Shown: piece after piece, positions 1 through 64,000 of the stretch | Layout of the letters: each line of letters begins with the position of its first letter | Position numbering within the stretch: position 1 is the stretch's first letter | Source of the DNA: Runella sp. MFBS21 | Lineage (GTDB): Bacteria; Bacteroidota; Bacteroidia; Cytophagales; Spirosomataceae | Length of the DNA: 64,000 bases | Direction: 5' to 3' | Assembly (NCBI RefSeq): GCF_029433105.1 | Contig: NZ_JARNTW010000005.1 | Span: 1-64,000, forward strand | The notes under the pieces: generated by a model | Told to the model about the DNA's origin: nothing | The model's database searches: none | What the model saw: the letters and a program-made list of their open reading frames with translations, nothing else | Translations under genes and position numbers: made by a program

Positions 1-47
1 GCTTCTTCCTTGAAGCGCTCGAAATTAAAGGATTCGTCAGTTTTCAT
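1..47 (-). CDS. Transposase, N-terminal fragment (IS256-like), partial
   Basis: Only about 15 codons are inside the window: ATG at 47..45, reading M-K-T-D-E-S-F-N-F-E-R-F-K-E-E-A. Bacteroidota IS256-family (mutator-type) transposases begin with a similar short acidic/aromatic stretch ahead of a DDE catalytic domain. None of that domain is visible here. The call relies on this short match plus the adjacent terminal-repeat-like sequence. Confidence 0.4.
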   Translation of the reverse strand, partial: MKTDESFNFERFKEE

Positions 48-130
48 TGTGTCTATAAGTTAAAACTAAGTTACTTATTTTCCCCCTTTGATTCAATTTG
101 GGGTGACACAGTTTAGTTTACAATCTCGGG
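1..130 (-). mobile_element. Right end of an IS256-like insertion sequence (cut by window edge)
   Basis: Read outward-in from about position 128 on the minus strand, the end is GAGATTGTAAACTAAACTG followed by TGTCACCC. This is the TTGTnnnnnnnnnTGTGTnA style of IS256-family terminal repeats. A minus-strand reading frame beginning MKTDESFNFERFKEEA starts at position 47, as expected for an IS256-type transposase N-terminus. Homology between the two toxin-tail copies stops abruptly at position 131, so the element appears to have landed inside the first copy. The other end and target duplication lie outside the window, so the family call rests on a short stretch. Confidence 0.5.
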
Positions 131-421
131 TATTCAGGTTATAGTCAATTTATTTGCTATCTTCAAAACATAAATACATTGGACAATCTCAACTATATTT
201 TTGACCGAAAACTCTTACAGCTTCACGGAAAAGATCTTATCTTTGTCAAGCAGACATTTCAGAATTTGTTTAGGGATAAGGCCAGTGAAATATTTGCTAG
301 TAATCCTTCTTTATTCAATAATTTTATCATCAATATTCCCAATGCCACAGTTTTAGAGCAATTAGCCGAGGAAGGTATTTTAGTAAATCATCCAGTGTTA
401 CAATTTGTAAAAATAAAATAA
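131..421 (+). CDS. Orphan toxin-tail-like fragment A (5' truncated)
   Basis: The frame is open from about 107, but homology to the second copy (1743 onward) begins at 131, right where the insertion element ends. There is no ATG; the only possible start is TTG at 179. Residues reading YSGYSQFIYYLQN-like, then DNLNYIFDRKLLQLHGK and FVKQTFQNLF, are almost identical between copies. After about position 283 the protein becomes unrelated (ending VLQFVKIK). A shared N-terminal part joined to a variable C-terminal part, followed after 3 bp by a gene whose first half is variable, is how orphan toxin C-termini and immunity genes look in polymorphic toxin loci. Family not recognised; toxic activity is inference. 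Confidence 0.45.
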   Translation, partial: YSGYSQFICYLQNINTLDNLNYIFDRKLLQLHGKDLIFVKQTFQNLFRDKASEIFASNPSLFNNFIINIPNATVLEQLAEEGILVNHPVLQFVKIK

Positions 422-424
422 GAC

Positions 425-1498
425 ATGACTTTTGTTGAAACTTTAAAATTTGATAATATATATAGTCTTTGCAAGTCGCGTAATTTGATTTTTTTAGTAA
501 AAAAATCAAAAGAAATATCTTGTATTGATAACAATTATGTTATTTGGCATAAGCCAGTATCTTATATTGGACAAGTTAAAGTACATGGCGAAAATCTTTT
601 TTTTGTGGATAATCTCAATAGCTATTTAAAAATATTTGATATAAATAACGGTAATCTTTTGCTTGAAGATGAAAATAGATTTTATAGTTTAGATATTAAA
701 AATGATGTTATTGTTTGTAGTATATACAATATGGTTGCTTTAAAATCTGAATATTCTTTATTTAACTTTGTTAAAACTAGTTTACTATGGCAAAGTAAAA
801 ATTTGAATTATTTGTCATTTTTTTTTGATAACCTAATAAATGTCATTGGTTCAGTAATCTCTAAAATTGATGAATCAACAGGTGACGTACTTTGGGAAAG
901 AGAGCTAGGGTCTGGTGTATTTCGGAAAGGACTGAGAGATTTAGATGTAAAAATAAGTCATTTGGTTGGAGTATGGAAAAATCAGCTATTAGTATGGATG
1001 AATAATGAACAACTCATCTGTCTAGATGTCAATACGGGTACTGAACTTTGGCGCATCACTGATTTTATTAAGCAATTTCTGCCCAATTGGCAAAGTATCT
1101 CACAGTTTAGTTTTGTGTATTGTCATATCGAAAACGGTAAGTTGTATCAGTTGGACGGAGATTCTTACTGGTCGTTAGATTTGGCAACACAAGAGTTTGA
1201 GCTATTGTGGCAAGATACCCAGAAAGAGTATCTAACTATCATCCATAAGACTTATACAGAGGATTTTATATATTTTACCGCCTCGCGTAATTATGGACTT
1301 GTACCCTATTTGATTGGAGTATTTAATCGTAAAACTTTGAGCATTGAGTGGCTCCACGATGCACGTCTACCACAAAAGGCCGAAAACAATTTTTGTAATA
1401 GCCTCAACCAAGCCCCCCAAGTAGACGGCAATAGACTCTATGTCTTAGACAGTGGTGGTACTTTACACATTTTTGAAAAAGAATCATCTATTGAATAA
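425..1498 (+). CDS. PQQ-like beta-propeller protein A, candidate immunity protein
   Basis: 357 aa, cytoplasmic (no signal peptide). The C-terminal half holds PQQ-propeller blades, for example NEQLICLDVNTGTELWRI around residues 195-212 and GNRLYVLDSGGTLHIFEKE at the end. The first ~160 residues are AT-rich and unlike copy B. From about position 905 onward the DNA is nearly identical to copy B (2520 onward). It starts 3 bp after the toxin-tail fragment, so the two are probably co-transcribed. PQQ-like propellers also occur as assembly factors and quinoprotein dehydrogenases, but this one lacks a signal peptide and catalytic context. The immunity role is inferred from the variable/constant pattern and pairing. 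Confidence 0.6.
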   Translation: MTFVETLKFDNIYSLCKSRNLIFLVKKSKEISCIDNNYVIWHKPVSYIGQVKVHGENLFFVDNLNSYLKIFDINNGNLLLEDENRFYSLDIKNDVIVCSIYNMVALKSEYSLFNFVKTSLLWQSKNLNYLSFFFDNLINVIGSVISKIDESTGDVLWERELGSGVFRKGLRDLDVKISHLVGVWKNQLLVWMNNEQLICLDVNTGTELWRITDFIKQFLPNWQSISQFSFVYCHIENGKLYQLDGDSYWSLDLATQEFELLWQDTQKEYLTIIHKTYTEDFIYFTASRNYGLVPYLIGVFNRKTLSIEWLHDARLPQKAENNFCNSLNQAPQVDGNRLYVLDSGGTLHIFEKESSIE

Positions 1499-1545
1499 TC
1501 CTTACAAAAACTCATCCAAAACGCTTTTTGAACAATTACCCTAAA
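905..1545 (+). repeat. Constant 3' flank of cassette A (direct repeat of 2520-3160)
   Basis: From CTAGGGTCTGGTGTATTTCG near 905 through the stop codon and about 45 bp of downstream sequence, the DNA matches 2520-3160 with only scattered substitutions. Upstream of this point the two immunity-like genes are unrelated. The 5' constant flanks are 131-283 and 1743-1895. Together they frame a variable centre of about 620 bp in each cassette. Confidence 0.8.
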
Positions 1546-1652
1546 CCAATGGGATTCCAATAACTATTCTCAAACATAGGAGGCATATTCATACTATTAT
1601 CATCAAAGAATAAGAAGAATTACTCAGTATCAAATCTAGTTTACAAAAATAG

Positions 1653-2033
1653 GCGTCTGCCCATAAAGTAGATAACGGAGAAGAAGATTTTGAACAAAAA
1701 TATGATCCTACCAAATCTCAGTTTTGGAATTTTGAAAGAGGTTATTCAGGTTATAGTCAATTTATTTACTATCTTCAAAACATAACTACTTTGGACAATC
1801 TCAACTATATTTTTGACCGAAAACTCCTGCAGCTTCACGGAAAGAATCTTATCTTTGTCAAGCAGACTTTTCAGAATTTGTTTAGGAGTAAGGCTCAAAA
1901 TATTTTCGATGCATTAGGAGGTACTAAATTCGAACAACTATTTGATGTCGATAATGTTGACGATTTTTTAGAAAATATTGTACCAAACTTAATGGGAAAT
2001 AATTCTGCATATAGGTTTATAAAAATTCAATAA
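1653..2033 (+). CDS. Orphan toxin-tail-like fragment B
   Basis: The frame is open from 1653, after a TAG at 1650-1652, and reads DFEQKYDPTKSQFWNFERG, then YSGYSQFIYYLQN, NLNYIFDRKLLQLHGK and FVKQTFQNLF. It ends in a private tail (DVDNVDDFLENIV... YRFIKIQ). It keeps about 30 more residues at its N-terminal side than copy A but still has no ATG; TTG at 1791 is the first plausible start. So both copies look like C-terminal pieces of a larger protein carried as start-less cassettes. The gene for propeller B begins 2 bp downstream. Product family not recognised. Confidence 0.45.
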   Translation, partial: ASAHKVDNGEEDFEQKYDPTKSQFWNFERGYSGYSQFIYYLQNITTLDNLNYIFDRKLLQLHGKNLIFVKQTFQNLFRSKAQNIFDALGGTKFEQLFDVDNVDDFLENIVPNLMGNNSAYRFIKIQ

Positions 2034-2035
2034 CA

Positions 2036-3112
2036 ATGAAGTTTAAAATAAAAAATAAATTAGAAGGTATTTTACACAAGTATTGTATTACAGTGAATGA
2101 AATTTATTTTTTAAATAATAGTGGAGGTTATTGTATTTGTGATAAAAATATCTTAAGCTCAGTTAGGAACTTCCAGAGGCAAGAAAAATATTATCATATA
2201 GGAGTCTACAATAATATGATATTTTTGGGAACTCAAGAAGAAATACTAATATTAGCAAATAACCAAGATGTTCTTTTTAAAATACAAGGAGTATTTAAAT
2301 TTATATCGAATAATGATACATTGTTTTACTTTGATCGATTTCAAAGTAAAACAATGTGTTTTTCTTTACGTAATAAAGAAACTCTTTGGCCTTCACAAGA
2401 AAAAATAGGTAAGCTTCGAGTCATGCTTAATAAGACACTATTCTATTCTAAGTATTTAGATGATACTATTTTAAATGCGATTGATATTTCAATGGGTACT
2501 TTTTTTTGGAAAAAAAAATTAGGGTCTGGTGTATTTCGGAAAGGACTTAGAGATTTAGATGTAAAAATAAGTCAGTTGATTGGAGTATGGAAAAATCAGC
2601 TATTAGTATGGATGAATAATGAACAACTCATCTGTCTAGATGTCAATACGGGTACTGAACTTTGGCGTATCACTGATTTTATTAAGCAATTTCTGCCCAA
2701 TTGGCAAAGTATATCACAGTTTAGTTTTGTGTATTGTCATATCGAAAACGGTAAGTTGTATCAGTTGGACGGAGATTCTTACTGGTCGTTAGATTTGGCA
2801 ACACAAGAGTTTGAGCTATTGTGGCAAGATACCCAGAAAGAGTACCTAACTATCATCCATAAGACTTATACAGAGGATTTTATATATTTTACCGCCTCGC
2901 GTAATTATGGACTTGTACCCTATTTGATTGGGGTATTTAATCGTAAAACTTTGAGCATTGAGTGGCTCCACGATGCACGTCTACCACAAAAGGCCGAAAA
3001 CAATTTTTGTAATAGCCTCAACCAAGCCCCACAAGTAGATGGCGATAGACTCTATGTCTTAGACAGTGGTGGTACTTTACACATTTTTGAAAAAGAATCA
3101 TCCACTGAATAA
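2036..3112 (+). CDS. PQQ-like beta-propeller protein B, candidate immunity protein
   Basis: 358 aa, no signal peptide. The first ~160 residues differ from copy A in sequence but keep the same lysine/asparagine-rich, beta-rich character. From LGSGVFRKGLRDLDVKIS onward the protein is nearly identical to copy A, including the PQQ-like blade CLDVNTGTELW and the C-terminal LHIFEKESS. It is spaced 2 bp from toxin-tail B. Variable first half and constant second half are the mirror image of the toxin-tail fragments, so the divergent segment spans the toxin end and the immunity start. Immunity function is inferred. Confidence 0.6.
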   Translation: MKFKIKNKLEGILHKYCITVNEIYFLNNSGGYCICDKNILSSVRNFQRQEKYYHIGVYNNMIFLGTQEEILILANNQDVLFKIQGVFKFISNNDTLFYFDRFQSKTMCFSLRNKETLWPSQEKIGKLRVMLNKTLFYSKYLDDTILNAIDISMGTFFWKKKLGSGVFRKGLRDLDVKISQLIGVWKNQLLVWMNNEQLICLDVNTGTELWRITDFIKQFLPNWQSISQFSFVYCHIENGKLYQLDGDSYWSLDLATQEFELLWQDTQKEYLTIIHKTYTEDFIYFTASRNYGLVPYLIGVFNRKTLSIEWLHDARLPQKAENNFCNSLNQAPQVDGDRLYVLDSGGTLHIFEKESSTE

Positions 3113-3160
3113 TCCTTACAAAACTCATCCAAAACGTTTTTTCAAACAATTATCCTATTT
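2520..3160 (+). repeat. Constant 3' flank of cassette B (direct repeat of 905-1545)
   Basis: Near-identical to 905-1545, and continuing past the stop codon (AATCCTTACAAAA, CTCATCCAAAACG). The identical non-coding tail shows that the unit duplicated as DNA rather than the genes converging. Homologous recombination between the flanks could delete or exchange the variable centre. Confidence 0.8.
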
Positions 3161-3188
3161 CTTATTAAGTCACAATAACTATTCTCTC

Positions 3189-3935
3189 ATGAAATATTAT
3201 AAGTTTAGACCTGCTATTTGGCAAACTAAAGGGAAGAAAAGACGAGCCCATCCTTATGCCCAAACCGCTCCCGGCTCAATTGCGGCCCATACCTATCGCA
3301 CCGGAAGATTCCCTGTCACTAGTTGGCCTCAGTTTGCTATGTTTGACAATCCCCCTGTGTTTGACCATTTTATTTTAAGAGATGTATTGATGCGCAATTA
3401 TAGATACAACTGGGATTTACTCGATTTATACCGTTTATCGCAGGAATTGACTGCGGTTATTGGCTATTTGGTATCGCCAAAATTGAAAAGCATTATGGAA
3501 AAGTTTGCTATTTATCAACCTTATCAGTTTTACCCGGCTAAATTATTGTATAAAAACAATTTTTTAGACTACTACCTTTTTCAATTAGGGAGTCGATTAC
3601 CGATAGATTACGCCCGCAGTAAATACAAAGTAAGGGATGAAGACAATCAAAAAGAGCCTGTAGAAGAACCCGCAAGCATACATGTAGGTAGTGAAATTGG
3701 GATATTAGATGAAGACTCTTTTTTTGTAAAAATGGATGAATGTAGGGAAAATAATCAAGAATTGCTTTTTTCCGAAAAAGTAATCAACGAATTACTGGAT
3801 TTGGCTAAGCTTGGTGGGGATGTTATTATCAGCAGTCCAATGAAAGAAGCCTTAGAGCAAGCCAATATTTCGGGTATTTGGTATGAGGAGTTCGGTGATT
3901 TTACCGTTCATTTTCTTCCTCCCCCAACTAATTAG
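3189..3935 (+). CDS. Imm11/DUF1629-like putative immunity protein
   Basis: 248 aa from ATG 3189; the frame is open upstream, but MKYYKFRPAIWQ is the natural start and follows the preceding cassette repeat by about 30 bp. Features seen: VSPKLKSIMEKF then PYQFYPAKLLYKNNFLDYYL around residues 95-135, and a C-terminal ISSPMKEALEQANISGIWYE followed by a beta strand. This resembles the Imm11 (DUF1629)/Imm43 immunity families, which have a serine-rich 'S-lk-ll' helix and a closing 'gi-F-p' strand. No signal peptide. Its position directly after two toxin-tail/immunity cassettes supports the call. No cognate toxin is adjacent. The family assignment is from pattern only. Confidence 0.5.
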   Translation: MKYYKFRPAIWQTKGKKRRAHPYAQTAPGSIAAHTYRTGRFPVTSWPQFAMFDNPPVFDHFILRDVLMRNYRYNWDLLDLYRLSQELTAVIGYLVSPKLKSIMEKFAIYQPYQFYPAKLLYKNNFLDYYLFQLGSRLPIDYARSKYKVRDEDNQKEPVEEPASIHVGSEIGILDEDSFFVKMDECRENNQELLFSEKVINELLDLAKLGGDVIISSPMKEALEQANISGIWYEEFGDFTVHFLPPPTN

Positions 3936-3975
3936 GGGAATTTACAGTAGTTTGGAGAATTGACCGTTAGAGATT

Positions 3976-4010
3976 TGTGTAAATTTGCAGTAGCCTTGCA
4001 AATTTACACA
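3976..4010. terminator. Bidirectional hairpin between convergent genes
   Basis: A perfect 14-bp inverted repeat, TGTGTAAATTTGCA / TGCAAATTTACACA, with a 7-nt loop. It lies between the Imm11-like gene (stop 3935) and the convergent GntR regulator (stop 4030). Confidence 0.7.
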
Positions 4011-4029
4011 ACGTTTAGTGTTTGCGCTT

Positions 4030-4731
4030 TTAGCTTTTGGCAAGTCTTTCGAAGTGAGGGGATAGGTGCTCTTTCATACCTTGACGAAAATCTTCGGCAC
4101 TGCCTGTACGCAGGATTTGTACCAAATCGCGGTGGGTCACCTTGCCGACTTTGGCGTTGCCACTTGCTTTGATTTCAAAATCGACGACGTATTCAAAAAC
4201 GGGCAAAAGCATACTTTGAAATCTCAAAAAGGTCTCATTGCCAGTCATTTGGTATAGTTTTCCGTGGAAAGCAATTTCGTGTTCTACCCGAAAAGGTTTT
4301 TGGATTTGGTGTACTTCTTCGTTGACAATCGCCTCAAGCTCTTCAATGTCTTTGTCGGTTTTGCGAACGTAGAGCAAATCGGCCAATCCCATTTCAAGTA
4401 CCAATCGGAGCTCAAAAATATCTTGAAGTGTATTTTGTCCCAAAATAAGTGGGTCGAGTACGCGCTCAAACGATCCCAAAATATCGGGCTGAGTGAGTAT
4501 CATGCCCCTTTTTTTCTTTGTATCAATCATGCCGAGCATCCGAAGACGGCTCAATGCCTCACGCACCACATTACGACTTACTCCGAGGGCGTCGGCAAGT
4601 TCTTGTTCCTTGGGAAGTGCATCCCCTGGCCGAAAAGATTTTTTCTTTAGATACTCTCTCAGCCGTAATTCTACGACATCGGCCATGGTCAAAGCAGGGA
4701 TAGGGGCGATGTCTTGCGTCAAGTCATTCAT
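4030..4731 (-). CDS. GntR-family regulator, FadR subfamily
   Basis: 233 aa from ATG at 4731 (MNDLTQDIAP); the frame is open upstream, but this start gives the usual FadR-type length. The winged helix spans about residues 15-80, with PGDALPKEQELADALGVSRNVVREALSRLRMLGMI. The FCD ligand domain spans about 95-220, with FELRLVLEMGLADL, an EIAFHGKLYQMTGNE helix and a C-terminal THRDLVQIL...MKEHL carrying likely metal-binding histidines. FCD regulators respond to small acids and repress sugar-acid or acyl-CoA genes. No such genes are adjacent, so its target is unknown. Convergent with the Imm11-like gene and upstream on the same strand is the S8 protease. Confidence 0.9.
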   Translation of the reverse strand: MNDLTQDIAPIPALTMADVVELRLREYLKKKSFRPGDALPKEQELADALGVSRNVVREALSRLRMLGMIDTKKKRGMILTQPDILGSFERVLDPLILGQNTLQDIFELRLVLEMGLADLLYVRKTDKDIEELEAIVNEEVHQIQKPFRVEHEIAFHGKLYQMTGNETFLRFQSMLLPVFEYVVDFEIKASGNAKVGKVTHRDLVQILRTGSAEDFRQGMKEHLSPHFERLAKS

Positions 4732-4876
4732 ATAGGATAGCAACTTTAAATCATAAAGCACAAAGCTAATAATTTCTTTTGTACTACATAATAAAGGTGT
4801 GCTTTTTTCTCCTATCAATATTTGTGTCGTCAGTTTTACCAAACCAACGAAAAAAGGGCAAAGTTTGGGACAATGT

Positions 4877-6421
4877 TTAGTCCCAAATCACTTCGATTAC
4901 TTCGTTTTTCAAATCGATAGTAGTATGGGTTTCGCCTTCTTTGCGTTGAAGGGTGATTTGTCCTTCTTTGAGACGGAGGAGTTCTTGAGAGATGACGTGT
5001 TTGTCATTTTTTTTGTGAAAAACCGAAACCAAATCATTGCCCGTGGCTACTTTGAGCGAATAAGAAGCCCCCGAAGCTTTCACTTCTTTGGCGTAGCTGA
5101 TAGGTGACTCATTAGGGTTTTGAATCATGGCCAAAGCACGAGACGCCAAAGGCACCCCATAGCCGATAAAATTGTTGCCGTAAGGATACAAATGCGCCGA
5201 CTTTTCGATGATGCTGATGATTTGCTTGTTGGTCAGGGTAGGGTTTGCTTGCATAAGGCAGGCCGCAAAACCCGTAATCACGGGTGCAGAAAGCGAAGTG
5301 CCGTAGAGCGAAAAACAAGATACATTGGGCTTGAGGTAAGGCAAAAACTCGGGGCCGATGCTGCTGTAGCCAATGCGATTCCAGAAGCGTTGGTTGGTAG
5401 CACCCACTGCCAACACCCCTTGGGCGTCGGCGGGGGTAGAGATGATGCGCCAGCTTGGGTCGTCGCCTTCATTGCCCGCCGATACTACTACCAAGATGCC
5501 TTTTTGTTCAGAGGCGATTTGGGCGGCGCGACTGATGACACTCGTTTGGCCGTCCATTTGGGTGATTTGGTAGTTTTCGTTAGGGTCGGTAAAACCTTGC
5601 GCGTAGCCGAGAGAGGTATTGATGAGGCGTACACCGAGGCTATCCATCCACTCCATTGCTGCTACCCAATTGTCCTCTTCGCCGCGCCACTCGCGGGTTC
5701 CGTGGTCGGTGCGGGCTAAATAAAACTTAGCGTCGGTTGCCATGCCACTTTGTTGGGTTTCGTTGCGGTTGGTACCCGAAATCGCGCTCATGACTTCGGT
5801 GCCATGAAAGTCCGAAAAAGTCTCGGGAGTAGTGTAAAATTTATCAGAAATAGCAAGGGGAGGGTTGACGTAGTCGCGCTTGTCGATGATGGCGTTTCGG
5901 TCAAAGAGGTGCTTGAGGAGATTGCTAGAAGGGGCTTCCAAAAAGCCCGCATCAATGACGCCGATAGTGACGTTTTTGCCCGTAAAACCCGCTTTTTTAA
6001 ATTCTTCTGCTTGTACTTGCGTCATCACAGGAGCCATAGTTGAGCGGCGATTGCGGTCGGTTTTGGCGATATAAAACTGCCCGTTGATGGGCTGTATTTT
6101 TGTAACAAAGGGCAAACGCTTTAGTTCCTGAATCTGCTCTTGGGTAAGGTGCGCCGACACGGCATTGAGCCACTTGGACTTTTGAACCACCTTGATATTT
6201 TGATTTTGGAGGCTTTGTAAGTAACTTGCCTGCACGGGGCTGTCGCTTTCATCAAACCTTACAAGACCTTGTTTTTCCCTGTTTTCGATGGTTTGTCGCG
6301 ATACAGCGGGGGCATCGTGTGGATTTTTATCTTTCAGAAATATCCAATATTTTGATTGGGCGAAAGAAACGGTGCTGCATACCCAAAAAAATAGCCAACC
6401 GCTATTGCGAAAATTAATCAT
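4877..6421 (-). CDS. Secreted subtilisin-like S8 serine protease
   Basis: 514 aa. Signal peptide at residues 1-21 (SGWLFFWVCSTVSFA). A short N-terminal propeptide-like region (about 25-120) contains VKVVQ...LNAVSAHLTQEQIQ-type inhibitor segments. The catalytic triad is visible: Asp157 in VTIGVIDAG, His206 in SDFHGTEV, and Ser376 in YGTSLSAP, with oxyanion Asn317 in SAGNEGD. About 95 residues follow the catalytic domain, with a beta-rich tail (ITLQRKEGETHTTIDL). The fold and length fit extracellular Bacteroidota subtilases. There is no obvious T9SS C-terminal sorting domain. Transcribed divergently from the downstream-numbered hybrid kinase, with 123 bp between starts. Confidence 0.93.
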   Translation of the reverse strand: MINFRNSGWLFFWVCSTVSFAQSKYWIFLKDKNPHDAPAVSRQTIENREKQGLVRFDESDSPVQASYLQSLQNQNIKVVQKSKWLNAVSAHLTQEQIQELKRLPFVTKIQPINGQFYIAKTDRNRRSTMAPVMTQVQAEEFKKAGFTGKNVTIGVIDAGFLEAPSSNLLKHLFDRNAIIDKRDYVNPPLAISDKFYTTPETFSDFHGTEVMSAISGTNRNETQQSGMATDAKFYLARTDHGTREWRGEEDNWVAAMEWMDSLGVRLINTSLGYAQGFTDPNENYQITQMDGQTSVISRAAQIASEQKGILVVVSAGNEGDDPSWRIISTPADAQGVLAVGATNQRFWNRIGYSSIGPEFLPYLKPNVSCFSLYGTSLSAPVITGFAACLMQANPTLTNKQIISIIEKSAHLYPYGNNFIGYGVPLASRALAMIQNPNESPISYAKEVKASGASYSLKVATGNDLVSVFHKKNDKHVISQELLRLKEGQITLQRKEGETHTTIDLKNEVIEVIWD

Positions 6422-6544
6422 GGGGTAATAGTCTTAGGATAAGAAAATGTACTTGGGTAATTTGGGGCATTCAAAATGTCCCAAAACTTTGCTAAGTAAA
6501 TAAAAAAATCTAAATTTTCCTGCTGAAAATCATAAATATTAGCT

Positions 6545-9325
6545 ATGCGTTGGATTTTATTACTTCTTTTTGGCATAATATTCTATCCAATTTTTGGCCA
6601 AAATCAGGTATTAGAACTAGAATCGCAAGGCAGCGCCTATCCCGTTTATCCTTTTTTATACCTTTTCAATGATAGCGAAGGAAAGGTTACTTTTTCGATG
6701 ATTTTGAAAAGAGATCAGGGAATTAATTTTGAAAAATATAAAAGCAATGGCGTGCCTTCTTTTGGGTATTCGAGAGACGTACATTGGTTGCGTTTTAGGG
6801 TGATTAACCGAGCCGATATAGACAAAAAATGGTGGCTTGAAATCAACAATACGCACATCGACGACCTTCAATTGTACGTTCAGCAAGCGGATGGGCGGTT
6901 TTTGAGGCGCCAATCGGGCGATTTGATTCCTTTCAATCAACGCGAAATTCAACTACGGCCGCTGCTGTTTAAGCTTGATTTGCCGCCCAATATGCCAGTG
7001 GATGTTTATCTAAGATTGGTAGGTAGCCAAGATATGAATGTCCCGATTGTGATATATGACCAAACGACGCACTGGTCGGTATTGGCCTATAAAAACTTTT
7101 TGTGGGGGATTTTTTTCGGTATTTTATGCATCATTGTGCTTTATCACCTCACGCTTTATTTTATTTTAAAAGATATTACTTATTTATTGTACAGCCTATA
7201 TATTGGGTCGGTGGCTTTGATGGAGTTGGGGTTTGAAGGATTTTCGGCTCAGTATTTATTTTATGATAGCCCTTTGCTTCTCAATCATTCCCATGTATTG
7301 TTGGTGGGTTTATCCACGTTTTTGGCGGTTGTTTTATCCTACCAATTTTTAGATGTTTCAAAATATTTAAAAGGTTGGGAAATAGGTTTTTGGGGAGCTA
7401 TGGCTGTTGCGGTTTTTATGATTGTTGTGTCATTTTTTACGCATGATGTATGGCTCAATATCCTAGCCAATGCAGTAGTGACATTGATTGCAATGGGGTT
7501 GTTTGGGGCGGGAGTAGTGGTTTGGCGTCGTGGCAATAGAGCTGCTTTGTTTTATGTATTGTCTTGGACGAGTATGCAGTTTGGGGTAATTATCTCCACG
7601 CTGTTTCGACTGGGTATCTGGCAAGTTCCTATCCATGATGCTTCTTTTCAGATAGGTACTTTGTTTCAAATACTATTCTTGGCTGTGGGGATTGGGGCGC
7701 GGTTCAAACAAGCCTACGATGAGCGAGCGGCTTTACAAGCGCAATTGTTGACTCAGCAAAAACAAGTTTCTGAAACCGCGCTTCGCTTGCAAAAGGTTGA
7801 ATATCAGGCGCAATTGAATGAATTCAAAACACGATTTTATACCAATATTACCCACGAATTTCGGACACCTTTGACGGTGATTTTGGGTATGACTGAGCAG
7901 CTGAAAAAACAATGGGGTACAAGCGACACCCTCACTGTGATTAGAAGAAATGGAGAGCAATTGCTCAATTTGATTAATCAATTGTTGGAGCTGGCGCGGA
8001 TGGATTCAAAGGTGCTACCCTTGCGAAACAAAAATCTGGATTTGATTTCATTTTTATCCACTCAGATACAGGCTTTTGAGGGAGTGGCGGCGGCCAAAAA
8101 GATAAACATACATTTGCGTACTGACTATCCCGCCTTGTGGCTTTCGATAGATGATGAAAAACTACAATCGATGATTACCAATTTGCTCTCCAATGCCCTG
8201 AAGTTTTCGAATGAAGGGGGTATGGTGGAGGTCAATGTACATAGTCGTACCAATACGTCGGTACAAGTGGATGTGACTGATTCGGGGGTTGGAATTAAGG
8301 AAGAAGATATGCCGTATATATTTGATCGGTTTTATCAGGCCAATCATCAACGGGGCGGCGCGGGTATCGGAATGTCGCTTACCAAAGAGCTTGTGGAGCT
8401 TTTGGGAGGAAGTATTCAGGTATGGAGCCAAGCGGAGATAGGGACTACCTTTCGCCTTACCTTGCCATTCAAAGGGACAATACCTTCCGGAGATGAAGGG
8501 CTACAGGCTTCCCAATTGCTTCCAATAAACCACAAAAAAGACGCGGAGGAAGTAGAAATAAAAAATGAAGAACTACCGCAAGTGCTAGTGGTGGAAGATA
8601 GTACCGACTTAGCCCATTATTTAGAAACCTGTTTGAGAGATCGCTATGAGGTCAAAGTAGCTTCTGATGGACACGCAGGCATCAGAGATGCTTTCGAAAT
8701 GATTCCTGATTTGGTCATAACGGACGTGATGATGCCCAAGGCTGATGGATATGAGCTTTGCCACACTCTCAAAAACGATGAGCGTACAAGTCACGTGCCT
8801 ATCATCATGCTTACGGCAAAGGTAGCCTATGAAGACAAACTCCAAGGACTTCAACAAGGTGTTGATGCCTATCTTACAAAACCATTTTATGAGGATGAAT
8901 TGCTCGTAGTCATCGAAAATCTCTTGCAAGTACGACAGACTTTGAAAGCTAAATATTTATTGGAAATACAAAATACTGCATCCGAAGCAAAGTTGGAGCC
9001 AACGCTTGAAGATGCCTTTTTATTAAGAATAAAACAAATTGTGGATGCCAGATTGAGTGATGAGTCTTTTGATAATCAGCAACTTTGTGAGCAAATGAAC
9101 TTGAGCCGTACGCAAGTGTATCGCAAACTAAAAGCCTTGACCGACCTTTCACCTTCTGATTATATCCGACAACAACGATTAGAAAAGGCGGCGGTTTTGT
9201 TACTAACTACCGACTGGCCTATTGCCGAAGTGGGCATGGCGGTGGGCATTGGAGACGCCAATTATTTTGCCAGAATCTTCACCAAACAATATCATTTGAC
9301 GCCCTCTGCTTATCGCAAAAAGTAA
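6545..9325 (+). CDS. Hybrid sensor kinase: 7TMR-DISM, HisKA, HATPase, REC, AraC-type HTH
   Basis: 926 aa. Signal peptide 1-18; extracellular 7TMR-DISMED2 domain about 25-170; seven membrane helices (7TMR-DISM) about 183-390; coiled coil about 392-425. HisKA follows with His437 in TNITHEFRTPL, then HATPase_c about 530-645 (N-box NLLSNALKFS, DSGVGI, GIGMSL). The receiver about 678-800 has Asp727 in ITDVMMP and Lys in TKPF. The AraC/XylS HTH about 830-926 has LSRTQVYRKLKALTDLSPSDYI. Sensing, phosphorelay and DNA binding are therefore in one inner-membrane polypeptide, as in Bacteroidota hybrid two-component systems. It precedes an orthodox kinase/regulator pair, but no direct cross-talk is shown. 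Confidence 0.93.
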   Translation: MRWILLLLFGIIFYPIFGQNQVLELESQGSAYPVYPFLYLFNDSEGKVTFSMILKRDQGINFEKYKSNGVPSFGYSRDVHWLRFRVINRADIDKKWWLEINNTHIDDLQLYVQQADGRFLRRQSGDLIPFNQREIQLRPLLFKLDLPPNMPVDVYLRLVGSQDMNVPIVIYDQTTHWSVLAYKNFLWGIFFGILCIIVLYHLTLYFILKDITYLLYSLYIGSVALMELGFEGFSAQYLFYDSPLLLNHSHVLLVGLSTFLAVVLSYQFLDVSKYLKGWEIGFWGAMAVAVFMIVVSFFTHDVWLNILANAVVTLIAMGLFGAGVVVWRRGNRAALFYVLSWTSMQFGVIISTLFRLGIWQVPIHDASFQIGTLFQILFLAVGIGARFKQAYDERAALQAQLLTQQKQVSETALRLQKVEYQAQLNEFKTRFYTNITHEFRTPLTVILGMTEQLKKQWGTSDTLTVIRRNGEQLLNLINQLLELARMDSKVLPLRNKNLDLISFLSTQIQAFEGVAAAKKINIHLRTDYPALWLSIDDEKLQSMITNLLSNALKFSNEGGMVEVNVHSRTNTSVQVDVTDSGVGIKEEDMPYIFDRFYQANHQRGGAGIGMSLTKELVELLGGSIQVWSQAEIGTTFRLTLPFKGTIPSGDEGLQASQLLPINHKKDAEEVEIKNEELPQVLVVEDSTDLAHYLETCLRDRYEVKVASDGHAGIRDAFEMIPDLVITDVMMPKADGYELCHTLKNDERTSHVPIIMLTAKVAYEDKLQGLQQGVDAYLTKPFYEDELLVVIENLLQVRQTLKAKYLLEIQNTASEAKLEPTLEDAFLLRIKQIVDARLSDESFDNQQLCEQMNLSRTQVYRKLKALTDLSPSDYIRQQRLEKAAVLLLTTDWPIAEVGMAVGIGDANYFARIFTKQYHLTPSAYRKK

Positions 9326-9420
9326 ATTGCAACCTCTATGCTATATATTGCAACTACGGTGCTAACACAGTAGGCTATGCTAGGTGTATCTTGCAGCTAC
9401 GTTGTGCAAAAACACTAGCA

Positions 9421-12400
9421 ATGCAAAAGTGGCTCCTCTTCCTATGGTTGGGTGTTGGGCTGAAGGCTACAGCACAGTCTTATCGTATAGACCGTATCGG
9501 AACCGACCGAGGACTATCGCAAGGTTCTATCTATGCGATGCTCAAAGATTCGCGAGGTTTTATGTGGTTTGGAACACAGGACGGCCTGAACCGATACGAC
9601 GGGCACAGCTTTAAAGTGTATTATTCGGAGCCTTTGCGAGCAGGCGCACTGCATGGGGGATTTGTCAATTCAATCATAGAATCGCCCAATGGTGATTTGT
9701 GGATAGGTACCGACTATGGTCTCAACTGGTACCGTCGCCAAAAAGATAATTTTAGTTTTATTGAAGCCAGTCCTGCCGTTTTATCGCCTTGTACGCCTTT
9801 TGCCAGCAATGAGCAATATGTTTGGTATTGGTCTGAAAAAGAGGGGATTGTGCAGTTTGACTATCTTCGACAAACCAAAAAGGTGGTTTTCTCGTCTTTG
9901 ACAAATCGCATAGGGCTGCTTACCCCAACCAACGCGACTCATTTTGGGCGGGATGCCAAACTTTGGGTATGCCTACCAGAAGGCATCATGAGCTATGATA
10001 CCCTCACGAAGCAATCAGCCTATTATTTTTCAAAACATCCACAAAACAGACTTGGCAAAAGCAAGCGGTTTTATTGTGTATTGCATGCTCGAAACGGATT
10101 GATTTATATGGGTCACTCTGAGGGGATTACGGTATTGGATGCTTTGCGTCAAAGCTTCCACGAAATCTCTCATTTTAACAATACGCCTTTGGTAGAAATC
10201 TACGATTTGAAGGAAGGAAGCAATGGGACGTTGTGGGTAGCCACGGGAGGGCAAGGGGTATTGCGATATGATGCTCATCAGAAATGGACGCAGTTGGTTC
10301 ATCAAAACAATGATGCTAATAGTTTGTCCAACAACACCATAACGAGTATTTACGTGGCCGACAACGGTATTGTATGGGCTAATCCCGACCCTTTGGGCGT
10401 CAATGCTATCATTGAACAAGGACACAAATTTAATAAAGTACGTTACGTAGCAGAAGCCACACAATCGCTCAATGACCCTAACGTAAGAAGCTTGTTGTCT
10501 TATGACAAAAACCTCCTGTGGGTAGGTACAGAGCAAGGTGGTATCAATGTGTGGGAAAAATCTACCAAACAAATGATTGACTATTGGCTCCCCGATGCGC
10601 AGAATATTTATGCTTTGCCAAGCCAATCTATCAATCAATTTTTGCGTGACAGTGAAGGGCAGATTTGGATAGCCACGTATCATGGATTGGCGCATTATTT
10701 GGGCAATGGGCGTTTTGAAAGCTTTTTTCCCCAGCAAAAACAGGCGCTTGGTAACAACATCATCAGGAGTATCGCCGAATGGAAAGACCAAAAATTGCTC
10801 GTAGGCACAGAGTATGGTCTTTATGAATTTGATAAAAAAAAGCGTGTTTTTACGGAAGTAGAGGGGTGGCAAAAACAAAATGTACTTTGGCTAAATACCT
10901 ACCAAAAAGACAGTATATGGCTCAATGTTTTCAATGAAGGATGTGTAAAAGGAAGCCTTCAAAACGGCCGCTGGATCACCTACGAAAGAATCACCCACAG
11001 TGGCAATGTACTTAGCAGATGTCAAGATAGTACCCGCAAGTGCGATTGGTTAGCCACTAGTAATGGGCTGATGCAATATCAAAACGGAAAAATTAAAGCA
11101 ATGTATACCCTCAAAGATGGTTTGCCCAATTCGTATGTATATGCCGTATTGATGGATAAGCAAAACAATCTTTGGCTCAGTACCAATCGGGGCTTGGCTA
11201 GTTTTAATCCCGAAATGCGGCAGTTTCGAAATTATACCCTTGCGGATGGTTTGCAGGGGTATGAGTTCAACAACAAATCATACCTTGTGGATGAAGAGGG
11301 GTATTTCTATTTTGGAGGCACTTCGGGCTTTAATTATTTCAAGCCCGAAGAAGTCAGAATCAGTACTTTTCAGCCACAAGTACAGTTTACGAATTTTTGG
11401 ATAAATGAACAGCTTTCTCCCCTGAATCAATACATTGGAGAAATGGATACCGTGCAGCTGTCGTTTGAGCAAAATACCTTTTCGTTTCAGTTTACAGCTT
11501 TGGATTTTTTTAGCAATGGGCAAAATCTTTACCAATACCGTCTCAAAAACCTAGAAAACAATTGGATTACGACCTCCAATACTTTTGTAAGATACGTCAA
11601 AGTACCCGCAGGCGAGTATGTATTGGAAGTAAAGGCGGCCAATAGCGATGGCTTTTGGAGCGACGATGTTCGGCAGTTATACCTTGTGATTCGACCGCCT
11701 TTTTGGCAAACTTGGTGGTTTCGGATAGTGGTATTGTTAGGGATTGTTATAGTAGGAATTGGGGCGTATCAATGGCGTATTCAATCGCTCAAACGGCGGC
11801 AGAGAGAACGCCTCAATCTAATCATCCAAACCCAAGAAGCTGAGCGTAAACAACTTGCCACCGAGCTACATGATGACCTCGGAATGCGACTTTCTACTTT
11901 ACAAATGTATGTGTCGGAACTAGAAAATACGTATAGCGGAAGAGGCCACGCTCTAAAGCCAATGGTGGAAGAAGCGATAGGGGGAATCAGGCAGCAATTG
12001 CAAGATTTAAACCCCAAAATGCTTTTTGAACGAGGTTTCAGGGAAGCCGTCGAAGATTTGGTCAATAAAATTAATGTCACTGACACCCTGAAATTTGAGC
12101 TGTTTTGGCTCGATTTTCCTGATCGCTTGCCGCAGGCGTTTGAAATTAATCTCTTTCGTGTGATTCAAGAATTAGTTAACAATACCCTCAAACACGCTCA
12201 CGCCTCTCGTATCGAATTACAGCTTTTGGCACGCGAGCAGCAGCTCATCATTGTGTATGAAGACGATGGGCGGGGTTTTGTGCCAAAGCCTTTTTCTTCG
12301 GGTTTTGGTCTTGAAAATATTCGTAATCGCATTCAGTTGTTAAAAGGAAACATAGAGTTTGACTCACGCCCGCAGCATGGCATGTGCGTGACGATAGCAC

Positions 12401-12429
12401 TCCCTCACCCTAAATACTCAAAGTTATGA
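9421..12429 (+). CDS. Propeller/Y_Y_Y sensor histidine kinase (NarL-type)
   Basis: 1,002 aa using ATG 9421 (MQKWLLFLWLGVGLKATAQ, a good signal peptide); TTG at 9391 would add ten residues. Two-component regulator propeller repeats run over about residues 25-640, with motifs such as SRGFMWFGTQDGLNRYDG and NGDLWIGTDYGLNWY. A Y_Y_Y domain lies at about 655-757, one membrane helix at about 764-783, HisKA_3 with His817 in ATELHDDLGMRL, and HATPase_c to the end (GFGLENIRNRI). The periplasmic half probably binds a ligand, often a glycan in this family. Its stop overlaps the response regulator start by 4 bp, so the pair is one operon. Confidence 0.93.
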   Translation: MQKWLLFLWLGVGLKATAQSYRIDRIGTDRGLSQGSIYAMLKDSRGFMWFGTQDGLNRYDGHSFKVYYSEPLRAGALHGGFVNSIIESPNGDLWIGTDYGLNWYRRQKDNFSFIEASPAVLSPCTPFASNEQYVWYWSEKEGIVQFDYLRQTKKVVFSSLTNRIGLLTPTNATHFGRDAKLWVCLPEGIMSYDTLTKQSAYYFSKHPQNRLGKSKRFYCVLHARNGLIYMGHSEGITVLDALRQSFHEISHFNNTPLVEIYDLKEGSNGTLWVATGGQGVLRYDAHQKWTQLVHQNNDANSLSNNTITSIYVADNGIVWANPDPLGVNAIIEQGHKFNKVRYVAEATQSLNDPNVRSLLSYDKNLLWVGTEQGGINVWEKSTKQMIDYWLPDAQNIYALPSQSINQFLRDSEGQIWIATYHGLAHYLGNGRFESFFPQQKQALGNNIIRSIAEWKDQKLLVGTEYGLYEFDKKKRVFTEVEGWQKQNVLWLNTYQKDSIWLNVFNEGCVKGSLQNGRWITYERITHSGNVLSRCQDSTRKCDWLATSNGLMQYQNGKIKAMYTLKDGLPNSYVYAVLMDKQNNLWLSTNRGLASFNPEMRQFRNYTLADGLQGYEFNNKSYLVDEEGYFYFGGTSGFNYFKPEEVRISTFQPQVQFTNFWINEQLSPLNQYIGEMDTVQLSFEQNTFSFQFTALDFFSNGQNLYQYRLKNLENNWITTSNTFVRYVKVPAGEYVLEVKAANSDGFWSDDVRQLYLVIRPPFWQTWWFRIVVLLGIVIVGIGAYQWRIQSLKRRQRERLNLIIQTQEAERKQLATELHDDLGMRLSTLQMYVSELENTYSGRGHALKPMVEEAIGGIRQQLQDLNPKMLFERGFREAVEDLVNKINVTDTLKFELFWLDFPDRLPQAFEINLFRVIQELVNNTLKHAHASRIELQLLAREQQLIIVYEDDGRGFVPKPFSSGFGLENIRNRIQLLKGNIEFDSRPQHGMCVTIALPHPKYSKL

Positions 12430-13067
12430 CTCGGCAAATACTCATAGTAGACGACCACCAACTGTTTTTGGAAGGCCTCAGATTCGTACTTTCTCAGACA
12501 CCCGAAGTGAGCATAGTAGGAGAAGCACTCAATGGCTACAAAGCCCTCGAAATGCTGGCGACTTACCGCGTGGATTGGGTACTTATGGATGTCAATATGC
12601 CCCACTGCGATGGCGTAGAAGCTACCAAACAAATCAAGAAACTGTACCCCCACGTGAAAGTCATTGCGGTTACCATGCTCGACGATTATGTAAGTATTCA
12701 GCAAATGATAAAGGCAGGAGCCGACGGCTATATTCTCAAAAATACAGGCTCATCTGAGCTACATCGGGCTTTCGAAACTATCGAAAAAGGGGAGGTATAT
12801 TATTCAAACACGATCTTAAATACCATTTTGAGGAGACCTGTTGCTCCCCCTCCAAAATCGACTACGAAACTGCATCAGTGGCTTACAGCTCGCGAAAAAC
12901 AAATTATTCCTTTGTTGGTAGAAGGATTGACGAGTCTGCAAATAGCTGATAAACTGTATGTTAGTGAATCGACGGTCATAAGTCATCGTAAAAATATCCT
13001 TCATAAGCTCAATTTAAAAAATACCTCTGCTTTGGTCAAGTATGCCCTAGAGCATCAATTGATCTAG
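12426..13067 (+). CDS. NarL/FixJ-family response regulator
   Basis: 213 aa. Receiver at 1-120 with acidic pair Asp9/Asp10 (VDDHQ), phospho-acceptor Asp55 in WVLMDVNMP, and Lys in YILKNT. A LuxR-type HTH at about 145-210 has LTAREKQIIPLLVEGLTSLQIADKL and SESTVISHRKNILHKL. ATG overlaps the kinase stop (ATGA), giving translational coupling and a clear cognate pairing. It should bind DNA as a phosphorylated dimer; no target is evident. A strong terminator follows the stop. Confidence 0.95.
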   Translation: MTRQILIVDDHQLFLEGLRFVLSQTPEVSIVGEALNGYKALEMLATYRVDWVLMDVNMPHCDGVEATKQIKKLYPHVKVIAVTMLDDYVSIQQMIKAGADGYILKNTGSSELHRAFETIEKGEVYYSNTILNTILRRPVAPPPKSTTKLHQWLTAREKQIIPLLVEGLTSLQIADKLYVSESTVISHRKNILHKLNLKNTSALVKYALEHQLI

Positions 13068-13074
13068 AAAATCT

Positions 13075-13096
13075 ATCCCCTCTAGAGGGGATTTTT
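13075..13096 (+). terminator. Rho-independent terminator after the kinase/regulator pair
   Basis: Perfect palindrome ATCCCCTCTAGAGGGGAT at 13075-13092, followed by a T run at 13092-13096, 8 bp after the response regulator stop. Confidence 0.8.
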
Positions 13097-13176
13097 GGTA
13101 TATCCTAAACAGGGGTGATTTTTGGTGGCAGATAATTAAGGAATTTTGTATCAACAAATTAACCTTAACAAAAAGT

Positions 13177-13680
13177 ATGAAGTGGTGGATAGCGATAATG
13201 CTCTCAATGAGCCTTGTGGGTCAAGTACGGGGAGGAGTCTCAAGCCGTTCATATCGGGTGACGCTAGAACGAATCTCATTGCTGAAATCAGAGGCGCAAA
13301 ACCACGAAGAAAATTTGTTTGGGTCGATTTGGGCAGGGGCTTATTGTAATAGCAATGAAGGGCAAACTGGGAATTCGTTTGATAGTCGCGAACGAACCCT
13401 CAAGCTATTTGAACGCTCCCTAACCGACTTCGTTAGGGTAAAAGAAGGGGGAACGATTGTCATTAATAAGTCATTGATTTTTGATATTCCTGATTGTAAC
13501 GGCAATCAAGCAAATATCACCTTAACTACCTCGCTATCAGAGCAAAGTGGAAATAGAAAATATGCAACAGAACGTTTGAGGGTGTATCTATCGGAAATAA
13601 ATGGAGTAGTGAGACGTACCGTCAATTGTTATAATCGAGGATCACACTTTCAGCTCACGTTTGTAATTTCTAATGTGTAA
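13177..13680 (+). CDS. Secreted hypothetical protein
   Basis: 167 aa from ATG 13177. Signal peptide at 1-18 (MKWWIAIMLSMSLVGQVRG). The mature protein has three cysteines (AYCNSN, IPDCNG, VNCYNR) and alternating beta-like segments (GGTIVINKSLIFDIP, FQLTFVISNV). I do not recognise the family. It stands alone between a terminator and the GCCCCGTAGGGGC repeat array, so context gives no function. Base composition is like its neighbours. Confidence 0.7.
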   Translation: MKWWIAIMLSMSLVGQVRGGVSSRSYRVTLERISLLKSEAQNHEENLFGSIWAGAYCNSNEGQTGNSFDSRERTLKLFERSLTDFVRVKEGGTIVINKSLIFDIPDCNGNQANITLTTSLSEQSGNRKYATERLRVYLSEINGVVRRTVNCYNRGSHFQLTFVISNV

Positions 13681-13738
13681 AATAGAAGGAATAAAAGTGG
13701 TACGTATATACTGAAGCGGCGTTTTAATTTGCAAATTC

Positions 13739-14315
13739 TGCCCCGTAGGGGCAGAATGTCGGTAGCCCGAAAAATACCGTCATTTAGTTTAATGATTGCC
13801 CCGTAGGGGCTATATATTGGTAAAACATGAAAACGTATAACGCTGCTAATCCTGCCCCGTAGAGGTAATACATTGGTAACGCATGAAAATATACAACGAT
13901 GATAACCCTGCCCCGTAGGGGATATATATTGGTAATACATGAAAATGTAAAACGCTGCTAAGATGGCCCCGTAGGGGCTGTATGTCGGTAGCCCAAAAAA
14001 TGCCTTTTTTCCGTTTCATTGCCCCGTAGGGGCTATATATTGGTAACACATGAAAATATACAACGCTGTTACCCCTGCCCCATAGGGGCTGTATGTCGGT
14101 AGCCTATAAAATGCCTTTTTTCTGTTTCATTGCCCCGTAGGGGCTATACATTGGTAACGCATGAAAATATACAACGCTGTTACCCCTGCCCCATAGGGGC
14201 TGTATGTCGGTAGCCTATAAAATGCCTTTTTTCTGTTTCATTGCCCCGTAGGGGCTATACATTGGTAACGCATAAAAATACACAACTGCCCCGTAGGGGC
14301 TATATATTGGTAAAA
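13739..14315. repeat. Array of 11 GCCCCGTAGGGGC palindrome units (~55 bp each)
   Basis: Units beginning TGCCCCGTAGGGGC (or a near variant) start at about 13739, 13798, 13853, 13909, 13964, 14020, 14076, 14131, 14187, 14242 and 14287. Each is followed by TATATATTGGTAACRCATGA or TGTATGTCGGTAGCC. Several are arranged as 111-bp pairs that repeat almost exactly (14020-14130, 14131-14241). The palindrome CCCC-GTA-GGGG would form a short hairpin in each RNA copy. There is no gene inside; open frames on the minus strand here are repeat artefacts. The last unit ends 2 bp before the ATG at 14318, so the array forms that gene's leader. Unit plus partner spacing is not CRISPR-like. Confidence 0.9.
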
Positions 14316-14317
14316 TA

Positions 14318-15442
14318 ATGCAAACATTTTATCTCAGCGTATCTATCTTGACCCGAAAGCTCGTAGCTCTACTTTTGCTTTCATGCCCTACATGGGCGCA
14401 GACCGATACGCTCATACCGTCGCTCAATGCTGTCAAAACGTTGGAGTTTTCGATACCTACTTCGGCGGCATTTGATTTGTTGGGAGTCACACCCGCGCAA
14501 GTGACCAAACCCGGCAATATTCGAGATTTTAAGGTAGATTGGTCGTTTCAGTCGTGGCGCCTAAAACCCAATATCGCTATACAAGCGCAGCCGATTTGGG
14601 AGTTGCTTTACAATCGACCTAGTTTGCAAAAGTACCAAAATGCCTCGAAGTTAATGAAACTGCTCTCGACGCTTGATGTATCAGGAGGTACGATTGAAGA
14701 CGAAGATTTGATGCGTAGATTGGCAATTGCCGCCAAAATAACGCTTTTCAGAAGTCATGACCCACTTGATGAACCTGACTTGGTGAGAGGTGCTACCGAA
14801 CAGTTTTTTGAACAGCGACAAGAGATTTTACAAAATCTCAAACTAACAAACGATACCCTACAACAGATGCCCAAAACAGCGACCTATTTTGAGGCAAGAA
14901 TGAAGTTGATTGAACAGGTTCAAGTAATTGAAGGACAATTGGCGGCGTTAGAGAAAGCTCAAAAAGAGCGCTTGGCGCAATTGACAACGACCTATTTAAA
15001 GGAACACTGGAATGCCTCGTTTTTGGAGGTAGCAGTGGGCCGGTCGTATACCTATCAAAATGAAAGTCTCGACAGCCTTTTATTGCAACAAGACGGGGTA
15101 TCGGTATGGCTCAATGGTTGCGTAGGTATGGGGCGTAAATGGCTATTGACTGCTGTAGCTAGGTATACCGAAATAAATACCCCTTTACGACGCCCCACTC
15201 GCGAATATTTTGGAGGTTTAAATCTGCGATATGGAAGCCCAAAGTTTAATTTTTTTGTGGAAATACTTAATAGAGACCGTATCAATTTATTTAATTTTCA
15301 AAACATCACGATTGCCTACGGAGGCGATTGGAGATTTAGTAAAAATGTAATGTTGAGTTACGGAATCAGAACACATTATTCTCATGATTTTACTTTCAAG
15401 CAGCTAGTGCCAGTAGCTAGTATTGCGTGTATGATGCGATAA
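14318..15442 (+). CDS. Outer-membrane-associated hypothetical protein
   Basis: 374 aa. N-terminal signal peptide (LTRKLVALLLLSCPTWAQ, about residues 10-28). A helical middle (about 150-245, coiled-coil-like: RMKLIEQVQVIEGQLAALEKAQKE within it) is followed by alternating beta strands from about 245 onward (SFLEVAVGRSYTY, KWLLTAVARYTEI, FGGLNLRYG, NFFVEILNRD, ITIAYGGDWRF, VMLSYGIRTHYS). These look like half of a small beta-barrel. Family not recognised. The start codon directly abuts the palindromic repeat array, so there is no ordinary upstream leader. Function unknown. Confidence 0.7.
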   Translation: MQTFYLSVSILTRKLVALLLLSCPTWAQTDTLIPSLNAVKTLEFSIPTSAAFDLLGVTPAQVTKPGNIRDFKVDWSFQSWRLKPNIAIQAQPIWELLYNRPSLQKYQNASKLMKLLSTLDVSGGTIEDEDLMRRLAIAAKITLFRSHDPLDEPDLVRGATEQFFEQRQEILQNLKLTNDTLQQMPKTATYFEARMKLIEQVQVIEGQLAALEKAQKERLAQLTTTYLKEHWNASFLEVAVGRSYTYQNESLDSLLLQQDGVSVWLNGCVGMGRKWLLTAVARYTEINTPLRRPTREYFGGLNLRYGSPKFNFFVEILNRDRINLFNFQNITIAYGGDWRFSKNVMLSYGIRTHYSHDFTFKQLVPVASIACMMR

Positions 15443-15542
15443 ACAAAAATGAATTATTAACGAAAATATTAAGAATAAATAAAAAAGGAGAAACCTGAAA
15501 ATCCTTTAAGAGAGTAGGGGTTTACTTAAATACTTTTTTGCA

Positions 15543-15902
15543 ATGAAAAAAAGCATCTTAACAATCGGACTAATGATGTCGATGGCCTTCATGGCTAATG
15601 CTCAGGGAGCGCCTACATTTAGTGCCGCCGAACAAAAAAAGATTCAGCAGATTTTAGGCTCAGACTTTGAGGCAGTGTTTTCACCAAAAGGTGAACTAGT
15701 AATTGCGACTAAATCATCAGTAGGACAAGTAAAAACATTGCCGGGCGGTGGTTTTACTACTGGTAAGCCTAGCGCAGCTAGCAATATTTTGATTCATAAA
15801 GGATGGATTGCGGCTACCTCAGAAGAAGCTTTGAAGTCGATGCGTTCTAAATTGGGAGCCGAGCGTATGAAACAACTAGAAGCCGTGATTGTAAAAAAAT
15901 AA
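15543..15902 (+). CDS. Small secreted protein, candidate peptide precursor of an Sdp-like locus
   Basis: 119 aa. Signal peptide 1-20 (MKKSILTIGLMMSMAFMANA|Q). The mature chain is about 99 aa without cysteine: a charged helix (AAEQKKIQQILGSDF), a beta hairpin (FSPKGELVIATKSS), a Gly-rich turn (LPGGGFTTGKPSAA), the moderately hydrophobic ILIHKGWIAATSEEAL, and a basic C-terminal helix. Family not recognised. A strong hairpin follows at 15910-15942, and then SdpB/HTTM-like and SdpA-like genes start 55 bp downstream. That order suggests a highly expressed exported peptide with partial read-through into its processing genes. This is inference, since the Bacillus SDP precursor carries a disulfide and this one cannot. 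Confidence 0.6.
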   Translation: MKKSILTIGLMMSMAFMANAQGAPTFSAAEQKKIQQILGSDFEAVFSPKGELVIATKSSVGQVKTLPGGGFTTGKPSAASNILIHKGWIAATSEEALKSMRSKLGAERMKQLEAVIVKK

Positions 15903-15909
15903 TTCCAAA

Positions 15910-15942
15910 TAATCTAATCCGACATTAGGTCGGATTAGATTA
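15910..15942 (+). terminator. Strong hairpin between the secreted peptide gene and the HTTM gene
   Basis: Perfect 14-bp stem (TAATCTAATCCGAC / GTCGGATTAGATTA) with loop ATTAG, 8 bp after the stop at 15902 and 16 bp before the next ATG. No long T run follows. It may be an attenuator or an mRNA 3'-end stabiliser rather than a full stop, because the next gene has no other obvious promoter. Confidence 0.65.
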
Positions 15943-15957
15943 TAAAATCTTAAAAAG

Positions 15958-16881
15958 ATGAAAAAAAAGGCTTTGTACTTGCTCAAAGAAAATATATTTT
16001 GTTGTTTAGATTATGGACAATCCAAATATCAATTCGAATATTTTCGAATAGCCATTGCGCTATTTTCACTTTTTAATTTTGGGGCCTTTTTGTATGACTA
16101 CGAGGTATTTGTAAGTCCAGACGGAATTATCAATTGGGAAGTGACTCAGGCTAGTTCTTTTTGGTTTGATCCACATCCTGCCAGATTAGCCAATTGGTTG
16201 AATATGAGCTATCAAAGCTTTAATGTGCTTGCTATATGCCTGTATGTGGGGAGTTTGGTGATGTTGGCACTTGGGGTTTTTACGCGCTTATCTTCAGTGG
16301 TTGCGTTCTTCTTTTTTCTCGTATTTTCACTTTCTCTTTATCCTTTTTTATACGGGGTAGATTTATATCAAAGTGTTTTTTTATTGTTTCTGACGATTTT
16401 TCCTAGTGGTTATGCTTTGAGTGTAACCCCCAAAAAATCAGATGATAAAATTCTGAATCAACAAAAAATCGCTGTAAGGGGTATTCAAATATATTTGGCT
16501 TTGACCTATTTTTCGGCAGGGTTTGGAAAATTTAGCATGGATTCTTGGTTTAATGGGGAGTTTCTGTATTTAAGTTTGTCTGATCCTACCTACCAATTGC
16601 TCTCATTTACGTACAATGTTCACTATGGATTTTACGTATTTTCTGGGATTTTAGTGGTTTTTATTGAAATGTTCTATTGTATGTTAGTGCTAATTCCTTA
16701 CGTGCGTACAGTTTTGATTATTACTATTGTAGGTATGCACTTGTTTATTGCTTTATTTATGGGACTTATTCCATTTGGGGTGTTGTTGATGATAGTAAAT
16801 CTCGTAGTTTGGTATCTATTGATATTAACAGATTTGAAAAAAATATTTAAAATTTATAAAAGATATGAACTCGCGATATAG
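15958..16881 (+). CDS. HTTM-domain membrane protein, SdpB-like
   Basis: 307 aa with about eight membrane helices. The pattern fits HTTM (horizontally transferred transmembrane, vitamin-K gamma-carboxylase-like) proteins: an aromatic N-terminal helix FEYFRIAIALFSLFNFGAFL; an extracytoplasmic SPDGIINWE segment; GVFTRLSSVVAFFFFLVFSLSL; YGVDLYQSVFLLFLTIFPSG; then ALTYFSAGFGKFS...WFNGEFLYLSLSDP. SdpB of Bacillus, needed for maturation of the SDP toxin, belongs to this superfamily. It overlaps the following SdpA-like gene by 17 bp. Other HTTM proteins have unrelated roles, so the Sdp assignment depends on the neighbour. Confidence 0.75.
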   Translation: MKKKALYLLKENIFCCLDYGQSKYQFEYFRIAIALFSLFNFGAFLYDYEVFVSPDGIINWEVTQASSFWFDPHPARLANWLNMSYQSFNVLAICLYVGSLVMLALGVFTRLSSVVAFFFFLVFSLSLYPFLYGVDLYQSVFLLFLTIFPSGYALSVTPKKSDDKILNQQKIAVRGIQIYLALTYFSAGFGKFSMDSWFNGEFLYLSLSDPTYQLLSFTYNVHYGFYVFSGILVVFIEMFYCMLVLIPYVRTVLIITIVGMHLFIALFMGLIPFGVLLMIVNLVVWYLLILTDLKKIFKIYKRYELAI

Positions 16882-17386
16882 AATGTTTGTGATAGTTTTT
16901 TTAACTTTTCAAGTTTTGACAATTTTTAAATTGTTGCCTAGTAGGTGGCCCTTAACTTCGTATTATAGTGAGGTGTTTACGCAAGTGATTTTTACAGTTA
17001 GTAAAATGAATCATTTGTATAATTTTTTTACTGACCCTCAAAAAGTGGGTGGATATGGGTATGTTTCTAATCACATATATATGCTCAAAAAAGAAGGAGA
17101 TAGTATCGTTAAAAAAGATATTTCATTACAAGGGTCAATAAAAAAAATGGTGTCTCCTATCAATTATGCCCGTATCAACAATCTACAAGTATTGGCCGTA
17201 AAAGACACCCTACTTTATAGTGCAGTTGTGCGTTCACAGGCGCTGTTTTTTATGCGTAAATACCAGTATCCTCTTATGTATGTGGAGGTTTTGAATCATG
17301 AATGTAAAGCCAGTAGGACGCAGACCCGCCTTACCAAATCTGAGAAAGTGGAGAAAGTATATACCAATTATTTGACTCTGAATTAG
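16865..17386 (+). CDS. SdpA-like membrane-anchored protein
   Basis: 173 aa. One N-terminal membrane helix (about residues 5-23, FVIVFLTFQVLTIFKLL), then an extracytoplasmic domain with HLYNFFTDPQKVGGYGYV and a beta-rich stretch (HIYMLKKEGDSIVKKDISL), ending in a basic tail. SdpA-family proteins have one helix and an aromatic-FFTxP-type motif before beta strands. Here that resemblance, the length (about 160-175 aa) and the 17-bp overlap with an SdpB-like gene support the call. SdpA and SdpB act together on the toxin precursor in Bacillus. Order here is peptide-B-A rather than A-B-C. Moderate confidence. Confidence 0.55.
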   Translation: MNSRYRMFVIVFLTFQVLTIFKLLPSRWPLTSYYSEVFTQVIFTVSKMNHLYNFFTDPQKVGGYGYVSNHIYMLKKEGDSIVKKDISLQGSIKKMVSPINYARINNLQVLAVKDTLLYSAVVRSQALFFMRKYQYPLMYVEVLNHECKASRTQTRLTKSEKVEKVYTNYLTLN

Positions 17387-17402
17387 TGAAGAAAGCAAAT
17401 CT

Positions 17403-17706
17403 CTCGCTAATTGGAGGTTGTTTTTGGTTTTTTTTATCGGTTTTGCGTCGGAGACGCGGTGCCTTTTTTGACCCAAATGATAGTTTGGGTCAAGCTCTTG
17501 TTGCTCGCTAATTGGAGGCTATTTTTGGTTTTTTTTATCGGTTTTGCGTCGGAGACGCAATGCCTTTTTTGACCCAAATGATAGTTTGGGTCAAGCTCTT
17601 GTTGCTCGCTAATTGGAGGCTATTTTGGTTTTTGTTATCGGTTTTGCGTCGGAGACGCAATGCCTTTTTTGACCCAAATGATAGTTTGGGTCAAGCTCTT
17701 GCTTGT
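17403..17706. repeat. Three tandem copies of a 101-bp repeat with two inverted repeats
   Basis: Copies start at 17403, 17504 and 17605 (CTCGCTAATTGGAGG). Each contains GCGTCGGAGACGC (5-bp stem) and TTGACCCAAA-TGATAG-TTTGGGTCAA (10-bp stem). The region 17387-17782 has no credible gene. The last copy runs into GTCCCGGCATCATGTTGGGAC, another inverted repeat, just before the next gene. Confidence 0.9.
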
Positions 17707-17782
17707 CCCGGCATCATGTTGGGACGAGTATGGGTAAATGGAGGATTTTTTCTATTTTTAGTTTTTACCTTCAAAATGTTTT

Positions 17783-18955
17783 ATGAAAACTCTATTCTTG
17801 TTGTGTTTTACCATGATTTCTTCTTCACTTTTTGCCCAAAACGATGCCGATTTTACGGGCGTATTCGAAAGTGCTCAAACGGGAATTGTACTTTCGATAA
17901 GTCAAAAAAATGGCCGTTTTGATGGTGTATTTACCGTTCAAAACCAACGCTTTGCCTGTGTTGCAGTGCGTGTTGATGGAGGAATAGGAGGCACCTACCG
18001 TGACGGAAATCGCAATGTAGAGTTTTCGTTGTTGAGATTGTTGGGAGAGTATTTTGTTCATACAGAAGGAGTTAATATCCCTATGAAGCGGGTTTCGCAA
18101 GTTACGTCCCCGTCAGCAGGTTCGTCTAGTACTGCCACTACTACAAATGTGCCCCCGCCTTCTGGTAAAAGTACAGGAACCCAGCTGCGGGATGCCAATG
18201 TGGGGTATGCGTTCAATGCGCCAGCAGGCTGGCAAGTAAAACAAGAAAATGGGAATTATGGATTTACGAGAGCAGGCGAAGATGTGGTTTTGGCAGTGGT
18301 ACCACATGGGTACAATTCCGTACAGACCATCATGGCTTCTCACCAAGATGCTAGCGACCCCAAAAACAATACTTATCTGAAAGCCTCAAAACAAACCTAT
18401 GGTAGCCAAGGCGCATGGCTGGGATGGGATGGTACTGCCAATGGTCAAGCCGTTAGTTTACAGACCATTGCGCTTGTATCGCCCTACGGTGGAGGAGTGA
18501 GCGTATTGCTTATTGCTCCCAAAAATGTTTATCGGGCAGAGCACCGTACTATTCTTCAATCGATTGCCAACAGTGTGACTTTTACCAAGCCACAAGTATC
18601 GCCTTTGGCTGAGCAGTGGAAAAGTCGGATTGCAGGGCGGCAGCTTTTGTATTTTTATACCGCGAGTGGTTTTTCTGAAAAGCAGTCTTATGATTTTTGC
18701 AGTGATGGTACCTTTGCCATGAATGTCGACAATTCGGCGAGTAGTTCTGATTTTGGGGGGAATTTTTCGGCGGCTACCCAAGGTGGCAACGCCGGTACGT
18801 GGCGTGTAGTGGCGCAAGGCAATCAGGCGGTTTTGATGTTGATGTTGCGTGATGGCGGTACGCGGCAATTTACCCTAGCCAATACTTCCAACGGCGTAGG
18901 TATGCTACTCAATGGTAAGAAATTTTTGTCGCAAGCAAGCTCGCGATGTCGATGA
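17783..18955 (+). CDS. Secreted hypothetical protein with three beta-rich segments
   Basis: 390 aa. Signal peptide at 1-18 (MKTLFLLCFTMISSSLFA|Q). The N-terminal lipocalin-like or 'extracellular beta' segment (about 20-110) includes GIVLSISQKNGRFDGVFTV and GGIGGTYRDGNR. A Ser/Thr/Pro linker (about 112-140) follows. The central segment (about 140-270) has a VGYAFNAPAGWQVKQENGNYGF opening typical of PsbP/Mog1-like stress domains, and the C-terminal segment (about 285-385) has FCSDGTFAMN and NAGTWRVVAQGNQAVLML. Family not recognised overall. Preceded by the 101-bp repeat array and followed by a terminator, so it is monocistronic. Confidence 0.7.
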   Translation: MKTLFLLCFTMISSSLFAQNDADFTGVFESAQTGIVLSISQKNGRFDGVFTVQNQRFACVAVRVDGGIGGTYRDGNRNVEFSLLRLLGEYFVHTEGVNIPMKRVSQVTSPSAGSSSTATTTNVPPPSGKSTGTQLRDANVGYAFNAPAGWQVKQENGNYGFTRAGEDVVLAVVPHGYNSVQTIMASHQDASDPKNNTYLKASKQTYGSQGAWLGWDGTANGQAVSLQTIALVSPYGGGVSVLLIAPKNVYRAEHRTILQSIANSVTFTKPQVSPLAEQWKSRIAGRQLLYFYTASGFSEKQSYDFCSDGTFAMNVDNSASSSDFGGNFSAATQGGNAGTWRVVAQGNQAVLMLMLRDGGTRQFTLANTSNGVGMLLNGKKFLSQASSRCR

Positions 18956-18960
18956 GATTA

Positions 18961-18993
18961 GTACTAAAACAGCAACACGTTTTGTTTTAGTAC
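18961..18993. terminator. Bidirectional hairpin between convergent genes
   Basis: An 11-bp stem, GTACTAAAACA / TGTTTTAGTAC, with an 11-nt loop. It lies between the secreted hypothetical (stop 18955) and the convergent PQQ-like gene (stop 19013). Confidence 0.7.
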
Positions 18994-19012
18994 CAAATCT
19001 AAATTCGACATG

Positions 19013-20116
19013 TTATTCTTTTTCAAATATGCATATTGTTTGAAATGTAGAAATAAACATGCGATTACCTGTAAAAACAGGAAAACTTCCCGCATTCCAA
19101 TAAGTGCCTTTAAACTTTAAATCATATAACCAATTGATACCTCTTTGTCTAATATCAAAATTCCCGATCATATTATTGTTCATGCTAAGACGAGAAGTAA
19201 ATACAAGACTACCTTCATGGTAACGCATAGTATGAGCCCATATATCTTTTTTACCATACTTGAGGTAAGGGGAGTTTTCAGAAGCTAAATCTTCAAACTG
19301 AATCACTTGACCTGTTTGGATGTCTAATTCTAAAAAATAACTATTTCGAAACCCATATAAGCGCGTCTGATTTTCGTTGGTGTCCATGTTATAAAGAATG
19401 CTGGGATATGAAAAACCTTCTCGGTTGGTAAAAGAGGTACGCCCCACTCGCCAGCGTGTTTCTCCCGTGTGTACGTCTAAGGCTATCACGGCAGGACTTG
19501 GGGTTTCGACTCCTATCACTACTAAATCCTCAAATACACCCAGCAAGGTTACAATCTGTGATACATCCCCTTCTTTGCCTAGCTTAGACATATCAAGGCT
19601 CCACACTTCTTCTCCACTCATACGGGCATAGCAGGTGAGGTAACCATTGATGACCCCGCCGATACTACTTGTGTTTAGTACATACAATGAGGTAAACAAG
19701 GTCATGGGTCCAAACCCACTTTTGATCCACAATATCTCTTGCGAACCCCAATCAAAAACACCTGAATAATATTCTTCTCCTTGCATATATCCCACTTGAG
19801 AGGTATTTTCTAGGAATGGATTAGAGAAACCGATAGGAAGACCATTATAAAGGCAGGGTTCAAAGGTTTTTGTTTGCCAATCTACAAAGTGAGTATAGGG
19901 AGTCCCGTTAACTCTTTTGTGGGTCATTAATCGGGTGCCAACTTTTTTAAGCGAATTACAAAATTTGAAATCCATTTGGCTTTTCAACTCCAAAGTCTGT
20001 AAATCGTAAACGGACAAAATTTTGGTAGCCCTATCATTCACATAAAAATGCTCCTCATCCACTACCCAATACTGATGGTCGGTAGAAGGTAAGATTTTTA
20101 GTAGTTTGTAGTTCAT
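19013..20116 (-). CDS. PQQ-like beta-propeller protein, third paralogue of the immunity-like family
   Basis: 367 aa, no signal peptide. Blades such as VIALDVHTGETRWRVGR, and SVYDLQTLELKSQMDF near the N-terminus, mark a PQQ-like propeller. The C-terminal GNRMFISTFQTICIFEKE matches the endings of the two cassette proteins at 425-1498 and 2036-3112 (GNRLYVLDSGGTLHIFEKE), and NWLYDLK / EWLHDARL is also shared in position. So it is a diverged member of the same cytoplasmic family, here without an adjacent toxin-tail fragment. It could be an orphan immunity protein or a housekeeping relative. Monocistronic; the 266 bp upstream to the GMC gene hold no recognised site. Confidence 0.65.
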   Translation of the reverse strand: MNYKLLKILPSTDHQYWVVDEEHFYVNDRATKILSVYDLQTLELKSQMDFKFCNSLKKVGTRLMTHKRVNGTPYTHFVDWQTKTFEPCLYNGLPIGFSNPFLENTSQVGYMQGEEYYSGVFDWGSQEILWIKSGFGPMTLFTSLYVLNTSSIGGVINGYLTCYARMSGEEVWSLDMSKLGKEGDVSQIVTLLGVFEDLVVIGVETPSPAVIALDVHTGETRWRVGRTSFTNREGFSYPSILYNMDTNENQTRLYGFRNSYFLELDIQTGQVIQFEDLASENSPYLKYGKKDIWAHTMRYHEGSLVFTSRLSMNNNMIGNFDIRQRGINWLYDLKFKGTYWNAGSFPVFTGNRMFISTFQTICIFEKE

Positions 20117-20382
20117 GGGGGTGTATCAGTAGTACTAACTTGAAAACATAAATAAAAAACTCAAATGTAAACTGGAAAGTACAAAGTTAGAAGACATCAG
20201 TAGGTTTGTTGATGTATTAATGAATTAATAAGGTTATAGTTCATACTATGGTCTTATTGATTGGCTGACAGCTTCTTATTGGATATTAAAATTCTAGGAC
20301 ATTCTTTTGTTTTTTATAGGGAAACTTCAGGCGACGGTTTCTTTTAAAAGACAAAAAGGATTGTTTTGAATCAGCACTACCG

Positions 20383-22086
20383 ATGAACGAAAAAGCAATA
20401 AATACCTATGATGCCATCGTGATAGGCTCAGGAGTGAGCGGAGGATGGGCGGCTAAAGAACTTACCGAAAAAGGACTGAAAACGCTGATGCTCGAACGCG
20501 GGCGCGACATCAAGCACGTCACCGATTATACCACGGCCATGAAAGCGCCTTGGGAGTTTCAGTACCGTGGGCGTACGAGCTTGGCGCAGAGTAGTGCATT
20601 TTCAAACAACCCTGCCCGTGGTGCCAGGATAGGGAATGAAGAAGTAAATGGGTTTTTTGTGAATGAACTCAAACATCCTTATATCGAAGACAAGGCTTTT
20701 AGATGGACACGTGCTTATGGGGCTGGCGGTCGCTCGTTGCTGTGGGGAAGGCAGACTTATCGGTTTAATGAAGAAGATTTTCTAGCCAATGCCAAAGAAG
20801 GCATAGCGGTAGATTGGCCGATTCGCTACGCTGATTTGGCTCCGTGGTATAGTTATGTGGAAAAATTTGCGGGGATTAGTGGACAAAAAGAAGGCTGGGA
20901 TGTACTTCCCGATGGTGAGTTTTTGCCGCCACATGATTTTACTTGTGTAGAAAAACATTTTAAACAAAAAGTATCCGAAAAACTTAGCAGACCCGTCACT
21001 ATAGGGCGGGTGGCTCATCTTACCAAGCCCAGTGCGGAGCATTTGGCGTTGGGAAGAGCTCAGTGTCAGGCGCGTAATCGCTGTGAAAGAGGTTGTCCAT
21101 TTGGCGCTTATTTTAGTACCCAAGCAGCCACTCTTCCAGCAGCCCAAAAGACCAAACGGCTTACTTTTTTGACCGATAAAATAGTGACCGAAATCTTGTA
21201 TGACCCTCAGAAAAACCGAGCTTCGGGGGTGCGTGTAATGGACCAAAAGACCAAGGAAGTTCAGGAATACTATGCCAAAATTGTGTTTTTAAACGCTGGT
21301 TCGATAGCATCTACGGCTATTATGCTGCATTCTAAATCTTTGCGTTTTCCTACGGGTTTTGGCAATGACAGTGGCGAATTGGGACACAACATCATGGATC
21401 ATCATCTCAATGCGGGAGCCAATGCTTCGGTAGAGGGATTTGAAGATAGTTATTATTTTGGCCGTCGTCCCAATGGAATCTACATTCCTCGTTATCGAAA
21501 TTGGGGCAAAGACAAACGCTCCTATCTGAGAGGGTTTGGTTATCAAGGGTGGTCGGGGAGAAGTGGATGGCAGCGAGGAACCGATTCGCTAGGTTTTGGA
21601 ACAGAGTTAAAAGAGAAAATCACGCAGCCTGGCGGCTGGTGGATGGGGATGGGAGGCTTTGGAGAAATATTGCCGAGGCACCAAAATCGGATGTATTTGC
21701 ACCCTACGGAGCGCGATGAGTGGGGCTTGCCGCTGGTTGCTTTTGATGCCGAATTGTCTGACAATGAGGTTCAGATGCGGAAAGATATGGCTCAAGACGC
21801 CGCCGAGATGTTTGATGCGGCGGGTTTTAAGAATATTGTCCCCTACAACAACCCTTACATAATAGGAGGCGGAGTACATGAAATGGGGACGGCACGTATG
21901 GGGCGCGACCCCAAAACATCGGTACTGAATGAATGGAACCAAGTACACGCTTGCAAAAATGTATTTGTGACCGATGGAGCTTGCATGACTTCGGCTTCCT
22001 GTGTCAACCCCTCACTTACTTACATGGCGCTTACGGCGCGTGCGGCTGATTTTGCGGTGAAGGAGTTGAAAAAGAGGAATTTATAA
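20383..22086 (+). CDS. GMC-family FAD-dependent oxidoreductase
   Basis: 567 aa. The FAD-binding dinucleotide fold is at the N-terminus (DAIVIGSGVSGGWAAKEL, residues about 10-28, ending in the ribose-binding LMLERG). ARGARIGNEEVNGFFV and YGAGGRSLLWGRQTYRF follow. The C-terminal GMC_oxred_C has the catalytic-His motif GGGVHEMGTARMG, and the closing FAD segment is SCVNPSLTYMALTARAADF. The family oxidises sugars or alcohols. Bacteroidota paralogues are often annotated as gluconate/2-keto dehydrogenase-like and pair with a small subunit-3 gene, which is missing here. No Tat or Sec signal is obvious at the N-terminus. Substrate unknown. Confidence 0.92.
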   Translation: MNEKAINTYDAIVIGSGVSGGWAAKELTEKGLKTLMLERGRDIKHVTDYTTAMKAPWEFQYRGRTSLAQSSAFSNNPARGARIGNEEVNGFFVNELKHPYIEDKAFRWTRAYGAGGRSLLWGRQTYRFNEEDFLANAKEGIAVDWPIRYADLAPWYSYVEKFAGISGQKEGWDVLPDGEFLPPHDFTCVEKHFKQKVSEKLSRPVTIGRVAHLTKPSAEHLALGRAQCQARNRCERGCPFGAYFSTQAATLPAAQKTKRLTFLTDKIVTEILYDPQKNRASGVRVMDQKTKEVQEYYAKIVFLNAGSIASTAIMLHSKSLRFPTGFGNDSGELGHNIMDHHLNAGANASVEGFEDSYYFGRRPNGIYIPRYRNWGKDKRSYLRGFGYQGWSGRSGWQRGTDSLGFGTELKEKITQPGGWWMGMGGFGEILPRHQNRMYLHPTERDEWGLPLVAFDAELSDNEVQMRKDMAQDAAEMFDAAGFKNIVPYNNPYIIGGGVHEMGTARMGRDPKTSVLNEWNQVHACKNVFVTDGACMTSASCVNPSLTYMALTARAADFAVKELKKRNL

Positions 22087-22137
22087 AGTAGGGTAAAATT
22101 TTCTTCGGTTTCCGAAAAAAGCAACCATTAGGCGGTC

Positions 22138-22527
22138 TTATTCAAGGGCTGCTTTATTTTTTTGCGGTTTGTATTTGACAAATAAATTAGCCCAAACCAA
22201 TCGCCCCAATCTGAAAAAGACAGGCATCACCAAGATAAGAGCAGGAATCAAAAAATAAAGTAGCTTGATGGCATCTATATTCAGAAGGATTACAAATCCC
22301 ACAAAACTTGTCACTATCATTGCTACATAAAGCGCATAGCTAATGTACATAGCACCAAAGTAAAAACCTGGCTCGCGTTCGAAGTCTTCGCCACAATGGG
22401 AGCAATGTTTGTGCATTTTGTCGAAATTTTTGAGGTCGTAAGGGTTATCGGTCTCAAAAAACTCCCCTTCATGGCAGCGGGGGCATTTGTTGAATAAAAT
22501 GCTATATAATTTGGTTCCTTTTAACAT
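22138..22527 (-). CDS. DUF983 membrane protein with zinc-ribbon-like N-terminus
   Basis: 129 aa from ATG 22527 (MLKGTKLYSILFNKCPRC). Two CxxC-type pairs (KCPRCHEG and HCSHCGEDF, residues about 14-50) form a probable zinc ribbon. The EREPGFYFGAMYISYAL motif is typical of DUF983, followed by two membrane helices (about 58-105) and a basic tail. Function of the family is unknown. It is the last gene of a minus-strand run with two YeeE/YedE genes (70-bp gap), which may or may not be functional linkage. Confidence 0.85.
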   Translation of the reverse strand: MLKGTKLYSILFNKCPRCHEGEFFETDNPYDLKNFDKMHKHCSHCGEDFEREPGFYFGAMYISYALYVAMIVTSFVGFVILLNIDAIKLLYFLIPALILVMPVFFRLGRLVWANLFVKYKPQKNKAALE

Positions 22528-22597
22528 CTGAGTAGCTGTTTGAGGTAGAGAAATGAAGCATAGATGACTAGAACCGCTATGCTTCATTGATAGGAAA

Positions 22598-23098
22598 TTA
22601 ATTAGGAAGCCTGTCGCGGAAATACCCATAAACCCAGGTTCCAGCAATGGCGCTCAAGAGTGTTAATAGTACGGCCACAAAACCACTCCCGATTTGGGCA
22701 AACAATGGCCCTGGACAGGCGCCTGTGATGGCCCAACCTAGACCAAAGATAAGTCCCCCATAAATTTGACCTCTTTGGAATTTTTTGGGGTGAAACTGTA
22801 CCGTTTCGCCAGAAATAGTCTTGATATTAAATTTCTTGATAATAAATACGGAAAGCATACCTACTACTACTGCCGAGCCAATGACGCCATACATATGGAA
22901 GCTGTGCAGACGAAACATCTCCTGAATCCGAAACCAAGAGATAATCTCAGCTTTTACAAAAACGATTCCGAACATAATCCCCACAATGAGGTATTTGAGG
23001 TTGCTCAGTACGCTTTCGCTTTTTTTCATATCGTTGGGAGAGTCGCATACAAACTCCTCCACTTGTGTATAGGTGATGGTATCTTGTGAATTTGCCAT
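22598..23098 (-). CDS. YeeE/YedE-family (DUF6691-like) sulfur transport protein, second half
   Basis: 166 aa with about four membrane helices. Characteristic motif GGLIFGLGWAITGACPGPLFAQIGSG (quoted in part: GWAITGACPGP) around residues 118-135 contains the conserved cysteine of YeeE/YedE transporters. This family imports thiosulfate or other reduced sulfur; in Bacteroidota it is often split over two genes. The partner is 31 bp upstream (23130-23702). Probable inner-membrane complex. It fits with the persulfide/rhodanese operon found 8 kb away. Confidence 0.88.
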   Translation of the reverse strand: MANSQDTITYTQVEEFVCDSPNDMKKSESVLSNLKYLIVGIMFGIVFVKAEIISWFRIQEMFRLHSFHMYGVIGSAVVVGMLSVFIIKKFNIKTISGETVQFHPKKFQRGQIYGGLIFGLGWAITGACPGPLFAQIGSGFVAVLLTLLSAIAGTWVYGYFRDRLPN

Positions 23099-23129
23099 TG
23101 TTGTAGTAATTTGAAGTGGGTGGATGTTT

Positions 23130-23702
23130 TTAAAAGAGCTTGAAAATATAAGGCATCAATAAGTGAGTCATTGCAAAACCGCCTACCATAAAGCAGCAGG
23201 TCGCAATCAATGAGGGAACTTGTAAGTTAGACAAGCCCATGATAGCGTGCCCCGAAGTACAGCCTCCTGCCCAACGTGTACCAAAACCTACCATAAACCC
23301 ACCAATAACAAAGAAGATAAGCCCTTTTAAGGAAAGGATATTGGCAGTAGCAAAAATATCAGCCGGCATCAATCCCGAAAAATCCTGAATACCGAGCGCT
23401 TTTAAGTCCGAAATAGTGCTTTCAGAAATGACGATACTGTCGGGATTGGCCAAAAAAGTAGTGGCTAGGAAACCGCCAATCAACACTCCCAACACAAACA
23501 CAAGGTTCCAGATTTCTTTTTTCCAGTCGTATTTGAAAAAGGAAATATTGGCAGGCATACAGGCCGCACAGATGTGGCGAAGTGAGGAGGAAATACCGAA
23601 AGATTTGTTGCCAATCAAGAGTAGGGTGGGTACTGTAAGTCCAATCAACGGCCCTGCTACATACCACGGCCAAGGTTTTTTGATGAGTTCAATGATTTCC
23701 AT
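23130..23702 (-). CDS. YeeE/YedE-family sulfur transport protein, first half
   Basis: 190 aa with about five membrane helices. Two YeeE/YedE signature cysteines can be seen: [14 protein letters not shown] (about residues 43-56) and [21 protein letters not shown] (about 140-160, G-G-C-TSGH being the core motif). Together with the 166-aa gene downstream it makes a two-polypeptide YeeE/YedE transporter for thiosulfate-like sulfur. First gene of the minus-strand run. The promoter region is 23703-23800, with no clear operator. Confidence 0.9.
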
Positions 23703-24083
23703 TGCTTTTTGAGAATTGGGATTATGATCAAAATAAAACGATTGATGATGAAATCTAAATGCGACCTAACGTTTTGATTTACTAGCTATTTAGGGAACTT
23801 GTGAGTAAATATATGTAATAACATTTTCTTCTACTAAAGAAGTTTATATTTAATATATTGATTTTGTATTTTATTTATTTTTTCCTGATAATCCTGAAAA
23901 TTGAGTTTACAATAACTGTACTCTGAGCTTTTGCTACTGATTGCATAAAGCCGATTGTTGGCTACAAAATTAGGGTGGACTGCCACCTATCTCCGTGACA
24001 ATTGTTACATTGAGCTAAAACTTTACTATTTTTCAATCATTGTTTTCAAAAACCTAGTTTGTCTTATCCCAAAAAACTCTTTT
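23703..24083. other. Intergenic region between divergent genes, no recognised element
   Basis: 381 bp of AT-rich sequence between the divergent YeeE/YedE gene and the lipoprotein gene. It must hold two promoters, but I see no strong -7/-33 pair, hairpin or repeat. A weak GTGAGTAAATATATGTAAT near 23811 loosely resembles the Crp/Fnr-type sites farther on, but fails the spacing. Confidence 0.5.
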
Positions 24084-24818
24084 ATGCTAAGGTCAATTAT
24101 CGCTATTGTTTTATTAGGTGCATGCTGGGCTTGTCAAGAGTCCAAAACGAACGATGCAAAGGCTGAGAAAATCATTAAAGAATGTATCGAAACGCACGGA
24201 GGGGCACATTATCAAGATTTTGATGTCTCATTTGACTTCCGACAGTTTAAAGTGCGTCTTACACAATCGCAGGGAAAATTTAGCTACGAACGACAAACCA
24301 CCGATACCCTCAACAATACCTACAAAGACGTTCTGACAAATGATTCTTTTGTACGTACTATGAACGGAAAGCCACAAGCACTTTCGCCAAAAGATACCGA
24401 CAAGTATCGTGAGGGCATCAACTCTATTGCTTACTTTGTATTGCTGCCTTACAAGCTTTCAGAGCCTGCCGTCAACCTCGCCTATGTAGGAGAAGCTACG
24501 CTAGAAGGCCAAAAATATGACAAAATCAAAGTGACTTTTGATAAAGAAGGTGGAGGCAAAGACCATGAAGATGAGTTTTGTTATTGGATTCATCAGACCA
24601 AGCATACCTTAGATTATTTGTCTTATGCCAATGGAGGGCCACGTTTTCGAAAAGCCACCAAGCGCGAAACCGTAGGAGGAATCGTATTTCAGGATTATGA
24701 AAATTATGAGATTTTAGACACAACAATCTCTACTTCTGATTACGACAAGGCTTTTATAGAAGGTAAGTCGAAGCTTCTATCTAAAATAGAACAAACAAAT
24801 TACGTTTCTAATAAATAG
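24084..24818 (+). CDS. Lipoprotein, DUF6503-like
   Basis: 244 aa from ATG 24084, chosen because it gives a clean lipoprotein signal (MLRSIIAIVLLGACWAC, with Cys17 or the earlier Cys14 as lipobox). The mature part is rich in beta strands: VSFDFRQFKVRLTQSQGKFSY at about residues 55-75, then repeated KIKVTFDKEGG and DFCYWIHQTKHTLDY-type segments. This is the pattern of Bacteroidota DUF6503/LolA-like envelope lipoproteins with an 'HGG...F-FR' start (GGAHYQDFDVSFDFR). Function unknown. Divergent from YeeE/YedE and followed by palindromic repeats. Confidence 0.7.
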   Translation: MLRSIIAIVLLGACWACQESKTNDAKAEKIIKECIETHGGAHYQDFDVSFDFRQFKVRLTQSQGKFSYERQTTDTLNNTYKDVLTNDSFVRTMNGKPQALSPKDTDKYREGINSIAYFVLLPYKLSEPAVNLAYVGEATLEGQKYDKIKVTFDKEGGGKDHEDEFCYWIHQTKHTLDYLSYANGGPRFRKATKRETVGGIVFQDYENYEILDTTISTSDYDKAFIEGKSKLLSKIEQTNYVSNK

Positions 24819-24821
24819 ATA

Positions 24822-25122
24822 GCTTGGCCCAAATTATGATTTGGGGCAAAATCTGGTACAGCGTCTCTGACGCTGTTGCTAATAGTATGCGTCGGAGACG
24901 CAATACCTTAGCCGTGCCGAAACATAGTTCGGGACGAGGCTTGGCTTGCCCCAAATTATGATTTGGGGCGAAATTTGGCATTGCGTCTCTGACGCTATTG
25001 CTATAGTATGCGTCGGAGACGCTAGACCTTAGCCGTGCCGAAACACAGTTCGGGACGAGGCGAGGCTTGCCCCAAATTATGATTTGGGGCGAAATTTGGC
25101 ATTGCGTCTCTGACGCAAAAGC
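24822..25122. repeat. Two and a half copies of a ~122-bp palindromic repeat
   Basis: Units begin near 24822, 24942 and 25064. Each contains CCCAAAT-TATG-ATTTGGG, GCGTC-TCT-GACGC, GCGTC-GGA-GACGC and CCGAA-ACATAG-TTCGG inverted repeats in the same order; the third copy stops after the second palindrome. The same unit recurs at 26516-26750. The remaining gap 25123-25275 holds no recognisable feature. Confidence 0.9.
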
Positions 25123-25275
25123 AACAAATAGTTATGAATAGACAATCGTAGTTAGAAAAACAACTTTTACATTTCATTAACATTCTTTTACAAGCCTTTA
25201 GCAAACAGCCAACTCAAAAATTAATATGTTTGTGGAAATGCTTGAGTGATAATGAAAAAAATACGCTTATTTACT

Positions 25276-25623
25276 GAGGGTAATATTTGATTTGGAGGAA
25301 ATGATGGATTGTGGCGCTACGATAGCCGTACTTGTACCAATTTTATTCAAAATTTTGTGGGTTATATCATCGAAGATAAAAAAGGAAATGTTGGGACTAG
25401 TTAGGTCAGTGCTAATGGAGGCAATTGGGCACTTTCTCGTTATGAGGAAAAGTCATTGCTTATCCCCAAGCCTATCGTAAAGCCAGAATTAGGAATGCTT
25501 TTGGGGCTTTTAGAAGCTAAAGACGGAAGTATATGGTTTGGGGCCGGAGGCGTGTATAGGTACAATGGAAAAACAATTGCTGACTTCAAAAATAATTGTA
25601 CTCTTAGAGTAGTATTAGATTAA
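25276..25623 (+). pseudogene. Remnant of a two-component-type propeller protein
   Basis: Read in the frame starting GAG at 25276, the sequence is EGNI*FGGNDGLWRYDSRTC, then IIEDKKGNVGTS*VSANGGNWALSRYEEK, and DGSIWFGAGGVYRYNGKTI, ending TAA at 25621. These are two-component regulator propeller blades (GxIWFGxxxGLxRYDG). Two stop codons interrupt it; the first is TGA where Trp (TGG) is expected. There is no start codon or signal peptide, so it is a decayed fragment about 115 codons long. It lies just after the palindromic repeat cluster. Confidence 0.75.
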
Positions 25624-25640
25624 AAATTTAAAAAAATAAA

Positions 25641-26508
25641 ATGAAGATTTGTTTTTCAGTGCTTCTTATAGCATTAAATTACGCTGCTTTTTCGCAGAGT
25701 TCTTTTCCTGAATTAAGTCCCAAAGGGTTTGTTTTACAGAAGATTGGATCAACTACCATTTCTATATCTTATGAAAGACCTGCATCTAGAGGCCGAAAAG
25801 TATTTGGTGGATTAGTGCCTTACAATAAATTATGGCGAACAGGTGCAGGAAATTGTACTAAAATTGTTTTTAGTAAACCTGTTATTGTTAATAATAAAAA
25901 AAATTGATAGGGGAGTCTATTCTGTTTTATCTATTCCGAGTAAAAATAAATGGAAAATAATGATAAATAGCGACACATTGTTATATGGAATTTCTAATTA
26001 TAATGCTCAAAAAAATGTTATTGTGTTTGAAACACATCCTCACTTTTCAAATCGATTTTATGAATCACTTACTTTTGATATTGATGTAGTTCCAAACAAT
26101 GCAAATGTTTATATTTCATGGGAAAATACACAAGTTTCATTTAAAGTAGATACTCAAATAGATAAAGATTCAAAAGAATTTATTGAGAGAAATTTGTTGA
26201 CCGATAAATCCTCCAATTCGGAAGAATATGCTACTGCTGCGGAATATTATTATTATTTAAATAAAGATTTAGATAAGGCTCTTTTACTCATCGATAAAGC
26301 TTTGGCTAAAAGTAATGAAGCGTGGTATTACAGGCAAAAAATTGATATTTTAGAGAAACAAAAAAAATACCAGCAAGCCATCGATGTCTCTAATCTCGCT
26401 ATTGAAGCCAATCAAAAACGGACTGATTGGACTGAAAAAATCAAGCTTCAAAGCAATGATACCTTGAAGAAAAGAATTGAGTCTTTCAAAAAACAGCTTT
26501 TAAAGTGA
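25641..26508 (+). pseudogene. DUF2911 protein with TPR tail, split by a frameshift in an A8 tract
   Basis: The first frame (25641-25907) has a signal peptide (ICFSVLLIALNYAAFS) and the DUF2911 opening: ISYERPASRGRKVFGGLVPYNKLWRTGAGNC, split here by motif. It ends shortly after the tract of eight A at 25896-25903. The continuing frame resumes with IDRGVYSVLSIPSKNKWKIMIN, which is exactly the next DUF2911 segment, and runs to 26508 with a TPR-like C-terminus (AEYYYYLNKDLDKALLLIDKAL). Deleting one A restores a single protein of about 288 aa. Either a real lesion or a homopolymer sequencing error. DUF2911 is a secreted family of unknown function. Confidence 0.8.
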
Positions 26509-26515
26509 AAAAAAA

Positions 26516-26750
26516 GGCTTGCCCCAAATTATGATTTGGGGCAAAATTTGGCATTGCGTCTCTGACGCTATTACTAATAGTATGCGTCGGAGGCGCAATA
26601 CCTTAGCCGTGCCGAAACATAGTTCGGGACGAGGCTTGGCTTGCCCCAAATTATGATTTGGGGCAAAATTTGGCATTGCGTCTCTGACGCTATTGCTATA
26701 TTATGCGTCGGAGACGCTCTACCTTAGCCGTCCCGAAATGTAGTTCGGTG
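26516..26750. repeat. Two copies of the 122-bp palindromic repeat
   Basis: Units at about 26516 and 26638 carry the same four inverted repeats as 24822-25122. The last one ends against the stop codon of the Tll0287-like gene. Copies on both sides bracket the pseudogene segment 25276-26508. Confidence 0.9.
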
Positions 26751-26751
26751 T

Positions 26752-27309
26752 TTATTTATCTACCAAAAAAGTAAGTTTCCAAGCGCCCCTTAGTTGCCCC
26801 ATCTGGTAGCCGGTAGCTTTGTCGAATCGGTATTTTTTCTGGATGGTTTTGGCCGTAGCTGCTTCAATATCTTTTTTAGGCTGACCGTGGCATTGGAGGC
26901 AAGTGGACATCCCGATGCGGATAGGCTTATAATACACATAGCCTTTTGGGATGGCCACCAAAGTGTCTTTTAGTGGGGCATTGCCTTCAAAAACATCAAG
27001 TATTTTTTTGTCAAAAATCGTAGTGGCATTATCAGGGTTTCGGTTTCGGGCCGATACCCTTTGGATTTTTGCTTGGGATGAGACAGAATTGGTAAGCGGA
27101 CTTGCGTTTTCGTGGCAAAAATCGACCGCATAAGCAGTGCCGCCTTTCTCAATAGCACCTAATAAGTTGGAAAGCAAAGTCTGTTGGGCTTTCAGACTAA
27201 GCGAATCACCTAGATGTCGATAGTTTAGGGATTGAGTGGGGGAGGGTTTCAGTGCAGTGTTTAAAATAACCACCCCAAGGAGAAAAAGGCCGATAAAGAA
27301 TGGTTTCAT
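26752..27309 (-). CDS. Tll0287-like (DUF3365) periplasmic heme-binding protein
   Basis: 185 aa. N-terminal signal/anchor at 3-20 (FFIGLFLLGVVILNTAL). A c-type heme motif C137-L-Q-C140-H141 lies in STCLQCHGQP. The DUF3365/Tll0287 pattern is visible: AYAVDFCHENASPLT around residue 60, RVSARNRNPDN at 85-97, and YYKPIRIGMSTC. Members are PAS-like periplasmic domains thought to sense redox or ligands, alone or fused to kinases; here it is stand-alone. Neighbouring sulfur and arsenic redox genes fit, but no direct link is shown. Confidence 0.85.
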   Translation of the reverse strand: MKPFFIGLFLLGVVILNTALKPSPTQSLNYRHLGDSLSLKAQQTLLSNLLGAIEKGGTAYAVDFCHENASPLTNSVSSQAKIQRVSARNRNPDNATTIFDKKILDVFEGNAPLKDTLVAIPKGYVYYKPIRIGMSTCLQCHGQPKKDIEAATAKTIQKKYRFDKATGYQMGQLRGAWKLTFLVDK

Positions 27310-27371
27310 GGATAGTAAGGGCTTGTATTTTGGTAAAAATAATAATTTATATCTGAGTATGGAGGAAAGAT

Positions 27372-27821
27372 TCAGGTTCCATACTTCAAGGCAAGGGCTA
27401 ATTGACCAGCATGATAAGCAGTATGAGACACAATTCTTCCAAGTGCTTCGGCTTTTGTCTTAGTTCCAAACTCTTTGGTAGTTACTGTCGTTTGCCAATC
27501 GGAATCTGTTTGGCTCAAAATAGCTTTCTTTAAACTTTCAAAAGCTTCTTCCTGATAAGTCAACAATGCTGCTAATTGGATCCATTCGCCTGTATCTTTT
27601 TGGGCAATTACGGTTTTGGCTGATACTTTTAAATCGCTTTGTCCAAACACATTTTTGCTAAAAAGTAATTCAACATCAGCAATGTGACGAATCAAAAATC
27701 CCACGCTATTGGGGCTGTTGCCCAATTTTTTTGGGAGGTCTGTTTCTGATATATTTTTCAATTGATTTGAAAAACGAGTCCGGGCTTCAGCCCAATGTTG
27801 GAACAATAGATCAGTGGTCAT
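27372..27821 (-). CDS. DinB-superfamily protein
   Basis: 149 aa four-helix bundle. The usual metal-binding DinB histidines can be seen: FLIRHIADVELLF near residue 46, and SHTAYHAGQLALAL at about 132-145. Starts MTTDLLFQHWAEARTRF. DinB-like (YfiT/bacillithiol S-transferase) proteins bind a metal and often act as thiol transferases or detoxification enzymes; the substrate cannot be told. Lies between the heme protein and a microprotein gene, same strand. Confidence 0.85.
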   Translation of the reverse strand: MTTDLLFQHWAEARTRFSNQLKNISETDLPKKLGNSPNSVGFLIRHIADVELLFSKNVFGQSDLKVSAKTVIAQKDTGEWIQLAALLTYQEEAFESLKKAILSQTDSDWQTTVTTKEFGTKTKAEALGRIVSHTAYHAGQLALALKYGT

Positions 27822-27836
27822 TGCCGAAAAACTGCT

Positions 27837-27935
27837 TTATTTAGTTTCATTCTTTTGAAATGCGATTTTGTAAAGTACCCATCCAAACCCCGCAACGAGG
27901 TGAAGCATAACAAGGGTGAAGAAAAAAGCTGCCAT
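27837..27935 (-). CDS. 32-aa membrane microprotein
   Basis: ATG at 27935, stop at 27839-27837. The peptide begins MAAFFFTLVMLHLVAGFGW and ends with a basic/acidic tail KIAFQKNETK: one membrane helix followed by a cytoplasmic tail. Support that it is real: a Crp/Fnr-type site (27992-28005) lies 57 bp upstream of its ATG, with a CACTTTTG -7-like box between. That is the same geometry as before the rhodanese, MBL and 31-aa microprotein genes. Function unknown; perhaps a small subunit or regulator of a membrane complex. Confidence 0.6.
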   Translation of the reverse strand: MAAFFFTLVMLHLVAGFGWVLYKIAFQKNETK

Positions 27936-27984
27936 AATTTTAAATTATTGAATTGATACCCCAAAAGTGCAGCTCGTTTCGGAA

Positions 27985-28611
27985 TTAAACAGTGATATTA
28001 GTCACATTTACTTGCTGAAATACCCATTTCATCTCACTTGCAATCTGCCGACAACGGTCGTCGTAGGTGGCGGTTTCTTCTGGTGTATCATCCGCCATTT
28101 TGGGGTCTATGTACATGATAGGGAGGCGTTTTTCGGCGCCGGGAATAAAAGGACAATTGGCCTCGGCATGGTCGCAGGTCATAATAGCAGCAAAACCACG
28201 ACTAGGATTGGGAGTTTGGTCATAGACTTTGGAAAAGGCTAGGATAGGGGGCACCGACTCATCAAATCGGATTTCGTAGACAGGGTTTTGGTTTTCGGTG
28301 GTTTTGATGATTTTTAATCCTGCTCGCTCAAAAGCTGCGATAGTACGGTAGTTGCAAGCGGTAGCTTCGGTACCTCCCGAAAAAGAAGACACGTTTTTGA
28401 TTCCAAAATACACTGCTGCTACCTGCGCCCATACTTGTCCTAAATGACTACGTCGGGAATTGTGAGTACAGATAAACGTCAGATTGATAGGTTGTTGGGC
28501 TTGTATTTTGGTGGCAATATACTGGGCAAGTGGCTGCAATATAGCTTGGCGCTCCGCCGACACCTCACGGAGGTCTAGTGCTTCAAAATAGAGTTTGACT
28601 TCGGAAATCAT
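27985..28611 (-). CDS. ArsC-like low-molecular-weight phosphatase-fold protein (arsenate reductase family)
   Basis: 208 aa. The LMW-PTP P-loop C48-X5-R54 is in [11 protein letters not shown], and HCSHCG-like cysteines are not present. Further conserved motifs: [48 protein letters not shown], and [11 protein letters not shown] near the C-terminus. The length exceeds classic thioredoxin-dependent ArsC (about 130 aa), as is common for Bacteroidota versions. Its start codon overlaps the ACR3 stop by 4 bp, so it is translationally coupled to the arsenite pump. It probably reduces arsenate, using the thioredoxin system, before export. Confidence 0.88.
27992..28005 (-). promoter_or_regulatory. Crp/Fnr-type site upstream of the 32-aa microprotein
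   Basis: GTGATATTAGTCAC, i.e. TGA-N6-TCA symmetry, located inside the 3' end of the ArsC-like gene and 57 bp before the microprotein ATG. A -7-like box (CACTTTTG on the minus strand) follows about 25 bp downstream. It matches three other sites in the window. Confidence 0.65.
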
Positions 28612-29642
28612 GGTTGAAATTTATGGGTTTGTTTGAGTGCGTAGTTGACAAATAAAATTAAGACGGGGACTTCAATCAAAGGACCAACTACAGCCGCAAA
28701 AGCCGCCCCTGAGTTGATGCCAAAAACGGCAATAGCAACCGCAATACCTAATTCGAAATTGTTGCCAGCGGCGGTGAAAGCCAATGAGGTAGACTTGGCA
28801 TAGTTGGTACCTGCTTTTTTTGAAAGATAAAAAGCAGACATAAACATAATCGCAAAGTAAAAAGTAAGCGGAATGGCAATCCGAATTACATCAAGCGGAA
28901 TCTGCACAATCAACTGTCCTTTGAGACTAAACATGACAATGATGGTGAGCAGTAATGCTATCAGGGTAAGAGGGCTGATTGTGGGTAGATATACCTTTTC
29001 AAACCATTCACGGCCTTTTAGGGCTGTAAGACCATAGCGAGAAATCACACCTAACACAAACGGAATACCCAAATAAATAAAAACGCTTTGGGCAACTTCT
29101 CTGATTGTAATTTGGACTTCATAGCCTTTGAGACCAAAAAAAGGTGGGAGTACCGTAATAAAAACCCAAGCGTATACGGAGTAAAAAAGCACTTGAAAGA
29201 TACTATTGAAAGCTACCAAACCCGCCGCATAGAGACGGTCGCCATTGGCAAGGTCGTTCCAGACAAGCACCATCGCAATGCACCGCGCAATGCCAATCAT
29301 AATGAGGCCTGTCATGTATTCGGGTTTGTCTGGCAAAAAGATAACGGCTAATCCAAACATGAGCAACGGGCCGATAATCCAGTTTTGTAGGAGCGATAAT
29401 AGCAGAATTTTGATATTCGAAAATACCTTGGGAAGTTCTTCATAGCGGACTTTTGCCAAGGGGGGATACATCATCAAAATAAGGCCTATCGCCAATGGTA
29501 CGTTGGTAGTACCTATGTTGAAACGATTGATGAAAGCTTCAGCTTCGGGAAAAAAGTAGCCAATACCTATGCCTAAAATCATCGCAAGAAAAATCCAGAG
29601 CGTAAGATATCTATCTAAAAATGAGAGTTTTTTTTGTTGCAT
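28608..29642 (-). CDS. arsB: ACR3-family arsenite efflux transporter
   Basis: 344 aa from ATG 29642 ([18 protein letters not shown]); an upstream in-frame start would add 30 residues unlike the family. Ten membrane helices. ACR3 (BASS superfamily) signatures: [19 protein letters not shown] at the start, [21 protein letters not shown] around residues 110-130 with the essential Cys, and [21 protein letters not shown] around 285-305. Exports arsenite using the proton motive force. Coupled to the ArsC-like gene downstream and 31 bp after arsR. Gene symbol used in the broad sense (ACR3). Confidence 0.93.
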
Positions 29643-29673
29643 ATTATTGTTACAAGTTTTTAAGAAAAAAGAC

Positions 29674-30015
29674 TTAACAGCAAGATTGTGATTGACAGCT
29701 AGCGTTTTTGGACAAGTCGGCAAAAATTCCAAAGTGAGCTACAAATTGGTTAAAAACGCCCCAATCAATACAATAACAGGAAGTTTTGCCTTCGATAGTG
29801 CCTTTGATAAGGCCGATAGCTTTTAATTCTTTGAGATGCTGCGAAACAGTAGCTTGGGCAAGTGGCAAACCTTCCACGATTTCGCCACAGATGCAGCTTT
29901 TGTGTTGGGCTAGTATTTTCAAAATTGCAATGCGTGCGGGGTGAGAAATAGCCTTTGCAAAATCAGCAAGAGCGATTTCGTCGGCTTGAAAATCCATTTT
30001 TCGATTGATAGCCAT
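29674..30015 (-). CDS. arsR: ArsR-family arsenite-responsive repressor
   Basis: 113 aa. Winged helix with [26 protein letters not shown]; the CxCG motif (residues about 39-42) on the alpha-3 helix is the usual As(III)/Sb(III) site. The recognition helix is [19 protein letters not shown]. The extra cysteine-rich tail (SCQSQSCC) may add ligands. First gene of the arsR-ACR3-arsC operon; its promoter contains an inverted repeat over the -7 box, consistent with autorepression released by arsenite. Confidence 0.93.
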
Positions 30016-30030
30016 GATAATTGATTTTAT

Positions 30031-30046
30031 ATCGCAAATATACGAT
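30031..30046 (-). promoter_or_regulatory. arsR promoter with overlapping inverted repeat
   Basis: On the minus strand ATCG-TATATTTG-CGAT: a perfect Bacteroidota -7 box (TATATTTG, 30042..30035) flanked symmetrically by ATCG/CGAT half-sites. About 20 bp upstream of the arsR start. An ArsR dimer bound here would cover the -7 element. Confidence 0.65.
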
Positions 30047-30065
30047 GAATTGTTTCAATAAAAAA

Positions 30066-30098
30066 AAGGCAGTTTTCTTTCAACAGAAAAACTGCCTT
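30066..30098 (-). terminator. Terminator downstream of the DUF2892 gene
   Basis: An 11-bp stem, AAGGCAGTTTT / AAAACTGCCTT, followed on the minus strand by a T run (from the A7 at 30061-30067). It ends the minus-strand transcript coming from 30438-30124 before the arsR promoter. Confidence 0.75.
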
Positions 30099-30123
30099 GT
30101 TATCAAAAAGAAGCGTCGAACAA

Positions 30124-30330
30124 TTATTGCTTTACGGGGCAAGTATTCAAGCCAAAAAGTGCGTAGAGAGGGCAAAAACTAACGATACTTGTAAGCGTAA
30201 AAATTCCGGCTACCACTAGCGCGATGATGCCAAGAGTACCCGTAAGTGTACCCGTAAAATACAATATGACGGCGATAGCTGCCACAATAAGACGAATGCC
30301 GCGGTCGATGCCGCCCATGTTAGGTTTCAT
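30124..30330 (-). CDS. DUF2892 inner-membrane protein
   Basis: 68 aa, two membrane helices. MGGIDRGIRLIVAAIAVILYF at the start and CPLYALFGLNTCPVKQ at the end match the DUF2892/YgaP membrane-domain pattern: an 'N-G-DR-IR' start and a 'CP-Y---G--TC' end. In other bacteria this domain is fused to a rhodanese (YgaP). Here it is stand-alone but sits in the same operon group as a rhodanese and the Crp regulator. It follows a 31-aa microprotein by 12 bp. Possibly handles sulfane sulfur through its two end cysteines. Confidence 0.88.
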   Translation of the reverse strand: MKPNMGGIDRGIRLIVAAIAVILYFTGTLTGTLGIIALVVAGIFTLTSIVSFCPLYALFGLNTCPVKQ

Positions 30331-30342
30331 GTTGGTATGTGT

Positions 30343-30438
30343 TTATGTAGTGAATCTTTCAATGATGAAATACAAAACCGTCATCAGAAGTGCGCAAATG
30401 AAGCATACTAGGATGATTTTGGCGAGTTTTGATTTCAT
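30343..30438 (-). CDS. 31-aa membrane microprotein
   Basis: ATG at 30438, stop at 30345-30343. It begins MKSKLAKIILVCFICALLM, has one membrane helix (about residues 7-27) and ends in a short charged tail (IIERFTT). A Crp/Fnr-type site lies 36 bp upstream (30474-30487), and the DUF2892 gene starts 12 bp downstream, so it likely leads a two-gene operon. Two cysteines lie within the helix. Function unknown. Confidence 0.55.
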   Translation of the reverse strand: MKSKLAKIILVCFICALLMTVLYFIIERFTT

Positions 30439-30473
30439 GCAGTAAAGATGCACACCCACACACCTTCAAGTCA

Positions 30474-30487
30474 GTAACATTAGTTAC
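30474..30487 (-). promoter_or_regulatory. Crp/Fnr-type site overlapping the end of the Crp-like gene
   Basis: GTAACATTAGTTAC, a perfect 5-bp inverted repeat around ATTA. It overlaps the stop codon of the Crp/Fnr gene and lies 36 bp before the 31-aa microprotein ATG. Same layout as the sites at 27992, 32352 and 34280. Confidence 0.6.
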
Positions 30488-31101
30488 AGCCGTACTTCTA
30501 TTCCGTCGGGATATTGGGCTATTTTTTTCTCATTTTCGAGTTTTTTAGTGACTCGACTCACCACTTCGCGAGAAGTACCCATAGCATCGGCGATTTCGCG
30601 GTGTCGAATTTTAAGAAAAGGATTGGCTTGCAACCGTGCTTTTTCACGTAAAAAATGAAGAATACGATTGTCGAGATTATCAAACAGCAGGGCGTTGATG
30701 GTCTGCAATAAGTCGGTGTAGCGTAGATTGTTGAGAAGATGAAAAAAAACGTTGAATTCAGGATATTGTCTCGACCACGTCCTAACCCAATCGGAAGGAA
30801 GCAATAGTAGCTCAGTCTCGCTTTCGGTGATAGCTACTATTTTGCTAGATTCTTCCTGAATTACCCCAAAAAAAGACATAATGCAGCTTTCGTTGGGATG
30901 AATATAATAAAGTAAAAATTCCCGCTCATCGTGCCGCATGATTACTTTCACGAGTCCTTTCAATACAATCGGAACAGCCTGAATATATTGGCCTTCCCGT
31001 AAAATTTCGATACTCTCAGGAATCGTTTTAGAGATACCCTTTTGGAGCATTTCTTGGCGAAGGTTTTCGGGAAAAAGATGAAAGTGAGCGGGGAGTATCA
31101 T
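30484..31101 (-). CDS. Crp/Fnr-family transcriptional regulator
   Basis: 205 aa from ATG 31101 (MILPAHFHLFPE); an in-frame start 39 bp upstream is possible. Cyclic-nucleotide-type beta barrel about 25-125 (LREGQYIQAVPIVLKGLVKVI), dimer helix about 130-155, and winged helix about 160-205 with LKIRHREIADAMGTSREVVSRVTKKLENE. It has no N-terminal Fe-S cysteine cluster like FNR. Last gene of the rhodanese-thioredoxin operon. Four TGA-N6-TCA sites in the surrounding 7 kb, including one in front of this operon, are probable targets, so it is likely a local activator of sulfur/persulfide genes. Confidence 0.92.
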   Translation of the reverse strand: MILPAHFHLFPENLRQEMLQKGISKTIPESIEILREGQYIQAVPIVLKGLVKVIMRHDEREFLLYYIHPNESCIMSFFGVIQEESSKIVAITESETELLLLPSDWVRTWSRQYPEFNVFFHLLNNLRYTDLLQTINALLFDNLDNRILHFLREKARLQANPFLKIRHREIADAMGTSREVVSRVTKKLENEKKIAQYPDGIEVRL

Positions 31102-31171
31102 TGATTGAGTAAAACAAACCGCCATGCCTATACAGAGCATCGCTCTACCACTGCGGTTTTTCTAAAAAAAA

Positions 31172-31489
31172 TTAATACGCTTTGGTTGCTAATTGATTTA
31201 TGATTTGCTCAAGTTGTTTTTTCTGTACCACGCCTGACTGTCGCCAAAGAATCTTGCCATTTTGAAACAAAATCAGCGTAGGAACTCCCTGAATTCGGTA
31301 GCTTTGGGAAGCGGCGGGGTTTTTGTCAACATCGATTTTGATAACACGCACGCGGTCGCCCATTTGCGCCGCAAAATCTTTAAGAATAGGCGACATCATT
31401 TTGCAAGGGCCGCACCATTCGGCAAAAAAATCTACTAAAACAGGGGTATCCCCCTGAATGATATCATTAAAACTTTCTTTCTTTTCCAT
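31172..31489 (-). CDS. Thioredoxin
   Basis: 105 aa, a single thioredoxin domain with the WCGPC active site (C26/C29 in [12 protein letters not shown]) and the cis-Pro motif [12 protein letters not shown]. Cytoplasmic (no signal). It reduces disulfides or protein persulfides. Its place between DUF6132 and the Crp regulator, in an operon opened by a rhodanese, suggests a role in persulfide reduction, and it could also recycle the ArsC-like protein. Confidence 0.95.
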
Positions 31490-31518
31490 GACTTTTGGTT
31501 GTGTTTAAAAGGTGTTTA

Positions 31519-31728
31519 TTAAGCGTCGGACTTGGGTGTACTGATATCTTTCAAGATACCTCCCCCAAAATACCCTAACAAGGCTCCGTACGGGACCATG
31601 GTTTGCCATTGCGATTTGAGGGGGCAAGTGCCTGTGACACAGCCGATTTCTTTCCAATACAAAAAACCGCCTAATGCGCCCAAAAAAGCCCCAATCCAGC
31701 CCCAAGGGATGTTACTTAACTTCTTCAT
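31519..31728 (-). CDS. DUF6132 small membrane protein
   Basis: 69 aa with two membrane helices. IPWGWIGAFLGALGGFLYW, then the cysteine pair GCVTGTCPL (residues about 30-37), then a second helix YGALLGYFGGGIL. The cysteine pair between helices is the hallmark of DUF6132 in Bacteroidota. Start overlaps the end of the upstream gene by 17 bp, so it is translationally coupled. Function unknown; probably linked to sulfur or redox handling by its operon. Confidence 0.85.
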   Translation of the reverse strand: MKKLSNIPWGWIGAFLGALGGFLYWKEIGCVTGTCPLKSQWQTMVPYGALLGYFGGGILKDISTPKSDA

Positions 31729-31948
31729 AATGTGTTTCTTCTATAGTATGTGTAGTAGGACGGCGCACGCTAGGAGTAGCACAGCCGCCCAATCCGCAAC
31801 CGACATTGAAAAGTGCTTGTAAGGCAAAAAGTCCTCCCAGAAGCCCAAAAAGAGGTTGACGGTCGACAAAAGCAGAATAAATCAACCATAGCCCCATACT
31901 CATACGGAGTAGGCGCATAAAATCCCAGTTTTTAAGAACAGTGCTCAT
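31712..31948 (-). CDS. Small cysteine-containing membrane protein (DUF2892-like)
   Basis: 78 aa. N-terminal segment NWDFMRLLRMSMGLWLIYSAF, helix-turn-helix GLLGGLFALQALFNVGCGLGGC, and a hydrophilic tail. This is the arrangement of YgaP-type membrane domains: arginine-rich start and a C-terminal cysteine motif. 19 bp after the rhodanese and overlapping DUF6132, so part of the same operon. It may anchor or accept sulfur from the rhodanese; that is inference. Confidence 0.7.
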   Translation of the reverse strand: MSTVLKNWDFMRLLRMSMGLWLIYSAFVDRQPLFGLLGGLFALQALFNVGCGLGGCATPSVRRPTTHTIEETHYEEVK

Positions 31949-31967
31949 CCTCTGATTGTTTTTAAGG

Positions 31968-32294
31968 TTAGTAAGGCCAGCTCATGATACCGCCCGCTAA
32001 GTTGTAAAGATGCTCAAAGCCAGCGTTGCCCATGATGTTGCAGGCTTGACCGCTGCGATTGCCACTACGACAATAAACAAAATAAGTTTTGTTTTTGTCC
32101 AATTTCTCAATTTTTTGTTGAAAATCTACGCTCATTAAGTCGATATTAATAGCTCCTTTGAGAGCACCAGAGCGAACTTCGGCGGGAGTCCGAACATCGA
32201 TAACAACGGCTTGGGACGTATCGGTGAGGAGTTGTTTAAAGGTTTCAGCGTTTACGTTTTGATAATTTTTCTTGGTTTTGAAAAAGCTAAACAT
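31968..32294 (-). CDS. Single-domain rhodanese
   Basis: 108 aa from ATG 32294 (MFSFFKTKKNYQNVN). One rhodanese domain with VIDVRTPAEVRSGALKGAINI and catalytic Cys75 in FVYCRSGNRSGQA. No signal peptide. It transfers sulfane sulfur to acceptors. First gene of the operon rhodanese - membrane protein - DUF6132 - thioredoxin - Crp, with a Crp/Fnr-type site 58 bp upstream. Confidence 0.93.
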   Translation of the reverse strand: MFSFFKTKKNYQNVNAETFKQLLTDTSQAVVIDVRTPAEVRSGALKGAINIDLMSVDFQQKIEKLDKNKTYFVYCRSGNRSGQACNIMGNAGFEHLYNLAGGIMSWPY

Positions 32295-32351
32295 GATGGT
32301 ATGTGTTTTGATGTGATGAAACAAAGGTCATCAATCCGTTTAGCGTTTACA

Positions 32352-32365
32352 GTGATATTTGTTAC
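32352..32365 (-). promoter_or_regulatory. Crp/Fnr-type site upstream of the rhodanese operon
   Basis: GTGATATTTGTTAC, TGA-N6-TTA (one mismatch from symmetry), 58 bp before the rhodanese ATG. About 26 bp downstream on the minus strand is GACCTTTG, a -7-like box. The regulator gene is at the end of this same operon, implying autoregulation. Confidence 0.65.
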
Positions 32366-32386
32366 ATTAGCTTTGTACAAAACAAA

Positions 32387-32418
32387 AAATCCACGGCTCA
32401 AATTTTGACCGTGGATTT
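32387..32418 (-). terminator. Terminator downstream of the HMA gene
   Basis: AAATCCACGG / CCGTGGATTT, a 10-bp stem with a partly pairing loop (TCAAATTTTGA) and a following T-rich stretch on the minus strand. It ends the MBL-HMA transcript. Confidence 0.7.
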
Positions 32419-32443
32419 CTATTAAACCTAAACCCTTTAATAT

Positions 32444-32722
32444 TTAATTTTCTTCAGATAGCCTTCCTACGGCGCAGCTTACATACGATTTGGCTTGGGT
32501 CAACAAGCTATTTTCACTACCTACTTCGGGATAGCCCATGTGAGTCAATTCCTTGACGAAAACCTGACGCTTGAGGCTACCTGTATGGTCGATTGTAACG
32601 CGTGACTCGTCTTTGTTGATGTTGATAGAAAGCACCCCTGTAAGGCCCAAAAGACGTTGTTTGATGCTATTCATACATCCTCCACATTTGATATTTTCTA
32701 CTAAAATAGTTTCTGTTTTCAT
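32444..32722 (-). CDS. Heavy-metal-associated (HMA) domain protein
   Basis: 92 aa. An HMA ferredoxin-like fold with the metal-binding motif CGGC (residues about 13-16, VENIKCGGCMNSIKQRLLGL) and the usual GVLSININKDESRVTI strand. The C-terminal extension contains another cysteine (YVSCAVGRL). HMA proteins chaperone copper or other soft metals; CGGC rather than CxxC with variable residues is common in Bacteroidota. Placed 72 bp after the MBL-rhodanese gene, same strand. Could also protect or deliver thiol-reactive metals. Confidence 0.88.
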   Translation of the reverse strand: MKTETILVENIKCGGCMNSIKQRLLGLTGVLSININKDESRVTIDHTGSLKRQVFVKELTHMGYPEVGSENSLLTQAKSYVSCAVGRLSEEN

Positions 32723-32794
32723 AATCGTCCAGAAAGGGGTTGTTTAGTTTTTCTCAAATGTGTTTCTAAAAAAGGATAATTACCCTGACAAAAG

Positions 32795-34219
32795 TCATTT
32801 TTGGTTTTTAAGCGTACTTGGACATACATAATCGGTGGTTTTGAAACGCCCCGATTTTTGAATAGCCCCAAAACCCCCATCAATATCTACCAGATTGTCA
32901 TAGCCACGTGATTTCAAAATAGAGGCCGCCATCATAGACCGGTATCCACCAGCGCAATGAATATACATCGTTTGGTCTTTAGGAAACTCGGCCATTAATT
33001 CGCTGATATAATCTAAAGGCAGATTTTTGGCACCGTCCACATGTTCCGCTGCGAATTCGCTTGGTTTGCGAACGTCAATAATGAGAGCGTCGGGTTGATT
33101 GTCGAGTACATCCGCTAGTTCGTTGGCAGGAATAGACGTGATACTATCTATTTCGTTGTTGGCATTGACCCACGTATTAAATCCTCCTTCCAAATACCCA
33201 ATGACGTTGTCATACCCTACGCGTGCGAGTCGGAGAATCGTCTCTTGTTCTTGGCCTGTTTCGGTGACCAACAATAATTCTTGTTTTACATCCGGAATCA
33301 AGGCACCTACCCAAGGGGCAAACTGCCCACCCAAACCAATATTGATAGAATTGGGAATGAAGCCTTTATTGAAAACTTGGGCAGGGCGTGTATCCAATAC
33401 CACTGCGCCTGTTTCGTTGGCTGCTGCTTCAAACGCCGCAGGGCTTAGAGCCTGAGCCGCTCTTTTCATGACCACGTCTATACTTTCATAGCCTTCTTTG
33501 TTCATCATTACATTTTGAGGAAAGTACTGAGGCGGCTTGGCGAGGCCGTCGGTTACTTCTTTGATAAACTCCTCCTTGCTCATGTTGGCACGAAGTGCGT
33601 AGTTAAATTTCTTTTGATTGCCGAGGGTATCGGTGGTTTCTTTGCTCATGTTTTTACCGCAGGCCGAACCCGCTCCGTGAGCAGGATAAACAATCACCTC
33701 GTCGGGCAATGTCATGATTTTCTCGCGCAGTGAATCATACAAGTACCCTGCCAAGTCATCGACGGTTAAGTCAGACTTTTGGGCCAAATCGGGCCGACCT
33801 ACATCTCCAATAAAAAGCGTGTCTCCACTAAAAAGCGCCTTTTCTTTACCCTGTTTGTCGAGGAGTAAATAGCAGGTCGATTCCATGGTATGTCCAGGTG
33901 TATGCAATACTTTTATAGTGAGATTTCCTATTTTAAAAAGCTCCCCATCAGTAGCAATATGCGCTTCAAAGCCGGTTTGGGCATTGGGACCATAGACAAT
34001 AGGTGCTCCTGTTTTTTGGGACAAATCCAAATGGCCAGACACAAAATCGGCATGGAAGTGCGTCTCAAAAACATATTTGATTTTAGCCCCATTTTTATTG
34101 GCTTTTTCGATATAAGGACTTACTTCTCTAAGGGGGTCGATGACCGCCGCTTCGCCTTCACTTTCAATATAATAGGCACCTTGGGCGAGGCAACCCGTGT
34201 AAATTTGTTCGATTTTCAT
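32795..34219 (-). CDS. MBL-fold hydrolase with two rhodanese domains (persulfide dioxygenase-like)
   Basis: 474 aa. The metallo-beta-lactamase domain at 1-240 contains THFHADFVSGH (H54, H56, D58), GHTMEST (around H110) and GDTLFIGDVGRPDL, which is the ETHE1/CstB-type iron persulfide dioxygenase pattern. The first rhodanese domain (about 262-352) lacks the catalytic cysteine (LLVTETGQEQE in its place). The second (about 362-465) has Cys422 in YIHCAGGYRS. The likely reaction is oxidation of glutathione or low-molecular-weight persulfide to sulfite, with sulfur transfer. A Crp/Fnr-type site is 61 bp upstream. Close to CstB-like multi-domain enzymes; no CstA/CstR. Confidence 0.9.
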   Translation of the reverse strand: MKIEQIYTGCLAQGAYYIESEGEAAVIDPLREVSPYIEKANKNGAKIKYVFETHFHADFVSGHLDLSQKTGAPIVYGPNAQTGFEAHIATDGELFKIGNLTIKVLHTPGHTMESTCYLLLDKQGKEKALFSGDTLFIGDVGRPDLAQKSDLTVDDLAGYLYDSLREKIMTLPDEVIVYPAHGAGSACGKNMSKETTDTLGNQKKFNYALRANMSKEEFIKEVTDGLAKPPQYFPQNVMMNKEGYESIDVVMKRAAQALSPAAFEAAANETGAVVLDTRPAQVFNKGFIPNSINIGLGGQFAPWVGALIPDVKQELLLVTETGQEQETILRLARVGYDNVIGYLEGGFNTWVNANNEIDSITSIPANELADVLDNQPDALIIDVRKPSEFAAEHVDGAKNLPLDYISELMAEFPKDQTMYIHCAGGYRSMMAASILKSRGYDNLVDIDGGFGAIQKSGRFKTTDYVCPSTLKNQK

Positions 34220-34279
34220 GTTTGCAGAGAAAATGAGTGTTTGTCAATACAAATGACGGTTTTTTTGAAAAGTCTGAAA

Positions 34280-34293
34280 GTGATATTTGTCAC
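34280..34293 (-). promoter_or_regulatory. Crp/Fnr-type site upstream of the MBL-rhodanese gene
   Basis: GTGATATTTGTCAC, a symmetric TGA-N6-TCA site. It is 61 bp before the MBL-rhodanese ATG, with a TCATTTG -7-like box about 27 bp downstream. The best match to symmetry of the four sites. Confidence 0.7.
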
Positions 34294-34408
34294 GTTCGGC
34301 AAAAAACAAAAAGACTCTTTGATAAAAAGGCAAGCGAAGAAAAGAAAGTTCCGATTTTGACGGAAAGGTATTCGAAGTAAATCCCCATGAATGAGGCTAA
34401 AGAAAATG

Positions 34409-34429
34409 AGAGCTGCCATAAGCAGCTCT
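34409..34429 (-). terminator. Hairpin downstream of the RND transporter
   Basis: AGAGCTGC / GCAGCTCT, an 8-bp stem with loop CATAA, then a T-rich tract on the minus strand (CATTTTCTTT). About 50 bp after the RND stop codon. Confidence 0.6.
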
Positions 34430-34479
34430 TATTTTTCTGATTGAAATAAATTTTACTAAAAATGGGTGAATATATAATA

Positions 34480-37400
34480 TCAGGCTACGTCAGCTAGTTC
34501 CATTTTTTTTGGCTTTTTGCCTTTACCACTAAATCTATCTTTGAGGCGGTCTACGATAAGATAAGTAGCAGGTACCACAAACAAAGTAAGTACCAATGAA
34601 CTCGTCAAACCTCCAATGATGACCCATGCCATACCATTTTTGGTTTCGGCACTGGCACCACTAGCCAATGCAATCGGTAGCATCCCAAACACCATGGCAA
34701 GGGTAGTCATGAGGATAGGGCGCATCCGCTCTTTTCCAGCTTCAATAAGGGCATGAATCACGTCGTGTCCTTGTTCTTTGAGGTGATTGGTAAAGTCAAC
34801 AATCAAAATCGCGTTTTTGGCAACCAAACCAAGGAGCATAATCATCCCTACAATCGAAAAAACAGTCAGGCTTTCCATGGTAAGTGCCAAGGCAAGCAAA
34901 GCGCCAATCAACGCTACCGGAATCGAAAACAAAACGACAAACGGGTAAATAACGCTCTCGTAAAGCGCCACCATTACGAAATAAACCAACAAAATCGCAA
35001 TTCCTAAGGCCAATCCCAAACTTCCGAAAGCGTCAGATTGCTGTTGCATTTGGCCGAGATATTGGACCGAGACTCCCTCTGGAAGTTTTACATCAGCCAT
35101 TTTTTTCTGAATATCAGCACCTACTGTACCTACGGGTCTCCCCACGACTTGGGCGTTGACGGTGATAGAAGACAGACGGTCGATACGTTCGAGTACGCTC
35201 TCCCCAATTTGCTCTTGTACCTTGGCAAATTGCGATAGCTCAAACGATTTGCCTTGATTGTTCACAAACAATAAGTGACTCACATCTTGCAGACTACTGC
35301 GGTCAAATTGGTCGAGACTAATCAAAATGTCATACTCGTTACCATTTTGTTTGAATTTAGAGCGGTCGTTGCCACGGAAGGAGTTTTGTAAAGCCATTCC
35401 GACATCAGAGGCACTAATGCCCAATTGCGCCATTTTCTCACGGTCAAGCTGAACCGTAATCTCAGGTTTGGGGTCTTTGACCGAATATTTTACATCTTGA
35501 GTACCCGCTACCGATTGTACTACTTGGAGTACCTGAGCGGCTGATTTGCGGATGGTTTCTAGACTTGTCCCTTTGACTGCAATCTGTATAGGTGCTTGGG
35601 CACTTCCGACTATACTAGCCGGACTGACTGTCACTTTCACGCCTGGAATCTGACTTACTTCTTTCTTGAAGATTTGGCCAAAATCATCAGTAGAGGTTGT
35701 TCTTAGTTTTTTGTCAATAAGCTTGATATTGATATCGGCGACGTTGCTATTTGAGGATGTTGCCAAGCCACTACTTGTATAACCTACATTGGTAAAAACA
35801 TTAGTTACCTCAGGGTGTTTCAGGATGATTTGCTCGGCTTGTTGGGCTATCGTATTGGTTTGATAAATAGAAGCCGTAGGTGCTAGTTCGAGCTGAATGC
35901 TCATTTCGCTAAGGTCGCTTTTGGGCATAAAGGCTGCGCCGATAAATCCTGCCGGCACTAGCGCAACAGAACCAATAAATAGTGCCAAAACACCTAAATA
36001 CATCCAACGTTTGTGACCCAGTACCCATGTCAGATATTGGCTATAGACGGCGATGACACGATCGAGGAATCGCTCAAATCCGAGGTTGAGCTTGCCCCAT
36101 AAAGTGTTGGATGAGAGAGTTTCTAGTTTTCCAAAACGTGATATTAGCAGTGGCGTAAGGGTAAATGAAACCACCAAACTCATCATGGTAGAAAATACTA
36201 CAACCAGCGAGAACTCCCTGAGAATGTTCCCGATAAGTCCGCCCGTCATAGCCAACGGAACAAATACTACGATATCGACTAGGGTGATTGCTAAGGCGGT
36301 AAAACCGATTTCGTTTCGACCGTCGAGGGCGGCAGTTCGTTTATCTTTGCCCATTTCGAGGTGGCGGTTGATGTTTTCCAAAACTACAATCGAGTCATCG
36401 ACCAAAATCCCTACAACCAGCGAAAGTGCCATTAAGGTCATGAGATTAAGCGAAAAACCCGCCAAATACATCAGTAAAAATGTGGGTAAAATAGAAGAAG
36501 GCAATGCCACCAACACAAACAACGACGAACGGAAACTATGTAAAAACATTAGCATTACGACCGATACGATGAGAATTGCCAAAAACAAATCATCTACTAC
36601 CGCGTGTGCCGATGCCAAGGTATAGACCGATTGGTCGGAAGCAATGGTGAATTTGAGATGTTTGTTGCCATGTTGTGTTTCAAGAGTGGTAATTTTTTTC
36701 TGTACCAACTCACTCACCGACACGGCATTGGCGTCAGATTGCTTGAGAATTTGAATCCCAATCGAAGGCTTGGCATTGATGTGGTTGATAGCCGTAGGTT
36801 TGGCAGTAGCATCTACTACTTCGGCTACGTTTTTGAGCAAGACCTCACTGCCATCGGCGCGGCGAGCCACCACCAAGTTGCGCATCCGATTAGTGGTTTC
36901 GAGGGTTGCATCAAATCGGATAGAATATTGTGAATTGCGGGTTTCGAGCTGACCCGCAGGATAACTCGTATTGGCGTTGTTGATGGCTTGTGATACCTGC
37001 ACAATCGACACCCCGTACGCCCGTAGCTTTTCGCTGCTGACATTGACTTGGATTTGGCGCTCGTTGCCCCCGATCACATTGACTTGACCTACGCCAGGCA
37101 CATTCGACAGCTGGGGTTTGAGTTCATCGTCGATGAGGTCATATAGTTCGGTAGGAGACAAATCGGCGGTAACGCCCATCCGTAATACAGGTAGTTCGTC
37201 TGTCGAAAACTTATTGATAATGGGGCGGTCGGCTTCGTCGGGAAGAGAGTTGATGATTTGCTCTACTTTACGTTGGGCATCTTGCTGTGCTAAAGTGGTA
37301 TTGATACCATTTTTCAACTGAATGGTTACGATAGATACACCTTGTTGTGAAATGGAGGTCATGCGGTCGAGACCTTCGAGCGATGAAAGTGCGTCTTCGA

Positions 37401-37599
37401 TGCGTTTGGTGACATTGGTTTCTACTTCATCTGCTGAGGCTCCGATGTAGGTAGTGGCTACACTGATGACGTTGGCTTCAAACTTGGGTAGTAAGTTATA
37501 CGATAGTTGTTGATAACCCAATATTCCAAACAAAGCCAAGACAATAAACACCGTTGTGACGAGCAGTGGCCGTTTGATTGCTATTTCGGTAATTGACAT
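34480..37599 (-). CDS. RND-family efflux transporter, inner-membrane subunit (HAE1 type)
   Basis: 1,039 aa with 12 membrane helices and two large periplasmic loops, typical of HAE1/AcrB-like pumps. It starts MSITEIAIKRPLLVTTVFIVLA. Helix 4 has GILVDDSIVVLENINRHLEMGK, giving the proton-relay aspartates, and helix 10 has GLVAKNAILIVDF with its lysine. SVVMLMFLHSFRSSLFVLVALP and a C-terminal LSLV-type helix are present. Exports hydrophobic drugs or lipids by the proton motive force through TolC. Last gene of marR-tolC-MFP-RND, 27 bp after the MFP gene. Confidence 0.96.
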   Translation of the reverse strand: MSITEIAIKRPLLVTTVFIVLALFGILGYQQLSYNLLPKFEANVISVATTYIGASADEVETNVTKRIEDALSSLEGLDRMTSISQQGVSIVTIQLKNGINTTLAQQDAQRKVEQIINSLPDEADRPIINKFSTDELPVLRMGVTADLSPTELYDLIDDELKPQLSNVPGVGQVNVIGGNERQIQVNVSSEKLRAYGVSIVQVSQAINNANTSYPAGQLETRNSQYSIRFDATLETTNRMRNLVVARRADGSEVLLKNVAEVVDATAKPTAINHINAKPSIGIQILKQSDANAVSVSELVQKKITTLETQHGNKHLKFTIASDQSVYTLASAHAVVDDLFLAILIVSVVMLMFLHSFRSSLFVLVALPSSILPTFLLMYLAGFSLNLMTLMALSLVVGILVDDSIVVLENINRHLEMGKDKRTAALDGRNEIGFTALAITLVDIVVFVPLAMTGGLIGNILREFSLVVVFSTMMSLVVSFTLTPLLISRFGKLETLSSNTLWGKLNLGFERFLDRVIAVYSQYLTWVLGHKRWMYLGVLALFIGSVALVPAGFIGAAFMPKSDLSEMSIQLELAPTASIYQTNTIAQQAEQIILKHPEVTNVFTNVGYTSSGLATSSNSNVADINIKLIDKKLRTTSTDDFGQIFKKEVSQIPGVKVTVSPASIVGSAQAPIQIAVKGTSLETIRKSAAQVLQVVQSVAGTQDVKYSVKDPKPEITVQLDREKMAQLGISASDVGMALQNSFRGNDRSKFKQNGNEYDILISLDQFDRSSLQDVSHLLFVNNQGKSFELSQFAKVQEQIGESVLERIDRLSSITVNAQVVGRPVGTVGADIQKKMADVKLPEGVSVQYLGQMQQQSDAFGSLGLALGIAILLVYFVMVALYESVIYPFVVLFSIPVALIGALLALALTMESLTVFSIVGMIMLLGLVAKNAILIVDFTNHLKEQGHDVIHALIEAGKERMRPILMTTLAMVFGMLPIALASGASAETKNGMAWVIIGGLTSSLVLTLFVVPATYLIVDRLKDRFSGKGKKPKKMELADVA

Positions 37600-37626
37600 G
37601 GTTGTTAATATTTTGATGACTGTATT

Positions 37627-38685
37627 TTATTTCGTAATCTGTACGGGCTTGCCTTCGCTGAGGTTGAGCTGACCAGTTACTACTACTACATCGCCGGCAG
37701 CTAGGCCGCCAAGTACTTCTATTTTATCACCTAGTTCTCTGCCAATTTTAATGACGCGTTGTTTGGCTATATTGTTGTCAATCACATATACATAGGGGTT
37801 TTTGAGACTTTCGACCAATGCCAAACGTGGAATTTGCAGGGCTTTTTGATTTGATTTTTGAGAAAAATCTACGTTTACAAAAGTCCCTGCTTTGAGACCA
37901 CTAGGGTTGGCAACGGTGATTTCGACAGGATAGTTATGCTCGGTAGTTCCTTGGGGAGCGATGTAAGAAATCTTACCAGAGAGCGTTTTGCCGGGCATTA
38001 CATCGGTGGTGATATTGACCGACTGCCCCAAATGCAGTTGATACACATCGCTTTCATTGACCAATACTTGCACTTTGAGGCGAGCCACGTCTAGCACTGT
38101 ACCTAATACCGCACCTGCATTGATAAACTCTCCCGGTTCGATATCTTTCTTGACAATTTTGCCGCTAATCGGCGCTTTTACATTGGCGTCAAGGAGCTGC
38201 TTTTTGATTTGCTCTGCTTGATTGAGGGCATTTTCGTAGTTGTATTTTACTTCGTTGACCTGAAGTTCGGTGGTAGCGTTACCGGCCAATAGGTTGTTGT
38301 AGCGTTCTACATCCTTTTTCAATTTGTTGATGGTCAACTGAGTGGATTCGAGTGACAACTCTTTGAGTTTATTATCCAATTGAACCAAAACAGCGCCTTG
38401 GTTTACTTGCGACCCCAAATCAAAGTTGACATTGGTAACGCGCCCTGCGGTAGTAGCGGTGATACTTGCTTCTCTAAAAGGAATAAGATTGCCGGTTTTG
38501 ACAAGTTGCTGGGTTAGGGTTCCTTCTTCTACACGGCTGACTGTCACGGGAATGGGGGTATTGACATTGGTAGTAGGTAGTTGATTTTGAGCATCAATTT
38601 TTTGTTTGTTGCCCATCAATTTAAAGGCGATAAAAGTGACAATGGCTAATACTGACACTATCACAATAAGCGATGTCTTTTTCAT
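37627..38685 (-). CDS. RND periplasmic adaptor (membrane fusion protein)
   Basis: 352 aa. N-terminal membrane anchor (LIVIVSVLAIVTFIAFKL), a lipoyl/barrel-sandwich domain (RVTNVNFDLGSQVNQGAVLVQLD and NVKAPISGKIVKKDIEPGEFIN), an alpha hairpin (residues about 105-165), beta-barrel and membrane-proximal domains (AGTFVNVDF, VVVTGQLNLSEGKPVQI). It has an anchor helix rather than a lipobox. It bridges the RND pump and TolC. 18 bp after tolC, 27 bp before the pump. Confidence 0.95.
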   Translation of the reverse strand: MKKTSLIVIVSVLAIVTFIAFKLMGNKQKIDAQNQLPTTNVNTPIPVTVSRVEEGTLTQQLVKTGNLIPFREASITATTAGRVTNVNFDLGSQVNQGAVLVQLDNKLKELSLESTQLTINKLKKDVERYNNLLAGNATTELQVNEVKYNYENALNQAEQIKKQLLDANVKAPISGKIVKKDIEPGEFINAGAVLGTVLDVARLKVQVLVNESDVYQLHLGQSVNITTDVMPGKTLSGKISYIAPQGTTEHNYPVEITVANPSGLKAGTFVNVDFSQKSNQKALQIPRLALVESLKNPYVYVIDNNIAKQRVIKIGRELGDKIEVLGGLAAGDVVVVTGQLNLSEGKPVQITK

Positions 38686-38702
38686 TGCTTTGGCTGGATT
38701 GC

Positions 38703-40028
38703 TTAGAGTTGGTTATAAAATGTAAGTAAGGTGCCCTGTGATTGTTCTAAATCAAGACGGGCCTGATAAAAATTGATGAGAGAATTGATATAGTTTGACT
38801 GTGCCTGGCGATAGGAGTTGTCGGCGTTAATTAAATCTGTTAGCGACTTGGTGCCTTGTTTGTATTGTAGCGTGGTGATGTTATATACTTCTTGCGCTAG
38901 TTTTACATTACGGTCGTCGTTTTGGATGTTGGTTTGGGTTTTTTGCAGTTGGGTTTGGGCGTTGTTAAATTGCAAACCAAAGGAGGCCATATTGAGCTTC
39001 AATTGTTCTTCTTGGGTCATGATAGTGAGGCGTTGTTGTTGGACTTGGGCATCGCGCTGAAAACCATCAAAAATGGGGATATTGAGTCTTAATCCTACAC
39101 TTCCAAAGCCTGTAAAATTGCGAAAACCATCCGTAAACTGATTACCCAAAGCCAAAGTACCGTAGTTGGCGGTAAAGTTGAGGGTAGGTTGGTATCCTGC
39201 CTTAATGCGTTGTAATTGAAGCTTTTGAAGTTCCAAGTTTGTAACAGCTTTTTGGTAAGCTACCAAACTGTGTGTGTTAAATTGGGGTAACTCTACAGTG
39301 GGAATTTGGCGCGAAGTCACCGAATCGGCAATGCTGAGAGATTGTTCTTGCGGTAAGCCCATTTGGTATTTGAGACGATTGAGCGCAAAAGCAAGGTTGT
39401 TTTCGCTGACCGACAATTGAGACTGCGTATTGTTATAACTTACTTCAGTATTGCTATAGTCAATCGGCTGAATCACCCCATTGTCGCGTTGAAGTTTTAA
39501 GATATTCAAGACTTGCTGCGTACGTTGGAGGTTGTCTTTGAGCAAATCAATCTGCTGCTGTACAATCAAGACTTGATAGTAATTAGTAGCGATGTTGTAG
39601 ATGATTTCTTCGCGCGTTTGGCGTACTGTCAAGTCGGCCAATTTCTGATTCGGAACGTTGGCTTTCAGACCCAAAAGGGCAGATTTGTCATAAATCGTTT
39701 GAGTAAGTTGGGCTGAGACATTGGTTTGGTACTTAGATCCCAACGAAATACGAGTTGGCTCTGGCCCAGCAAACCCCGCTGGAAGCAAGGTAGTTTGGAG
39801 TTTGAGGTTGTCGGTAAAATTGCCCGTGGCTGATACCTGAGGGAGATAGGTTCCCAATGCTTGCCGAGCTTGTTGATTGGCAGTTTCGGTTTGGTACTGG
39901 GCTACGCGTACAGTTCCGAAATGTTGAAGCCCATAGTCGATACAGGCTTTGAGCGACCAATTTTGCTGTGCCATACTGGGCAAAGTCGGCGCTAATGAAA
40001 TCATTAAAAAGGCTGCTAATCGTTTCAT
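38703..40028 (-). CDS. TolC-family outer-membrane efflux protein
   Basis: 441 aa. Signal peptide 1-20 (FLMISLAPTLPSMAQ). Two outer-membrane efflux protein repeats of long helices and strands: NWSLKACIDYGLQHFGTVRVAQYQTE at the mature N-terminus, and QAQSNYINSLINFYQARLDLEQSQG near the end, which is the classic TolC second-repeat signature. No lipobox. Forms the trimeric exit duct. Second gene of the efflux operon, preceded by two MarR-type operator copies at 40061-40087. Confidence 0.95.
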   Translation of the reverse strand: MKRLAAFLMISLAPTLPSMAQQNWSLKACIDYGLQHFGTVRVAQYQTETANQQARQALGTYLPQVSATGNFTDNLKLQTTLLPAGFAGPEPTRISLGSKYQTNVSAQLTQTIYDKSALLGLKANVPNQKLADLTVRQTREEIIYNIATNYYQVLIVQQQIDLLKDNLQRTQQVLNILKLQRDNGVIQPIDYSNTEVSYNNTQSQLSVSENNLAFALNRLKYQMGLPQEQSLSIADSVTSRQIPTVELPQFNTHSLVAYQKAVTNLELQKLQLQRIKAGYQPTLNFTANYGTLALGNQFTDGFRNFTGFGSVGLRLNIPIFDGFQRDAQVQQQRLTIMTQEEQLKLNMASFGLQFNNAQTQLQKTQTNIQNDDRNVKLAQEVYNITTLQYKQGTKSLTDLINADNSYRQAQSNYINSLINFYQARLDLEQSQGTLLTFYNQL

Positions 40029-40060
40029 GATTTGTAAAAAATAAAGAAAAATTTGTAATG

Positions 40061-40087
40061 TTGATATGTCAATGGTAGATATGTCAA
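40061..40087 (-). promoter_or_regulatory. Two MarR-type operator copies upstream of tolC
   Basis: TTGATATGTCAA at 40061-40072 (TTGA-N4-TCAA) and TAGATATGTCAA at 40076-40087, 15 bp apart. They lie between the marR stop and the tolC start. The same 12-mer is upstream of marR at 40600-40611. Confidence 0.7.
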
Positions 40088-40103
40088 CTAATTGTTTAAA
40101 AAA

Positions 40104-40580
40104 TTAATTATCAATTCGTGCGGCTATTTTTTTCAAAGTGGCCAAAAGCATACTTGCTTCTTCGGGAGTGAGGTGCTCTACAATTTCATCGTTTAGTTTA
40201 GAGGCCATTTCTGAGATTTTGTCAATCGTCAATTTGCCGGCGGGGGTAAGTTGGATGATATTTTTGCGACGGTCTTGAGAGTCAGGAGTGATTCTGATGT
40301 AGCCATCACGCTCCAAAGTACGTAAAGAACGCTGAATTCCAGATTTATCTTTTTGTAAAAAATTGGCAATGTCTTGCTGCGACAAGGATTCTTCCGTAGA
40401 ATGACTCACTAAAAATAGAATAGGGAATTGCTCTATTTGCAACGACGAGCCTGACTTCGCTAGTTCTCGATTTACTTTCCTGACAAATAAATGAGAAACA
40501 TGATTGATGTTGAAAGTAAGAAACATGCCCAAGCGGTTCCAGATTTTTTCTTTGATTGATATGACTTCGTTGTTATCCAT
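40104..40580 (-). CDS. MarR-family repressor of the efflux operon
   Basis: 158 aa. Winged-helix MarR fold: HVSHLFVRKVNRELAKSGSSLQ dimer helix, EESLSQQDIANFLQKDKSGIQRSLRTLERDGYI recognition helix and the wing SQDRRKNIIQLTPAG with the usual D-R-R. Probably senses a phenolic or drug-like ligand. Its own promoter carries the 12-bp operator over the -33 region, and two more copies precede tolC, so it most likely represses itself and the pump genes. Confidence 0.93.
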   Translation of the reverse strand: MDNNEVISIKEKIWNRLGMFLTFNINHVSHLFVRKVNRELAKSGSSLQIEQFPILFLVSHSTEESLSQQDIANFLQKDKSGIQRSLRTLERDGYIRITPDSQDRRKNIIQLTPAGKLTIDKISEMASKLNDEIVEHLTPEEASMLLATLKKIAARIDN

Positions 40581-40584
40581 GGCA

Positions 40585-40611
40585 CAAAAGTAAATTAAGT
40601 TGATATGTCAA
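40585..40611 (-). promoter_or_regulatory. marR promoter: -7 box TACTTTTG with overlapping TTGATATGTCAA operator
   Basis: Minus-strand -7 box TACTTTTG at 40592..40585 (consensus TAnnTTTG). The 12-bp operator TTGACATATCAA lies at 40611..40600, and its first TTG could serve as the -33 element. The gene starts at 40580, so the mRNA leader would be very short. Confidence 0.7.
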
Positions 40612-40769
40612 CCAAATGTTTTTTGAAAAAGTTTATGAAAGGAAGAAAAAGCTTGGTGAGAGGTGAGGATTTAGAATGACCGTTTGATAAATTGTTAGGG
40701 AGGAGGATATCTCATTTTCTATTCAAATATGCTATATTTACTACCCATGAATCTTTACTCTACCGTACA

Positions 40770-41423
40770 ATGAGTCAGTTTATTAAAATAGTTCTTGTTG
40801 ATGATCATCAGATTATTATGGATGGTCTTAAGTATTTGTTTGAGTCGATTCCAAACGTAAAAGTAGTGGCGACTTTCACGGACAGTCGACGAGTTGTTCC
40901 TTTTCTTGAACTCCATCCAGAAGCTGATTTGATAGTGGCAGATTTGCATATGCCACACCTTACCGGAATAGACCTTACGCTGCAAATAAGACATCTTTAT
41001 CCCCAAGTAAAAGTGTTGCTACTGACGATGGCCGAAGACGCTACGCATATCAGAGAAGCCGTAAAAGTAGGGGTAAACGGCTATATCCTAAAAAAAACCA
41101 GCCGAGAGGAGTTGGAAAAAGCCTTGAAGTACCTCATGGCCGGCAAAAAATATTACAGCGAAGAAGTAATAGATGAACTTGCCTCATCACCTACCGACGA
41201 CCTCAACAATGCCCGCCCTGATACGATTCAGCGCCTCACCTCACGCGAAGTAGAAGTACTCAAACTCATTTCGGAAGAAAAATCAACCGCCGAAATTGCC
41301 GACTCTTTATTCATTAGTGTTCCTACCGTTGAGACACATCGCCGTAGTTTGATGATGAAGCTCAATGCCAAAAACGTGGTGGGGCTTGTCAAATACGCGA
41401 TTCGGCATGGATTAAGCCTCTAA
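40770..41423 (+). CDS. NarL-family response regulator 1
   Basis: 217 aa from ATG 40770; an in-frame TTG/ATG upstream would add 26 residues unlike the family. Receiver with acidic VDDHQ, Asp58 in LIVADLHMPHLTG and Lys in YILKKTSREEL. LuxR-type HTH (about 150-212) with LTSREVEVLKLISEEKSTAEIADSLFIS and VETHRRSLMMKLNAKNVVGLVKYA. Very similar to regulator 2 at 45859, so both probably read related operators. The operator doublet at 41426-41463 starts 3 bp after its stop and serves the next gene. The likely partner is the kinase at 41797-43632. Confidence 0.95.
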   Translation: MSQFIKIVLVDDHQIIMDGLKYLFESIPNVKVVATFTDSRRVVPFLELHPEADLIVADLHMPHLTGIDLTLQIRHLYPQVKVLLLTMAEDATHIREAVKVGVNGYILKKTSREELEKALKYLMAGKKYYSEEVIDELASSPTDDLNNARPDTIQRLTSREVEVLKLISEEKSTAEIADSLFISVPTVETHRRSLMMKLNAKNVVGLVKYAIRHGLSL

Positions 41424-41425
41424 AA

Positions 41426-41494
41426 TCATGATTTTTAAGTGAAAATATCATGGAAAACCATGAGAGGGAAGATGAATTAGATAAAATACTTTTG
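41426..41494 (+). promoter_or_regulatory. Operator doublet and -7 box before the 109-aa gene
   Basis: First site TCATGATTTTTAAGTGA (41426-41442), second site TCATGGAAAACCATGA (41448-41463, perfect inverted repeat with 4-nt spacer), starts 22 bp apart. A TACTTTTG -7 box (TAnnTTTG) is at 41487-41494, beginning 24 bp after the second site. It leads to the ATG at 41527. Confidence 0.75.
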
Positions 41495-41526
41495 TGTAAG
41501 TTTCAAACTTTCAAATATCATATACA

Positions 41527-41856
41527 ATGAGTGATTTAGGCAAATTTATCAATTCAGTGGAAGAGTACATCAAAACCACTATAATAGTGGACACTGCAGG
41601 AAACCCCACTCAACAATTTAAGGTATTGTTTGGTAATTGTAGTGTAGTGGGTGGAGATGTGATTTTAGGGGATGTTCGGATTCCGAGGAAAAGCGTAATA
41701 TACACTTCTGAAACTTTACCTAACGAAGAAGAGCCTAAAAAAAAGATGTTTCTTGCCGTGACGGCCAATGCCTCCTCTAATTATTCATTGATAGAGTCAT
41801 TGGGTCATCCCGATTCCCAGGAAATGAATCAATACGATAGTAAATATTTTTTCTAA
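41527..41856 (+). CDS. 109-aa orphan protein under the shared operator
   Basis: No family recognised. 109 aa, no signal peptide. It begins MSDLGKFINSVEEYIKTTII (helical), then a beta-rich middle FKVLFGNCSVVGGDVILGDV with the only cysteine (about residue 38) and a GG pair, and ends in a Ser/Asn-rich tail (AVTANASSNYSLIESLGH). It has its own operator doublet and -7 box. The last 60 bp overlap the 3' end of the convergent kinase gene at 41797. It could be a modified-peptide substrate of the kinase/HopA1-like pair at 43656-45660, because it lies in the same regulon. That idea is speculative, since it has just one Cys. Confidence 0.65.
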   Translation: MSDLGKFINSVEEYIKTTIIVDTAGNPTQQFKVLFGNCSVVGGDVILGDVRIPRKSVIYTSETLPNEEEPKKKMFLAVTANASSNYSLIESLGHPDSQEMNQYDSKYFF

Positions 41857-43632
41857 TACAATCACGAAGTAGGTGCCATTTGGGCTGGTCTGAACGGTTA
41901 ATGTGCCGTTTAGTTCCTTGATTCTCTGTTGAATATTTCTAAGGCCTCTACCATTGCTGATTACTTCTTGAGGTATTCCTTGCCCGTTGTCGCTTACTTC
42001 AATTTGCAGGTTTTGTGCCCTGCTTGAGAAGCTTATAGAAGCAGCAGAGGCTTTAGAATGTTTGATGATATTGTTGATAAGTTCCAGTAAAATGCTATAG
42101 AGTTCAAACTCAATTTTTTTGTCCAAGCGGGAAAATAAATCAGGTATTTTCAACTCAAATTTAATTTTCTTATTTCGATTAAGCTGTCTAGTGAGCGTCG
42201 CTAGGGCGTGTAGAAGCCCTTCTTTTTCGAGCTCTTCTGGAAGCAAATGGTGTGACATATTTCTTACTTGGTCATAAGATTCACTCATCATCTTGAGGAT
42301 ATGATCATAAATTTCAAGTTCGTGAGGAGTAAGGATATTTTTATTCATGGCAAGCATACTCCATCTCATGGCCGAAAGTTGACTTCCTAGATTGTCATGA
42401 AGCTCGGCGGCTACGCGCTTACGTTCGGTAGTTTGGCCAGTAAAATGCGCTTCTTGGATTTCGGCGTTTTTCTTACGTAGGGTACGATTGTTCCACAAAA
42501 GTAAACCTACCAACGCCAGAAACATTACCAAAATCCCAATTAGGAAATAAAGCGTAGTTTGTTGTTGTTGTTGAGTGAGTGTTTGATTATCAATGTTTTT
42601 TTTGTGTATTTCGCGCTCATTGTCGTATTGTTGGCGATAGAGATTCAATTGCTTTTGGGTGTCATTGCTCAGTAATTGAATTTTGGTATCAAGGTATTTC
42701 TCATGAAATTCAAGGGCTTTTTTATAATCTTTGAGCCCTTTGTAAGCATTAAAAAGGGATTCATATGCCCATAGCATATCTTCCAAACTTTGGCTGGGAG
42801 TAGAAAGCTCAAGTGATTTTTGACTAAAAACGATGGCATTCTTGAAATCTCTTTTTTTGACATAGAGATAGGCTAGCTCTTGATAAGGCCCAGCAAGGTC
42901 GGATTCCGAACCGCTTTTTTTAAAGTAAACTATAGCTTTTTCTAAACAATCATACGCTGCTTCAAATTGGTTTTTGACAATCAAGTAATCTCCCCATGAA
43001 TAATAAAGATTGCCTAGCCAAAAGTCATTTTGGAGTGTTTTAAATAAGGTTTCGGCTTTTTTAAAGAAAGGGATAGGGTCAGCATCGGGGAGGCTTTTGA
43101 GGGTAGTCGCCAGATTTAAGTAACAAGCCGCAAGCTCTTTTGTGTTTTTTTGGGTTTCGTGTATTTTGATTAATTTTTTGTAATAATAAATCGCTGAATC
43201 TTTTTGGTTAAGTGTACTAAAATAATCGGCAATTAGGCGTAAGGCTATTAGCTTAGAATTCAGTGAATTAGTTTTTTCTGACAAGGTCAGCGATTGGTAA
43301 GCAAGCTGAAGCGATTCGTAGGTCTGACCCAGTTTAAATTTTGTTCTGCTCAAATCTTCATAACTCATTATTTGTCCTTTATGCCAAGCGATTTTTTTTG
43401 AAAGCTCAAGCGCTTGATTTGCATAATGAATGGCCGCTTTATAATCGGGATAATAATAATAAGTAAGGCTTAGTGTATGTTGGAGTACAATGGTTTGGGT
43501 ATCTTTTGAGAATGAAGGGCTAGCGTTTTGAATATTCCTCAACACCTGCTTTAAACTATCAATTTTCTTATCTTGTGCCAATAAAGTCACACCCAAAAAA
43601 CAACAACTGAAGGTCAGCCAGAAACGCAACAT
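41797..43632 (-). CDS. TPR sensor histidine kinase 1 (HisKA_3 type)
   Basis: 611 aa. Signal peptide 1-19 (LRFWLTFSCCFLGVTLLAQ). Tetratricopeptide repeats over about 35-335 (for example QLAYQSLTLSEKTNSLNSKLIALR). A membrane helix at about 363-384, then a short coiled coil; HisKA_3 with phospho-His412 in VAAELHDNLGSQLSAMRW; HATPase_c to the end (ELINNIIKHSKASAASISF, GIPQEVISNGRGLRNI). The last ~15 residues (FTIVLIHFLGIGMTQ) run past the normal end and into the opposite gene, so the original stop may have been lost. Pairs plausibly with regulator 1 or 2. Confidence 0.93.
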   Translation of the reverse strand: MLRFWLTFSCCFLGVTLLAQDKKIDSLKQVLRNIQNASPSFSKDTQTIVLQHTLSLTYYYYPDYKAAIHYANQALELSKKIAWHKGQIMSYEDLSRTKFKLGQTYESLQLAYQSLTLSEKTNSLNSKLIALRLIADYFSTLNQKDSAIYYYKKLIKIHETQKNTKELAACYLNLATTLKSLPDADPIPFFKKAETLFKTLQNDFWLGNLYYSWGDYLIVKNQFEAAYDCLEKAIVYFKKSGSESDLAGPYQELAYLYVKKRDFKNAIVFSQKSLELSTPSQSLEDMLWAYESLFNAYKGLKDYKKALEFHEKYLDTKIQLLSNDTQKQLNLYRQQYDNEREIHKKNIDNQTLTQQQQQTTLYFLIGILVMFLALVGLLLWNNRTLRKKNAEIQEAHFTGQTTERKRVAAELHDNLGSQLSAMRWSMLAMNKNILTPHELEIYDHILKMMSESYDQVRNMSHHLLPEELEKEGLLHALATLTRQLNRNKKIKFELKIPDLFSRLDKKIEFELYSILLELINNIIKHSKASAASISFSSRAQNLQIEVSDNGQGIPQEVISNGRGLRNIQQRIKELNGTLTVQTSPNGTYFVIVLEKIFTIVLIHFLGIGMTQ

Positions 43633-43655
43633 TAGATAGCAGGTTTAAAAAAGAA

Positions 43656-44696
43656 ATGTACGTAAAAATGTTCTTGTCGGCAACTAATATTGGATTTTAC
43701 ATTTTTGAGCGAGGTCTTACTTCTTTTGAGGCATATCAAGCTGGAGTGGTTCACTATGATGAAAGTCATGGACGTAATTTTGGATTGCAGGTAGAGATGA
43801 AAACAGGAGCCTCTTTTTTTGTGAAACAATGTAAGTCAAATGATTTAGAAAATAGAAGGACGTTTGAGAAAGAAGCCATTTTTTATGATTTTATGTCAAA
43901 TCATCCTTCACACCTCACACCGTCGATACCTACATTTTATGATTATGATGCTCGCTACGCTATTTTAGTATTGGAGTTGGTTCTCAAGGCCCAAAATCTC
44001 TATAAAATTGCTTCTATTTCAGAACAAATCATAAGGCAAGTAGCTCAAGTTTTGGCAGCACTTCACACATTCAAAAAAAAGGAACTTTTGCCCTTTTCAG
44101 ACCATGTGCCTACGTTGCTAACCCTCCACGATACGCATACTCAGCGGTGGCTTTTGTCTAAAAATAATACCAATCATCAAGCGTTGCTAAAAATGCTTTT
44201 TAGTCGCAAAGTATTACTAGAAGGATTGGGGCATTTGGCAAAAAACTGGCGAAGTGAAAGGCTGTGTCATGGAGACTTGAAATTTGAAAATATTCTGATT
44301 TCTACTTCCCAAGGCCTCAGACTCATTGATTGGGAAGAAGCAGGCTGGGGCGACTCCCTTTGGGATGCCGCAGGGGTGATACAGTCGTTGATTAGCAAAG
44401 AACTCATGGAAAGCCCACAGCTGATTTTTAGTCCTTTTGTTGCTTCTGAACCTCTGAAATCTCCCAATATAAGGCAAAATTCGGCAAGCTTTTGGTCCAC
44501 TTACACAAGCTTGATGGACGACACCTTTGCGGAGGAGCAAGTGATTGGCTATGTAGGGGCCAGAATGATTGGGAGATTGTTTGAATACAGTAGTGCTACC
44601 GACATATCCGCAAGAGCCCGTGAAATGATACCTTTGGCCGAAAAAATGATAACTGAACCACATAAGTACACTTATCTTTTGAAAAATAATGAGTGA
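43656..44696 (+). CDS. Aminoglycoside-phosphotransferase/protein-kinase-fold protein (LxmK-like)
   Basis: 346 aa, APH/choline-kinase fold. N-lobe: Lys in FFVKQCKS with a helix containing FEKEAIFYDFMSNH. Catalytic loop CHGDLKFENILI (His205, Asp207, Asn212 by count), and metal-binding Asp in LRLIDWEEAGWGDSLWDA (about residue 225). Start is ATG 43656; the second ATG at 43668 is also possible. Divergent from kinase 1 with 23 bp between. Its stop overlaps the HopA1-like gene by 8 bp, so the two are one translational unit. Ordinary aminoglycoside resistance is unlikely; the pairing resembles the kinase of class V lanthipeptide synthesis, which phosphorylates Ser/Thr of a precursor. Confidence 0.8.
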   Translation: MYVKMFLSATNIGFYIFERGLTSFEAYQAGVVHYDESHGRNFGLQVEMKTGASFFVKQCKSNDLENRRTFEKEAIFYDFMSNHPSHLTPSIPTFYDYDARYAILVLELVLKAQNLYKIASISEQIIRQVAQVLAALHTFKKKELLPFSDHVPTLLTLHDTHTQRWLLSKNNTNHQALLKMLFSRKVLLEGLGHLAKNWRSERLCHGDLKFENILISTSQGLRLIDWEEAGWGDSLWDAAGVIQSLISKELMESPQLIFSPFVASEPLKSPNIRQNSASFWSTYTSLMDDTFAEEQVIGYVGARMIGRLFEYSSATDISARAREMIPLAEKMITEPHKYTYLLKNNE

Positions 44697-45660
44697 AGAG
44701 ATATTAAAAAAAATGATAGCCTCGGTGGAGGTTACTTCTACCAAGCAAATTATATTTCAAGGAGAGGCTGTGTTGGAATTTTACAATTTTTTGCCAGTAC
44801 ATGAAATAGCCAACGAGTGGTTGATTGAGACTTTACAGCGACTATTTTATAAACATTTTTATATAGTACCCTCTACTCCGAAGATACTTCCTGATAAAGC
44901 CAATCAAAAAGCATACTTTAAAAAGCTACGCTCGGCCAATCGTACGCGAAGTAAATGGCAAAAAGGCTGGAAACTCGAACATATCAATACCAATGGGAGT
45001 GTAGTCGTAACCTTAAAAGGAGAGCGGCGTTTGGCGCGGGTAGGGGAGTTTATATTAGAAAATCCTTATCATAAACCCCTGAAAGTAGGCGAGCAGGTGC
45101 GGATTTTTTGTCCTAAGGAGTATGCTGAAAGCGTGGAGGGTTTTTATCATGTATTTGGGGAAAGATTGTCGGACAACTTTCTGGAAAGTGAAGTACGATT
45201 TTATTTTAATCTTTTGCCCGACGGTTCTCCTTTGTTGATAAAATCATTGACACTTTACTTGAATCTAGCCCAAATTCCTTTTCATTTCAAGTGCCTTCAA
45301 AATCCCCTTTTATATGATAGAGTAGATGCGGGGATACTTTACGTGAGTCGTCGGTATTTTTTTGAATTGGTGCCTATTCTGTGGCAAATCTACGAAGAAG
45401 TCGAATCGTATCTCGCGCCTGATGTTCCCTTGTTTACATTGGTTTTGGCCAAAGGATTGGGTTTTGCCGAAACCCCTACCGCCGATAGCTTTGGGATGCA
45501 TCGTTGTAAGCTCTTTGCCACGGCCTTGGTAGAGTTGCTTTCAGAGAAAAACAGCGTATCAGTCCCGCTACTACAAGAGAAAATTGGACAACAAGGTTAT
45601 GATTTTAACCGGTTATATCTGAATAAAAATAGTCGTTTTCCCTATCTATTTGAAAAGTAA
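44689..45660 (+). CDS. HopA1-like protein (LxmY-like phospho-Ser/Thr lyase candidate)
   Basis: 323 aa, no signal peptide. The pattern fits the HopA1 family: an N-terminal helical half, RTRSKWQKGWKLEHI with beta strands around residues 85-130, FYHVFGERLSDNF, VRFYFNLLPDGSPLLIKSLT (in two pieces), VSRRYFFELVPILWQIY, and the closing GLGFAETPTADSFGMHRCKLFATAL about residue 260-280. HopA1 was named from a Pseudomonas type III effector; chromosomal relatives occur with APH-like kinases, and in class V lanthipeptide loci the pair dehydrates Ser/Thr by kinase then lyase. It overlaps the kinase gene by 8 bp. No type III secretion genes are in the window. Confidence 0.75.
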   Translation: MSEEILKKMIASVEVTSTKQIIFQGEAVLEFYNFLPVHEIANEWLIETLQRLFYKHFYIVPSTPKILPDKANQKAYFKKLRSANRTRSKWQKGWKLEHINTNGSVVVTLKGERRLARVGEFILENPYHKPLKVGEQVRIFCPKEYAESVEGFYHVFGERLSDNFLESEVRFYFNLLPDGSPLLIKSLTLYLNLAQIPFHFKCLQNPLLYDRVDAGILYVSRRYFFELVPILWQIYEEVESYLAPDVPLFTLVLAKGLGFAETPTADSFGMHRCKLFATALVELLSEKNSVSVPLLQEKIGQQGYDFNRLYLNKNSRFPYLFEK

Positions 45661-45693
45661 TTCCTGAAATGTCTGCTGAAAAAAATCTATAAA

Positions 45694-45762
45694 TCAAGGT
45701 TTTCGTACTGAAAAATCATTGGAAACCCTGATGATTTTATTTTTTATAAATGTTCACTTTTG
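45694..45762 (+). promoter_or_regulatory. Operator doublet and -7 box before response regulator 2
   Basis: Degenerate first site TCAAGGTTTTCGTACTGA (45694-45711), second site TCATTGGAAACCCTGA (45716-45731), starts 22 bp apart. CACTTTTG, a -7-like box, is at 45755-45762, again beginning 24 bp after the second site. The gene's ATG is at 45859. Autoregulation of regulator 2 is likely. Confidence 0.6.
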
Positions 45763-45858
45763 TGTCCATCAAAAAAAGACTGGGAATAAAAAGCTTCTTT
45801 GGTCGGCTACATTGTGGTTTTTGTGGAAGAATGTTTGGAGATACTAATAATTGTACCT

Positions 45859-46512
45859 ATGATAGACGGTCGTATTAAACTTATTTTAGTAGATGATCAC
45901 CAAATCATTTTGGATGGATTAAGGTTTTTATTTTCTTCATTCAAAAACTTTCAAATAGAGGCAGCGTTTACAGATAGCCGTAAGGTGTTACCTTACTTAG
46001 AGGCTCATGGGGAGGTGGATATAGTGATAGCGGATCTTAATATGCCTCATCTGACGGGTATTGACTTAGTGATATTATTGAAAAAAAAATTCCCTACTAT
46101 CAAAGTGCTTTTGTTGACTCTGTCTGAAGACATTGGTCATATCAAAGAGGCTTTTAAAGCGGGTGTTTATGGCTATGTTTTGAAAAAAGCCGACAAAAGT
46201 GAACTCGAAAAGGCGATTGAGCAATTGATGGAAGGACAAAAATACATCAGCGAAGATATGATTGAGGAGTTAACCTCCAATACCTCTGTACCTCCTAAGC
46301 CGTTGGAGTCTGAGAGTATCCGCCATTTGACTGCCCGAGAGAGGGAGGTATTGAAGTTGATTCTTGATGAAAAATCTACCATAGAGATTGCGGATATTTT
46401 GAGTATCAGTATACCTACGGTAGAGACACACCGGCGCAGTTTGATGATTAAACTCAACGCCAAAAATGTGGTAGGGCTTGCCAAATATGCGATTAAATAT
46501 GGATTGGTTTAA
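45859..46512 (+). CDS. NarL-family response regulator 2
   Basis: 217 aa from ATG 45859; TTG 45799 would give a 20-residue extension absent from regulator 1. Receiver with VDDHQ, Asp59 in IVIADLNMPHLTG and Lys in YVLKKADKSEL. LuxR HTH with LTAREREVLKLILDEKSTIEIADIL and VETHRRSLMIKLNAKNVVGLAKYA, which matches regulator 1 residue for residue in the recognition helix. Convergent with kinase 2, whose stop is 3 bp away. Preceded by an operator doublet. Confidence 0.95.
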   Translation: MIDGRIKLILVDDHQIILDGLRFLFSSFKNFQIEAAFTDSRKVLPYLEAHGEVDIVIADLNMPHLTGIDLVILLKKKFPTIKVLLLTLSEDIGHIKEAFKAGVYGYVLKKADKSELEKAIEQLMEGQKYISEDMIEELTSNTSVPPKPLESESIRHLTAREREVLKLILDEKSTIEIADILSISIPTVETHRRSLMIKLNAKNVVGLAKYAIKYGLV

Positions 46513-46514
46513 AT

Positions 46515-48536
46515 CTATAAGGGTATCCTAATGAGGTGAGTCGTACCGAAGGGAGTATTGTCTGAATTTGTCCAATGACCTTGCAATGACGCAAGGCGAG
46601 TAGCAATATTTCGTAATCCTTTACCCTCTTGAGGGACGTTATCCATGCCTTTTCCATTGTCTGATACAGTCAAAAGTAATGTTTCTTTAGTGAGTTCAAC
46701 CCTGATGGTGGCCTCAGTGGCTTGGGCGTGTTTGAGGATATTGTTGATGAGTTCAAGACAGATACTGTAAAGTTCAAATTCGGTTTTAGAGTTCAATCGA
46801 GCAGGGTTATCTGTCAGTTGAAGCGAAAATGTAACAGGAGTATTACGGTTAAGTTTTTTTATGAGTATTTCGAGAGCTTTCCATAGTCCTTGTTTTTCTA
46901 ATTCTTCAGGGAGTAGGTTGTGTGAAAGTAGTCTGACTTGGTCGTAGGCTTGCTCGATGGTGCTCTGGACGTGTTGGTATACTTCTTGTTCTTTTGGTTC
47001 AAGTTTGTTTTTATCGATGGTACCGATACTCCATCTTAGGGAAGAAAGCGTACTTCCGAGGGCGTCGTGGAGGTCGGCGGCTACGCGTTTTCGCTCGGTG
47101 GTTTGGCCTTCGAGCAAGGCAGCTTGGAGTGCGATGTTTTGGCGTTTGAGCATTTGATTACGATAAAAGATAAACGAAAGTCCAATGAAAAACGCAACTA
47201 TAGCAGCAATCGTTATCAACTTTCGCTGTTGTTGTGCCTTTTCATTTGCGAGCTCTCTTGCGCGTTCTAGTTGCCTTTGTTCTACCTCAATGATTTCAAT
47301 TCGTTGGGCTTTTTCGTGGCGGAAGAGGCTGTCTTTGACTGCAAGCATGAGGTCTTGATATTTGAGTGCACTGTCGGGTTGATGTCTGATTTTATAAGTC
47401 TGAGAGAGAGCTTTGCTAGCTTCCCAAAAACCACGCGGGAAGTTGGCCGCTATAGCGCACCGCATCCCTTGCGTAGCGTAATAAAAACTTGAATCAATTT
47501 TTCCTAATTGAAGGCACAGGTTTGCTGCTTGGGCATATACTACGCTCAAGGTTTTTTGGTTGTTTTGTTGAATACAAGCATTGATACCACGCTTGTACCA
47601 GTAGAGGGCTTCGTGAAGATGACCGTATCTTTCTAATGCTTTGGCGTAGGTCATAAAAATATAGCCAAGCTCATGGGTGATGTGGTGATGTAGAGCTTCC
47701 TTAACTCCACCTTTGGCAAAATACAGGGCAGAATCCAATTGATTAAGTGCTTCGTAGGCATTGCTCAGATGTGCTTGCTCATAGTAAGTTCCTCGCTGAA
47801 GAGATTCTTTTATTTTTTTTGCCTGAAAAAGGTAAGGCTTAGCTTTTTGAAAATCGCCCAATGTGATATATAAATATCCGATAGCGCGGTGGCAGTCTTC
47901 GTCAACAAGGTCTTTGAGTTTGTATTTTTTTTTGAGCTCTAGCGATTGTAAATAAAAATCAAGCGCTTTGGCATAGTCACCTCCATTGAGGTAGCTGTTG
48001 CCGATGTCTAAAGTCGTTTTGGCTTTTAATCGGTACGTTTGGTAATGGGTAGAGAGAGCAAGCAATTCCATTCGATAGTAGAGACTGCTATCAATTTGAA
48101 AACCGTCATAGTGAGCGGCTACACCTATTAAGATTTTGATTTGTAGGTTGTCTTCTGAATAAGGAGTTTGTCCAAAATAGCCTTCTTTTTTACAAATCGC
48201 TAAGGTTTTGAGATAATGAATGATAGCAGCTTTATGGTTATTCAGGGTTCTATAGCCTTGAGCTAGGGCATAGAGAGCTTCTGCTTGGGCGGTAGTGGAG
48301 CGAATTTTTTTTGCTTCTGCTAAAGCTTGGGTGGCTATAAGTAAACAAGAGTCTCCTAGTCTTCTTTTGGCATATTCTTCAGCCAAGCGGGTCATTAACA
48401 GGCTTTTTTGTAAGCTGCTTTTTTGGGTGGCTAAAACTTGTCGAATACTGTCAGTAGCCGTAGGAGAATAGTTTTGACCGAAGCACTGAGCCGTAAGCAT
48501 CAAGCAGTAAACAAAAACAGCACTACGAAAAAGCAT
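46515..48536 (-). CDS. TPR sensor histidine kinase 2
   Basis: 673 aa. Signal peptide 1-20 (VFVYCLMLTAQCFG). TPR repeats at about 30-420 (ALDFYLQSLELKKKYKL, ALYWYKRGINACIQQNN). A membrane helix about 445-462 (LITIAAIVAFFIGLSFIFY), HisKA_3 with His490 in VAADLHDALGSTLSSLRW, and HATPase_c to the end. The dimerisation/phosphotransfer part is nearly identical in DNA to kinase 3 (46713-47140 against 48897-49325), while the sensor and the last ~60 residues differ. A single TCATGGTTTTCCATGA lies 76 bp before its start. Convergent partner: regulator 2. Confidence 0.93.
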   Translation of the reverse strand: MLFRSAVFVYCLMLTAQCFGQNYSPTATDSIRQVLATQKSSLQKSLLMTRLAEEYAKRRLGDSCLLIATQALAEAKKIRSTTAQAEALYALAQGYRTLNNHKAAIIHYLKTLAICKKEGYFGQTPYSEDNLQIKILIGVAAHYDGFQIDSSLYYRMELLALSTHYQTYRLKAKTTLDIGNSYLNGGDYAKALDFYLQSLELKKKYKLKDLVDEDCHRAIGYLYITLGDFQKAKPYLFQAKKIKESLQRGTYYEQAHLSNAYEALNQLDSALYFAKGGVKEALHHHITHELGYIFMTYAKALERYGHLHEALYWYKRGINACIQQNNQKTLSVVYAQAANLCLQLGKIDSSFYYATQGMRCAIAANFPRGFWEASKALSQTYKIRHQPDSALKYQDLMLAVKDSLFRHEKAQRIEIIEVEQRQLERARELANEKAQQQRKLITIAAIVAFFIGLSFIFYRNQMLKRQNIALQAALLEGQTTERKRVAADLHDALGSTLSSLRWSIGTIDKNKLEPKEQEVYQHVQSTIEQAYDQVRLLSHNLLPEELEKQGLWKALEILIKKLNRNTPVTFSLQLTDNPARLNSKTEFELYSICLELINNILKHAQATEATIRVELTKETLLLTVSDNGKGMDNVPQEGKGLRNIATRLASLQGHWTNSDNTPFGTTHLIRIPL
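46713..47140 (-). repeat. Kinase-core repeat shared with 48897-49325
   Basis: DNA of the HisKA_3 and early ATPase segment (protein stretch from IALQAALLEGQTTERKR to ILKHAQATEA) is nearly identical to the same segment of kinase 3. The flanking sensor and C-terminal sequences diverge abruptly. This fits gene conversion or a partial duplication. Confidence 0.75.
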
Positions 48537-48611
48537 GGAGCGTCATGAGCTATTTTAAGATATATAAAGATGCTTTGTTTTAGTCAAACTTTCAAGAAAA
48601 GGCACTAAAAA

Positions 48612-48627
48612 TCATGGTTTTCCATGA
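48612..48627 (-). promoter_or_regulatory. Single copy of the 16-bp operator before kinase 2
   Basis: TCATGGTTTTCCATGA, a perfect inverted repeat, 76 bp upstream of the kinase 2 start. No second copy or -7 box at the spacing seen in the four doublets, so its role may be different (or repression). Confidence 0.55.
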
Positions 48628-48680
48628 CCATATTTTGTACTTATGCTAGAAAAGGAAACTATTGAAAATCGAATACAGCG

Positions 48681-48700
48681 CACCACAGTAAAGTGTGGTG
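48681..48700 (-). terminator. Hairpin just after the kinase 3 stop
   Basis: CACCACA / TGTGGTG, a 7-bp stem with loop GTAAAG, starting 4 bp after the stop codon on the minus strand. No clear T run, so a weak terminator. Confidence 0.45.
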
Positions 48701-48703
48701 AGA

Positions 48704-50681
48704 TTAAGCCGAGAAAACGACTTCGTTAGTCAACCCGTTTTCGTTTGAAATAATATAGCGTTGGCCGCCTAAGGTCTGAACCCGTTCATCAATGTTATGT
48801 TGTCCTTTACCTTTGGGAGTATGTTTTGTTATCCCTTTTCCGTTGTCACTTACCGTCAATTTAAATTGTCCATTCAATTGGGTAAAACTGATACTTGCCT
48901 CGGTAGCGTGAGCATGTTTGAGGATATTGTTGATGAGTTCAAGACAAATACTGTAAAGTTCAAATTCGGTTTTAGAGTTCAATTGAGCAGGATTATCTGG
49001 CAGTTGAAGCGAAAATGTAACAGGAGTATTACGGTTAAGTTTTTTTATGAGCATCTCGAGTGCTTTCCAAAGCCCTTGTTTTTCAAGTTCTTCGGGGAGA
49101 AGATTATGTGAAAGTAGTCTGACTTGGTCGTAGGCTTGCTCGATGGTGCTCTGGACGTGTTGGTATACTTCTTGTTGTTTTGGTTCGAGTTTGTTTTTAT
49201 CGATGGCACCGATACTCCATCGCAGGGAAGAAAGTGTACTTCCGAGGGCGTCGTGGAGGTCGGCGGCTACGCGTTTACGTTCGGTAGTTTGGCCTTCGAG
49301 TAAAGCCGCTTGCAGGGCGATGTTTTGAAAGCGGAGTTGGCGGTTGTTCCAAATGATAAATCCTAACAATAAAGCTAACAACGCTGAACCTACAATGAGC
49401 CATGTACGTAACTGTTGCTGTTGTTTGAGTTGATTTTCGAGGGTGAGTTTTTGAATACTTCCTTGTTGTTGAGCCGAAATATTTTTGAATTCGGTTTCTT
49501 TTAGTTTTTGTTCAGCTTCTTCAGCGGCCAATCTTTGTTGATTCAGCTCCAAATCTTTGTTTAGAAGCTGCATGCGAGATGAGTTTTTTTAGGATAGTGA
49601 GCCGATTGATGGTAAGTAATTCTTTTTGACGAGCTATCTCGGCTTCCTTTTTTTGAGTTTGATATTGAAGTTCAAGTTCGTTGAGGCGTTTGCTAGATTC
49701 GACGCCTTGTAGCGAATCAACCAAAAAAATGGCAATTTGGAAATGTTTAAGTGCCGATTCATAATTTTTGACGGCTTCATAAGCTTTATATAAAAGGTCA
49801 TGGGCTTTTTTGATGTATAAATCGGATTTACGTTTTTGGGCAATATCAAGGGCAATTTTGCCATAAATAATGGTTTTTTGATGCTCTTTTTTGTCGGTAT
49901 AAAATTCGGCGAGGCGATTGGCAAGGTAGCCGTCAGTGATAGAGGCTGGATTGTTAATAGGGTCGATACCTGCTTTTTTGTAGTAAATAGTAGCGCTATC
50001 AGGAAGGTTGTTGAACAAAAACATGGTGCCGATACCAGTAAGCGGGACAACGGCAGAAGGTAGTTTGTATTTTTCTGAAAGGGCAATGGTTTTTCGGTAA
50101 TGCTCAAGCGCTTTTGGATAGTCTTGCTTCATGCGATATGCATCTGCGAGGTAATTGTGTACATTGCCTTGAGAGAAATAATCTTTGGTGCTTTCAAAAA
50201 TTCTAAGCGAATAGTTAAGATAATAAAATCCCTTGTCAAACTGATAGTCGGATGCAAGCATAGCCCCTAGGCGAGCGCTGGCAATGCCGACTTCGCGCAT
50301 ACGTTGCAATTGTTCCCATACGCGTATGGCTTGAATATAATCACTGACGGCTGAGTCTTTTTTTGCCGCAAATGTATAATAGTAGCCGCGAGTTCGGTAA
50401 AAATACCCCCAACCTGCGGGCCATTTCATCGTTTTTAGTTTCTTATAAACGGTATTGATAAAATAGTAGGAGGAATCTAGTTTTTTGGAGGTATAATCGC
50501 TCGCTAGATCTAATTCAAAACGTATGATGGAAGTATCTCTTCCGAATGATTGGGGTTGCTTGAGTAATCCCATGATGTTGTTGCGACGCGAATTGATAAA
50601 AGTATTGCTTTGAGAAAATAGCAACTCGGGTAAGAAGAAAGAGATTAGAAGTAGAAAAGTAAAAATTCCTTTCATTCGCAT
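48704..50681 (-). pseudogene. TPR sensor histidine kinase 3, split by a frameshift in an A7 tract
   Basis: The N-terminal frame, from ATG 50681 (or 50675, MKGIFTFLLLISFFLPELLFS signal peptide), carries TPR repeats and ends at 49521 with an out-of-family tail. The C-terminal frame (48704-49573) resumes with MQLLNKDLELNQQRLAAEEAEQ (coiled coil), a membrane helix (WLIVGSALLALLLGFIIW), HisKA_3 (VAADLHDALGSTL) and HATPase. The break coincides with seven T (A7 on the coding strand) at 49584-49590; removing one A gives a continuous protein of about 658 aa. Two pieces could be expressed separately, but the C-terminal part alone would lack its sensor. Lesion or homopolymer error. Confidence 0.8.
48897..49325 (-). 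repeat. Kinase-core repeat shared with 46713-47140
   Basis: Second copy of the near-identical DNA segment. Similarity stops abruptly after the segment encoding ILKHAHATEA, and the last 80 or so residues of the two kinases differ. Confidence 0.75.
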
Positions 50682-50817
50682 TAAGATATTGTCAGAGAAA
50701 TAAACCCTATGTATATGTAAAAGTAGGTGGTAAGCTCTCGCTTGTATTGTAAAAATACGACATCTGGAAAAGTAATGCTTTGTTTTGAGAAATGAATGTA
50801 GCGTTTTACTCAAAAAA

Positions 50818-50887
50818 TCATGGTTTTCCATGAGGTGAAAGCATGGCAAACCATGAGAAATAGAGAGATGGATAGTGCCGAATTTTG
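50818..50887 (+). promoter_or_regulatory. Operator doublet and -7 box before the NTF2-like gene (divergent with kinase 3)
   Basis: First site TCATGGTTTTCCATGA (50818-50833, perfect), second site GCATGGCAAACCATGA (50841-50856), starts 23 bp apart. GAATTTTG (-7-like) is at 50880-50887, beginning 24 bp after the second site. It leads to the ATG at 50919. The same region also lies upstream of kinase 3 on the other strand. Confidence 0.75.
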
Positions 50888-50918
50888 TAACAGTAAAACC
50901 CTATAAATTTTTCGATAG

Positions 50919-51755
50919 ATGAAAGCTCAAAACATTGGCCTGAAAATCCTTTTAATGATTACCTTTTTGTGTATACAACTGACGGCTTTTAGCCAGAGTT
51001 TGGAGCAGACCTTCTCACAGTTGTTAGAAGAATACAAAAAAAGCCCTAAAGAATATGCGCAAAGGAGCTATTCTGAAGATTATCGGTTTTTGGGCTGGGC
51101 CTCTGGTAAAATTATGGGTAAGAGCGAAATGCTTGCCTTTTTAGGCACCTTGAAAGTGGCGGAATTATCTTGTTCAGATTTGAAGTTTGTGGAGTCAGGC
51201 AATGTGGGAGTAGTAAGTGGGTATCTGACAGCTAAGTATGCTGCCAACACTTATAAAGACGCATTTACGTATGTTTATCAAAAACAAAAAGGTAAGTGGG
51301 TCAATATCTCGGGGCAACATACCAAGGTGAGTTATGATGAGCCGAGTAAAATCGCTGCTGACGAAATGGCAATCAAAAAAGTAATCTCTCAAAGCACAGA
51401 TTCACTTTATGCTGGAAAATTGTCTTTTTATGTTCAGACATTGGCAAATCAGCCGTATTCGTCACGTACGAGTGTCAATGCAGAAGGCAAGTTGGATTAT
51501 TATGCAGGTGAAGAATTGGCAAAGCTTATTGAAGATTATAAAAAAAATATAGCTAAAAACCCAACCACTTCTACCGTAATCGCAACCCGCGATAACTGGC
51601 TGATAAGGGTCAATGGAAGTTCGGCCTTTGTCACCTTTGACCAGCATAATCAAAATTCAAACGGCACAAAACGTGACAGCAAAGAGATACGCTATTTAGA
51701 AAAAACAAACGGTGAATGGAAGGTAGTAAGTGTGGTTGCGCTAGTCAAAAAATAA
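50919..51755 (+). CDS. Secreted protein with two NTF2-like (SnoaL/DUF4440) domains
   Basis: 278 aa. Signal peptide 1-25 (ILLMITFLCIQLTAFSQ). Two tandem NTF2-like cone folds: first about 30-140 (FRGWASGKIMGKSEMLAFLGTLKV-like pattern DYRFLGWASGKIMGKSEMLAF, and VSGYLTAKY), second about 145-278 (LYAGKLSFYVQTLAN, DNWLIRVNGSSAFVTFDQ, LEKTNGEWKVVSVVALVKK). NTF2-like proteins can bind or isomerise small molecules. First gene of a two-gene unit with DUF3237 (34-bp gap). The operator doublet 86 bp upstream ties it to the local two-component cluster. Confidence 0.75.
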   Translation: MKAQNIGLKILLMITFLCIQLTAFSQSLEQTFSQLLEEYKKSPKEYAQRSYSEDYRFLGWASGKIMGKSEMLAFLGTLKVAELSCSDLKFVESGNVGVVSGYLTAKYAANTYKDAFTYVYQKQKGKWVNISGQHTKVSYDEPSKIAADEMAIKKVISQSTDSLYAGKLSFYVQTLANQPYSSRTSVNAEGKLDYYAGEELAKLIEDYKKNIAKNPTTSTVIATRDNWLIRVNGSSAFVTFDQHNQNSNGTKRDSKEIRYLEKTNGEWKVVSVVALVKK

Positions 51756-51789
51756 AAATTATCTCATTTCAAATCCCCCTTTTTTATCA

Positions 51790-52269
51790 ATGGAAAATGT
51801 ATCTATCGTCCCTGTAAGAGGACTTACCACTGAATTTTTGATGGAAATGCGTGTAGAACTCAATTTGCAAATCATTGGTGATACACCTAATGGCCACCGT
51901 CGCGTGTATCATATTACGGGTGGTACAGCCCTTGGTCCCGATTTTAAAGGGGAAATACTGCCGGGTGGAGGAGATTGGTTCATTGTTCGTCCCGACGGAG
52001 TGGGGTTGCTAGATGTGCGAGCGACGGTCAAAACCGACGATGATGCTTTGATTTATGTGACCTACCGTGGGATTTTGTACAATACCCCTGCCCTCGAAGC
52101 AAGGCTCATAGCGGGCGAAACAGTACGCTGGGATGAATACTATTTCCGAGTGGCACCGTTTTTTGAAACAGCTTCCGAAAAATACGCCTACCTCAATCAC
52201 ACCCTAGCGATAGGAGTAGGTGAAGCTGACTTCGCGGGAGTGTCGTATAGTGTATATCGTGTGATTTAG
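51790..52269 (+). CDS. DUF3237 (UPF0311) protein
   Basis: 159 aa, no signal peptide. Matches DUF3237: TTEFLMEMRVELNLQIIGDTPNGHRR at the start, then the GGTALGPDFKGEILPGGGDWF loop, RPDGVGLLDVRATVKTDD, and FRVAPFFETASEKYAYLNHTLAIGVGE. These proteins fold as a beta barrel and are commonly found with small-molecule metabolic enzymes, but their activity is unknown. 34 bp after the NTF2-like gene, same operon, both families being small ligand-binding folds. Confidence 0.85.
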   Translation: MENVSIVPVRGLTTEFLMEMRVELNLQIIGDTPNGHRRVYHITGGTALGPDFKGEILPGGGDWFIVRPDGVGLLDVRATVKTDDDALIYVTYRGILYNTPALEARLIAGETVRWDEYYFRVAPFFETASEKYAYLNHTLAIGVGEADFAGVSYSVYRVI

Positions 52270-52315
52270 GAGATGCCGTGGTTTAGGTAAAAAAGAAAAT
52301 ATGATAAGTCTAAAT

Positions 52316-52385
52316 TCATGGTTTTCCATAATGTAAAATCTTAAGAAACCATGATAAAAAAGGAGAGGGAAGAAGGGAGATTTTA
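52316..52385 (+). promoter_or_regulatory. Operator doublet before the surface-protein operon
   Basis: First site TCATGGTTTTCCATAA (52316-52331), second site TCTTAAGAAACCATGA (52339-52354), starts 23 bp apart. AGATTTTA at 52378-52385 occupies the position of the -7 box (24 bp after the second site) but matches the consensus weakly. The gene starts at 52451. Confidence 0.6.
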
Positions 52386-52450
52386 TAGAAAAAATGTGAA
52401 AAGAGAAGAAGGGCTTGCCATGAATGCAGTATTTCTAACGCTTAACCATC

Positions 52451-54154
52451 ATGAAACTATATAGCACATGTTGTTTGATTAGCATTTTACTATTGTGTAT
52501 TGGGAGGACACTACAAGCTCAAAACCTCGAAAAGATAAAAAAACAAAAACCGTTTGAAGTGCATGGTTCTTTATCTTTAAGTTTACAGTTTTATGATGTA
52601 AATGGTATTAGTAGTAGACGTCCTCCATTTACATGGTATATCACTGGGGCACCTGTGGTGAAAATATGGGGTATGTCATTGCCTATCTCTTTGACATTGA
52701 GCGAGCAACAACGCACTTTTTCGCAGCCTTTTAATCAATGGGGGGCGAGTCCTTATTTCAAAAAAATAAAGTTTCATTTGGGGTATCGCAATGTCCGTTT
52801 CTCCGATTTTACTTTGGGAGGGGCTACTTTTTTGGGTGTAGGTGTAGAATCGATCGGCACCATAAGGTTTGGTTTTGTATATGGTCAGTTTGTGAAACCT
52901 ATTGAAGAAGATTCGTCAGGCTTAGATCCCCGTTATCGCTACCTACGGCCTAGTTATCGACGATTAGGAATGGCTGGAAAAATAGGAGTAGGAAAACCCA
53001 ATGCTTTTTTGGATATCAGTGTATTCAAAGCACATGATGTAATTGGGTCTATCAATACTCCTTCCAAACGTTCGCAGGTTACGCCGATGGAGAATTTGGC
53101 GGTAGGCATAAAAAATCACCTTAGTTTTTTTAAACAGAAGTTGGTGGTTGATTTAGATGTGGGGGCCAGTCTGTTAACACGCAATACGTTGCGATACGAT
53201 TATGAAGGTTCGGATCCAGTTTTGCGTTTTTTTGTAAATATACTACCCGTTAATGGTTCTACTTCTCTCTTTACAGCAGCTCGAGGAAATGCATCATATC
53301 GGTTTAAAAGCGGCAGTCTGGCGGTTCAGTATCAACGCATTGACCCAGATTATCAGTCTTTGGGCGCGTATTATTTTCAAAACGATGTGGAGCAATTTAC
53401 GCTTTCACCTTCCTTCTCTTTCTTCAAAAACAAACTAATGATCAATGGTTCGTATGGGCGCTCACACGATAATCTTAATCAAAAAAAACTGGCGACTACG
53501 TATCGAAATGTGGGAGCGGTCAATATAAGTGCGGCGCTAATTCCTCGACTAAATATCACTCTGATGTATACAAACTTCGGTGTTGGTCAGAGCCGGGGGC
53601 TGGGCGATTTGTTTAATGATTCGCTGGCTATCAGTATTGTAAATGCGTCTTATAGCGGAAATATAAGCTATTCGCTTGGGTCTCGTATCCAACGGCAAAC
53701 GTTTGGTGTCATGGCTACGTACCAGAATACAAATGATCAAAATCAATTTACACGGCAATATGTGGGCGCTTCTTCTTTCATAAGTTCTGTGAGCTATAGT
53801 TATTCTTATATCCCTGCCAAACTCACAAGCAGTTTATCGGTAAGCTATGTTTCTATAGAAACGTATGGACGCCGATCTACCAATATAGGGCCTGCTCTAA
53901 CAGCTAGCAAAGAATGGTGGAAAGGTAAATTGCGTACCTCTTTTACCCATAATAGTCAGCTTCGGCAAACAAATCGACTAAGCGATGGCATAATGGCCAA
54001 TACGGGTATGAGTGCTTCTATACATCAGAAAAAACAATCCTTGACGCTGGCTGCCAACTATTTGTATAACCGCTACAATACCAGTTCTGAGGGGATCAAT
54101 TACCGGAATTTTAGTGAATACCGAGGGACAATTACCTATGGAATACGATTCTAA
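52451..54154 (+). CDS. Outer-membrane beta-barrel protein
   Basis: 567 aa. Signal peptide 1-23 (CLISILLLCIGRTLQAQ). Mature protein of alternating amphipathic strands (FEVHGSLSLSLQFYDV, TLSEQQRTFS, IRFGFVYGQF, SLTLAANYLYNRYN) and ending in GTITYGIRF, a terminal Phe as expected for BAM-inserted barrels. About 20-24 strands are likely. Family not recognised. First gene of an operon with the giant secreted protein, which starts 13 bp after its stop. It could export, anchor or accompany that protein. Confidence 0.8.
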   Translation: MKLYSTCCLISILLLCIGRTLQAQNLEKIKKQKPFEVHGSLSLSLQFYDVNGISSRRPPFTWYITGAPVVKIWGMSLPISLTLSEQQRTFSQPFNQWGASPYFKKIKFHLGYRNVRFSDFTLGGATFLGVGVESIGTIRFGFVYGQFVKPIEEDSSGLDPRYRYLRPSYRRLGMAGKIGVGKPNAFLDISVFKAHDVIGSINTPSKRSQVTPMENLAVGIKNHLSFFKQKLVVDLDVGASLLTRNTLRYDYEGSDPVLRFFVNILPVNGSTSLFTAARGNASYRFKSGSLAVQYQRIDPDYQSLGAYYFQNDVEQFTLSPSFSFFKNKLMINGSYGRSHDNLNQKKLATTYRNVGAVNISAALIPRLNITLMYTNFGVGQSRGLGDLFNDSLAISIVNASYSGNISYSLGSRIQRQTFGVMATYQNTNDQNQFTRQYVGASSFISSVSYSYSYIPAKLTSSLSVSYVSIETYGRRSTNIGPALTASKEWWKGKLRTSFTHNSQLRQTNRLSDGIMANTGMSASIHQKKQSLTLAANYLYNRYNTSSEGINYRNFSEYRGTITYGIRF

Positions 54155-54167
54155 CAATTTGAAAACC

Positions 54168-57100
54168 ATGAGAGGTAGCAGAGAGTTTGTGATAGGATTA
54201 ATGATAATGTTATTGTCAATAGTGGCAAGAACGCAAGTCGTAAATATTGATTTAAAAGTCACCACCCAACGGACGCTTTCAAGGCTTGACGAACTTCAGG
54301 AACTGGCTAGGAGTGGTGAAGTACTATTGACACTTACCAACCTGACAAATCAGCAACTGACGATTCAACTGGATGTATTGCTCAGTTCGCCACAAACAGA
54401 TTTTCGGATACAGACCAATCCTGATTCTCCAAGCCCGACGATTTATACATTTGTTCCACCAAATCAGGTAAAAACATTTACGCCCATTGAGCTTGCGGAA
54501 GAATTGTTTGATGAAAATAGTTTTGTGCTGGGTAATGGTCAGTTATTGAGTGAATTTCTGGCCAATGATCCTACGGGTCAGATTCCTACTGGAAACTATC
54601 AACTGTGTGTACGAGTGCGCCCAGAGTCATTGAATCAACAACTCAACAATACCCTTAGTAATTTAGGATGTGCTAATTTAACATTTCAACAATATGCGGC
54701 ACCATTGGTCAATGTCATCAATGGAATGCCCTGCCTGGCTGCAGGAATGATTGGAGCTACCTCTATATTGCCTCCCAATGCCCCTTTTCCTATTACTTTC
54801 ACGCCTCCTACCTTTGGGTTGAGCGCTGCTATTCCGGTTAATTTTAGATATACAGTTTATATAATAAAATTAAATTCGGATAACAGTGATGAGGCTAACC
54901 AATTTATACAATCGCTGCAAGTAGGAGAGGAGCCTCGAAATTGGATTGTCAAGCAGACGTTTGATAATATACCTCCAAGTGTAGGAACAGGCACAATCAT
55001 TTTACAGCCAGAACATTTTACAGCACCGGGGTTGGAATTTTTTCAAAAATATGCGCTGGCTATCAAGGCGGAGTCGATTGATAATCCGTCAATTACATTG
55101 CCCAATGGTGGACTGAGCCCTGTGTATCTCTTTAATTATGGCGAACATACCATAACAACTATCCCTATACCAGAATGTGGTCAAGAGCAATACGATTATA
55201 ATCCACCTACAGGCCCCACGATAGCAGAAGCAGGCATTAATATTGAAGATTTGTACCTCAATAAAACGGTTCCTCTCAAATTGGGGTACTATAATTTTAC
55301 TATAAAAAATATAGAGCCTTCTACAACAGGCCGGTTTTCGGGGGTAGGACAGGTTTCGGTGCCTTGGTTGGGTATGGATGGGCACAATTTTTTATTAGAT
55401 GTTGAATTTGAAGACATCGAAATAAAAATAGTCAATGGGACATACTATGTCACTGATGGGGTGGCTTGGGCAAAACTTGCAGATGAATTTAAAGAACATC
55501 CTTTCCTTAAACAGTACTATGATACCGACGATTCGCCCCAGCAAAGAACGCCACTTGCTGATACCGACGGAAAAATAAAAGAAGCCTTACTGGCACTTCG
55601 TCAGGGAAATGGTACTGTTTTCCGCGCTGGATCAGATGACGAATACCATTTTCCGCTTATGTATCGCCCTGGCGGCTTTATTAAGGTTGAGAACCTTACT
55701 ACTACCGAGCAAAATAGAGTGGTAGAAAATTACCGAGAAGGAGCAGGGGCAATATGCGCCCTGACTTTTATGCCAACTCGAGCGGTCATAAATGCCATTT
55801 TCGAAAAGGTCGTCGGGACGGACTCTGTAACATATGAACTTGCGTTAAATTTACCAGCCTCTCCTAAAGGATTGGCTTGCTACTTTCCGGAGGCGGATGA
55901 AAGCAAACAAGAAACCAATCCTGTTGCCAATTTGGCCATAGCAATGCTCGACGATCCAGAATGTGGCGAAACCGTCGAAGATGCAGTTCTACCGGCCAAT
56001 CTAGAACCTGTGCCCTCATCAATTAATGTTGTTGGGCTGGATATTATGCTTGGTTATTATCCCATCCATTATTTAGAGGGAGAGGTTGTAGACGGCAAAT
56101 ATGGTGGTCAGGGATTAGTAACGATTCCTTGGGCGAAAAATGCGCTTGTTAAAACTACGTTTGAAGGAGTAGACATTAAAGTTGATGCAGGAAATGGCTT
56201 TTGGATTTCAAAAGGTGAAGTAAAAACAATCCTTACAGAGAACTTTCTTTTTCCTAGTTTCTTTGAAAACTGGAAAACAGTTAGTCAGTCGCCACCCCAA
56301 AAAATAGATTTAGCCGCTCAACGAGCCGAAACCAAAGCACTTTTTAGTTTGATTAGGCAGCACTCGGCCTTAACTCATCTTCTGGAGGGCGGAGCTATTA
56401 TGCCTATTCCGTACCTCTATAAGCCTGATTCTATCAAAGGGAAATTGGGGAATGCCTTAATTTTAGGTCTGGGATTCTATGAAAATCGGGCGGTAGCGAA
56501 TGTTGTTTTTGAGCATATCCCACAAAACGGTGATACTTCTAAAGTTACGTATATAGGATATCGTAATCTGGCGATTTCTTCCAGAGGGATTGATTGCTTG
56601 TTTTATGACGACAATACCAATACCCTTATAGCGCAAGCCCAAGACCCTGATTCACCTCCTTGTGGAAGTGCTGTTGAGGCAACGGTTCCGCCTGGTGGTG
56701 AGCCTATCGTCGAAGCAGATGTTGCTCTAAGAAGTACTATTAAATTTGGCTATTTTAGTGTCACCACCAACGCGCAAGTCCGTATTGTCAATGGGAAATT
56801 GGAAGGAGAGGGTACAGTCAATATTCCTTTCTTGAAATCAAAACTGAGAGTCGTATTCCATAATGTAAAAGTAAAGAATATACAAGGCTATTTGTATGCT
56901 ATTGAGGGATATGCAGAAGTACCTAGAGATAATATTGGACTCAATGTAGCAGAAACACTTTTTGATGTTGGCGATACGCCCGTCACCGGAAAAATAGAGT
57001 TGCCATCGGGTGTAGTTCGGGATGTTTTCAATGGACTTCGAAATGTAGGGCGATTGTATACTCAGCTTACCGATGAAACGGCACGCGTAGGAATGCCGAT

Positions 57101-60100
57101 TGCAATCACGACTACGTTGGGTGACGAACAGCTCAATCTTGGAATTTTTGCCATGCGTTTTTATCCGACCCGCGCTAATTTCAATGTGATGCTCGAAACA
57201 CCCTCTCTTGGCGAAATAGGGTCGTTGTATGTGGGAGCTAGAAATGTGGGCTTTTCACCCAATGGTATGTCTGCCGCCAATACGAGTTTCTATCTGGGGG
57301 GCGATTTGACGATTCCGTTAGGAGGCATGGCAGTCAAGCTCAAAGGAAGCCCTAATCAAAATGGAGCGCAGACATTTGTGAAGCTAGGTTGTAATGCTTC
57401 CTTTGAGAAAGTGAAAGTAGTAGGTGAAATAGATTTGGATACCACGTGGGTTCGTCCTACAAGTCAGACCGAAAAGGTGGCAAAAGTTACGTTCGATTTT
57501 GACATGACCAAGCCCGAAGATTTGTTGGCGAAAGCAAGCATCACTCCTTTGTATTTTACAGACATACCTGACTTTAAGTTTTCTTTTACAGACGTCTCTC
57601 TTGATTGGTCAACCACACGGAATCCAGCCGGTTTAGTCATGACTGCGCAAGATAGAAATGCGCTCGCCGGTGTCGAAACCCTATGGCATGGTATTTATGC
57701 TAAAGATGTTTCGGCTAGTTTGTCAGATACACTTTTTGGAAGGGAAGTGCGGTTGGGTGTCAAAGATTTTACTTTTAGTTTTACAGGTTCTAACAATCTA
57801 TCTTTTACAGCTTATGGGGCCAATCTGATTACAACGGGTGGCTCTCTTGCCGGATTTGGATTCTCGCTTGATACCATTGCGGTAAGTATGACCAACGGTA
57901 TGCTTGCCCCCCCTGTTTTGCAAGGTACTATTCGTTTCCCCCTTTTCGACGATCCGCTCAAATATGCGGGTACGTTTAATGCTACCGATCGATTTATACT
58001 TACCGTTACAGCCGGAGGCAACAACAACACAATCCGATCCAGTGCCCTAAAGTCAGAATTTCAATTGAGCCCGAACGTGCCTTTATTGACATTTAAGGCA
58101 AAGGGAATGGAACTTACCGGAGATTTTAGTGGTAAATGGTCAATCATCGATCCAGAAACGGGTGTCAATTTTAAAATGATGACTTTTCAAGGATTGAAAT
58201 ATGATCGAAAGAAAGGATTTGATACGCAAAATTTTGTGGTCAGCTTTGCCAGTCCACAAAAATACATTGGAGGTACCGAGAGTAATTCTTCCAACAAAGC
58301 GAGTGGTTTTCCAGTGACCATTGGCGCGCGAGGTTTTACGCCTGTTTTCTCAGGCAATTTTTTCGATGCTACGGGCGCAAGGTGTGGTCTCAAGTTTAGC
58401 TTATATCTCAATCTGGTAGGAAGTGATGGCAGCTCGTCTAGTCAAGGACAATGGGGGTTTGGGGCAGAAACCACGCTTGAAGTATCGGCCAAAGGAACTT
58501 GGAGTGCGCAGCGAAAAGAAGTTGAGTGGTCAGATCCTAAAGTAAACCTTGAAGCAATTAGCATCGATGTAGACGTATCTGTGTGTCACATAAAAGGTGC
58601 TTTGAAATTTTTTAACAATGATTCAATATACGGAAATGGGGTAAGAGGATGTATTGATTTTCAGCTCAAGGAAGAATTAAAGATCAATATCAAAGGCGGC
58701 ATACAAGGTATGTTTGGGGTTAAGGATGATTATCGTTACTTCTACCTTGATGGCTACATAGACGGCCTGCAAATCAAATTAGGTCAGTATTTAGCTATTT
58801 CTGGTTTTGTAGGTGGATTGGCTTATAATATGCGGCAGAGTGGACTGGATGGCAATGGTCGTCCGAATTATATTGCTCGGTTTGCTAATGGCGCTCCCTG
58901 TGATATAAATGCTCCCGCTCCCTTTGTACCAGCAGAAGGGTACGCTAATGTCGCATTTGGTGTTAAATTCAAAGATGCGGGCGCAGGATTTGCCTACAAT
59001 GGTGTCATGGGTTTTGGCGTAGGCATCAACCTAAATACAGGGGGTATTCAGGAGTTAGGGGTATTTGGCCAAATGAATTTCGTGCGTTCGCCTACCACCT
59101 CACCGGGTCCTGGCGATTTGGTGAAAATGCAAGCCAATCTACAGATGTCCTACGACTTTGAGCAGGGAAAACTAACCGGCAACTTTGACGTTTACCTCAA
59201 TGTGGTTAGTGTTATTAAAGGAAGCATGGATCCTACTACTGGTTTGGCGGGACGTATGGTAATGTATGCCGATAATAGCCATTGGATGATTTGGCTTGGC
59301 AATCCTTGGGGAGAACAAACGGCCCCCGGACCCGACGGGATTTTGTCAGGTATCACTCGTTATGCAGGGGTATCTCTAAAAATCGCCAATCAAGAATTAG
59401 CTCGTTCAAGTGCCTATTTTTGTATTGGAAATTATCCTTTTCCGGGCTTACCCGACTTACCAGATGATGTACCAGCTGATTTGAGGCGTATTATAGACGG
59501 AAGTCGCCCTCGTCTAGATCCTCGCGTGAGTAGTGGAGGTATTGCGTTTGGGGCTAGTTTTCATGTAGGGTTTGATGTAGAGCTTGCTTTTTTGAAAGCT
59601 ATGCTTGATATGGGAGCTGGGTTTGATCTAGCCTTGGTAAAGTATGCAGAGGGGGCTGTAAGCTGCAATGGTACGTCTAGCTTTGGACTTAATGGATTTT
59701 ATGCGCGTGGTAGGGCATATGGCTATGTTCGTGCCAATCTGTCGATTGTGCATGATGAAAGTACATACACTTTGGCGGAGTTTAATAGCTACATCTTTGC
59801 CAATTTTGGTGGACCGAATCCTACTTGGCTCGAAGGACAATTTTTTCTAGAAAAAAGCTCGGCTATTTCGCTCATACAAGGTGTGGCTGGGTATAGTACT
59901 GGAGGAATATACTCCCTGATTGACTGGGCTAGCGAGGGTGGGCTGTCTGAAGCCATTTATGGCACGGTCAAATCAGGCACCGACGAAGTGGTAAAGGCTA
60001 AGGGCTTTGAAACGAGCGAAAATGACATTTCGATTCCTTTTAAACTAGGAACAAAATGCGAGCCAAACGCTGCTGCTTCCTTTAATGACAAATGGGGCTC

Positions 60101-61649
60101 AGAAGGCATTATCGCTTACGTCACGCCAGATGATAACCAATCTATGGACCCTTATGGACGAATAGAAGTTTTTCTCAATCAAAACCTTTATAAAACCTGG
60201 AAAGTAATCAAGGATAACGGAAATGGAAACTTCACGACTTATACGAGGCATTGGTATATCAAGAAAGCTGAACTTGTAAAGAGTGCGGGCGGAAGTATTC
60301 CGTTACGAGAAATAGCGACCGAAGACAATAAGCTTACGTATCAGCCTTATTATTCAAATGGGGTACCTCTACTTCAGAAAAACGATAGGGCTATTTTTAC
60401 CATTACCCTAGGAATAAAGGAAAAAGAAAATGCAGGTGAATGGTACACCAAAAACTACTTCGGTGATCGTTCTCGGGCAGAAGACGAACGAGTCCACCTG
60501 TTGAAAATAACAGAAATTACGAGCACCCTCACAGAGGCCGATATAGCAATGAGCTATCCAAAAGTAGGACAGCAGTATTACCTTCAGCGCAATGCTCCTT
60601 TAGCAAAAACGTTTATAAAACTCAATAGAGTACTGCCGCAGCTTGACCGAATGGATACGCCTGAATTTTCATTGCGGCTTGTCACTCGTATTTTTGCTCA
60701 ACAACAGCTATTGACAGAAGGTACATTTAGTTATCACAAATATTCAGACCAAACAAGCGCTTTGAAGGTGAGCCTTCCTCCGCTTCCGAATGGCGTAAAT
60801 ATTAATGTTGAGTTTTGGGTAGAAAAAACACCTAAGCAATCCACCCCAGCTTCTGGGTCCAACGGAGGAACGCCTGTAATGAATGCGCGTAACATGCCAG
60901 TTCTTGTTGAAAAAACCAACATTTATACTTGGACTTTCAAAACCAGTCAATTCAATATGTTGTCTGAAAAATTAGGCCAAGTGAGAACAACGCCTTTTGT
61001 ACATGACAGTCCTACGAGTTATATCATGGAAACAACCCTTCGTTCGGAAGAAGGCTGGGACAACTTCGAACTGGTATCGAATGGGCAAGGGCTTGAGGTC
61101 ACAACCCAACTTACTTCTGCTTGGCATTTGGCCATAAAACCGATCGTGCAGGCTCGTTTAGCAGAAATCAACGCTGCTTTAGCACAAACAACCGTACTGA
61201 GAGAGAGAGTAAATCTAAGCAATACAAAGTATATTCTGGAAGGATTGTTGGCTAAATTGAACGGACAAAACGTTACAGTTCCGGTTTTGCTTGAAAATGG
61301 AACCACGCTCCGGTTGCGCTATGAACATAATCAGAATCTAGCCAGTTTTTTAGGGACAATCTCTCCCCCAACAGCTGCTGATTATCCCTTCCATTTTCTA
61401 TATACATACCCTGTATTAGAAACAAATGGAAGTATATCATATCCAAGAAATGATGTATCGCCTGCTCCTGCGCAAAACAACGCTTCTGGCATGGTAGTAG
61501 GAGCATTGGGTAATTTATCTGACCAAAATAAGAAAACAATAATCATTCCTTATGCCGGAATGCAGGCCGCCGTAGCGACCCAACAAGTGGAAATGGAAGC
61601 AACACTGAATATACTTCAAAATATTCCTAAAACAATTCTGAAAAAATGA
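54168..61649 (+). CDS. Giant secreted/surface protein, TANFOR-like N-terminus and internal repeats
   Basis: 2,493 aa from ATG 54168; in-frame ATG 54138 and GTG 54114 exist but would place residues before the clean signal peptide (FVIGLMIMLLSIVARTQ). The N-terminus (about 25-215) has the TANFOR-like layout PTGNYQLCVRVRPES and LGCANLTF. Three internal repeats begin at about residues 357, 620 and 847: each has G-x-G-x-V-x-I/V-P-x6-LxVxFxxVxIK then a G-x-x-x-ITxG or AxEG strand. Linkers carry a PECGQE / DPECGE / PPCGSA cysteine. The rest is Gly/Asn-rich beta structure (about 1000-1900) and a C-terminal part with DUF-like strands. No catalytic motif and no LPxTG or T9SS tail recognised. Confidence 0.8.
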   Translation: MRGSREFVIGLMIMLLSIVARTQVVNIDLKVTTQRTLSRLDELQELARSGEVLLTLTNLTNQQLTIQLDVLLSSPQTDFRIQTNPDSPSPTIYTFVPPNQVKTFTPIELAEELFDENSFVLGNGQLLSEFLANDPTGQIPTGNYQLCVRVRPESLNQQLNNTLSNLGCANLTFQQYAAPLVNVINGMPCLAAGMIGATSILPPNAPFPITFTPPTFGLSAAIPVNFRYTVYIIKLNSDNSDEANQFIQSLQVGEEPRNWIVKQTFDNIPPSVGTGTIILQPEHFTAPGLEFFQKYALAIKAESIDNPSITLPNGGLSPVYLFNYGEHTITTIPIPECGQEQYDYNPPTGPTIAEAGINIEDLYLNKTVPLKLGYYNFTIKNIEPSTTGRFSGVGQVSVPWLGMDGHNFLLDVEFEDIEIKIVNGTYYVTDGVAWAKLADEFKEHPFLKQYYDTDDSPQQRTPLADTDGKIKEALLALRQGNGTVFRAGSDDEYHFPLMYRPGGFIKVENLTTTEQNRVVENYREGAGAICALTFMPTRAVINAIFEKVVGTDSVTYELALNLPASPKGLACYFPEADESKQETNPVANLAIAMLDDPECGETVEDAVLPANLEPVPSSINVVGLDIMLGYYPIHYLEGEVVDGKYGGQGLVTIPWAKNALVKTTFEGVDIKVDAGNGFWISKGEVKTILTENFLFPSFFENWKTVSQSPPQKIDLAAQRAETKALFSLIRQHSALTHLLEGGAIMPIPYLYKPDSIKGKLGNALILGLGFYENRAVANVVFEHIPQNGDTSKVTYIGYRNLAISSRGIDCLFYDDNTNTLIAQAQDPDSPPCGSAVEATVPPGGEPIVEADVALRSTIKFGYFSVTTNAQVRIVNGKLEGEGTVNIPFLKSKLRVVFHNVKVKNIQGYLYAIEGYAEVPRDNIGLNVAETLFDVGDTPVTGKIELPSGVVRDVFNGLRNVGRLYTQLTDETARVGMPIAITTTLGDEQLNLGIFAMRFYPTRANFNVMLETPSLGEIGSLYVGARNVGFSPNGMSAANTSFYLGGDLTIPLGGMAVKLKGSPNQNGAQTFVKLGCNASFEKVKVVGEIDLDTTWVRPTSQTEKVAKVTFDFDMTKPEDLLAKASITPLYFTDIPDFKFSFTDVSLDWSTTRNPAGLVMTAQDRNALAGVETLWHGIYAKDVSASLSDTLFGREVRLGVKDFTFSFTGSNNLSFTAYGANLITTGGSLAGFGFSLDTIAVSMTNGMLAPPVLQGTIRFPLFDDPLKYAGTFNATDRFILTVTAGGNNNTIRSSALKSEFQLSPNVPLLTFKAKGMELTGDFSGKWSIIDPETGVNFKMMTFQGLKYDRKKGFDTQNFVVSFASPQKYIGGTESNSSNKASGFPVTIGARGFTPVFSGNFFDATGARCGLKFSLYLNLVGSDGSSSSQGQWGFGAETTLEVSAKGTWSAQRKEVEWSDPKVNLEAISIDVDVSVCHIKGALKFFNNDSIYGNGVRGCIDFQLKEELKINIKGGIQGMFGVKDDYRYFYLDGYIDGLQIKLGQYLAISGFVGGLAYNMRQSGLDGNGRPNYIARFANGAPCDINAPAPFVPAEGYANVAFGVKFKDAGAGFAYNGVMGFGVGINLNTGGIQELGVFGQMNFVRSPTTSPGPGDLVKMQANLQMSYDFEQGKLTGNFDVYLNVVSVIKGSMDPTTGLAGRMVMYADNSHWMIWLGNPWGEQTAPGPDGILSGITRYAGVSLKIANQELARSSAYFCIGNYPFPGLPDLPDDVPADLRRIIDGSRPRLDPRVSSGGIAFGASFHVGFDVELAFLKAMLDMGAGFDLALVKYAEGAVSCNGTSSFGLNGFYARGRAYGYVRANLSIVHDESTYTLAEFNSYIFANFGGPNPTWLEGQFFLEKSSAISLIQGVAGYSTGGIYSLIDWASEGGLSEAIYGTVKSGTDEVVKAKGFETSENDISIPFKLGTKCEPNAAASFNDKWGSEGIIAYVTPDDNQSMDPYGRIEVFLNQNLYKTWKVIKDNGNGNFTTYTRHWYIKKAELVKSAGGSIPLREIATEDNKLTYQPYYSNGVPLLQKNDRAIFTITLGIKEKENAGEWYTKNYFGDRSRAEDERVHLLKITEITSTLTEADIAMSYPKVGQQYYLQRNAPLAKTFIKLNRVLPQLDRMDTPEFSLRLVTRIFAQQQLLTEGTFSYHKYSDQTSALKVSLPPLPNGVNINVEFWVEKTPKQSTPASGSNGGTPVMNARNMPVLVEKTNIYTWTFKTSQFNMLSEKLGQVRTTPFVHDSPTSYIMETTLRSEEGWDNFELVSNGQGLEVTTQLTSAWHLAIKPIVQARLAEINAALAQTTVLRERVNLSNTKYILEGLLAKLNGQNVTVPVLLENGTTLRLRYEHNQNLASFLGTISPPTAADYPFHFLYTYPVLETNGSISYPRNDVSPAPAQNNASGMVVGALGNLSDQNKKTIIIPYAGMQAAVATQQVEMEATLNILQNIPKTILKK

Positions 61650-63694
61650 AGGACACTATATTGTTTTTTGAACGTAAATACGCCTCGGTTTATGGAGGGC
61701 TGATGGGAGTTATGCTCTTTATGACAGCTTCTTCGTATGCCCAAATCAATGTCTGGAAACAGTATACCAATGACACCCTACAATTGCTCTGGACACCTCT
61801 AACAGCCGATGCATGGCTTCGTAATCATACATATGGGTATCGTATAGAGCGTGCTGAAATTATCAAAGGTCAACGTCCGCGATTTACATTGCTTACGCCT
61901 CAGCCTCTTAAACCTCTTGATAAAACTAACTGGAAGAAAATCAATCCAGAATCGGCGGCGGCTTACCAAGCCATTTATGGAAGTAATGGCTCTGCTACTA
62001 CAGAAGGAACAGGGAAAAATGAAGCCAATCAACAAGAATTGCGGCATTTTATGGCCTTGCTAAGTGCTTTTAAATCTCCAGAAGTAGCTTATCAGATGGG
62101 GATTGGTTTTAGAGAAACAAATCTAGTTAGAAATAAAAAATACCTCTATAAAATTTATGCGGCTCTCCCTCAGAATGCCAAAAATGACACGGCTTATATC
62201 GCTGTAGATACCTCAAAGCCGACAGTTTTGAAAAGCCCACCCGGCTTAAAAGTCGATGAATTAGAAAAAACAGTGGTAGTGCATTGGCCAGTAAAAAGCT
62301 ATGCTCAAGACTTTGTGATGTACCATATCGAACGCTCTGACGATGGTAAAGTGTTTCGACGTATTACCAAAACCCCGCTCATACATGCTGATCGTAGAGC
62401 GCAGGAATCATCTTATAAAGATTCTTTGGGTACCAATTATCGACCTTATGCTTATCGTTTAGTGGGTATGACTCCTTTTGGAGTTTGGAAAACAGGAGAA
62501 TTCATAACGATGGCAATGGGGAGAGATAAGACCCCGCCCTCCCAGCCGTTTATCGAATCAGCCAAACATATAGGCGGTCGGAGTATTGAAATCACATGGA
62601 AACAAGAACCGCAGGAAGCAGATTTAAGTGGCTTTTGGATTCGGCGTGCCAGCCATATTGATGGACAGTTTAAAAATCTTACAGTAATGCCTCTGCCCAA
62701 GACTGAGCGGCGTTTTGTGGATGATAAAGCGGATCTTAGTGCTACAAATCACTATATCGTTTATGCCGTCGATACTGCTGGAAACGAGCGTGCTTCTTTT
62801 GCCGCCTATGCATCACTTCAAGATTCTATAGCGCCAGTGCCTCCGCAAAAACTAACAGGCAAAATCAGTCCTAAGGGAGAAGTAACCATTCGTTGGAAAA
62901 AAAATGATGAAAGAGATCTGATGGGCTATTACGTCTATTATGCCAACGATCCTTCTCATGAGTTTTCGCAAGTAACGCACCAAATGCTTGTCGAGCCAGA
63001 GTTTAGAGACACGATCACCCTCCGGTCGCTTACCAAAAAAGTATATTATCGCGTCGTAGCGGCTGACAAACATTTTAACCACTCCCAGTTTTCAGAAATA
63101 CTAGAACTCAAACGTCCCGATTCAATTAAGCCAGTCGTGCCACTTATTACTTCTATTGATATAAAAGAAAATGAAGCTATGATTCATTGGGGAGCGAGTC
63201 CAAGTGATGATGTAGTTGAGTATCGCCTTTATCGACGTGAACACAAAAAAGAAGCAACTCTGATGAAGAGTTTTATAAAAAAAGATCTCATCATTCGTGA
63301 ATATAAAGACATATTACAGCCTAACATTTTATATGAATATTACCTTGAAGTAGTAGACGAAAGTGGTTTGGTGTCGGATAAATCACCAGTGCAAGCAGCC
63401 AAAGCAATTCCCTCTTTTTATCTAACGGATAGACCTCAACCAAGTGTGACGTATATAAGTGAGCGTAAACAAACAAAAATTACTTGGAGCTATGCAGCAA
63501 AGGAAATGCATCGGATGATTATCTATCGAGCTGAAGATAAGAAAGTATTCAAGATAATCGGTGTTGCCAGCCATAAAGAAGGATTATTCATAGATAAACC
63601 ACCTCGTATCGGTACCTACCAGTACATGTTAAAAGCTATCGCTGAAGATGGTCGCGAAACAACATTTAGTAATCCTGTTGAAATCAAATTATAA
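61646..63694 (+). CDS. Secreted fibronectin type III repeat protein
   Basis: 682 aa; its ATG overlaps the giant protein's stop by 4 bp (translational coupling). Signal peptide about 18-35 (GLMGVMLFMTASSYAQ). An N-terminal domain of about 165 residues, then four to five Fn3 domains at roughly 190-290, 295-390, 395-490, 495-585 and 590-682. Each shows the VTIRWKKNDERDLMGYYVYY-type pattern (Trp, then Y-x-V-Y/R-R) and the 'Y-Y-x-V-V-A-x-D' ending. These usually mediate extracellular contacts. Third gene of the operon; a partner or anchor of the giant protein is plausible. Confidence 0.88.
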   Translation: MKDTILFFERKYASVYGGLMGVMLFMTASSYAQINVWKQYTNDTLQLLWTPLTADAWLRNHTYGYRIERAEIIKGQRPRFTLLTPQPLKPLDKTNWKKINPESAAAYQAIYGSNGSATTEGTGKNEANQQELRHFMALLSAFKSPEVAYQMGIGFRETNLVRNKKYLYKIYAALPQNAKNDTAYIAVDTSKPTVLKSPPGLKVDELEKTVVVHWPVKSYAQDFVMYHIERSDDGKVFRRITKTPLIHADRRAQESSYKDSLGTNYRPYAYRLVGMTPFGVWKTGEFITMAMGRDKTPPSQPFIESAKHIGGRSIEITWKQEPQEADLSGFWIRRASHIDGQFKNLTVMPLPKTERRFVDDKADLSATNHYIVYAVDTAGNERASFAAYASLQDSIAPVPPQKLTGKISPKGEVTIRWKKNDERDLMGYYVYYANDPSHEFSQVTHQMLVEPEFRDTITLRSLTKKVYYRVVAADKHFNHSQFSEILELKRPDSIKPVVPLITSIDIKENEAMIHWGASPSDDVVEYRLYRREHKKEATLMKSFIKKDLIIREYKDILQPNILYEYYLEVVDESGLVSDKSPVQAAKAIPSFYLTDRPQPSVTYISERKQTKITWSYAAKEMHRMIIYRAEDKKVFKIIGVASHKEGLFIDKPPRIGTYQYMLKAIAEDGRETTFSNPVEIKL

Positions 63695-64000
63695 TGATAA
63701 TACGAGCAATGAAAAAGGTTTTATCTTCTCTTGTTTTTGCGTCGGTATTGTTGCTTTGTAGCCAGTGTCGAATAAACAACGTAGATGCGGTGCCCAAAAT
63801 CATAGACACGCCAAATGGGGGAAAAATGGTTGTTTTTGGTACTCCAGTGTTGAAAGAAAATGTGGTGATTTTGGATACGGCTTCGGCCAAACAATTATCA
63901 ATAGTCGGAAATAGATTGATTGTGAGAGGCGAGGTGATCACAAAATCGGTTGCCAACGGGCGTATTGCGTCTACAAAGTTGCGAGTGGGTAATATTGTTA
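63694..64000 (+). CDS. Lipoprotein, partial (runs off the window)
   Basis: About 102 codons visible, starting at ATG 63694 (overlapping the previous stop, TAATG) or 63709. Lipobox LLLCSQC follows the hydrophobic segment VLSSLVFASVLLLC, so lipid attachment at the Cys is likely. The mature part is beta-like (GKMVVFGTPVLKENVVIL, LSIVGNRLIVRGEVITKS). Fourth gene of the surface operon. Family not recognised; the 3' end is beyond position 64000. Confidence 0.7.
   Translation, partial: MIIRAMKKVLSSLVFASVLLLCSQCRINNVDAVPKIIDTPNGGKMVVFGTPVLKENVVILDTASAKQLSIVGNRLIVRGEVITKSVANGRIASTKLRVGNIV

Follow-up and report, generated by a model that had tools for sequence, protein, structure and literature searches.

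Genes and operators in the window

The DNA analyzed here (the window) is a 64-kb stretch of a 7.88-Mb Runella genome in which, according to Pfam, two regulators with receiver and GerE/LuxR helix-turn-helix domains (RR1 and RR2) are encoded with three histidine kinases (HK1 to HK3). Features lie on the plus strand unless stated otherwise. RR1 (40692 to 41423; Response_reg and GerE) is a NarL/LuxR-type response regulator whose longest open reading frame (ORF) begins at a TTG; started from the in-frame ATG at 40770, the protein has 217 amino acids (aa), the length of the Runella zeae ORF, and the RR1 query used for homologue comparisons and the regulator tree began one codon past this ATG. Operator 1 (41426 to 41463), located by motif scan, combines a distal half-site, TCATGATTTT, with an exact proximal copy, TCATGGAAAACCATGA (41448), an arrangement also present in R. 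zeae (genome G008, locus L016). The −7 octamer TACTTTTG (41487 to 41494) follows 24 nt past the operator, and the first gene behind it encodes P109, a 109-aa protein (41527 to 41856). HK1, a TPR sensor histidine kinase of the HisKA_3 type, is encoded on the minus strand (41797 to 43632). It is followed by Pfam-assigned genes for an APH-like kinase (43656 to 44696) and a HopA1-family protein (44689 to 45660), the latter a LanY/LxmY-like lyase candidate.

Operator 2 (45694 to 45731) is degenerate and in R. zeae is identical save for one base fewer in the gap between the copies. Its octamer, CACTTTTG (45755 to 45762), precedes the gene for RR2 (45799 to 46512), a second NarL/LuxR-type response regulator by Pfam, whose longest ORF starts from a TTG, with an ATG at 45859. 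Two TPR sensor histidine kinases are encoded on the minus strand, HK2 (46515 to 48536) and HK3 (48704 to 50849), both identified by Pfam; a single exact motif copy (48612 to 48627, minus strand) lies upstream of HK2. HK3, a single 656-aa ORF in R. zeae, is split into two overlapping frames here. Read from the TTG at 50849, its longest ORF would overlap the operator pair at 50818; the true start is probably near 50675, and provided that it is, all nine operator copies are intergenic.

Operator 3 (50818 to 50856) is a near-perfect pair with the octamer GAATTTTG (50880 to 50887), and domain matches identify the genes behind it as encoding a DUF4440 protein (50919 to 51755) and a DUF3237 protein (51790 to 52269). 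Operator 4 (52316 to 52354), which shares its outer arms with R. zeae but has a divergent linker before the octamer, is followed by a poor octamer, AGATTTTA (52378 to 52385), and by tandem ORFs of 567, 2,511, and 682 aa (52451 to 63694), overlapping by 41 bp (567/2,511) and 4 bp (2,511/682). The preliminary description of this DNA had placed a giant surface-protein operon here. The term "surface" is unsupported: the 2,511- and 567-aa proteins have no Pfam or NCBIfam match, and the 682-aa protein matches fibronectin III and nothing else in these databases.

Motif quality and distribution in the Runella genome

Recomputation on the window reproduced the coordinates, spacings, and octamers given previously. 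Copies start 22 bp apart at 41426/41448 and 45694/45716 and 23 bp apart at 50818/50841 and 52316/52339. The positions of these pairs stand, but to call all members near forms of TCATGG-N4-CCATGA was generous, since the mismatches to the 12 core bases are 6/0, 6/2, 0/1, and 1/3. The distal copies at 41426 and 45694 are half-sites in which the outer half alone is recognizable, and over all four pairs in the window, conservation is higher in the outer halves (3 of 48 bases mismatched) than in the inner ones (16 of 48). These pairs prompted a purely palindromic 39-bp reading in which only the outer arms count. It was ruled out by base counts over 39 unique promoters, where both copies are full dyads of two inverted hexamers with a 4-nt spacer; the outer-arm-only reading thus fits just the degenerate local sites.

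The exact motif occurs three times in the Runella genome, each time inside the window. When up to two mismatches are allowed, the window contains 8 matches against 2.3 expected, a number reached in none of 100 shuffles; two of the eight (30926 and 48533) look like chance. Over the whole genome the same threshold returns background (268 matches versus 273 with the reversed pattern). A pattern for the outer arms, TCATGRTTTT-N16-21-AAACCATGA, which was derived from the window pairs themselves, matches three places in the genome, all in the window, and its control matches none.

The preliminary description had proposed a regulon to be traced by a genome-wide scan. Scanning for operator plus octamer with up to three mismatches retrieved 10 places; the reversed control gave 3. 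Five of the 10 belong to the window, where 41448, 50841, and 45716 mark operators accompanied by their octamer, and 50787 (minus strand) and 50818 are exact copies in the wrong register. The remaining five correspond to the background level, and a genome-wide regulon was rejected for this genome. As the convincing sites all fall within one 11-kb stretch, the regulon is here a local cluster.

Promoter geometry

At all four window pairs the octamer begins 24 nt past the end of the second copy, as first described. At 52316 this offset is right but the octamer is weak, AGATTTTA matching three of the six defined bases of TAnnTTTG; its R. zeae counterpart is GAACTTTG, also at offset 24. The single copy at 48612 is indeed exact but does not follow the 24-nt rule, its octamer lying at offset 20 when read on the kinase-gene strand.

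For a broader comparison, we used 46 operator groups selected without regard to the octamer. In 26 of them, one flank has NANNTTTG (an A and TTTG in constant position) starting at offset 24; the other 71 offsets sum to 20 octamer starts, with a maximum of 3 each. After similar flanks were merged, offset 24 carried the octamer in 16 of 67 cases and any other offset in at most 3. The 20 groups that lack it at 24 include 48612 and 52316 of the Runella window. Ten groups of genomes G001, G004, G010, and G011 lack it as well; some of these have an octamer at 23 (e.g., L021 at 12375) or 24 nt past a further degenerate copy.

Bacteroidota sigma-A promoters carry TAnnTTTG at −7 and a −33 TTG element. 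In the −33 window, TTG is present at 1 of 38 promoters (4.5 expected), and the first octamer base is T in just 6 of 38. We read the missing −33 element as a sign of activator dependence.

Spacing is also constrained. Among 36 copy pairs with at least one exact member in the compared genomes, spacings between 10 and 40 were 23 (26 pairs), 24 (6 pairs), 25 (3 pairs), and 22 (1 pair), with no others. An equally common motif with random spacing elsewhere, which had been named as refuting the regulon, was looked for and not found: within the range of 10 to 40, no spacing other than 22 to 25 occurred. Triples (L036 to L038), four copies (L035), and single sites also occur.

Association with one regulator group

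In a comparison of 24 genomes, exact copies were present in 12 of the 13 with an RR1-like regulator (at least 57% identity) and in none of the 11 without one (Fisher P = 4.8e-6, shared ancestry ignored). G018 has the regulator and no copy at up to two mismatches on its 5.5-kb contig. Outside the genus, 13 of 16 further loci have a related regulator (45 to 61% identity), two have a TPR kinase only (contigs of 3.3 and 6.1 kb), and one has neither. The paired 6-4-6 operator, the fixed −7 distance, and the NarL/LuxR-type regulator that had been noticed in the window are seen across Runella and other genera of the family. Beyond the family, matches occur in 5 of 313 genomes, near the background set by the reversed control (1).

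All 28 operator-linked regulators in a tree of 51 belong to one group of 30 rows (support 91/94, drawn open); contigs end close to the two other members. The label "operator-linked" requires three changes on this tree, not one. For L082, L083, L084, L086, and L091, five of the 13 regulator-bearing loci outside the genus, the regulators are 45 to 49% identical to RR1 and operator-less paralogs 46 to 51%, so that the tree alone distinguishes them. The helix TVETHRRNL also occurs in the unlinked paralog L111 and hence is not diagnostic.

Seven isolated sites (L031, L032, L039, L040, L042, L043, and L044) lack an octamer at 24. All but L042 are one-mismatch matches that were rejected as chance, and no related regulator or kinase lies within the 4 kb shown around them. 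L040 has all 12 core bases exact; L042 has an octamer at 23 and a kinase 3 kb away. Six one-mismatch places (in G015, G017, G028, and G034) were excluded from all later counts.

Predicted mechanism and alternatives

Placed at one fixed distance before genes and usually near one branch of two-component regulators, the repeated element very probably serves as the site at which that regulator binds, as predicted from sequence. We consider it likely that response regulators of the NarL/FixJ family (RR1 and/or RR2) use the 38- to 39-bp element as a tandem operator to activate promoters without a −33 element. The regulators would partner histidine kinases, mostly TPR-containing HisKA_3 kinases, and respond to a presumed signal. 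Each 16-bp 6-4-6 dyad would bind one regulator dimer, and two dimers (sometimes one or three) about 23 bp apart, roughly two helical turns, would occupy one DNA face. Taking the −7 box as −12 to −5 would put the center of the proximal dimer near −43.5 and that of the distal one near −66.5, in reach of RNA polymerase at promoters with no −33 and a weakened −7. Dimers so placed could touch the polymerase, which suggests that the phosphorylated regulator activates.

The operator precedes the gene of a regulator of the same clade at RR2 and at L020, L022, L026, L029, and L034, and such autoregulatory sites would equally suit repressors. The same operator and regulator could thus act negatively, with bound dimers beside the promoter hindering RNA polymerase until phosphorylation changes. 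We regard this as unlikely, because the sites stop upstream of the −7 box without overlap, and a missing −33 with a weak −7 is what is expected of activator-dependent promoters.

The largest single class of first genes, at 13 of 47 listed promoters and found in several relatives, encodes a 64- to 77-aa LuxR protein reduced to its helix-turn-helix (HTH), with the GerE domain alone in both proteins checked. That this HTH-only protein is what binds the operator, with the response regulators as bystanders, is very improbable, given that no relative was detected at E ≤ 1e-6 in G000 (the Runella genome), G008, or G011, all of which have operators, and that the best match to its domain in G000 is RR1.

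Slightly less probable still is an unrelated transcription factor at the site, with two-component genes just frequent neighbors. The operators at L023, L027, and L085 indeed have no such regulator close by. At L023 and L027, which obey the promoter rule, no such regulator occurs within the 4 kb shown, and the rule-obeying L024 and L028 have just a kinase of another type within that distance. Against this reading stand the co-occurrence across genomes and the single regulator group in the tree. An RNA hairpin, a terminator, or chance repeats can practically be dismissed. In favor are the palindromy of the dyads and a stop codon no more than ~35 bases ahead of operators 1 and 2; against are the fixed distance upstream of a promoter-like octamer across genera and pair spacings confined to 22 to 25.

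Returning to the tandem operator, candidate targets are the regulator itself, HTH-only LuxR proteins, DUF4440 proteins (DUF4440-like genes lie near operators at L019, L021, L026, L034, L035, L037, L038, L087, L092, and L094), small membrane proteins, a Zn-dehydrogenase, and small genes by a class V lanthipeptide-like pair. Genes of unknown function would thereby gain shared control.

Relation to known systems

BvgA of Bordetella belongs to the NarL/FixJ family, and FimS/FimR of Porphyromonas gingivalis, itself a member of the Bacteroidota, pairs a TPR sensor with a LuxR-type regulator. To our knowledge, few operators of the kind described here have been mapped in Bacteroidota. The architecture as such is already known from ComA and BvgA. 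ComA, a NarL/FixJ-family activator of Bacillus subtilis, binds TTGCGG-N4-CCGCAA sites as a dimer (PMC4797271) and shares the 6-4-6 inverted repeat with a second element downstream. The hexamer, phylum, and sigma factor differ, and the second ComA element is described there as a direct repeat spaced by 5 nt, whereas in Runella it is a 6-4-6 dyad ~23 bp off. BvgA binds as head-to-head dimers along one DNA face, their centers 22 bp apart (PMC7250471). The predicted dimers here would likewise step toward the promoter at ~22 bp (23 bp in 26 of 36 pairs), but on one shared dyad sequence rather than heptad sites of variable quality. FimS/FimR is a two-component activator that binds its target promoter directly; the likeness to the Runella regulators is by description, the accessible text giving no operator sequence (PMC1974823).

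We found no description of this operator or regulon among the open-access full texts searched, and the available part of a report on a Spirosoma regulatory network contains no LuxR, response-regulator, or motif text of such kind (PMC10036542). The result is a precise rule, open to testing, for operator and promoter in a Bacteroidota two-component regulon, tied to one regulator group. Dyads 23 bp apart with no −33 and a weakened −7 would make it a clear-cut example of class II-type activation involving the Bacteroidota sigma factor.

The APH/HopA1 pair and small proteins

The APH-like kinase is a distant relative of the class V lanthipeptide kinase LxmK (E = 4.5e-23), at 81.9 bits against an NCBIfam cutoff of 315. 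An adjacent APH-like kinase and HopA1-family protein likewise make up the class V lanthipeptide dehydratase pair LanK/LanY (LxmK/LxmY and CaoK/CaoY) (PMC9486802). Unlike those systems, the kinase here is far below the LxmK cutoff, and no precursor, cyclase, or transporter was identified. The pair was rejected as the operator's defining partner: beyond the window and R. zeae, it adjoins operators just at L080 and L090 among the compared loci.

We entertain, as a speculative and on balance doubtful extension, that throughout the family the regulator group drives its own gene and often, by way of identical operator geometry, an HTH-only copy of its DNA-binding domain, that the copy competes for operators as a phosphorylation-independent limiter, and that operator-driven small proteins beside APH and HopA1 genes are a new group of modified peptides controlled in this way. 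These small proteins are P109, two related 143-aa proteins, and one 130-aa protein, with no clear C-terminal core containing Ser, Thr, or Cys and no significant similarity among the three kinds; P109 and the 130-aa protein of L090 are alike by eye, not by phmmer. P109 has no Pfam or NCBIfam match, and a word-based database search retrieved two protein clusters related to it, at 99% and 85% identity.

Operator copies in the MFBS21 genome

The 16-bp dyad TCATGG-N4-CCATGA, mostly present in pairs, is very probably, judging from sequence comparison, the operator of a NarL/FixJ-type two-component regulon with a rigid promoter geometry. The coordinates and spacings in the preliminary description (pairs at 41426, 45694, 50818, and 52316 and a single copy at 48612) were all correct on remeasurement. 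Every one of the three exact copies in the 7.88-Mb genome (72 contigs) falls inside the window (contig C45), which contains 8 copies with ≤2 mismatches versus 2.3 expected. An outer-arm pattern, derived from the same window pairs that it matches, hits the genome three times, each time within the window (reversed control, 0). The pairs, described as exact or near forms, are unequal: mismatches among the 12 core positions are 6/0, 6/2, 0/1, and 1/3 (distal/proximal) in the four pairs, so that two distal copies are half-sites only. The -7-like octamer (TAnnTTTG) had been placed 24 nt after the second copy, and its position is as claimed in all four pairs; its sequence is good in three and poor in the fourth. 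At the single copy, the octamer lies at offset 20.

Octamer rule and promoter geometry

Because 46 operator groups were picked without regard to the octamer, they allow a noncircular test of the rule. NANNTTTG occurs at offset 24 on one side in 26 of these groups and is missing there in 20; the other 71 offsets combined give 20 matches over 92 flanks, with ≤3 at any one. Merging similar flanks leaves 67 clusters, 16 of them with the octamer at 24, compared with ≤3 at any other offset. At four loci with an additional dyad (L035 to L038), the octamer follows that dyad by 24 nt. Where single copies close to genes for regulators or kinases lack the octamer at 24 (six cases, in R. defluvii, R. limosa, and G010), three have CTATTTTG, one base off, at this offset.

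When 39 unique promoters, whose selection had required the octamer A and TTTG/TTTA, were aligned on the operator, two complete dyads emerged, of which the proximal is the stronger and is followed by G; nothing resembling a -33 TTG was seen. A second set of 38 promoters has TTG in the -33 window in 1 case, versus 4.5 expected from shuffles, and in 31 of them the octamer begins with C or G. Among pairs that include an exact copy, a spacing of 23 bp is most frequent (26 cases), followed by 24 (6), 25 (3), and 22 (1). A Flavobacterium study (PMC9723704) places TAnnTTTG at -12 to -5, from which the dyad centers are calculated at about -43.5 (proximal) and -66.5 (distal). The ORF starts 47 to 79 nt after the operator in 34 of the 43 promoters with an ORF. 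Operator architecture of this kind is already known for ComA and BvgA; no account of the regulon itself was found in the open-access full-text literature searched.

Distribution across the genus and family

Of 59 genomes, 24 were searched for TCATGGWWWWCCATGA with at most one mismatch allowed; 13 of them, MFBS21 included, belong to the genus and 11 to the rest of the family. Exact copies were found in 12 of the 24, clustered over 12 to 23 kb in R. defluvii, R. limosa, and G010. Surroundings were compared for all exact matches and all but six of the 1-mismatch places: most clusters are adjoined within 4 kb by genes for NarL-type regulators and TPR sensor kinases, and many by genes for DUF4440 proteins. 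Operators at L023, L024, L027, and L028 are distant from such regulators in the same genomes, and the regulon would therefore span several loci there. Scanning 222 family genomes for operator plus octamer (≤1 mismatch) retrieved 38 places in 23 genomes, versus 2 places in one genome for the control. In an order-wide sample of 390 genomes, with family membership counted by hand from the list, matches occurred in 9 of 77 family genomes versus 5 of 313 outside it (reversed control outside, 1); two of these five look like one site in related genomes. With this definition, the operator seems to be restricted entirely or almost entirely to the family.

Association with one group of response regulators

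Thirteen of the 24 genomes encode a regulator similar to RR1 (40692..41423) at 57% identity or more, the next matches being at ≤51%; G006 has it only as two overlapping fragments. Exact operators are present in 12 of these 13 genomes versus 0 of the 11 others (Fisher P = 4.8e-6, shared ancestry ignored). The exception, G018, carries its regulator on a 5.5-kb contig with no operator copy at ≤2 mismatches. Since the search that yielded 16 new loci outside the genus included the octamer, these loci test the neighbors and not the octamer: 13 have a regulator 45 to 61% identical to RR1, the farthest ∼6 kb away, two have a TPR kinase only (contigs of 3.3 and 6.1 kb), and one (L085) has neither in the fetched stretch. 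The regulators at L082, L083, L084, L086, and L091 (45 to 49%) are no closer to RR1 than operator-less paralogs are. L082 and L084 have a kinase of another type, which resembles the ORF at 9391; no TPR kinase is listed at L083 or L086.

In a tree of 51 regulators, all 28 operator-linked members fall within one group of 30 (support 91/94, drawn open). The edge of the group is blurred by long branches, and the operator label needs three changes. Its two unlinked members are L096 (G018) and L097 (G034, with operators on another contig). The remaining 21 operator-less regulators lie outside, including the paralogs L098 and L099 (47 to 51%), which are next to similar TPR kinases. The recognition helix is mostly TVETHRRxL in linked regulators versus TVETHRHNI in the nearest unlinked clade; since linked L080, L087, and L090 deviate and unlinked L111 has TVETHRRNL, the helix alone is not decisive.

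Conservation in Runella zeae

R. zeae is the closest relative in the set, its RR1 being 97 to 98% identical (on a 66,886-base contig), and we infer that MFBS21 belongs to Runella, close to R. zeae. From degenerate operator through octamer, the promoter of RR2 is identical in R. zeae except for one base missing between the copies; as the linker is conserved too, conservation there is not specific to the operator. In front of the 567-aa gene, R. zeae keeps the operator arms while the linker to the octamer has diverged, with GAACTTTG at offset 24 versus AGATTTTA in the window. This pattern is a specific footprint. The kinase gene HK3 (48704-50849) forms two overlapping frames in the window versus one 656-aa ORF for the R. 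zeae ortholog, which is a frameshift either in the strain or in its assembly. The DUF4440 unit likewise keeps its operator and octamer in R. zeae (L015, 13600-14300); neither a DUF4440 nor a DUF3237 gene could be matched behind them in this stretch, and by eye a sequence resembling a DUF3237 gene start follows.

Predicted target genes

First genes were tallied behind 47 listed promoters, many of them orthologous and two (45716 and 52339) added by hand. The largest class (13/47) encodes HTH-only GerE (LuxR-type) proteins of 64 to 77 aa (L019, L021, L033, L037, L080, L081, L087 to L090, L092, L094, and L095). Next come small membrane proteins with weak DUF4267/DUF4345 similarity (7/47; one of them falls within a longer predicted ORF, and two were checked), response regulators (6/47), Zn-dependent dehydrogenases (3/47), the 109-aa protein P109 (2/47), and a 143-aa protein (2/47). 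Ten are single cases, including a FeeM/GNAT protein, an AraC-type regulator, a DUF2306 protein, and the window's DUF4440 and 567-aa genes; four promoters have no ORF of at least 55 aa in range. At L019 (7052-8400, G010), the operator is followed by a FeeM-like N-acyl amino acid synthase/GNAT gene and then by an ICMT-type methyltransferase gene.

HTH-only proteins are also present at operator loci of R. limosa, G009, and G012. None was found at E ≤ 1e-6 in MFBS21, R. zeae, or Runella sp. CRIBMP, and the best MFBS21 match is RR1. The binder in MFBS21 would therefore be another protein, and RR1 and RR2 (45799..46512) are the best candidates for this predicted role. The HTH-only proteins might compete with the response regulator as a form of feedback.

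The gene order regulator, operator, small gene, TPR kinase (on the opposite strand), APH-like kinase, HopA1-family protein, operator is shared by the window and two loci of other genera, L080 and L090, at 31 to 42% identity for both kinases and HopA1 and 59 to 60% for the regulator. The APH + HopA1 pair (window, 43656-45660; L080, 9703-11683; L090, 5923-7917), accompanied by the TPR kinase and small genes behind operators, thus recurs with the operator in three Bacteroidota lineages; none of the other operator loci in the comparison has it. In PMC9486802, CaoK/CaoY are described as dehydrating Ser/Thr residues in their precursor. The window's APH-like kinase scores far below the NCBIfam LxmK cutoff and no lanthipeptide precursor was identified for the window pair, which we therefore term class V-like only.

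Homologs of the 567-aa protein lie near operators in R. defluvii, R. limosa, and R. zeae. In the window, a 2511-aa protein (54114-61649), with no match in Pfam or NCBIfam, is encoded in tandem with the 567- and 682-aa ORFs. RND efflux-like genes adjoin the operator-regulator cluster in three Runella genomes (L020, L022, and L026), and the window has a further RND set (34480-40028) upstream of RR1.
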